A stretch of DNA of 25,445 nucleotides from a virus. The first letter of the stretch is position 1. Each line of letters opens with the position of its first letter. The stretch is from the IMG/VR virus record IMGVR_UViG_3300017989_000416, positions 1-25,445 of that record, one strand, 5' to 3'. Positions 1 to 25,445 of this stretch are shown in pieces. The notes beneath the pieces are model-generated. The model did no database searches, was not told where the DNA came from, and was given only the letters and a program-made list of their open reading frames with translations. The translations under genes and the position numbers were made by a program.

Positions 1-569
1 GCTCCACTAACCGCGCCCGTCCGGCGGATACACGGTTTCGTCGAGTCTACCGCGGCCCACACGGAATTTGTGATGCTCGACATATTCACGGCGTTAAGCG
101 TGGACGTAGAGTTCACCGTCACACACGCCCCCGCCAAAAACATCACATTGACGTGAGATTTCGCCGTAATAGCTGCCGTCTCAGCAATCTCACCATGGAC
201 GATAATCAGATATTCTTTCGCGTCCGCTGCATCCGTGATAGCCGCCAGTGCCGCAGACAACGTGGTGTAGTCGCCTCGCCCCGTCTCGGCGGAGACAATC
301 ACCGTCTGAGCGGGGCGTGCCGCCGCTGCGACTTGTTGTATTGTCGATTTCTGTGCGTCTGGCGTTCCGCTAGGGTCATCTATTGTGAGTAATATGTCAG
401 CATAATCCGGGGTAGTATCAGCCGTCAAATCATTGACCGTCTCCAGAATGTCCTCAATTGTAACTTGGCGCGATGCCGCGGTCCCTCCTGGGTCATTAAC
501 GGTATATATCAGATCATCTTTCGTAGGCGACTCGTCTTGTGTCAATTCAGTCAATTTTTTATCAGCCAT
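1..569 (-). CDS. Tail fibre / beta-helix protein, N-terminal part (cut by window edge)
   Basis: Open frame from ATG at 569 that runs off the left edge, giving 189 residues without a stop; the start has a strong Shine-Dalgarno (GGAGGAG, 4 bases before ATG). Residues about 16-80 hold two copies of a short module, each reading like D-L/I-L-x-T-V/I-x-D-P-x-G-T followed by a stretch ending in T-I-x-x-I/V (near residues 19-42 and 57-78). Such repeated modules are common at the virion-attached end of phage fibres. From about residue 88 the sequence becomes Ala/Val/Thr-rich with short strands (YTTLSAALAAI, then EYLIIVHGEI), the usual opening of a right-handed parallel beta-helix of the pectate-lyase type. 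It is the last gene seen in the tail module and follows a collar-domain fibre, so a receptor-binding or glycan-degrading fibre is the best reading. Catalytic residues, if any, lie outside the window. Confidence 0.8.
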   Translation of the reverse strand, partial: MADKKLTELTQDESPTKDDLIYTVNDPGGTAASRQVTIEDILETVNDLTADTTPDYADILLTIDDPSGTPDAQKSTIQQVAAAARPAQTVIVSAETGRGDYTTLSAALAAITDAADAKEYLIIVHGEIAETAAITAKSHVNVMFLAGACVTVNSTSTLNAVNMSSITNSVWAAVDSTKPCIRRTGAVSG

Positions 570-634
570 CTGCTCCTCCGTCCGGTAGGTGAATTTCCGT
601 CTATTGACTACTTCACGTTGCCGATTTTCACATT

Positions 635-1225
635 CTAGGCCGGCGCGTACATGAACATGCCCGCCGCTCGGTATGGCGGCAGGATCGCCGTTGAATCGCT
701 GGCGGTTGTGCCGCTATCAACTGAGTGGCCGTGATTCTGTGATACAAGGCCAGTGGCTGCTTGCGTGTGCGTGTGGTTTGTTATGCCGTAATCTGCGCCC
801 GCGGCAACCGATTCCGATGCGCCGCCCAGTGATTCAACCGATGTTTCCGGATTCGCGTGGTTGTGATCCGCGTCGTTGTCGCCGGTCGCCAGCGTGCCCG
901 GCCCGTGCGTGTGCGCCGAAGTCGTAGCCCCGCCGGTGTCATTCTGCGAGTACGTGTCACCCGCACCGACGATGAAGCGGTTGCGGAAGTCCGGCGTGGT
1001 GTATCCGTTCTGCGCCGCGCCGTCGCATAGCGCCCAATCGGAATACGTCGTACCATCCACAACAGGGTTTTTCCCGCTCAGGCTGTCGTACCAGATGAAC
1101 TGCAACGAGCCGCCGGCGATGAGTCCTTTCTTGAGCGCAAGCAGGTTATCTCGTACGTGCGTGTTCATAATGGCTGCTGTTATCAATTCGCTCGTCGCGA
1201 ACGTCCGAGGCGCAGTCCAAGCCAT
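635..1225 (-). CDS. Tail fibre protein with tail-collar-like, His-rich C-terminus
   Basis: 196 residues. The N-terminus (MAWTAPRTFATSELITAAIM) is a phage baseplate/fibre-like opening. The region 64-90 (W-A-L-C-D-G, then TPDFRNRFIVGAG) matches the phage tail collar signature, where a short strand is followed by P-D-L/F-R-x-R-F. After it come four His-x-His pairs at 105-107, 121-123, 151-153 and 165-167, and the chain ends with I-L-P-P-Y and an aromatic tail. In T4 gp12 and related short fibres, His-x-His repeats bind a metal along the trimer axis; the same role is inferred here. It starts one base after the stop of the zinc-ribbon gene, with a GGGGG-type ribosome-binding site. It is likely a trimeric receptor-binding or adhesin protein at the tail tip. 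Confidence 0.82.
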   Translation of the reverse strand: MAWTAPRTFATSELITAAIMNTHVRDNLLALKKGLIAGGSLQFIWYDSLSGKNPVVDGTTYSDWALCDGAAQNGYTTPDFRNRFIVGAGDTYSQNDTGGATTSAHTHGPGTLATGDNDADHNHANPETSVESLGGASESVAAGADYGITNHTHTQAATGLVSQNHGHSVDSGTTASDSTAILPPYRAAGMFMYAPA

Positions 1226-1226
1226 A

Positions 1227-1619
1227 TCAGCCCCCTATCCCATGGTCAACGTTCTCACGCCACAGGTCGCGCTTCGTCTCGTGTGTCCAGTTGCAATGTT
1301 CCTCCGGCCTCTGTTGCACAAGCACCTCGATTTGTCGCCGGCTGCCGGGGAACGCCACGGGCATCGGGTGACCGCCGTTCTCTTTCATGCCGCATGACTG
1401 GCAGAAGAACTCGCCGCCCACGCTCACAATCTCCGCGCCTTTGCAGAACGGGCAATCGACCAGCCAACGGGCATGATTAAGGCGAGCCATTTGCGGCTCG
1501 CCCTGTGCGCCGTTCCTGTATGTGTGACCGTTTCGCCTTGCCAGCGAGGTGGTCATTATCCGCGTGGTGCGATAACCCAGCCTCGCAGCTTCGTCTTCTT
1601 GATAGCGTATCTTTGTCAT
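1227..1619 (-). CDS. Small zinc-ribbon tail-module protein, unknown function
   Basis: 130 residues from the ATG at 1619; the longer frame upstream lies inside the tail hub gene and is not needed, because ATG at 1619 overlaps the hub stop as ATGA. Two cysteine pairs, C56-x2-C59 and C73-x2-C76, form a zinc-ribbon knuckle pair. A second conserved-looking block, E-x-H-C-N-W-T-H around 107-113, is followed by a charged tail (KRDLWRENVDHGIGG). I do not recognise a family with certainty. Position between the tail hub and the collar-domain fibre suggests a structural or assembly role at the tail tip, but nothing in the sequence proves it. Confidence 0.72.
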   Translation of the reverse strand: MTKIRYQEDEAARLGYRTTRIMTTSLARRNGHTYRNGAQGEPQMARLNHARWLVDCPFCKGAEIVSVGGEFFCQSCGMKENGGHPMPVAFPGSRRQIEVLVQQRPEEHCNWTHETKRDLWRENVDHGIGG

Positions 1620-3988
1620 GTACCAAGCCTCGTTGTCTCGCCCATCTCGGAGTTTCCCGCATCCCCCAAGAGCCAATACGTTTCGTTGTCCGCTGGCTCA
1701 AGATGCCATCGCGCTCCAAGCGCCTGCATGTTCCCCATCGTGTACAGTTCCATGTGGCCGAGCCGGAACACCTCGTATATGTCGTATGTGTCGCAGGTGA
1801 ACGTGAGCCTGTCCATAATATCGTATTGCAGTATGTCAGGGAATCGCTGTTTCAGCGTCACCGTCACAGACCGCAACGGGTCAGGGTAGAACCCTATCAG
1901 CAAGTCGCCCAGCGAATCGGCAACAGCTACCTGCTGCTGCCACGGCACGTCTAGCGGCAACACGCGCTTGCCGAAGTCATCCTGCGAGTCAGTGTCCTCT
2001 TTCTTGATCTCGATTGGTAGTTGTGTAATTGCCTTGCCACGAATTGCCAGTGATGTGATATACAGCGTCGTGGCCCCGTGCGTGTTCTCGATAACCAGCT
2101 TCGCGCTCTGACTGTAGATGGACGTGGTGATGCTCATATCCGGCGTCATGTCAGTGCCGCTACCGTCCGACGCGCTATTGGCGGTGTAGTCCTCATATCG
2201 GATAGGCTCGTACACGTCCTTCGCCGGCGCCAGGTTGTTGTTCGCGTCGTAGTACTCCGCCCATATGGTCAGCGATTCCCCGGCGGCAATCGACACGCCA
2301 GTTTCCGCAAACTCCCAGATAGTGCCGGCGGTTCCAGTCAGTGATATGTCGTCGAAATAGACTGTCTCGCCGCTCGTTTCTACCATACAATACACATATA
2401 CCTGTGTGCATCCTGCTGGAATAACAACAGTAGTTGTGTCCTCAGTCCACACAGCGTTATCAGCATAAGCCCCAGCCCATAGGTTTGCGGCGTTATCAAC
2501 ATCGTATATGTAGAATTTTCCACGATGCCCGGCGGCGCTATGCAATGACCATCCAGAAAAATCCATACTATCACCGGCCGTAACATCTATGGTTTGCCTA
2601 CATCGTCCAGTATCAGCAGTAGCCGCCACAGACAAAGCCGCCGATCCGCTATGTGTACTGACGGCGTATGATGCAAGTGTGGCATTAACAGCCGTCCACT
2701 CTTCCGGAGGATCGCCATACTCAAATCCACCGTTACTCACAAACTCAGACGTGGTAGTGCTCAGGCTCACCGGCCGGCACTTGATATTGATAACGTTGCG
2801 TATCAAGTCCCACGGCTGGCTCACCTGTATGTCTGTTATCTCCGATTCATCTAGCGTACCAACAGACGTACCGGTGATGTAGGCCGTCCTGTTCATAAAT
2901 TCCGCTTTGCCTTCTTTGGATATCCAGAACGCGCCCCACTCTGATTTCGCCAGTGATTCCAGCGCCGGCCTCACTGACTGATTGCACCACCAGTAATCCA
3001 GCGTGTCGTTGCCTGTATCCAGGTCGCGGTATGTAGGGCTATCCGGCCAACCTACATCATCCAGTAGCAGGCCGATAGCTGTGTCTGGCGTGATGGATTC
3101 CTGCAATGCAATGCTGGCGCTATGTCCGGCAAAGTCCTTCCACCCATCGTATGCGGTGACGGTGACGCGCTTATTCCCTATCCCGCCGGATGGCCGGATT
3201 TCCTCTATGCGCCCGTGAAATATTTCGTATGATGTAGAGCTTCCAAGCAATATCCTGCCACCATCCTCCAGTAGCAGGTAGTATCCATCCTCCAGCAACA
3301 GAGCGTCCGGGAAATCAACTGCTACTCGCACCCGCCGGCGTGGTTTGACATTGGGATAGATTGCACTCCCCGTATTCCACGCATCGTATCGCTCTGTGCT
3401 GTTGTCAAGCGTGAACGTGAGCTTACACGCCTGAATGCTGCTGAATTGATCCTTGCGCCCGCGAGTGATTTTCAGCGGGTGAACGGCCCTGTCTTCCTCC
3501 GCCTCCCATTGTAGGAGCGACACCTCATCATAGTAACAAATGCCGCCATTGGTGTCAGGTGAATATAGGTATACCCGGATACTGGTACAGCCTGCCGGCG
3601 TGGTGAATTGCTCGACAACCTCCTCGTAATCTGTGCCAGTAACTCCGGTATGTGTCATCTCTATAATGTCAGCCGCATGTGTTTGGTCTGTTACTTTGTA
3701 GCGCCCATCGTATGTCCCATCCCCGGCCGTCCAGATAGTTAGTTCGTAATCCGTCTCAGCGGTAACAGTAATTGTCTGATACATATCCGTATCCACGGAT
3801 GGGCCTGTCGTACACTTTGCCGCGTTGACACCGCTGTAAACATTAACGGTCTCGTTGTCGAATGAGCCGTCATCTTCATGCTCAGACCACTCATCCCACA
3901 CGCCACCGCCACCTAGTGTCTCGTATCCGCCATTGAGTATGTACTCTGTATCGTCCCAGAGAATGTCTATGTGCCAATCCAACGCCAT
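1616..3988 (-). CDS. Tail hub / tail tip protein with two inserted jelly-roll (CBM4/9-like) domains
   Basis: 790 residues, start ATG overlapping the tape measure stop (TAATG). This is the position of the Dit/Tal-type baseplate protein. The hub sequence is interrupted twice. Residues about 17-160 begin with I-L-N-G-G-Y-E and end with Y-Y-D-E-V-S-L, and residues about 414-552 begin with V-S-N-G-G-F-E and end with Y-F-D-D-I-S-L; these are the opening and closing strands typical of galactose-binding-like carbohydrate-binding modules of the CBM4/9 kind. The hub resumes at about 166 (plain R-x-x-x-P-L-K-I-T-R-G-R, the usual start of siphovirus hub proteins). Residues 229-249 carry an L-L-L-E-D-G repeat often seen in such proteins. 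Likely role: close the tail tube and present glycan-binding domains to the cell surface. Hub identity is from context; the CBM calls are from fold-level motifs. Confidence 0.82.
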   Translation of the reverse strand: MALDWHIDILWDDTEYILNGGYETLGGGGVWDEWSEHEDDGSFDNETVNVYSGVNAAKCTTGPSVDTDMYQTITVTAETDYELTIWTAGDGTYDGRYKVTDQTHAADIIEMTHTGVTGTDYEEVVEQFTTPAGCTSIRVYLYSPDTNGGICYYDEVSLLQWEAEEDRAVHPLKITRGRKDQFSSIQACKLTFTLDNSTERYDAWNTGSAIYPNVKPRRRVRVAVDFPDALLLEDGYYLLLEDGGRILLGSSTSYEIFHGRIEEIRPSGGIGNKRVTVTAYDGWKDFAGHSASIALQESITPDTAIGLLLDDVGWPDSPTYRDLDTGNDTLDYWWCNQSVRPALESLAKSEWGAFWISKEGKAEFMNRTAYITGTSVGTLDESEITDIQVSQPWDLIRNVINIKCRPVSLSTTTSEFVSNGGFEYGDPPEEWTAVNATLASYAVSTHSGSAALSVAATADTGRCRQTIDVTAGDSMDFSGWSLHSAAGHRGKFYIYDVDNAANLWAGAYADNAVWTEDTTTVVIPAGCTQVYVYCMVETSGETVYFDDISLTGTAGTIWEFAETGVSIAAGESLTIWAEYYDANNNLAPAKDVYEPIRYEDYTANSASDGSGTDMTPDMSITTSIYSQSAKLVIENTHGATTLYITSLAIRGKAITQLPIEIKKEDTDSQDDFGKRVLPLDVPWQQQVAVADSLGDLLIGFYPDPLRSVTVTLKQRFPDILQYDIMDRLTFTCDTYDIYEVFRLGHMELYTMGNMQALGARWHLEPADNETYWLLGDAGNSEMGETTRLGT

Positions 3989-6900
3989 TAGTATGCGGCT
4001 CCCGCTTCGCGTTGCACGTCAGGGAATATGTCAGCCAGTACGCGAATCATGGCGCTGCGAAGCAACAGCGAATCGCTATTGCCGGCCGCGCGGTCTTCCT
4101 TGTACATGTCGCGCAGGTCAACCATGGCCTGCTGCCACTCACCACCGGCTGTGCCACCACCGCCGCCACCGCCTGAGTACACAGGAGGGGCGCCAATAAC
4201 GCCGCCCCAGTCTCGCGTCGGTGTGGGAAGTTTCGGTACAGATACACGTGTTATCCCAAATGATTCGCCGAACCCACTGGCCGCGCTTGCGTACGCGAGG
4301 CTGTTCCCGATGCCGTATGCCTGCTGTGCGATGTTGGCCGCTACGTTTGCGCCGACAGTGAATTGACCAAGAATGCCGCGCAACGTCTGGATAAACGCCG
4401 CGACCTTCGCTTCTTCCGGCAGCGCCGTCTCGTTCAGGTCGCCCAGGAACGACAGCGCCGACTTCATCATGTCGAATATCGTCTTGCCATACTCAGCGAA
4501 CGCGCCGGCTGCTTCTGCCGCCTTCGGCCCCAGCGAGTACGCTACCCATGCAATCATCTCGACTGCAAAGCGCACGATGTCGCCGAACACGTAGAACTTC
4601 TGCGGCGTGATGTACTCAGTGCCGAACTCTGCCAGTGCGCCCAACGCATCCAGCGCCGACTTCATCAGCTCCATGGCCTTCTTCGCATTCTCAGAGAACT
4701 CACCGACGCTGTCCCATTCAGCACGCCAGCCGGCAATCTTCTTGAATGCCAGCACGACGATGCCAATCTGGTTTGCCAGTGCCGTGATTTTCTCTCCGAT
4801 GTTCTGTACTGGTTCATAGTCTGCCAGCGCTGTGAGTGCATCTATCGGGCCTTTAATCAGGCTCACCGCCGTGTTAACAGCGCCCGCGAACCCGGTCAGG
4901 TCGGGCCACTCTTCGCGCCACGCGTCCACTCTCTTAATTGCCAGCGTGACGATGCCCATCTGTCCGGCAAGCGATTCTATCTTCGCTCCCAGCCCTGCGA
5001 CCGCTTTGTACTCTGCCAACGCTGCGAGAGCGTCTATTGCGTTCTTGATAGGTGACGTGGCGTTCTGCACCGCACTGGCAAAGGCTGACAGGTCAGGCCA
5101 TTCCGCGCGCCACTCAGACACCTTTTTGAACTCGACAACTACAATACCAATCTGTCCCGCCAGCGCCTTGATTTTCGCGCCCAGCCCCGCTACAACCTTG
5201 TACTCTGCAATGGCGGCCAGTGCATCGACCGCGCCTTGAATGAGGCCGATTGCCGGCTCTACCTCAGCCGCCCACTCTGCCAGCCCGATCCAGTCGGTAT
5301 CGACACGCGTCACTCGGCCAAGCTCTGTCAGCGCCCCGGACAACTGCGCGGCAAATCGGTTTATCTTCGCTCCGAGATTGTCCGGCGGCTCCCATCCATC
5401 CAGCGCGTCGAACGCTTCCAGCGCTGGTACTATCAGCCCCACGAGGTCGCCAATGAGTGACGCTACGACAGCGGCTCGCTCAAGCTCCGCATCCCACCAC
5501 GTCCATGCCAGGCCGATAGCGCGGTTAACGGAGTCGTGCATCTCGGCCATGATTTCCATGATGGCATCGCCTAATCCCTCGACGCCCTGGTAGTTTGCAA
5601 GCTCATCAAACGCATCAATCACGTCAATGAACATGCCCGCTATCGAGGTCATAGTGGTGGCGATGCTTTGTGCGCGCTCAAGGTTAGGATCTCCGCCGAT
5701 GGCCCAGAACAGGTCTGAGAATCGCAGTACCAGGTCGCCAATGTCGGCCATCACTTGCGCCACGCCGGTCACGCCTTGCTGGATGCCAGATTGCAGTCCG
5801 GCCATAGTTTCCTGGCCGATGTTCATAAATACCTTGGACGGGGAGCCGATATCTAGTACAGACGTTACCGCGTTGATAACCGCCCACGCTGCACCAACGG
5901 CAGCATTGACGATAGATGTCACCTTGTTGGCCAGCCCAACTTCCATACCGCCGGCCATAGCTTCGCCAATCTCTTCAGTCAGCTTCGACGGGGAGTGGGC
6001 GTCAATGCCTTTCATAATCAGCGGTATAGAATCCTTGACGGCTGCAATGCCTGCGTCGCTCACCAGGAAGGCGTTAGTAGTAATACCGTTTGCGACGCCA
6101 CCCATCATAGCGGCCCCGACAGCATCGGCGCTCTCCTGCGCGCCGCCACCCTTTATCGCATCAATCATAGATTTCCACATGATGCCTATGAGTTCGTCGC
6201 CGGCCGCTTTCATCTCATCTTTGCGGGTTGTCTGCATATTCTTAACATCGAAAATACCGACGATGGCCTGCCAGATTTTAGTCAGGTCAATTGATTCGAT
6301 AGCCTTGACAATCGAATCACCATACTCTGTGCCAAGTTCAGCAGCACGAGACGGCCCATTTGCCTTCATGTCAGCAAGTGCGGCGTCATACACTTTGTCC
6401 ATCATTGCCTCGACCGTGATGTCCTCAGTGCGAACCAGCGACAGCGCATTGACAAGCAATTCTTCCCATGCGTCCGCTATCTGCTGTGCAAACGAACTCT
6501 CCTGCGATTCCAGCCAGCCCACGGACTTTCCAACCAGTTTCAGCCAAAAAGCATCAATGTGTATCTTGAGCGCTGCAACCCAATCGGATACTTTTGCACC
6601 AAGCCCCTCGATACCTGGCTTGATTGTGTTATTCCAGAAGCGCACCGCCTGCGCCGTCCATACAGATACCTTGCCTTGCATCAGTGACCAGAATGAAACT
6701 ATCTTCGGGCCAAGTGCTTCTGCCCATTCGCCAACCTTATCAGTCAGACCAGCAATGCCCGGCTTGATAGTTTCATTCCAGAAGTCGGTCGCGCTTGACG
6801 CCCACTCCGCGGCTTTCTCTTTCAACTTGCTCCACAATTCCGCAACAGCCGGGCCGATTTTCGCTATCCACTCAGGCACCTTATCCTTGAGGTATCCGAT

Positions 6901-8037
6901 TCCCATGTTGATGACCGCGTGCAACGCTTCCATTGCGCCGCCGGCCCACTCCGCCGCCTTCTCTTTCAGCTTGCCCCACAGTTGCCCGAAGATCATGCCG
7001 AGCTGTGCAACAAGCACGCTAAAACCGCCAAAGTCAAAGGCGCGTTTCAGCGTCTCAAATGCGTTGCTTATCCACAAAATCGTATCAGCCAGCCAGTCCG
7101 GGAATATCTCGCGCCAATTGACATTTCCGAGATTTGACCAATCTATATCTAGCACCTTCTGTACCCACTCAATTACTGCATTCAATATGGGTTGTAGAGT
7201 ACTTGTCCATAACTCAGATAGCCCGATCTGAAAGTCCTCAAAAGCGTCAACCGCCTTCTCTACCCACGGTATAAGCAGCGGGCCTATGGTTTGCGCTAGT
7301 CTCAGCAATGGCGTCAGCAGTGCATTCAGGATGGGTAGCAACGCCACGCCGACAGTGTCTTTCAGATTGGCGAACGTGGCCTTGAGCTGCGCCATCTTGA
7401 TACCAGCCACGTCGCCCACGTCACCCACGCGCTCCATAGCGACCGCGCCTTCTTCCATCACGGCCTGCATGAACGCTTGTTCACGTGTCATGCCCGCGGT
7501 GCTGGTTATCAGTTCTTCGATGCGCGTACGAACCTTGCCGGATGAGATACCGAACGTGTCAAGACGCGGAATGGACTGGTTGGCAAGCATCAGCGTGAAG
7601 TTTTCCATTGCAGGCCCGGCTTCTTCGCCCATTGCCATACCAAGCGTCGTCGCCATCTCTGCGAGGGTTGCCGCTTCGGCTGCGCTGTTTGCGAGGCCCA
7701 TTGACATGAGCTTCGACCCGCCACTCATAAGGGCGAAGTCGGACAACACGCCTTTCGTAGCCGGGCGCAGCGCGCGCATCATGGAGTCGCTTGTCTCGCC
7801 AATTGTGCTGGCAAGATTCGAGAATGTATTCCCGACAATCTCAACATCCGCTGAGGTAGCGGCAAGCGTTAGGATTGCGCCAGACGCCGCGGCAATGCCT
7901 GTGACGGCAACTTTACCAACGCCTAGAGCGACTTTGCCAAAGCTCTTTAACGCCTTTGTCGGCCCCTTCATATCGCCAGAAAGATTATCCTTCAAACTCA
8001 GGATCATCTTTAGCGCCATCTCTTGTCCAGATGCCAT
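3988..8037 (-). CDS. Tail tape measure protein
   Basis: 1349 residues, the longest gene, directly after the frameshifted chaperones and before the tail hub, as in nearly all siphoviruses. Mostly predicted helix, Ala-rich. Hydrophobic stretches lie at about 36-61 and 230-259. Residues 353-510 hold a 48-residue repeat (units start at 353, 401, 449 and 497, each opening with L/F-W-x-K/L-L/M) rich in spaced tryptophans. Residues 678-760 contain two copies of an S-P-S-K block. Residues 871-1127 hold four copies of a 64-65-residue repeat (A-L-A-E-Y, G-L-G-A-K-I, then W-R-A-E-W-P-D-L). A run of seven glycines (1289-1295) precedes the C-terminal helix. The protein sets tail length, fills the tube and is ejected with the DNA. 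The length would predict a tail of roughly 200 nm using the usual 1.5 angstrom per residue, which is inference. Confidence 0.95.
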   Translation of the reverse strand: MASGQEMALKMILSLKDNLSGDMKGPTKALKSFGKVALGVGKVAVTGIAAASGAILTLAATSADVEIVGNTFSNLASTIGETSDSMMRALRPATKGVLSDFALMSGGSKLMSMGLANSAAEAATLAEMATTLGMAMGEEAGPAMENFTLMLANQSIPRLDTFGISSGKVRTRIEELITSTAGMTREQAFMQAVMEEGAVAMERVGDVGDVAGIKMAQLKATFANLKDTVGVALLPILNALLTPLLRLAQTIGPLLIPWVEKAVDAFEDFQIGLSELWTSTLQPILNAVIEWVQKVLDIDWSNLGNVNWREIFPDWLADTILWISNAFETLKRAFDFGGFSVLVAQLGMIFGQLWGKLKEKAAEWAGGAMEALHAVINMGIGYLKDKVPEWIAKIGPAVAELWSKLKEKAAEWASSATDFWNETIKPGIAGLTDKVGEWAEALGPKIVSFWSLMQGKVSVWTAQAVRFWNNTIKPGIEGLGAKVSDWVAALKIHIDAFWLKLVGKSVGWLESQESSFAQQIADAWEELLVNALSLVRTEDITVEAMMDKVYDAALADMKANGPSRAAELGTEYGDSIVKAIESIDLTKIWQAIVGIFDVKNMQTTRKDEMKAAGDELIGIMWKSMIDAIKGGGAQESADAVGAAMMGGVANGITTNAFLVSDAGIAAVKDSIPLIMKGIDAHSPSKLTEEIGEAMAGGMEVGLANKVTSIVNAAVGAAWAVINAVTSVLDIGSPSKVFMNIGQETMAGLQSGIQQGVTGVAQVMADIGDLVLRFSDLFWAIGGDPNLERAQSIATTMTSIAGMFIDVIDAFDELANYQGVEGLGDAIMEIMAEMHDSVNRAIGLAWTWWDAELERAAVVASLIGDLVGLIVPALEAFDALDGWEPPDNLGAKINRFAAQLSGALTELGRVTRVDTDWIGLAEWAAEVEPAIGLIQGAVDALAAIAEYKVVAGLGAKIKALAGQIGIVVVEFKKVSEWRAEWPDLSAFASAVQNATSPIKNAIDALAALAEYKAVAGLGAKIESLAGQMGIVTLAIKRVDAWREEWPDLTGFAGAVNTAVSLIKGPIDALTALADYEPVQNIGEKITALANQIGIVVLAFKKIAGWRAEWDSVGEFSENAKKAMELMKSALDALGALAEFGTEYITPQKFYVFGDIVRFAVEMIAWVAYSLGPKAAEAAGAFAEYGKTIFDMMKSALSFLGDLNETALPEEAKVAAFIQTLRGILGQFTVGANVAANIAQQAYGIGNSLAYASAASGFGESFGITRVSVPKLPTPTRDWGGVIGAPPVYSGGGGGGGTAGGEWQQAMVDLRDMYKEDRAAGNSDSLLLRSAMIRVLADIFPDVQREAGAAY
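4657..5427 (-). repeat. Four 64-65-codon repeats in tape measure gene
   Basis: Codons 871-1127 of the tape measure encode four consecutive units of 65, 64, 64 and 64 residues, with a partial fifth after them. Shared landmarks are D-A-L at the start, L-A-E-Y or similar, G-L-G-A-K-I, an A-G-Q-x-G-I-V strand and W-R-x-E-W-P-D-L. The first unit is the most diverged. DNA similarity appears lower than protein similarity, so the duplications are old. Confidence 0.8.
6508..6981 (-). repeat. 48-codon tryptophan-spaced repeats in tape measure gene
   Basis: Codons 353-510 of the tape measure. Units begin at 353, 401 and 449, with a partial unit at 497. Each starts with L/F-W followed by a lysine-rich helix ending in E-W or V-W and, 25-30 residues later, I-K-P-G-I or a similar turn. 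Periodic tryptophans in tape measure proteins are known and thought to reflect contacts with the tube subunits. Confidence 0.75.
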
Positions 8038-8038
8038 A

Positions 8039-8628
8039 TCATACCTTAGGGTTATGGCGTCTTTTGCGCTCTACTAATGCTTGCTTCTCTAATCGCACAA
8101 TGATTTCGTCTATCAGGTCTGCCGGCGCGTTCTCTAGCCACTCGTCGGATACTTGCCAGTTGGTGTATTCCTTGATGGCAAGATACGTGCCGTATTCACT
8201 CCGCTCGACATTACCCTTGCCGGTCTCATAGGCACGCTGGTAATCAACACGAATCGACTTTAACCATCGCTCTCGCTCTTCCCCGACAAAGTAGGGTTTA
8301 GCTCCACGACTCGCTTGATTGCGGCGTCCACCAGTTCATCTTCCTGGTCGAGGTCGGCAATCATCGCGCGCTTGAACGGCACCTTGTTGCCCTCTTCGTC
8401 AAGCAGGCACCAATCGACGATGGACAATTCCAGCATCCGGTAGGTCAACTGACCCGCCGCCATGCTGATTTTCGCCTCGTCGTCGCCCTTCGTGAACTCG
8501 GCTTTCATTACGGAGTCTTGGAACTTTGCGCGGTCGTTGATGCTCAGACGCGCCTTGAGGTCAATCCATTCGTCGGGGCGGTTCTCTACCGTCACCCGTT
8601 CCGCTGTCTTGCTTACAAAGCTACCCAT
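8039..8628 (-). CDS. Tail assembly chaperone G-T fusion, made by -1 frameshift
   Basis: 196-residue product made if ribosomes slip back one base at 8293-8299. The first 112 residues are those of the upstream chaperone through N111-P112; the rest is an 84-residue extension starting Y-F-V-G-E-E-R-E-R-W and ending R-R-H-N-P-K-V, with stop TGA at 8041-8039, one base before the tape measure ATG. The extension frame is open from about 8336 and holds no ATG, GTG or TTG until a late GTG, so it cannot be started on its own. A G/GT pair joined by -1 slippage just before the tape measure is a conserved siphovirus arrangement (lambda G and GT). The fusion is predicted to bind tape measure through the G part and recruit tube subunits through the T part. 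The extension is soluble, charged and helical, as expected. Confidence 0.85.
8260..8628 (-). CDS. Tail assembly chaperone, unshifted (G-like) product
   Basis: 122 residues, ATG at 8628 overlapping the GT2 glycosyltransferase stop by 8 bases, with a GGGAGGG ribosome-binding site. Small, acidic and helical, between the major tail protein region and the tape measure. The last ten residues (T-L-S-G-K-S-E-S-D-G) are translated only when no frameshift happens. No enzyme motif is present, consistent with a chaperone. It sits after the methyltransferase and glycosyltransferase genes rather than directly after the major tail gene, so those three enzymes interrupt the usual tail order. Confidence 0.82.
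   Translation of the reverse strand: MGSFVSKTAERVTVENRPDEWIDLKARLSINDRAKFQDSVMKAEFTKGDDEAKISMAAGQLTYRMLELSIVDWCLLDEEGNKVPFKRAMIADLDQEDELVDAAIKRVVELNPTLSGKSESDG
8293..8299 (-). promoter_or_regulatory. Programmed -1 frameshift slippery heptamer A AAC CCT
   Basis: Read on the minus strand, the zero-frame codons AAC (111) and CCT (112) of the chaperone are preceded by A, giving the X-XXY-YYZ pattern with X = A, Y = C, Z = T. Both tRNAs can re-pair after slipping back one base (AAA, CCC). The heptamer lies 10 sense codons before the zero-frame stop and within the only interval where the two frames overlap openly. I could not fold the downstream RNA for a pseudoknot. Confidence 0.85.
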
Positions 8629-9280
8629 TGATACCCTCCCTGTACTTGCGATTAATCAAGTCTCTATTCTGGTTGTACCTGTCCATCCAGTTCGGCTGTG
8701 TCCTGAATGTGCTCTTACACTTATGTCCCGTGTGGTCTACAATGCACCCGTCGTACACGGCCAGCCGCTTGCCGGCCTGCTGCACACGTATGCAGTAGTC
8801 GCGGTCTTCTTCGCCGTAGCCGATGAACCGCTCGTCCAGCGGGCCTACCTCGTCCAGCACCGCCCGCGGTATCAGCACGCAGACAAACGCCAGGATGGTG
8901 TCCGCATAGCGCACCGACGCCGGCTGTTGCGGCTTCTGCTGTGCATTGCACACGACGCCCTCGACGCCACACGACAAGATGCCAACGTCCGGATACGACT
9001 TCGCTACGGCGTGCATCCCCGCGAACCCGTGCTTCGTCAGCAGCAGCGCGTCGTCGTTCAGCAGGATCACGTCATTGTCGCCGGCGGCTGCGATGCCGAT
9101 GTTGGCATTTCTGGCGAACACAAACGGCCGGATGCCGTCCACATAGCGCACGTCAAGGTCGCACTTCGCCCCGTCATCCACGACGATGATGTCAATGTCC
9201 GGCTCGTTGCGCCGCACGAACGACACGCACGCTTTCAGGTTGTCGCTGTTGGCTGATAGGATTACGACTGATAGGCTCAC
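8621..9280 (-). CDS. Family 2-type (GT-A) glycosyltransferase
   Basis: 219 residues from GTG at 9280, which overlaps the upstream methyltransferase stop as GTGA; the track frame that begins further upstream is just the same frame read through the methyltransferase gene. Order of motifs: V-V-I-L-S at the N-terminus, V-V-D-D-G near residue 34 (nucleotide-sugar binding), L-L-N-D-D-A near 73 (DxD-like metal/donor site), and G-Y-G-E-E-D-R-D-Y-C near 155, the acceptor-side acidic block typical of GT2 and rhamnosyltransferase-like enzymes. Cytoplasmic, no membrane segment. Its stop overlaps the chaperone start by 8 bases, so it is translationally coupled to tail assembly genes. Likely transfers a sugar to a glycan or a virion protein; donor and acceptor are unknown. 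Confidence 0.88.
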   Translation of the reverse strand: MSLSVVILSANSDNLKACVSFVRRNEPDIDIIVVDDGAKCDLDVRYVDGIRPFVFARNANIGIAAAGDNDVILLNDDALLLTKHGFAGMHAVAKSYPDVGILSCGVEGVVCNAQQKPQQPASVRYADTILAFVCVLIPRAVLDEVGPLDERFIGYGEEDRDYCIRVQQAGKRLAVYDGCIVDHTGHKCKSTFRTQPNWMDRYNQNRDLINRKYREGING

Positions 9281-9804
9281 TGCCACACCGCCCGGAACGC
9301 TGTGAAGTCGCACGTCCCTTTGACGCCGATGCCTAACACGGTATGCGGATGGAGCGGGTCACCGATGAATCCCACGTAGCACGTCTCAAATGGACGCAGC
9401 AGGCTCTCGAATCCAGACGGCGTGAATCGCCAGTAGTCATGCGGGAACTCGTGTATCGGGAAGTCCATCACGCTGCTGAGGACGCAGATACCGCCCGGCT
9501 TGAGTATGCGGTGCATCTCATCACACGCCTTGTGGCAGTACTCAACGTGTTCCAGCGTGTCGAGGCATAGCACCGTGCCGGCGGTTTCATCCGGCAGGTC
9601 GATGTCGTGCAGGTTCAGAATCACGTCTACGCCCGGCCCCTCGCGCATGTCACACCCTACGTATTCCATGCCAGGGAATAGCGGGCGCAGATTGGCAATG
9701 TCTTCCTGCCCCTCGACTTGCAATGAACCGAACTCGTATATCGGGCCGCTTATCGGGATGGTCTTTGTTGCCACGCTGACGAACTGCTTTACACGCTGCC
9801 TCAT
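9277..9804 (-). CDS. SAM-dependent class I methyltransferase (Methyltransf_11-like)
   Basis: 175 residues. ATG at 9804 overlaps the preceding gene stop as ATGA. The SAM-binding loop is E-F-G-S near residue 24, followed by V-G-C-D at the end of strand 2, L-C-L-D-T-L-E-H-V as the post-strand-4 motif and L-K-P-G-G before strand 5. The later block F-P-H-D-Y-W-R-F-T-P is common in methyltransferases found next to glycosyltransferases in surface-glycan clusters. No DNA-methylase motif (no D/N-P-P-Y/F). Probably O-methylates a sugar or other small group; substrate unknown. It is the middle gene of a three-enzyme block with a second methyltransferase and a GT2 enzyme. Confidence 0.88.
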   Translation of the reverse strand: MRQRVKQFVSVATKTIPISGPIYEFGSLQVEGQEDIANLRPLFPGMEYVGCDMREGPGVDVILNLHDIDLPDETAGTVLCLDTLEHVEYCHKACDEMHRILKPGGICVLSSVMDFPIHEFPHDYWRFTPSGFESLLRPFETCYVGFIGDPLHPHTVLGIGVKGTCDFTAFRAVWQ

Positions 9805-10247
9805 TTGACGGCCTCCATCCTGATGGTCAGGTATGGCCCGTCTTGTCCGGTACGCAGATTAGCGTCAAGTATCTTGAACGCGGCCTTGATGCCGTATGAC
9901 TCAGCGAACCGCTCTCGGTATATGTTGCCGGCGGTGTAGTACAGGAAGCTGCGCTCGTTCCAGTAGCTCACGTGTGTCGGGTCTTGGAATGCGCCCGGCC
10001 CACCTGTGGTCGGGACGCCAATTTCGATGACGCCACCTGGCGCAAGGACGCGCCACGCTTCGTTCATCGTGTGTATCTTGTCCGGTAGGTGCTCGATTAT
10101 GTCTTTTGCCCGGATGAACTCTACCGAGTTATCGTCCCACGGCCACGCCTCGCGCAGGTCTGCTACTACTACGCCTGCGCGAGGCGATATGTCTACATTC
10201 ACATAATCAGGCCGTATGTCGTCGCAACATCCTAGATTTAGCTTCAT
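9801..10247 (-). CDS. SAM-dependent class I methyltransferase, small
   Basis: 148 residues. Starts with K-L-N-L-G-C-C (motif I; the usual L-N-L-G-C-G has a second C in place of G), Y-V-N-V-D-I at the end of strand 2, A-K-D-I-I-E-H-L near 47-54 and L-A-P-G-G-V-I-E-I near 68-76. This pattern is that of predicted SAM-dependent methyltransferases associated with polysaccharide clusters. ATG has a GGGGGAGGG ribosome-binding site and follows the major tail protein stop by 20 bases. No DNA-binding domain. Likely substrate is a glycan. It is distinct in sequence from its neighbour, so the two probably modify different positions. Confidence 0.87.
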   Translation of the reverse strand: MKLNLGCCDDIRPDYVNVDISPRAGVVVADLREAWPWDDNSVEFIRAKDIIEHLPDKIHTMNEAWRVLAPGGVIEIGVPTTGGPGAFQDPTHVSYWNERSFLYYTAGNIYRERFAESYGIKAAFKILDANLRTGQDGPYLTIRMEAVK

Positions 10248-10267
10248 GGCCCTCCCCCATGTTGCTA

Positions 10268-11266
10268 TCAGCCGCCCAGCGTTTGCAGTTCGTTCACCAC
10301 AAGGAATTGGGCGCCCAGCACCGGCGCGCTGTCGTCGTACACTGCCTTGAACGGCAGAGTCACGATGTCGTCACCGTCTTCGTCTTCGAGTGACGGCACG
10401 GCGGTGTATCTGACGGCCATGTCCACGCGGAACGTCTTGTACGTGTACGTGTCGCCGGTAGTGAGTTCAGAACCAAGGAACTCCATACGCATCAGCCGGA
10501 CGGTCTCATTGCGCGCCGCGGTGATTTCTGTCTCTGCCGAGGCGTCGTGCTCAAGCGTGATGCTGCCGGTGATTTCGTTCTCGCGGTAGCCTCGGAATAC
10601 GGTGGTCGAGAAGTACAGGTTGCCGTCCGCCGTGTGCAGTGCCTTCCAGCCGGTCGGGATGGTCAGGTCGAATGCGTGCCACGTGTTCGTCTTCTGCGTG
10701 GTGCCGACGGTCGTGGTGTCGATGTACAGCTTGCCCTTCTGGAACAGAATCTCTTCGACGTCCACCAGTGACGGCGCGGCGGTGAAGCTGGTATCAACGA
10801 CTTGCTGCCCGCGCAGGGTGCCGCCCATCATTACGGCCTCGCCCTTGGCTCCTGACAGCGTGATTTCCTCAGCGTAGACATACGCCAGTGAGTCTTGTCG
10901 CTGGTCGTCGCCGGCCTCGATGCACAAGGTCTGCTTGGTGCCGGCTACGGTGTCGATAATGTCGTAGGTGTACGCATAGCCAGAACTGTCAACCGTGCCG
11001 GTGTTGACGTTCTCGATGCCGATGGAAAACATCACCGGCAACTGTTCAAACGTGGCCGGCGTGTCGTCCAGTGTGACCGTACCCGCAAGCTGCGGGATGT
11101 AGGATCGGTTGCGCGGCATGTAGCTGCCAACATCCTCTTCGGGAAATACGATTGCGCGCTCGTCGTTCAGCACGCCCGTGCCTCTCCAGATTTCGGTTGT
11201 CGCCTCTGCCGTGCCTGTCGTCGTCTCGTACGCGAACTGGATTCTGCGTAGTGCTTTGACGCCCAT
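10268..11266 (-). CDS. Major tail protein (tail tube subunit)
   Basis: 332 residues, ATG overlapping the upstream stop as TAATG with AAGGAGG in front. Rich in beta strands, Thr and Gly, without enzyme motifs. The N-terminus, K-A-L-R-R-I-Q-F-A-Y-E-T-T-x-G-T, and the later T-V-T-L-D-D-T-P block are typical of phage tube proteins. It lies downstream of the tail terminator candidate and upstream of the chaperones. At 332 residues it is longer than a minimal tube protein (about 200), so an extra surface domain is possible. Assignment rests on context and composition. Confidence 0.78.
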   Translation of the reverse strand: MGVKALRRIQFAYETTTGTAEATTEIWRGTGVLNDERAIVFPEEDVGSYMPRNRSYIPQLAGTVTLDDTPATFEQLPVMFSIGIENVNTGTVDSSGYAYTYDIIDTVAGTKQTLCIEAGDDQRQDSLAYVYAEEITLSGAKGEAVMMGGTLRGQQVVDTSFTAAPSLVDVEEILFQKGKLYIDTTTVGTTQKTNTWHAFDLTIPTGWKALHTADGNLYFSTTVFRGYRENEITGSITLEHDASAETEITAARNETVRLMRMEFLGSELTTGDTYTYKTFRVDMAVRYTAVPSLEDEDGDDIVTLPFKAVYDDSAPVLGAQFLVVNELQTLGG

Positions 11267-11469
11267 TATTTAGCCTCCTTCTCCTTCTCCGGTTTCGGAG
11301 TAGGCTCTTTGAGGCTCTTCTTGTCCTGCTCTTTGGCAGGTGGATCAACGTACTCGGCATACCCGATACTGACCAGTGCATCGTTGTTCGGCTTCGTCAG
11401 GTCAATCTCAAGTCCACGGGCCAAATGCCCGCAACCAATCAACGATAGCGGCTTAAGTAGTCGGATCAT
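11266..11469 (-). CDS. Small unknown protein before major tail gene
   Basis: 67 residues. The first half (IRLLKPLSLIG, G-L-E-I-D-L, then V-S-I-G-Y-A-E-Y) looks like a small beta domain; the second half is a Lys/Glu/Pro tail from about residue 43. ATG has GGAGAG upstream and overlaps the glycosyltransferase stop by 17 bases; the stop overlaps the major tail gene. No recognised family. Small lysine-rich proteins in this place are frequent in phages; a role in tail assembly is a guess from position. Confidence 0.68.
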   Translation of the reverse strand: MIRLLKPLSLIGCGHLARGLEIDLTKPNNDALVSIGYAEYVDPPAKEQDKKSLKEPTPKPEKEKEAK

Positions 11470-12178
11470 GTGTTAACTCTCCTATCTGGTTTTCGGCCCG
11501 TTTCATTGCCACGTAGCTCGTAAAGGTTTCGCCGTCTATGTACTGATAACTCATGTGCGGCGAACAGATGGTCGTGTCCACCCACATGTCAAAGCCGTAC
11601 TTGTTGCACTGTGAGGAAAAATACGTGTCCTCACCCGGATAGTGGCCGGCATTATCGCCGCCCCAGTTGAACCAGAACCACGGCTCTGGTATCGTCTCGA
11701 ATACCTCACGGGCCACGCACAGTGCTGCACTTCCGCATACGTCAATCTTGATGAGGCCCGGCGTCCACTTCTCGATTGTGTGAACAATGCCGTCTTCGCT
11801 CTCGATGTAGTGGCATGGGTCGTATGGCCTACCGCGCCTGAACACCATCGCAGATAACACCTTCTTGTCCGGGTTCGCCTTGATACGCTCCATCATGTGA
11901 AGCGGTAGCCGTGACGGGTGACGGTGATCCGCGTCCAGCATCAGCAGGTGTGTGAACGCCGGGTCGCTCTCCAAGAACCGCTTCACCATCTGATTACGCT
12001 GTAGCGCCACATGCATCGGTTGTGACCGCATGATTCCGAACCCGTCAATCGCCGCCCGTGTTGCCATGTCAATGAAGTCGAAGAAAATGTCGCTGTTCGG
12101 TACGCCGGTGCGTTCCGGCAAAGGAGCGACCATCAGTCGTGGCCGCTCCGCAGCTTCCGTATTCTGTTGCGCTCCCAT
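11453..12178 (-). CDS. GT-A-fold glycosyltransferase, paralogue of the gene at 15216-15830
   Basis: 241 residues, ATG preceded by GGGGGGAAC. Motifs: L-D-A-D-H-R-H-P at 81-88 (DxD metal and nucleotide-sugar site), an A-R-E-V-F-E-T-I-P-E-P-W-F block at 156-168, P-G-E-D-T-Y-F at 181-187 and a late C-S-P-H near 205-208. The same four landmarks in the same order occur in the 204-residue enzyme 4 kb upstream, so the two are paralogues. No membrane segment. Located between the tail terminator candidate and the small gene before the major tail protein. Predicted to transfer a sugar; donor and acceptor cannot be read from sequence. Confidence 0.87.
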   Translation of the reverse strand: MGAQQNTEAAERPRLMVAPLPERTGVPNSDIFFDFIDMATRAAIDGFGIMRSQPMHVALQRNQMVKRFLESDPAFTHLLMLDADHRHPSRLPLHMMERIKANPDKKVLSAMVFRRGRPYDPCHYIESEDGIVHTIEKWTPGLIKIDVCGSAALCVAREVFETIPEPWFWFNWGGDNAGHYPGEDTYFSSQCNKYGFDMWVDTTICSPHMSYQYIDGETFTSYVAMKRAENQIGELTHDPTT

Positions 12179-12186
12179 GTTCCCCC

Positions 12187-12597
12187 CTAGATGTTGCGCC
12201 TCTGCTTAATGTCAATCTCGAATCGCCAGCCAAGGTGCATATCGTTACCAAATTGCAGCACGCCGTAGCTGGATCGCATCCCCTTCACTGTGTCCACCGT
12301 GCCGCTCAATGTGATGTTGGTGGACAGCATATCCTCAAAGCGGTTCAAGAACGGTCGCGCCACTGTCTCCGCCTGTGGCAAGTTACCCCGCGCCACGTGT
12401 AACTCCGCAATGATGGTGCTGTGGCTCTCAAATTCGTGGTACGGCCCGAATATCGTCTCGCCACGACTCGGCATGTTGATAAACGCCGGCATATCCATGA
12501 TGCTCTCAGGCGTCTTGTCGTGTGCCGCCTTGACGCCAGTTATGTCGCGCTCCAATGCTGCCAGCGCCGTGAATACCGCCTCGAAATCAGTCGCCAT
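12187..12597 (-). CDS. Tail terminator / tail completion protein candidate
   Basis: 136 residues starting T-D-F-E-A-V-F-T-A-L, with mixed helix and strand, and ending with a strand-rich part (Y-G-V-L-Q-F-G-N, then W-R-F-E-I-D-I). ATG at 12597 shares its first base with the preceding stop (TAATG). Size, position after the HK97 gp10-like protein and before the major tail gene, and overall make-up agree with the tail terminator family (lambda gpU-like). No specific motif proves it; another neck protein is possible. Confidence 0.68.
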   Translation of the reverse strand: MATDFEAVFTALAALERDITGVKAAHDKTPESIMDMPAFINMPSRGETIFGPYHEFESHSTIIAELHVARGNLPQAETVARPFLNRFEDMLSTNITLSGTVDTVKGMRSSYGVLQFGNDMHLGWRFEIDIKQRRNI

Positions 12598-13142
12598 TAC
12601 TTCCCCGCCATTCGTCGCCCTATATCTGGCAGAATCTTGTTCATCTCAGAGATCACGTTGCCCTTCGCGCCTTCCCACGCCTTACGCAGAAACTTCTTCG
12701 GGCGCAATCCGCCACGCAGACCGATGGCCCGTGCCACCGCCCACGCGCTGGCTATGCCATTTCGCTTCGCCCACGTTTCAAGCACCGCCGGCGGAGGCCA
12801 GTGTCGCTTGCCCGGTTTCGGCCCCGGCCCGTCGTAGAGTAGGCCAGTACCATACTCCTGATACGCCATGTGTTTGTTCGGACTGCCGACGATACCCTGC
12901 AAGTCGCTGCCAATCGGCTCTACCATGTGCGTGATGGACGATATGCCTTGCCCTGTTCCGCCCGAACCGTAGCCAGACGGCCCCTTGCCTGCCGCGTTTA
13001 CTTTTGCCGGCGTCTCGATGTGAATCAGCGCCACGTTCATGTGCTTGCTGGCAATCGACTTGACGCGTGGGTCATTCAGCCGGCGTATAATCTTGTCGAT
13101 GTCTTCGACGCCCTCTAGTTTGATTGGCAGCCCATCGGTCAT
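12597..13142 (-). CDS. HK97 gp10-like neck / tail completion protein
   Basis: 181 residues. The opening I-K-L-E-G-V-E-D-I-D-K-I-I-R-R-L resembles the G-x-x-x-L-x-x-x-L start of HK97 gp10-family proteins. The central Y-Q-E-Y-G-T-G (about residues 93-99) is the family's diagnostic aromatic-E-x-G-T block. The C-terminal region has P-K-K-F-L-R-K-A-W followed by a helix, also typical. ATG at 13142 overlaps the connector stop as ATGA. Acts in joining head to tail. A glycine-rich segment at 51-66 may be a loop. Confidence 0.85.
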   Translation of the reverse strand: MTDGLPIKLEGVEDIDKIIRRLNDPRVKSIASKHMNVALIHIETPAKVNAAGKGPSGYGSGGTGQGISSITHMVEPIGSDLQGIVGSPNKHMAYQEYGTGLLYDGPGPKPGKRHWPPPAVLETWAKRNGIASAWAVARAIGLRGGLRPKKFLRKAWEGAKGNVISEMNKILPDIGRRMAGK

Positions 13143-14026
13143 ATCGCTAGCCGTCTCAGGCCCGCATCGTACAGCACCGCCTTGATTTCCGGCGCTATCT
13201 CTTTGACGTACATCAGTTGGCCCAGTTCAATCACGCCGCCGGCGTCCTGGTACGAACCCTGCGCTCGCTTGAATGACCGCACCGCGGAGGCGATGACCGC
13301 TTCCTTGACTATCTCCGCCGGCCTGTACACATAGATGGTCGTGTCCTGGTCGTGCGCCGCGGCTGTCGTGCCGCATTGCGCGCGCTTGACGGTGAGCGTT
13401 TCGGTTCCGCCGGCGATGGTCGTCTTCACCACCAGCATGTACTCGGAGTCGGCCTTGATAAGCTGCCCCACCTGGAACCGCGGCCCGACGCCCCACAGGT
13501 CGTCACCGCTGATGCTGTTTACCGTGACGGTCGTGCCAGCCGCTGTAAGTGGGTCATTCTCTACCGTGTCCTGTGAGTCTTCCCACGCGTTAGCGTAGTT
13601 GTCGTGCCAGCCCCACCAGCCGTCAATCTTGACGCTCTTCTGCCCGGTGTACCAGTAGCCATAATTGCCCGTGGTGTTTTGATTCATATCGAGGCGGTAT
13701 ATCGGCGTGGCGTCGTATAGCAGGTCACTTCCACCAACGGCGAAGTAGTCCGTACTGGCAAGCGTGGTATAGTTCTCACCGTGGTCGTATGACATGTACA
13801 CGTTGTCTACTTCGAGCAGCGTGCCGTCAACGTGCAGTGATGCGCCGCCGTCTGAATGCGGGTAGCGTGTGGCGTATTGCGGCCAGAATGTCCTACCTGT
13901 CAGGCGGTCAATGAGGCGGCTTGACTGCGTGATACACCGACGGAAGGCGTGCTTGTATTGGTCAGTCGTGCCGAATGTATCTGGCAGCGCGTCTTTGATT
14001 TCTTCATACGTTGCGTATGGGATCAT
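13139..14026 (-). CDS. Head-tail connector (gp6-like adaptor)
   Basis: 295 residues, longer than usual for this family (100-200). The N-terminus, Y-A-T-Y-E-E-I-K-D-A-L-P, and the following helices with S-R-L-I-D-R-L-T-G-R match gp6/gp15-type head-tail connectors, which form the ring below the portal. A strand-rich middle (about 65-235) separates this from a C-terminal helical part (about 235-295, P-A-E-I-V-K-E-A-V-I-A-S-A-V-R-S-F). The extra length is the middle beta domain, which could decorate the neck. Followed by the gp10-like protein through ATGA. Confidence 0.82.
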   Translation of the reverse strand: MIPYATYEEIKDALPDTFGTTDQYKHAFRRCITQSSRLIDRLTGRTFWPQYATRYPHSDGGASLHVDGTLLEVDNVYMSYDHGENYTTLASTDYFAVGGSDLLYDATPIYRLDMNQNTTGNYGYWYTGQKSVKIDGWWGWHDNYANAWEDSQDTVENDPLTAAGTTVTVNSISGDDLWGVGPRFQVGQLIKADSEYMLVVKTTIAGGTETLTVKRAQCGTTAAAHDQDTTIYVYRPAEIVKEAVIASAVRSFKRAQGSYQDAGGVIELGQLMYVKEIAPEIKAVLYDAGLRRLAI

Positions 14027-14029
14027 CGC

Positions 14030-14419
14030 TTACCTCAGCGTGATAATGGTCGTGCCTGTCTTGGCGCTGCCGGCGTTGCTCACATTCAACGTGAGCGCAC
14101 TGTTGACTACCGCTCCCAGCCCGTCTTTGTTGGTCTTATATGTCGTGGCATCATTGGCAAGGTTCGCGCCCAGCCCGGCTATCACGTCCACACTGTTGCT
14201 ATCTGCGATGGTGATGTCGTACGCGTTGGTAGGCTGTGTGCCGCCACTGCCAGGTATCTGTGTCACCGATTCTATGATGCCATTCAGCACGGCAGTTGTG
14301 GCGCTGGTTACGCCACCGTCCTGCGCCGGCGCTGCTGCTGTACCAGATGTCCACGCCCACTTAATCTGCTTGACAGACGCGGAGGTGATTTCCGTTTTCG
14401 TTGCGGTTCCTACTGCCAT
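14030..14419 (-). CDS. Probable virion structural protein, unknown
   Basis: 129 residues, starting A-V-G-T-A-T-K-T-E-I. Thr/Ala/Gly-rich with many short strands, no cysteine, no membrane segment, and a repetitive-looking ending (L-T-L-N-V-S-N-A-G-S). Lies between the sulfotransferase and the head-tail connector. The make-up fits a small structural beta protein such as a decoration or stopper component. I recall similar proteins among neck genes of uncharacterised phages but cannot name a family. Confidence 0.65.
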   Translation of the reverse strand: MAVGTATKTEITSASVKQIKWAWTSGTAAAPAQDGGVTSATTAVLNGIIESVTQIPGSGGTQPTNAYDITIADSNSVDVIAGLGANLANDATTYKTNKDGLGAVVNSALTLNVSNAGSAKTGTTIITLR

Positions 14420-14422
14420 CGG

Positions 14423-15052
14423 TTACTCTCCATGATTCAATTCAGGATGCACAAACTCAATCGCGGCCTCTGTGACCGGAATGCCGAGGTACGCTGCCAG
14501 CACTTCGACGCTTGTCTCTGGCGCATCCAGCACGCCCTCGTATTCAATCTGCGCCCACTCTCGCCCTTCAAGGAAGTCAGCCAGCCGCTCGTTGTATTCG
14601 TCATACAGATAACCGGCGACCTCCGCGGTCTGGTGCGCGTCACGTGTCAGCAGCGACTTGACTACCGATTCCCGCTTGCGAAACACTGCCACGAATATCG
14701 GGTCGGTCAGGTGTGGCAGATAATGGTCAATGGTCAGGACGGTGCGCGGGTCTTTCCATCCCCATATCAGGTACTTGGCATCGCGCCGCGCTATCATGTC
14801 CTTGATAAGTGGCTCCGCGCCGGTGACGCTGTTCAGCATCTTGCGAGGCGGCACGTGATCCCATGCCCCGCCGCACGCCTCGATTATCTTTTGATTCACG
14901 TAGACGAATGATGTGTCCTCAAAGTGGCCCATCGGGTTTGACTCCGCAGGCCCGACTAGCACCGATCCCATTGACACGCCCAGGCGGGTGAGTATCCCCG
15001 CTACCATCGACGTGCCGCTTCTGTGCATTCCCAACACTACTACCTGGCTCAC
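14423..15052 (-). CDS. Sulfotransferase family protein (PAPS-dependent)
   Basis: 209 residues, GTG start at 15052 with GGGGGGAGCC directly in front. G-M-H-R-S-G-T-S (residues 8-15) is the 5'-phosphosulfate-binding loop of PAPS sulfotransferases. G-W-K-D-P-R (98-103) and F-R-K-R-E-S-V-V-K-S (124-133, with R125 and S133 for the 3'-phosphate) complete the usual set. The C-terminal helical part (170-200) closes the domain. No signal peptide or membrane segment, so it acts in the cytoplasm and needs host PAPS. It follows a glycosyltransferase and a 59-residue gene, so a sugar hydroxyl on a phage or cell glycan is the likely acceptor. Other members of this fold could hydrolyse or transfer other phospho-nucleotide groups, but the motif set is clear. 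Confidence 0.88.
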   Translation of the reverse strand: MSQVVVLGMHRSGTSMVAGILTRLGVSMGSVLVGPAESNPMGHFEDTSFVYVNQKIIEACGGAWDHVPPRKMLNSVTGAEPLIKDMIARRDAKYLIWGWKDPRTVLTIDHYLPHLTDPIFVAVFRKRESVVKSLLTRDAHQTAEVAGYLYDEYNERLADFLEGREWAQIEYEGVLDAPETSVEVLAAYLGIPVTEAAIEFVHPELNHGE

Positions 15053-15061
15053 GGCTCCCCC

Positions 15062-15241
15062 CTACCTGTCTTCCCATACTCCCGGTCGGTTTGCTATCTG
15101 TTGCGGCGTGGCGCTTGGCTTGTCGATGTTCGGTGACAGAATAATGTCACGCACGATGTAGCCCTTGGCCTTAAGCTCCTCAATTTCCTCTTTGGTGAGC
15201 TTGCGCCCGACCATCTTATTCCGCGGCGCGCTGGTTATCAT
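15062..15241 (-). CDS. Small unknown protein between glycosyltransferase and sulfotransferase
   Basis: 59 residues from ATG at 15241 (GGAGGC in front), overlapping the glycosyltransferase stop by 26 bases. Basic N-terminus (P-R-N-K-M-V-G-R-K), then an amphipathic helix L-T-K-E-E-I-E-E-L-K and a short strand G-Y-I-V-R-D-I-I-L. No known motif. Coupled to both neighbours, so it may belong to the modification group, but that is only position. Confidence 0.6.
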   Translation of the reverse strand: MITSAPRNKMVGRKLTKEEIEELKAKGYIVRDIILSPNIDKPSATPQQIANRPGVWEDR

Positions 15242-15830
15242 ATTGCCTCCTGAATGCATCCGATACGTTCTGGTCTACCCAGCCCTGTACCAGGTGCGGC
15301 GATTGCACCGACGGGTCAACCCATATCGGGATGTCGTGCTCGCGGCACTTCGCGCAGAATGCTAAGTCCTCTCCGAGCCACTTGCCGTATTCAATCGTGA
15401 ACCAAGGCGACGGGATTGTCTCGAATACTTCCCGCGCTATCATCAGACACGCGCCGCCTACGAAGTCGGTCTGGAATGGCTCGGTCGGGACAGCCGCAAG
15501 TCTCAGCATGTCGCCGTCATCATAGGCCCATGCGGTCGGTTCGTATGGCGGCCCACGCCGATATGATAGGCCCGACATCACCGGCTTGTTGTGCGCCAGT
15601 AGCCGCTCGACGATATCCGCCGGATGCTTGTGGTCTACGTCTAGCATCAAGATGTGCGAGTAGTCACTATCAAGCAGCATCTGCGCCAGTGTGTTGCGCT
15701 GCTTGTCGGCCCGTGTGTACTTGACACGAAAGAACGGATGGCCGCGCTCTACAATTGCCAGTAACGAAAATAGCGCCTCGTCACACGCGACGCCGGCCCG
15801 CTCTGGCAGTATTCCAAGTACTACGGTCAT
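15216..15830 (-). CDS. GT-A-fold glycosyltransferase
   Basis: 204 residues from ATG at 15830, three bases after a run of eight G on the coding strand. A start 42 bases further up is possible but would place the ribosome-binding site inside the hairpin at 15849-15870, so it is not chosen. M-L-D-V-D-H-K-H-P at 62-70 carries the DxD pair; A-R-E-V-F-E-T-I-P-S-P-W-F at 132-144 and G-E-D-L-A-F-C at 153-159 follow; H179 sits in S-P-H-L. These landmarks are shared with the enzyme at 11453-12178. Predicted cytoplasmic sugar transferase; substrate unknown. Confidence 0.87.
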   Translation of the reverse strand: MTVVLGILPERAGVACDEALFSLLAIVERGHPFFRVKYTRADKQRNTLAQMLLDSDYSHILMLDVDHKHPADIVERLLAHNKPVMSGLSYRRGPPYEPTAWAYDDGDMLRLAAVPTEPFQTDFVGGACLMIAREVFETIPSPWFTIEYGKWLGEDLAFCAKCREHDIPIWVDPSVQSPHLVQGWVDQNVSDAFRRQYDNQRAAE

Positions 15831-15848
15831 TCGCCCCCCCCAGGTGGA

Positions 15849-15870
15849 GGAGAGGGGTTGCCCCCTCTCC
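15849..15870 (-). promoter_or_regulatory. Perfect 9-bp hairpin downstream of beta-helix gene
   Basis: On the minus strand, GGAGAGGGG pairs with CCCCTCTCC around a GCAA tetraloop (GNRA type). It starts about 8 bases after the beta-helix stop and ends 18 bases before the glycosyltransferase ATG. No U-tract follows, so it is not a good intrinsic terminator; it could protect the upstream mRNA end or dampen translation of the next gene. Confidence 0.75.
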
Positions 15871-15878
15871 ATTACAGA

Positions 15879-16796
15879 TTACGCGTTGGTCGAGGCTGTC
15901 CAGTCTATCAACATGCCTTTTTCATCGACGAGGTTAGCCACATACACAGGATCCATAAGCTGGAACGTTGCGCCTGTGACAGCCGTGGTGATGTTGGCCG
16001 CATTGTCAGCTAACATGATTTGCAGGTTCGGCCCGATGAAGCCGGTCGAGCTGGTGACGGTATCCACAATGGCGATATCGGCGGCGTTGGCTGTCCAGAT
16101 TTTGCCGTCGTGGATGTCTACCCGTGCGCTCAGGGTTGTGCGGCAGTCGATTGCGCCGACTGCGAAGTTGCCGTAAATGTAGAAGTTCTTGATCTCTACA
16201 TCGTCGGCCCCAACAAGGGCGATTGCGCTGTTCGCACCGGCAGCCGCAGCGCCGAAGTGCTTGTATCCGTCAATCAACAGCCGGTCAGCCGCGGCGGTCG
16301 TGATGATTGTGTCCGTGGCCTGTCCGGTTACGTCTCGATACTCACAGTCGATGATGGCGCAGTCGGTTGAACTCACTTCGATGACGCCGGTCGTCGCGTC
16401 GATGCCGCCGGTAAAGCGGAGGTTCTGGATGGTCACGCCAGCCGCGGCAAGTTTGCAGTCGCCGGCGGCAGCAGTAGCGTTCAGCGTCGGCATCTGTCGC
16501 CCGCGCCGAATGCCGATGACCGTCACGCCGGCCACGTCGATGTCCACCGCGCTGTCAGCCGCCAAACTTTCGGTATGCGCGGGGTGAACCCAAATCACAT
16601 CATCATGGCTGGCTGTGCATTTGTTCACAGCCGCGTCAATGGTGCTCAACGGGTCGTCCCACGACAAGCCGCTCGCGGTTGCAGAGCCGCTGTTGCTATC
16701 CACGAAGTACGCATCGCCAGCGAAGTCGCCAGGGTACATGACAAGCTGGCCATTCATCCATCGGGAGTACAGCGCCCCACGAGGTGCTTCACTCAT
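15879..16796 (-). CDS. Head-associated right-handed beta-helix protein
   Basis: 305 residues with an almost ideal ribosome-binding site. After about 28 residues it has F-V-D-S-N-S-G-S-x-x-x-x-G-L-S-W-D-D-P-L-S-T-I-D-A-A, the typical entry of pectate-lyase-like beta-helices, then rung-like strands (V-T-V-I-G-I, V-T-I-Q-N-L-R-F, A-I-I-D-C-E-Y, V-E-I-K-N-F-Y-I-Y). The last 60 residues leave the helix. Location two genes after the major capsid, between the decoration candidate and the glycosyltransferase, suggests a capsid fibre or spike instead of a tail spike. No obvious catalytic set is visible. A tail role is possible but less likely from gene order. Confidence 0.78.
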   Translation of the reverse strand: MSEAPRGALYSRWMNGQLVMYPGDFAGDAYFVDSNSGSATASGLSWDDPLSTIDAAVNKCTASHDDVIWVHPAHTESLAADSAVDIDVAGVTVIGIRRGRQMPTLNATAAAGDCKLAAAGVTIQNLRFTGGIDATTGVIEVSSTDCAIIDCEYRDVTGQATDTIITTAAADRLLIDGYKHFGAAAAGANSAIALVGADDVEIKNFYIYGNFAVGAIDCRTTLSARVDIHDGKIWTANAADIAIVDTVTSSTGFIGPNLQIMLADNAANITTAVTGATFQLMDPVYVANLVDEKGMLIDWTASTNA

Positions 16797-16810
16797 GGTA
16801 TATCTCCTTA
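16797..16810 (-). promoter_or_regulatory. Strong ribosome-binding site resembling T7 gene 10 leader
   Basis: Read on the coding strand the 14 bases before the beta-helix ATG are TAAGGAGATATACC. AAGGAGATATACC is identical to the end of the well-known T7 gene 10 leader. The decoration candidate upstream has the related AGGAGGAGAATACC before its ATG. Both genes also begin ATGAGTGA. High translation is expected. Confidence 0.8.
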
Positions 16811-16820
16811 TTTCGAGAGA

Positions 16821-16844
16821 GGGGGACGCTGTTACACGTCCCCC
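16821..16844 (-). promoter_or_regulatory. 8-bp GC-rich hairpin between decoration and beta-helix genes
   Basis: On the minus strand GGGGGACG pairs perfectly with CGTCCCCC across an 8-base loop. It begins 8 bases after the decoration candidate stop. The sequence after it is TCTCTCGAAA, too poor in T for a confident terminator. Possible partial terminator or RNA-stability element. Confidence 0.7.
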
Positions 16845-16852
16845 AGGTTAGA

Positions 16853-17338
16853 TTAGGACGGCTTCACGTAGACGTACACGCCAGAGCTGTCCGCCCCGTT
16901 GAGCTGGTCACGCTTGACGCGCGAGCCGCCACGGACGTACACAGCCGACACGTTGTCTGTGCCGGTGTTTCCACCCTCAGAGGCATGGACACGCACATGC
17001 GTAAATCCATCGTCCAGGTCTGACGCGTGGCATTCCAGGATCACCCAGTTGCCATCAGCGTCAATCGGCGCGGCGGTATCATAGTCACCGGATGCCGCGG
17101 AGGTGGTCAGCGCCTTGGAGTAGCTACCTGCGCTGTCCTTGGCCTGTTCCAGGTGGCATTCGTCGAGGTCATCGCCGGCGTTCCAGGTGCCAAGCTCCAC
17201 CTTGCACAGGAAGGTCTCGAAATCTTCCATCGACACCCAGTGGAGCGACGTATCGCTGCCGTTGGTGTTCGTGCCGCCGATATCCGTTTCGGTGAACGGG
17301 AAGTCCACCGCAATCAGTTGGGAAAGGTACTCACTCAT
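16853..17338 (-). CDS. Probable capsid decoration / head protein
   Basis: 161 residues, starting S-E-Y-L-S-Q-L-I-A-V-D-F. Strand-rich, acidic, with W-V-S-M-E-D-F-E-T-F-L-C near 34-45 and W-V-I-L-E-C-H-A-S-D near 98-107; the ending runs V-Y-V-R-G-G-S-R-V-K-R-D-Q-L. No known enzyme motif. It directly follows the major capsid gene, with the ribosome-binding site AGGAGGAG beginning inside the capsid stop codon context, so high and coordinated expression is expected. That place is usual for cement or decoration proteins. Family not recognised. Confidence 0.68.
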   Translation of the reverse strand: MSEYLSQLIAVDFPFTETDIGGTNTNGSDTSLHWVSMEDFETFLCKVELGTWNAGDDLDECHLEQAKDSAGSYSKALTTSAASGDYDTAAPIDADGNWVILECHASDLDDGFTHVRVHASEGGNTGTDNVSAVYVRGGSRVKRDQLNGADSSGVYVYVKPS

Positions 17339-17350
17339 GGTATTCTCCTC

Positions 17351-18682
17351 CTATGACCGGCTCTGCAATACGACGATGGGCGACTGCGTGTTCGTGCCCT
17401 TGTACGGCGTCAACGAGCTTCTCCACATCGGCATACCGTTGCAGCGAAGCGTGAACTTGTATGTCATCTCGTCGTACAGGAACCGCACGTGGACGCTGGA
17501 CGATGAGTCCATCCCGCCCTTGTCGATCCAGAGGTACTGCGACATGTCGGTCAGGATGATGTCGCCCAACGTGCCGAGCGTCTGGCACTGCTCGATAGGA
17601 ATGACCGGACGGCCATACAGCATCGAGTACGGCGACTGTGAAAGCCCACCCGGAGGCAGGTACACAGGTGCTCCGCCGGTGCCAACGTTCAGCGCCATGC
17701 TGTACAGCTGCGGCTCGATGTCCTGATTGATAAGCCACACACTGTTACCCCGTGACGGCGCATACAGGCGTGACCACATCTTGAAGATGTTCTCAGCCAC
17801 AACGGTCGTCGCAGCCTGGCCGGTTTCTTTGCTCACCCGGACATAGACATCGCTGTCATTCAGCAAGCCCTTCGGCTGGCCGACGCCAGTACCGTTGACG
17901 ATGCCGTCCTGAATCTTGAAGTTCATCTCTTCTGCGAACGCCTGTCCCAGCAGGGATTCCAGCGCGGTCGAGTCGGCCAGAAGCTCCTCAGTCGCGTAGC
18001 AGACGGCGCGCAGTTTCTTGAGCGCCAATTCCTGCTGCTTCACCTTCGGGTCGCTTGCGGTCGTGGTGTCGGCTTCGTCAGTCCAGGATGCCTGCACGCC
18101 ACCCCAGCGGGAACCATCGGCCCGGCTGGTTTCGTCGATGCTGTTCCATACCAGTCGATTCGAGTTGCCACTGATCGGGATGCGCCGACAACGGCCCAAA
18201 AGCTGGCTGTTGTCATACGTGCGCTTGATGAGTTCGGCGGCGAAGTCTGCCTGCACCAGGAACCCACCGTCAGACGGCACAGACTCCGACAGGCCAGAAG
18301 GCGCGTTCTTCGTATGCGCCCGGTCAAGTCGGCTGTCCTTGTACGAGGGGTCGATGCCTACACGCGCCACGGCCTGCAACTGTTCGCCCAACGTCTTGAA
18401 CTTGTCTGGCTCTTGTCGAACCTGCGCGGCGACTTTCTTCTCTTTGATGGTCTCAAGCGGGTCGGTGATGGCCTTGCGCCCAGGAACCTCAGACTCAAAG
18501 GCTTCCAGTGCGGCCAGCGACTTCTCGCGCTCTTCCATGGCCTTGATTTCGGCCTGCAAGTCAACGGCCTCGCTGATCCACTCGTCAGCCTGCGCCAGTT
18601 CGTCGGCAGTGGCGTCCGGGTTCTCGATGATGGACTTGGCCTCTGCGCGAAGCCGGGCCAGTTCCTCCAATTTCTTCTTCAT
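17351..18682 (-). CDS. Major capsid protein, HK97 fold, with N-terminal delta domain
   Basis: 443 residues. Residues 1-65 form a charged coiled coil (delta/scaffold domain). F-K-T-L-G-E-Q-L-Q-A-V at 95-105 and G-L-S-E-S-V-P-S-D-G-G-F-L-V at 130-143 are signature segments of HK97-type capsids; the P-domain helix and A-domain follow, with the ending M-T-Y-K-F-T-L-R-C-N-G. Forms the icosahedral shell. The delta domain is expected to be removed by the protease encoded just upstream, probably between residues 65 and 95; the exact site is not visible. ATG follows the protease stop by one base, with GGAGGTG as ribosome-binding site inside the protease end. Confidence 0.95.
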   Translation of the reverse strand: MKKKLEELARLRAEAKSIIENPDATADELAQADEWISEAVDLQAEIKAMEEREKSLAALEAFESEVPGRKAITDPLETIKEKKVAAQVRQEPDKFKTLGEQLQAVARVGIDPSYKDSRLDRAHTKNAPSGLSESVPSDGGFLVQADFAAELIKRTYDNSQLLGRCRRIPISGNSNRLVWNSIDETSRADGSRWGGVQASWTDEADTTTASDPKVKQQELALKKLRAVCYATEELLADSTALESLLGQAFAEEMNFKIQDGIVNGTGVGQPKGLLNDSDVYVRVSKETGQAATTVVAENIFKMWSRLYAPSRGNSVWLINQDIEPQLYSMALNVGTGGAPVYLPPGGLSQSPYSMLYGRPVIPIEQCQTLGTLGDIILTDMSQYLWIDKGGMDSSSSVHVRFLYDEMTYKFTLRCNGMPMWRSSLTPYKGTNTQSPIVVLQSRS

Positions 18683-18683
18683 C

Positions 18684-19397
18684 TCAATACACCTCCAACG
18701 ATTGCATTCTTAGCTTCAATTCCAAACGCTTGCGCTCGTCTTCGTGTGTAGTGAGTGCCGGTTCTGGCGGCTCGGCTACGGCAAGAAGTTCTTGCAATGC
18801 GTCAATCCCACGCGTCACAAGCTCTTGGCTCTTTTCTGTGTCGGTGTCCTCATGCTCTCGCAGCAATGCGAGTATGATTTCGATACGGTCTAGCTGGTCA
18901 TAGTCGGCCAGCTTCTCAAGCGGGTCGTCTAGCTGAAAGCCCTTGACGCCCGTGATAGTGGCCTGGTCGTTCATCGCAATTGTCACGGGGGAGAACTCGT
19001 ACAGCCGCAACTCATTCAGCAGATGCACGCGCTTGCCGTCCAGGTCTGACCACGTGTCCTTGACAATGTCGTAACCAATGGACAGTTCACTGATAACACC
19101 ATCGCGCATCAACGTGCGAACGTCACGGCCAAGCGACGTATCTGAGATGTACGCCTTGACGAACAGCCCGTGCGCGTCCTCAGTCATCTCCAGAGGCTTG
19201 CCAATGGGTTGTGTCCAGTTGTGCTGCCAGACCACCTTGATTCTGTGGGCGCGCTCTGCGATGGTTTTCTTAAATGCGCCCGGTAGTACGATGTCCCCCC
19301 CATCGTCGAGATTGTTGAATGCCGACGCGTAGCCCGTGAAGGTTCCGGCGTCTTCGTCAATCTCTTTGACCTCGAATGGAAATGCCTTGTACTGCAT
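18684..19397 (-). CDS. Prohead maturation protease (HK97 type, U35 / S78 family)
   Basis: 237 residues, TGGAGG in front of ATG. F-T-G-Y-A-S-A-F-N-N-L-D-D-G-G-D at 20-35 is the family opening; V-V-W-Q-H-N-W-T-Q-P-I-G (55-66) carries the catalytic His59 and E-L-S-I-G-Y (104-109) the catalytic Ser106; L-Y-E-F-S-P-V-T-I at 132-140 is the usual third block. Residues after about 155 form a helical, charged tail that could act as a scaffold or targeting segment. Cleaves the capsid delta domain and itself inside the prohead. Located directly upstream of the capsid gene, as expected. Confidence 0.95.
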   Translation of the reverse strand: MQYKAFPFEVKEIDEDAGTFTGYASAFNNLDDGGDIVLPGAFKKTIAERAHRIKVVWQHNWTQPIGKPLEMTEDAHGLFVKAYISDTSLGRDVRTLMRDGVISELSIGYDIVKDTWSDLDGKRVHLLNELRLYEFSPVTIAMNDQATITGVKGFQLDDPLEKLADYDQLDRIEIILALLREHEDTDTEKSQELVTRGIDALQELLAVAEPPEPALTTHEDERKRLELKLRMQSLEVY

Positions 19398-19422
19398 GAT
19401 TTACCTCCAGTAGAACGCAAAA

Positions 19423-19467
19423 GAGCCAGCCGGGGCGGACTGTCTGACAGTCATCCCCAACTGGCTC
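19423..19467 (-). terminator. 45-base long near-perfect hairpin with short U-tract, possible terminator or attenuator
   Basis: Minus strand: three paired blocks GAGCCAG/CTGGCTC (7 bp), GGGG/CCCC (4 bp) and GACTGTC/GACAGTC (7 bp) separated by two symmetric 2-base internal loops, total 45 bases. TTTT follows directly. It lies between the short-gene cluster (stop at 19498) and the protease ribosome-binding site, with about 20 bases to spare. The central GACTGTC-T-GACAGTC is also a dyad that a protein could bind. The U-tract is short, so partial termination or an RNA-stability role is as likely as full termination. Confidence 0.6.
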
Positions 19468-19497
19468 AATAGGCTCTGCTGGTATTGCGTTATGCGG

Positions 19498-19707
19498 TTA
19501 TTGGTACGCCGTGAATCCTAGCTCAATATCTGGCAATCGCTCGCCACAATACGGGCAGAACTTGATGCTGTGCTGTTCTCCATCGTCAAATATCCACCCA
19601 CCATAAACCCACTCAATGCCCTCTTCGCTGTCCTTGCACCAGTGCGCCACAGACATGCGCGCCATGCCACGCGAATCACGTTCTGGCTTGATTACTATTC
19701 GGCTCAT
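19498..19707 (-). CDS. Small cysteine-pair protein (zinc-type), unknown
   Basis: 69 residues from ATG at 19707, which overlaps the upstream stop as ATGA (GGGGGGAGCC in front). C51-P-Y-C54-G-E-R-L is a zinc knuckle; C24 and nearby H22 or H46 could complete the site. The N-terminus is basic. Last gene of the short-gene cluster before the hairpin. Proteins with a single C-P-x-C-G-x-x-L end are common and usually unassigned in phages. Confidence 0.65.
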   Translation of the reverse strand: MSRIVIKPERDSRGMARMSVAHWCKDSEEGIEWVYGGWIFDDGEQHSIKFCPYCGERLPDIELGFTAYQ

Positions 19708-19853
19708 CGGCTCCCCCCATGATTCACTCCCCACACGACCGCCGCTAGCCGCCGCGCCAGAAACGTCGGCATCCATTGGCGGTATCGGTAGTACAGGCGC
19801 ATGATCTCGCCCAGTTCAGGCTTCGTCAGGCCGTTGATAATCGGCTGGCTCAT
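19704..19853 (-). CDS. 49-residue basic protein, unknown
   Basis: Frame from ATG at 19853, joined by ATGA overlaps both to the upstream gene and to the next. Sequence reads M-S-Q-P-I-I-N-G-L-T-K-P-E-L-G-E-I-M-R-L, then R-Y-R-Q-W-M-P-T-F-L-A-R-R-L-A-A-V-V-W, basic with one amphipathic helix. GGGGGGAGAG precedes ATG. No family recognised. The two overlaps and the ribosome-binding site support a real gene. Confidence 0.62.
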   Translation of the reverse strand: MSQPIINGLTKPELGEIMRLYYRYRQWMPTFLARRLAAVVWGVNHGGSR

Positions 19854-20089
19854 AGCTCTCCCCCCATAATTGTCACAGCGTCTTCCGTAATATTGAGCAG
19901 GTCATTCACCGTCAACGGAACCTCTTCTTTACTACGCTTATCCTTGACCATCAGCACGCCCGGCCCCGCAATGCGCCCCAGCTTGACGCCGGTCGGTGAG
20001 CAGAACCAGTAGACGCCGCCGGAATGCTCCCAGTGCCATGAAGCGGTACTATACGATTGTGCGTTATACGGCGTGCGGGTCTCAGTCAT
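19850..20089 (-). CDS. 79-residue unknown protein
   Basis: ATG at 20089 overlaps the upstream gene by 8 bases; an earlier start would reach far into that gene. Reads M-T-E-T-R-T-P-Y-N-A-Q-S-Y, then W-H-W-E-H-S-G-G-V-Y-W-F-C-S-P-T-G-V-K-L-G-R-I-A-G, and a C-terminal part with L-T-V-N-D-L-L-N-I-T-E-D-A. Looks like a small beta domain with a helix; no motif recognised. The stop overlaps the next ATG. Confidence 0.6.
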   Translation of the reverse strand: MTETRTPYNAQSYSTASWHWEHSGGVYWFCSPTGVKLGRIAGPGVLMVKDKRSKEEVPLTVNDLLNITEDAVTIMGGEL

Positions 20090-20378
20090 ACATCGGCCCC
20101 CGGCAGTTCGGACACTTGCCATCGCGGTACTCGCTTACAAGCGGACTCGTGCCGCACCACGCGCAGCGGTGGCGATGCTCGATTGGGGTAGCGGCTGACA
20201 CCATACCTTTAGGTGGCGTTATCCAACTACCAATGTGAGTCGATGCCTGCGTATCAACCACTTCGTTATACTGCCAGTCTCGCAAGCCCGTTGTCCAACC
20301 TTGCGGCGCGCTTGGTGCAAGGGTATGTATATGGCTACCTTGCGCCGGCAACGAGTGGCTGTGCATTCCAGTGTCCAT
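20082..20378 (-). CDS. Small His-rich, zinc-ribbon protein
   Basis: 98 residues from ATG at 20378, which shares a base with the upstream membrane-protein stop (TGATG). The N-terminus is rich in histidine (H6, H8, H16, H18); the C-terminus has C72-A-W-C75 and C89-P-N-C92, a zinc-ribbon pair. Glycine and proline in the middle suggest a flexible linker (30-60). The function is unknown; zinc-ribbon proteins of this size often act in nucleic-acid or protein contacts. Confidence 0.66.
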   Translation of the reverse strand: MDTGMHSHSLPAQGSHIHTLAPSAPQGWTTGLRDWQYNEVVDTQASTHIGSWITPPKGMVSAATPIEHRHRCAWCGTSPLVSEYRDGKCPNCRGPMYD

Positions 20379-20503
20379 CACTTTCCCCCCAGCTCGCGCG
20401 CCTTGCGCTTCGCGGCCCACATTGCCAACAGGATCATCACCGCAATCGTTACAAGCACGCCGGCGACGAATCCGCCCCAGAATGGCCCGATGAAGATGGT
20501 CAT
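20378..20503 (-). CDS. 41-residue single-pass membrane protein
   Basis: Not in longer open frames. ATG at 20503 overlaps the stop of a 12-codon ORF as ATGA. Reads M-T-I-F-I-G-P-F-W-G-G-F-V-A-G-V-L-V-T-I, followed by a hydrophobic run to about residue 29, then W-A-A-K-R-K-A-R-E-L, a positive tail that by the positive-inside rule stays in the cytoplasm. No Lys or Arg within the membrane segment. Similar to the many small phage inner-membrane proteins; a holin-like or pore role is possible but not shown. Confidence 0.62.
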   Translation of the reverse strand: MTIFIGPFWGGFVAGVLVTIAVMILLAMWAAKRKARELGGK

Positions 20504-20538
20504 ACGTCACCGCCCAATCGTTCAATCTTCCGGCTCAT
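20500..20538 (-). CDS. 12-residue ORF, possible leader peptide for membrane protein
   Basis: ATG at 20538 with a strong GAGGAGAG ribosome-binding site; reads M-S-R-K-I-E-R-L-G-G-D-V and stops by TGA overlapping the ATG of the next gene. The short basic peptide may serve only to couple translation to the downstream membrane protein. It could also be a chance frame. Confidence 0.4.
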   Translation of the reverse strand: MSRKIERLGGDV

Positions 20539-20548
20539 AGCTCTCTCC

Positions 20549-20737
20549 TCACCACTGAATAAGGTCAATCAATAGTATGAATGCTCCGACCACAAACACG
20601 ACCACCGCATATACCAAAAAGCCTATCGCAAGCATCTCTGCCAACGGGAGTAACACATAACATACGAATGCTAATCCGAGTGCGGGTATCGCCGAAGCCA
20701 TACCAATCGCTGCGATCTTCCTGATAGTTTCGTTCAT
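20549..20737 (-). CDS. 62-residue two-pass membrane protein
   Basis: ATG at 20737 with AGGAGCC upstream. Two hydrophobic segments of about 18-20 residues (about 9-33 and 37-58) separated by a short turn. Mostly Ala, Leu, Ile and Val. It resembles class II holins in size and topology, but it lies between portal and protease and no endolysin is seen, so a holin call is not justified. Visibly AT-richer than the portal gene. Confidence 0.65.
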   Translation of the reverse strand: MNETIRKIAAIGMASAIPALGLAFVCYVLLPLAEMLAIGFLVYAVVVFVVGAFILLIDLIQW

Positions 20738-20751
20738 GGCTCTTGGCTCCT
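20734..20751 (-). repeat. Start-associated repeat copy 2
   Basis: Second perfect copy of the 18-base AGGAGCCAAGAGCCATGA, here in front of the two-pass membrane protein. The match ends right after the start codon, as in known start-associated sequences of some mycobacteriophages. Confidence 0.85.
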
Positions 20752-20763
20752 TTCTCTTCTATA

Positions 20764-21189
20764 TCATAGAGTAGGATCAATAATAGACGGTGCTGGCGTT
20801 AGCCCTATAGAAGTCCAGGTAAGTAGCCCCCCATTGGCTACATGTTGCTGTAGCAAAGCTTGATGCGCCGCGAACTCTTCCGCTTGCTGCTTCCGCTTGT
20901 GCTCCTCTTCTAACCTTTTCAACTCTTGCTCGGCTTTGTATTCAGGAGATTGCCTATAAATACGCTCACGCTCAAGCTCAAGCTCGCGCTTAGCACTATA
21001 TTCTTGATATGCTGCTATACAGTCTGGGCATTGCACACTAACATCGTATTCGCTACCAGTATATTCCCATCCAGCAGAATCAAAATCACCCGTTTTTAGT
21101 TCCCATGGTGATATATATTGATCTAACACGAACTCTGGCGAAATTTTTCCACAACCACACGTTAACCTGAACGCCTTTACTCGTATCAT
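20764..21189 (-). CDS. Zinc-finger plus coiled-coil protein, unknown
   Basis: 141 residues. C11-x-C13 and C54-P-D-C57 form a zinc-type pair; residues 62-115 are a highly charged coiled coil (E/K/R/Q heptads), and a short hydrophobic tail follows. ATG has the same 18-base start context as the membrane protein after it (AGGAGCC, then AAGAGCCATGA). AT-richer than its neighbours by eye, a sign of separate origin. No family recognised. Confidence 0.65.
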   Translation of the reverse strand: MIRVKAFRLTCGCGKISPEFVLDQYISPWELKTGDFDSAGWEYTGSEYDVSVQCPDCIAAYQEYSAKRELELERERIYRQSPEYKAEQELKRLEEEHKRKQQAEEFAAHQALLQQHVANGGLLTWTSIGLTPAPSIIDPTL

Positions 21190-21203
21190 GGCTCTTGGCT
21201 CCT
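21186..21203 (-). repeat. Start-associated repeat copy 1
   Basis: AGGAGCCAAGAGCCATGA, 18 bases that hold the ribosome-binding site and first codon of the zinc/coiled-coil gene. An identical copy lies at 20734-20751. Confidence 0.85.
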
Positions 21204-21210
21204 CTCAGCC

Positions 21211-23238
21211 TTACATAACCGCCAACACAAAGCACCTGCACCCGCCATGGAGTGGGGGATGATTCACCGTCTCATAGTCAAACTTCATCGGTGATTTATC
21301 TGGGTCGGTCGGGTGTGGCATCACGTCGCCCTGATTCCAGAACGATTCCGTAATACCGATAATCTTCCCGTGCATCGACGCGCACCAGTCGCACCGTTGG
21401 TCATCTTCGTGTGTCCACCACTTCAACCTCTGCACGCCGGCCAAGCGGTAGGACTCTCGCGCACCGCTATTCGATGCCCGGATGGTTTCCGAACGCGCGA
21501 TTAACTCTGTGCGCCATTCGTCCCATCCGCTGTACAGTTCCGATAGCTGCTTCTGTAGCTCAGGTATCGCCCAACCCTCGGCCTCCGCTCGCGCTATCAA
21601 GTCCTTGACGCCCTTGGCCGTTGTGTCGCCTATCTTCTCCGCAAACTTGTACGTGTATTGCTGGATGAAGTCGGCCACCGCCGGATTGCGAATGTCAAAC
21701 GATATGCCGAACTGCGCCTCAAGCGCCACGCCCTGCTCTGCCAGCACCGCCGCTATCAACGGCTGGAATACCGTGATCCACTTCGGGCGGCTACCGTTCA
21801 AGGCATTGTCTACCGACACCATGAACAGGTTCAGCCAGTCCACTTTTCGCCGGCCCTTCGGCAGTAGTGACAGCAGCTCTTTCAACTCATCGTCGAACAG
21901 GCCACGCGACGCTTTCATAAACGCCAGTTCATGCGCCCGCGCGATGCGCTCAAGCTGCCGCGCCGTGTCCGCCTCTGACTTGGTGAATGCCTTCGACTTG
22001 ACAGGCTCCTCTTCCTCAGTCTCGCCGCGGTTCTCGCGCTCTGTGCCTAGCATGTCGGTGAACGGTGATGGCGCCGGCTTCTTGAACTCGTCGCCGTCTG
22101 GCACTTCCTCGAAGCCCATCTCCTCGCGGCCTTCGTTCAGCGTCACCAGCCCGCCGATGTACGCCTTCGTCGCTCGCTCGAATACTGCCGTGCGATCCTC
22201 TTGCAGCAGCTTGAGTTCCGACACGTCAACCTCAAGCTCCGCCTGGAACTCGTCGGCCATGTCCGCGTTGAACGTGTCCACAAACTCATGGAACATCGGC
22301 ACCATCGTGCCCTGAATGAACTGCCGGCCAGCCTCTTCGTAATTGCTATACGTCGAGTGCTCCATTCCCACCATCGCGCCTATCAGCACCGGCGGGACTG
22401 CGAACGCCATGCAGATGCGCGTCTCCGCGAGATTGGTCAGGTCAGGAAAGCTCATCTCCGACTGCGTCAAGCCGAGGCGCTGGTAGTCGGCGTCTGCATT
22501 CAGCACGGCGATGTTGTGCCAGTTGTCTACACCGCCATACTCCTCTTTCCATTGCCGCTTGATGCGTGTCGTTTCGGCCCGGTCTAGCGCCTGTTTCGTC
22601 TTGAGCAGCCCATACGGAACCGCGGCATTCATGAAGAACGCCCGTGTGAAGTCGGTTCGCTGGTTGTCAGAATCCGCAGCCGCCGCGCATATCTGCAATG
22701 GCGGCATCCCGTAAAAGTCGCTCACGGGGTCGTAGTAGTTGAATTGCAGGATGTCATCTGGCTCGAAATAGGCTTTGTAACTCCCGACCGTGTACTCGTA
22801 GCCGGCAATGCCGTCGCTACCCGGTATGATGCTCATGCGGTCAGGTCGAATCGGCGCGAGCTGCGCTACCCTGCCGCCCCGGTCGCGTATCTTTTCCCAA
22901 TACGCCGTGCCGCCGATGTCGAGCATGATGCTGCGCGACTTGAGCAGATGCGCCGTGCTGATTTTCGGGTACGGGTTCTCGAGCAGTTGCACCAGCGGGT
23001 GATTGTCGCCGGCGTCCTTGTCGCCCACCTTGACTTTCAACCGCGGCTCTGTGTACGCCTGCGCTCTCTTGCTAATACACGCGTACACCAGCTCGTTGCG
23101 CTTGTAGCCATCGGCGGCAAGCGTCTTGTAATCGACAGGGAGCGATTGCGCCCGGCCCTGCTGCCAGGTGGGGACTACGCGCACCGCCGTCTTTCCGTGC
23201 AGCAACGCCGTCCATGCTAAACTTAACCTATTTGTCAT
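21211..23238 (-). CDS. Portal protein fused to MuF-type head morphogenesis domain
   Basis: 675 residues from ATG at 23238 (5 bases after the terminase stop); a GTG 27 bases earlier exists. Residues 30-390 are an HK97-type portal: E-L-V-Y-A-C-I-S-K-R-A-Q-A and N-H-P-L-V-Q-L-L-E-N-P (to about 90), D-D-I-L-Q-F (161-166), Y-G-M-P-P-L near 176-181, F-A-V-P-P-V-L-I-G near 279-287. After an acidic linker (400-412) the C-terminus carries the Mu gpF / SPP1 gp7 pattern: E-T-I-R-A-S, then W-T-H-E-D-D-Q-R-C616-D-W-C619, and N-H660-P-P-L-H664-G-G-C667-R-C669. Usually these are two adjacent genes; here one chain. Portal forms the DNA gate; MuF proteins are ejected or packaged head proteins. Confidence 0.93.
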   Translation of the reverse strand: MTNRLSLAWTALLHGKTAVRVVPTWQQGRAQSLPVDYKTLAADGYKRNELVYACISKRAQAYTEPRLKVKVGDKDAGDNHPLVQLLENPYPKISTAHLLKSRSIMLDIGGTAYWEKIRDRGGRVAQLAPIRPDRMSIIPGSDGIAGYEYTVGSYKAYFEPDDILQFNYYDPVSDFYGMPPLQICAAAADSDNQRTDFTRAFFMNAAVPYGLLKTKQALDRAETTRIKRQWKEEYGGVDNWHNIAVLNADADYQRLGLTQSEMSFPDLTNLAETRICMAFAVPPVLIGAMVGMEHSTYSNYEEAGRQFIQGTMVPMFHEFVDTFNADMADEFQAELEVDVSELKLLQEDRTAVFERATKAYIGGLVTLNEGREEMGFEEVPDGDEFKKPAPSPFTDMLGTERENRGETEEEEPVKSKAFTKSEADTARQLERIARAHELAFMKASRGLFDDELKELLSLLPKGRRKVDWLNLFMVSVDNALNGSRPKWITVFQPLIAAVLAEQGVALEAQFGISFDIRNPAVADFIQQYTYKFAEKIGDTTAKGVKDLIARAEAEGWAIPELQKQLSELYSGWDEWRTELIARSETIRASNSGARESYRLAGVQRLKWWTHEDDQRCDWCASMHGKIIGITESFWNQGDVMPHPTDPDKSPMKFDYETVNHPPLHGGCRCFVLAVM

Positions 23239-23243
23239 AGAGC

Positions 23244-24425
23244 CTAAATCCCTATTCCATGCCACGCGCCAATATTGTTGAAAGCCAGCGACGCGCTGTC
23301 CACCTGGTCATCATGTAACCCAAGCGGGAACGCCGCTATCTCATCCAACCATTCCGAGTTCCATGCGCCGCGTACCAGCCTCACATTCCCCGCCTCAGCT
23401 TGTGCGAGAAATGGCAAGGCACGCGTCACCTTGTCTCCCGTTACTGGCTCTGCACGGACATACCACCCGGCCAACGAGCGAATCAGCGCGCTCGTGAACA
23501 GCTTGCCGGATGATCCAGGCTCTTGTTCTATGATTATGTGTACACCTTTGTCGTCTAGTTGCGCCGTCTGCGCTATCAGCTTTTCAACCGCGCCAGGCCC
23601 TACCCGCTGCCTGATAACGTTGCTCACATAGAATATTCCGCCGTCACTGACCAGCAATGTGCCGACTGTGTAGTCCGGGTCAGTTGATGACACGCCCTTG
23701 GTCGTAGCGGCGAAGTCCCACGCTCTGACACGATTACCACCGGCAGGAGCAACGTCCACAATCGGGAACCACTCACGCTGTGCCAGGTTGCCTATCAGGT
23801 CAACGAATGCCCCCTCAAGCTCCTGCGCTGCGAATTGCTCTGTATACTGGCTCCGCACCGTATCGTAGAATCCAGGCGGCAGAAACGGGTTGTCCTTCGT
23901 GCGGGCGTGGAATAGCTCAGTATTCGCATTGCCAGCGCCAAATGTATCATACGTCCAGTGCGCCTTACCCTTCGGCGTGAACGTCGCGGATAACCAGCCC
24001 GGCTCACCGCCCTCACGCAAACACGCTATCACCACGTCGAATGATTCACGCTTAATCAGCGATGCCTCGTCAATCCACGCACCGCTCAGGTTAGGCCCAC
24101 GCGCCCGGTCAGGGTCATCCAGCGACCGGAACAATACCTCCGCGCCATTGCCAAGAGTGGCTCGCATGTCACCCTTGTTCATGTCCTTGATGAAGTGGAG
24201 CTGCTCGCCAATCTCCATAAACGCCCGAAGTGCCGCGTCTCGCAGCATCGGGTACGTCGGGGCATACGCCCCATATAATCGGCCCGGCTGCGCCCTGCGA
24301 ATCAGGTCATACGCGCCGACAAACGACTTGCCCGTTCCACGCCCACCGACGAATCCACGGTATACCGCGCGGCTATCACGAAACGCTTTCTGTGTCGGGT
24401 GAAGCTGGATTTTCACTGTTTGCAT
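23244..24425 (-). CDS. terL: Terminase large subunit (packaging ATPase and nuclease)
   Basis: 393 residues from ATG at 24425 (residues numbered from there; a TTG two codons earlier is also in frame). Walker A G-G-R-G-T-G-K-S at 27-34; Walker B L-S-G-A-W-I-D-E at 113-120 with D119 and E120; coupling motif A-T-F-T-P-K-G at 148-154. Nuclease domain: D237 in R-A-W-D-F-A, E300 in I-I-E-Q-E-P-G, and H-D-D-Q-V-D-S near 371-377 (D372/D373, D376). Pumps DNA into the prohead and cuts concatemers. Overlaps the small subunit by 50 bases. A strong call; the nuclease acidic triad is complete. Confidence 0.97.
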   Translation of the reverse strand: MQTVKIQLHPTQKAFRDSRAVYRGFVGGRGTGKSFVGAYDLIRRAQPGRLYGAYAPTYPMLRDAALRAFMEIGEQLHFIKDMNKGDMRATLGNGAEVLFRSLDDPDRARGPNLSGAWIDEASLIKRESFDVVIACLREGGEPGWLSATFTPKGKAHWTYDTFGAGNANTELFHARTKDNPFLPPGFYDTVRSQYTEQFAAQELEGAFVDLIGNLAQREWFPIVDVAPAGGNRVRAWDFAATTKGVSSTDPDYTVGTLLVSDGGIFYVSNVIRQRVGPGAVEKLIAQTAQLDDKGVHIIIEQEPGSSGKLFTSALIRSLAGWYVRAEPVTGDKVTRALPFLAQAEAGNVRLVRGAWNSEWLDEIAAFPLGLHDDQVDSASLAFNNIGAWHGIGI

Positions 24426-24762
24426 CGACAATTTCTTCTACAATCACCAGCCGTTGTTCTCCGGTTTGCTCGACCTCACGCTTCTCGTAGTAGCCGCGCT
24501 GCTTGCCCTTCGTGGACAGCAGATACTTGATAGCCGATATTTCGCCGCCCTTGACAGACTCGTACAGCTTACCTTCCGCCAGGTCAAGAATAGACTCGCA
24601 CTCGTCATCGTATGCCTGCCGCACAGTAGCATACTGGTCGATGTACTTGCGTGTCGTATTCCATGCACAGCCGACACGCTTTGAGATAACCGTGATAATA
24701 CCGGCTGATCCCGGTATTGCATCTATGAATTGTTGCGCTGTAAACCCGTTGCCTCTAGCCAT
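24376..24762 (-). CDS. Terminase small subunit candidate
   Basis: 128 residues from ATG at 24762 (a GTG nine bases earlier is possible). The N-terminus (F-I-D-A-I-P-G-S-A-G-I-I-T-V-I-S-K-R-V-G) followed by T-R-K-Y-I-D-Q-Y looks like a helix-turn-helix for DNA recognition. A central helical part (E-S-I-L-D-L-A-E-G-K-L) and K-Y-L-L-S-T-K-G-K-Q-R-G-Y match small terminases, which often end a helix with the K-G-x-x-R-G-Y-x-E segment. The tail is acidic and disordered. It precedes and overlaps the large subunit. Likely recognises the packaging site and stimulates the ATPase. Confidence 0.85.
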   Translation of the reverse strand: MARGNGFTAQQFIDAIPGSAGIITVISKRVGCAWNTTRKYIDQYATVRQAYDDECESILDLAEGKLYESVKGGEISAIKYLLSTKGKQRGYYEKREVEQTGEQRLVIVEEIVDANSENPASPDTESVS

Positions 24763-24894
24763 ACTACCCACTTATCAAAAATATCAGGAATACACATCCA
24801 GTTTGCCCCCAGACGCGCCCTGTGCGCCCCTGTGCGGTTTCTGGCGCAGAAACGTGCTATCATACTAAACCGCCTGAAAACGCGTGGCGGGTCT
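24763..24894 (-). other. 132-base gap before terminase; no confident element
   Basis: No gene is called here. A 46-codon frame starting at 24863 and running into the terminase gene is discussed under findings. A TATGAT stretch near 24865-24860 has no good -35 partner at 17 bases, so I do not call a promoter. Short direct repeats of GCGC-ACAGGG type are visible around 24811-24832. Confidence 0.4.
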
Positions 24895-25185
24895 CTAGGC
24901 CGGTTGTGGCGTCAAATCCATATCACAAATATCATCTAAGCTAAACGGCCCATCCAGCGCACTATCAATCGCCTCAATCGTCACCGTGAACGACTTGCCC
25001 GCGAAGTCATTCTGCAACAGCAGAAGCGCGCCCGTATCGGAGCGCGGAATTTCGAGCTTCAGTTGTCCGCCATCGCCGTTCCCGTCGAGCAGGATAGCGG
25101 ACTTGATGCCCGGCAGTGATGCGCGGAAAGTTATGCTACCAGTTTGATTCCCTTCCGATACACTCTTCTCAGATTCGCTTCCCAT
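24895..25185 (-). CDS. Small beta-rich unknown protein
   Basis: 96 residues from ATG at 25185, overlapping the upstream gene by 55 bases. After a short Ser/Glu start comes I-T-F-R-A-S-L-P-G-I-K-S-A-I-L-L-D-G-N-G-D, then Q-L-K-L-E-I-P and L-L-L-L-Q-N-D-F-A-G-K-S-F-T-V-T-I-E-A-I, alternating strand pattern. The acidic end D-I-C-D-M-D-L-T is unstructured. No family named. It lies just before the terminase with a 130-base gap. Confidence 0.6.
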   Translation of the reverse strand: MGSESEKSVSEGNQTGSITFRASLPGIKSAILLDGNGDGGQLKLEIPRSDTGALLLLQNDFAGKSFTVTIEAIDSALDGPFSLDDICDMDLTPQPA

Positions 25186-25445
25186 TCCTCGAAAGTCTCC
25201 GCCGGCACATCCAATAGCAACGTATCCAAATCCACAATTGGCGGGTCTGGCTTCCAGTCGCCGCTCTTGAACTTCTGAATCGTGAATCGGTCGAATGGTT
25301 CCTGTGACCACACGATGTATACCGGCACGCCCCAGTCAAGGAATGCGTTGTATGCTATCACTTCCGCAAACGACACGCTGTCCAGCGAACCAGATAGTTT
25401 GTAGTCAAACACCGCCACGATGCCCGGCGGGTACTTCTCTACCAA
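25131..25445 (-). CDS. C-terminal part of a PD-(D/E)XK nuclease-like protein (cut by window edge)
   Basis: 104 residues at the right edge, with no start in the window (the first codon, TTG, is probably internal). A-V-F-D14-Y-K16 is a D-x-K pair at the end of a strand, followed by a helix (V-S-F-A-E-V-I-A-Y-N-A-F-L) and the strand V-P-V-Y-I-V-W, a pattern seen in PD-(D/E)XK nuclease folds. The first acidic residue would lie outside. The rest is a charged helix (E-E-W-E-A-N-L-R-R-V). A tentative fold-level call; the function is unknown. Confidence 0.45.
   Translation of the reverse strand: MVEKYPPGIVAVFDYKLSGSLDSVSFAEVIAYNAFLDWGVPVYIVWSQEPFDRFTIQKFKSGDWKPDPPIVDLDTLLLDVPAETFEEWEANLRRVYRKGIKLVA

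Follow-up and report, generated by a model that had tools for sequence, protein, structure and literature searches.

In phage Corndog, the products of gp35–gp38, namely an O-methyltransferase, two glycosyltransferases and a putative N-acetylglucosaminyltransferase, are proposed to put methyl and glycan groups on the capsid (PMC4351075). For mycobacteriophages of cluster O, modification of both capsid and tail tube is described, and for mycobacteriophages an effect on antibody recognition is reported (Freeman 2023, as cited in PMC11600133). In the virus STIV, the enzyme A197 is essential and is proposed to glycosylate the coat protein, which is known to be glycosylated (PMC10551542), and Maf enzymes O-glycosylate flagellin, a self-assembling filament protein (PMC11339370). 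The locus described here belongs to an uncultured tailed phage of the siphophage type and lies in IMGVR_UViG_3300017989_000416 (the window, that is, the whole stretch of 25,445 nt; all coordinates are window positions). Like Corndog and the cluster O phages, it carries glycosyltransferases (GTs) and methyltransferases (MTs) within a siphophage structural block, the O-methylation by MT1 and MT2 being putative.

The late operon encodes three glycosyltransferases (GT1, GT2 and GT3), two methyltransferases (MT1 and MT2) and a sulfotransferase (ST), all six in minus-strand orientation, like the structural genes around them (Table 1). Slot A, in the head region, has the order beta-helix gene, GT1-p65-ST, p129-connector; slot B has the order tail terminator, GT2, p67-major tail protein (MTP); and slot C has the order MTP, MT1-MT2-GT3, chaperone. 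The first-pass annotation had placed six glycan-type enzymes at these three sites, and all six are present, with the flanking genes identified and the MTP recognized by its predicted fold. It had also described the genes as co-directional and coupled by overlaps: the common direction and the tight spacing (−44 to +20 nt) hold, and some of the overlaps become smaller with better start choices. The gene order is the same in L001, a further contig of this phage that comes from a metagenome and is 99–100% identical over nearly all genes. We note that the stretch with a hairpin before GT1 folds, overall, no better than shuffled sequences.

Table 1. Features of the window, listed in the direction of the late operon.
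Feature	Position	Strand	Basis
Major capsid protein (MCP), HK97 fold, possible substrate	17351..18682	-	PF05065, E 5.9e-44
Putative head decoration protein, possible substrate	16853..17338	-	directly after MCP; phrog_28483; homologs in relatives
Beta-helix head protein, slot A upstream border, possible substrate	15879..16796	-	position
GT1, GT-A glycosyltransferase (phrog_1574 family), slot A	15216..15830	-	phrog_1574, DxD + ED motifs
p65, 65-aa ORF between GT1 and ST	15062..15259	-	ORF only
ST, PAPS-type sulfotransferase (PF13469), slot A	14423..15052	-	Sulfotransfer_3
Head-tail connector, slot A downstream border	13139..14026	-	position and homologs
Tail terminator, slot B upstream border	12187..12597	-	position; homologs before MTP in most relatives
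GT2, GT1 paralog, slot B between tail terminator and MTP	11453..12178	-	phrog_1574, AF2 model
p67, small gene beside MTP	11266..11469	-	phrog_2616
MTP, major tail (tube) protein, proposed substrate	10268..11266	-	AF2 fold
MT1, class-I SAM methyltransferase, slot C	9801..10247	-	PF08241
MT2, class-I SAM methyltransferase, slot C	9277..9804	-	PF08241
GT3, GT-A family-2-like glycosyltransferase, slot C	8621..9280	-	phrog_2456
Tail assembly chaperone, slot C downstream border	8260..8628	-	probable -1 frameshift site AAACCCT at 8299
Tape measure protein	3988..8037	-	phrog_4372 and others
Tail protein with CBM_4_9 domains	1616-3988		

GT1 and GT2, which are paralogous with 34% identity, both match phrog_1574 (E 7.5e-11 for the profile match of GT1 and E 4.8e-9 for GT2), a family without a named function that is listed as unknown function. 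The DxD and ED motifs are kept in seven of seven GT1/GT2 family members compared, and the Pfam match of GT1 to Anp1 stays below threshold. The AF2 model of GT2 (pLDDT 88.5) has a GT-A fold, which GT1 would share by homology to GT2. The best structural match of this model in the PDB is STIV A197 (E 4.1e-10, TM 0.53/0.65), which is also the sole PDB-sequence profile match of GT2 below 0.01 (E 5e-5); the next fold matches are the protein glycosyltransferases LH3 and COLGALT1. GT3 matches the glycosyltransferase family phrog_2456 (E 1.4e-10), and its Pfam matches are to GT families only, all below cut-off. Its homologs adjoin a GT in three relatives (L029, L034 and L044). GT1 probably starts at 15830, the choice made in the first-pass annotation (the longest ORF extends to 15872), and GT3 probably starts at the GTG at 9280, which overlaps the MT2 stop codon as GTGA (the longest ORF extends to 9313).

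A weak, sub-threshold similarity between GT3 and the TET-associated glycosyltransferase family PF20691 (E 0.0028) is what one might expect if, as in TET/TAGT phages, the enzymes hypermodify phage DNA by glycosylation and methylation of bases. We consider this highly improbable, because no base-modifying enzyme was recognized among the window proteins scanned, and modification of DNA leaves both the restriction to head and tail slots and the sulfotransferase unexplained. The finding that Tet_JBP has no match in 50 related contigs adds weakly, since the control genomes are silent too, and the window genome is incomplete.

ST scores 32.8 bits against Sulfotransfer_3 (PF13469; cut-off 27) and carries GMHRSGTS at its N-terminus; a first scan of the window with PF00685 was empty, the sulfotransferase belonging to PF13469. 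The closest relative found (40% identity) lies within an ST-GT-GT cassette of another phage, and the sulfotransferase of L037/L050 lies outside the structural slots, its ST-GT-GT cassette being placed upstream of the gene for the small terminase. Among 50 contigs carrying MTP, both sulfotransferases above cut-off (L083 and L091) sit in the head slot. Pseudomonas phage Y4 (OQ572406), the only ST match among named phages, resembles bacterial chromosomal DNA and was discarded. MT1 and MT2 match Methyltransf_11 (PF08241) with 31.4 and 39.5 bits, respectively (cut-off 21.2), and a homolog 69% identical to MT2 occurs in a slot B cassette of L017/L022. As for the two small ORFs, family searches with p65 gave no match, and p67 is widespread in slot B among relatives, whether or not this slot holds a GT. 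There is no Mycobacterium phage among the tblastn matches of GT1, ST, MT1, GT3 and MT2.

The structural genes that border the slots are assigned mainly as listed in Table 1. The AF2 model of the MTP (pLDDT 90.1) resembles the P74-26 tail tube in the PDB (TM 0.73/0.70) and the MTP of SH-Ab15497 (TM 0.66/0.71), and this predicted tail-tube fold is combined with a position ahead of the chaperone and tape measure genes. The beta-helix protein occupies the same position in L022, after the MCP and decoration genes.

The position of the enzymes was examined across relatives in a search seeded by the MTP only, with enzymes not used, which comprised 67 phage clusters. Glycan-type enzymes occur in slot B (terminator to MTP) in 27 of 60 clusters and in slot A (decoration to connector) in nine of 21, as compared with control intervals: one of 55 between connector and terminator, none of 26 after the tape measure gene and none of 13 between MCP and decoration gene (Fisher test, 1e-8 for slot B and 4e-6 for slot A). 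Slot C (MTP to chaperone) rarely carries enzymes (3/54, the window included) and is not significantly enriched (against 0/26, p 0.55). The enzyme HMMs used for the count were partly seeded from slot genes, a bias that a control with Pfam alone removes only in part; this control gives about 30 matches among 98 slot proteins (13 PF00535, 10 PF13578 and 6 PF01973, plus sulfotransferase, FkbM and others), and among 91 control-interval proteins it finds no glycan-type family and one DNA methylase only. On these slot statistics, the placement of the enzymes exceeds chance. More than half of the relatives have no recognized enzyme in slot B, GT homologs are also found outside the slots (for example, in L043 and L048), and no enzyme was recognized within the stretches read of three contigs related through the MCP (L002, L004 and L005). 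Rather than carrying one enzyme each at random, the outcome by which the first-pass annotation would have been refuted, relatives vary much in content but are strongly restricted in position. Scans of viral contigs with a single protein recovered only the phage itself for GT1, ST and GT3 and one relative for MT2; an alignment of seven GT sequences was too diverse as a query, whereas the GT1 plus GT2 alignment worked. A scan of genome contigs for the host returned a single result, a contig of 6 kb from an Izemoplasmatales MAG bin, which is too weak to name a host.

The strong variation in slot content between relatives would also be seen if the slots were simply tolerated insertion points for late-expressed morons whose targets differ and which share no product. 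The slots do hold DNA methylases (L029/L071) and other genes too, and co-evolution of GT and MTP is not detected when distances are compared with the terminator as control (partial r 0.12, permutation 0.22). No single Ser/Thr site of the MTP separates GT-carrying from GT-free phages, with nothing surviving 332 tests (overall Ser+Thr in this comparison, 18.7% versus 17.0%). However, GT, sugar-type MT and Maf-like genes dominate the slot content, and other intervals, equally tight, are empty. In addition, MT-GT fusions and GT-MAF-GT cassettes recur, and in L023, L024 and L042 this holds even upstream of a gene that has the size of a tail-protein gene but no similarity in sequence to the window MTP. 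MT-GT fusions occur in slot C of L065, where the GT part is a GT3 homolog, and in slot B of L025 and L135. These fusions tie methylation to glycosylation, and we regard an assortment of unrelated morons as improbable. L135 resembles the window in pairing a head-slot GT with a tail-slot GT, the latter being an MT fusion in L135. Slot labels need at least two changes on the GT tree, so the head-slot copies are not of single origin.

Class-I MTs and sulfotransferases also decorate surface polysaccharides, and glycosyltransferases of phages are known to alter host surface glycans (PMC10955285). The enzymes of the window could modify the host surface during infection, so as to mask receptors, exclude superinfection or convert the serotype, and owe their place to the strong late promoter only; the CBM_4_9 domains of one tail protein indicate that host glycans matter to this phage. 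Nevertheless, expression amid head and tail genes would be badly timed for a change of the host surface, and the insertions are confined to slots beside the head and MTP genes, with control intervals almost empty. The scanned proteins of the window include no recognized flippase or polymerase, nor a multi-pass membrane glycosyltransferase of the kind sought for a gtr-like locus, and hydropathy gives no TM-like segment in five of the six enzymes, GT3 being borderline. A host-surface role is therefore unlikely.

In sum, the six enzymes probably constitute a virion-modification set, by which head and tail-tube proteins would receive methylated, sulfated glycans. The basis for this reading is gene content and order, enzyme families, the predicted GT2 and MTP folds, the recurrent use of the slots in many distantly related uncultured phages and the MT-GT fusions; from these we infer the substrate proteins, the order of the steps and the presence of sulfate and methyl on the same glycan. 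Counting against it are GT distances that do not follow MTP distances, the Ser/Thr result for the MTP, the many relatives with no recognized enzyme in slot B, the GT homologs outside the slots and the lack of significant enrichment in slot C. The enzymes would be produced alongside the structural proteins, which they would modify before assembly or in its course, with nucleotide sugars, SAM and PAPS taken from the host. For GT1, whose gene lies next to those for the decoration and beta-helix proteins, the substrate to be glycosylated is probably a surface protein of the head, and for GT2, its paralog beside the tail-tube gene, it is probably the MTP. GT3 would extend the glycan, MT1 and MT2 would O-methylate its sugars, and ST would add sulfate from PAPS. 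More tentatively, the arrangement may follow spatial rules, in which paralogous head and tail-tube GTs each lie beside their substrate gene, shared tailoring enzymes lead to methylated, sulfated glycans, and the two slots hold exchangeable cassettes.

If virion modification is correct, a sugar coat would be common and modular among uncultured siphophages, with its genes at predictable positions, and would not be peculiar to a few actinobacteriophages. The slots would provide a genomic rule for spotting glycosylated phages and explain much unannotated late-operon content, such as phrog_1574, and exchangeable cassettes would let siphophages exchange the sugar coat of the head without that of the tail, and vice versa. 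A coat of this kind could influence how the particles adsorb, how stable they are or how antibodies recognize them. Through sulfation, the particles might become sulfated and negatively charged; to our knowledge, there is no earlier phage case of sulfated virion glycans.

The first-pass annotation had suggested that such a route would be a novel virion-modification system. Virion modification is the best-supported reading, given slots re-used far above controls and the MT-GT fusions, whereas a set of GTs and O-methyltransferase within structural genes is already known from Corndog and cluster O (PMC4351075; PMC11600133, citing Freeman 2023). The novelty lies in the sulfotransferase, in the pairing of a head GT copy with a tail GT copy and in the conservation of the slots. 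STIV A197 is, like GT2, a viral GT-A enzyme, and the coat protein of STIV that is glycosylated is B345; however, STIV is an archaeal membrane-containing icosahedral virus with a single GT, for which the available part of the source reports no MT or sulfotransferase partner. With regard to Maf, PF01973, which we take to cover the Maf-type domain, is represented by genes in the same slot of the window's relatives, although the window itself has no PF01973 gene and the phage versions are of about 210 aa. Four podovirus-like Manatee Spring phages (MW202496, MW202711, MW202462 and MW202524) carry a GT of the GT1/GT2 family just after the capsid gene, with one small ORF in between, and MW202524 has GTs together with MT2 and MT1 homologs between the capsid gene and later virion genes; these phages differ in having a gene set of the short-tailed type, with no sulfotransferase annotated in the stretches read. 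Finally, Corndog has a single enzyme block between portal and protease, whereas in the window the enzymes are spread over three sites next to head and tail genes, and, of the two, only the window carries a sulfotransferase and a paralogous pair of head and tail GTs.

The 25,445-base record, which is probably a fragment, carries its structural genes all on the minus strand: small and large terminase, portal with a Mu F domain, protease, HK97-type capsid protein, decoration protein, beta-helix protein, connector, neck, terminator, major tail protein (MTP), chaperone, tape measure and tail genes. Because Pfam and PHROG gave no match for the MTP, its identity was checked by structure; the AlphaFold2 model (mean pLDDT 90.1) best matches, in the PDB, the P74-26 tail tube (TM 0.73/0.70) and the SH-Ab15497 major tail protein. 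Late in the chaperone gene, a slippery heptamer and an open −1 frame that ends shortly ahead of the tape measure start make up a probable G/GT-type programmed frameshift, matching expectation for the chaperone pair. Host glycans are likely bound by the phage, judging from the carbohydrate-binding matches in a tail protein.

Features with coordinates in the window and in related contigs
Contig	Position	Feature
Window	1616–3988	Tail protein with CBM_4_9 (carbohydrate-binding) matches
Window	8260–8628	Chaperone gene; slippery heptamer AAACCCT at 8299
Window	15849–15870	Beta-helix stop to GT1 start: perfect 9-bp hairpin GGAGAGGGG-GCAA-CCCCUCUCC, without a T-run after it
L005	1654–4497	947-aa ORF beside terminase-like genes; intein-like sequence near the N-terminus (by eye only)
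L029 (L071 too)	10593–12519	Two DNA-methylase-like genes (TSPPF and DPPYG motifs) in the terminator-to-MTP slot, interleaved with GT, MAF and FkbM genes

Six glycan-type enzymes at three sites of the structural operon, as described in the first-pass annotation, are indeed present, and another contig from this phage (L001) repeats their order. The glycosyltransferases GT1 (head slot, decoration gene to connector) and GT2 (tail slot, terminator to MTP) are paralogs of phrog_1574, a family without listed function, whose seven compared members all keep a DxD and an ED motif. The GT2 model (pLDDT 88.5) adopts a GT-A fold, with A197 of the archaeal virus STIV as top PDB match, also picked by the GT2 profile search (E 5e-5), the next matches being the glycosyltransferase portions of human LH3 and COLGALT1, enzymes of collagen glycosylation. 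At TM 0.5–0.6, these matches of a predicted model are kinship of fold and do not thereby prove the substrate. GT3 is GT family-2-like, its Pfam scores lying below the cut-offs; the sulfotransferase ST (Sulfotransfer_3) and the class-I methyltransferases MT1 and MT2 all score above theirs. In GC and third-position GC the enzyme genes resemble their structural neighbours, and so do not have the look of newly acquired foreign DNA. The hairpin before GT1 may modulate how strongly the enzyme genes are expressed; folding of the 61-nt stretch that contains it is no better than that of shuffles.

With the GT1 and GT2 alignment as query, 40 loci were reached, about 20 of which have the GT directly after a terminator homolog and, where the contig extends that far, before the same MTP family. 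In L023, L024 and L042, a GT-MAF-GT cassette that may cross tail lineages lies upstream of a tail-protein-sized gene without sequence similarity to the window MTP. Since these loci had been chosen by GT, the search was repeated from the MTP alone, yielding 80 viral loci in 67 clusters at 95%. Recognised glycan-type enzymes occupy 27 of 60 tail slots (Fisher test, 1e-8) and 9 of 21 head slots (4e-6); enrichment in the MTP-to-tape-measure interval (3/54) is not significant. Control intervals hold few or none: connector to terminator 1/55, three genes after the tape measure 0/26, capsid to decoration 0/13, and three genes before the capsid 0/7. Because slot genes made up part of the seeds of the enzyme HMMs, a Pfam-only scan was added. 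It found 13 PF00535, 10 PF13578, 6 PF01973, a sulfotransferase, an FkbM methyltransferase and others among 98 slot proteins, and none of these families, only one DNA methylase, among 91 control proteins; this count is a lower bound, as phrog_1574 GTs are mostly invisible to Pfam.

The first-pass annotation offered modification of the host surface glycan as its alternative. That reading is less likely, given the slot specificity, an unfavourable timing and the fact that no membrane GT or flippase was recognised in the window. Modification of DNA is the least likely, although the control of the TET search did not work.

The other enzymes also recur in relatives. Head-slot sulfotransferases occur in L083 and L091, the only ones above cut-off among 50 MTP contigs; in L031 one is located between the portal gene and a beta-helix-like gene region, and a closer relative of ST (40%) belongs to an ST-GT-GT cassette that precedes the terminase genes of L037/L141. 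An MT2 homolog (69%) sits with a GT and a second MT between terminator and p67-MTP in L022; the slot used by MT2 thus varies from phage to phage. The interval from MTP to chaperone-sized genes holds an MT-GT fusion in L065 and a PF00535 GT in L064; further MT-GT fusions occupy the tail slot of L025 (MT part a sub-threshold Pfam match) and L135. Such fusions suggest one shared pathway for methylation and glycosylation. A stretch of OQ572406.1 (Pseudomonas phage Y4, unverified) was rejected, as its polysaccharide, kinase and sensor genes make it look like bacterial chromosome and not phage.

The window's pairing of a head-slot with a tail-slot GT is repeated in L135. L064/L065 are nearest to both window copies in the GT tree, whose slot-labelled rows require at least two changes for head-slot membership. 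One GT per structural target would be a simple reading of this arrangement; GT distances do not correlate with MTP distances beyond the backbone, and none of the MTP sites is diagnostic.

Gene content, placement, predicted folds, fusions and slot enrichment are observed; for the probable modification of the virion, we infer substrates, chemistry and order of steps as follows. The GTs would be produced together with the late proteins and use host nucleotide sugars as donors, head and tail-tube subunits would be glycosylated before or during assembly, and the MTs and ST would tailor the glycan.

The novelty first claimed for this system holds in part. Full-text searches turned up no publication in which a phage sulfotransferase acts on virions, weak evidence at partial literature coverage. 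A set of GTs with an O-methyltransferase is known from Corndog and the cluster O phages: in these, the O-methyltransferase gene and three GT-type ones lie between portal and protease, and modification of the capsid has been proposed as their role (PMC4351075). According to the later PMC11600133, citing Freeman 2023, both capsid and tail tube are modified by these enzymes. The window phage would work alike, but differs in its sulfotransferase, its three separate sites and its paired GTs.
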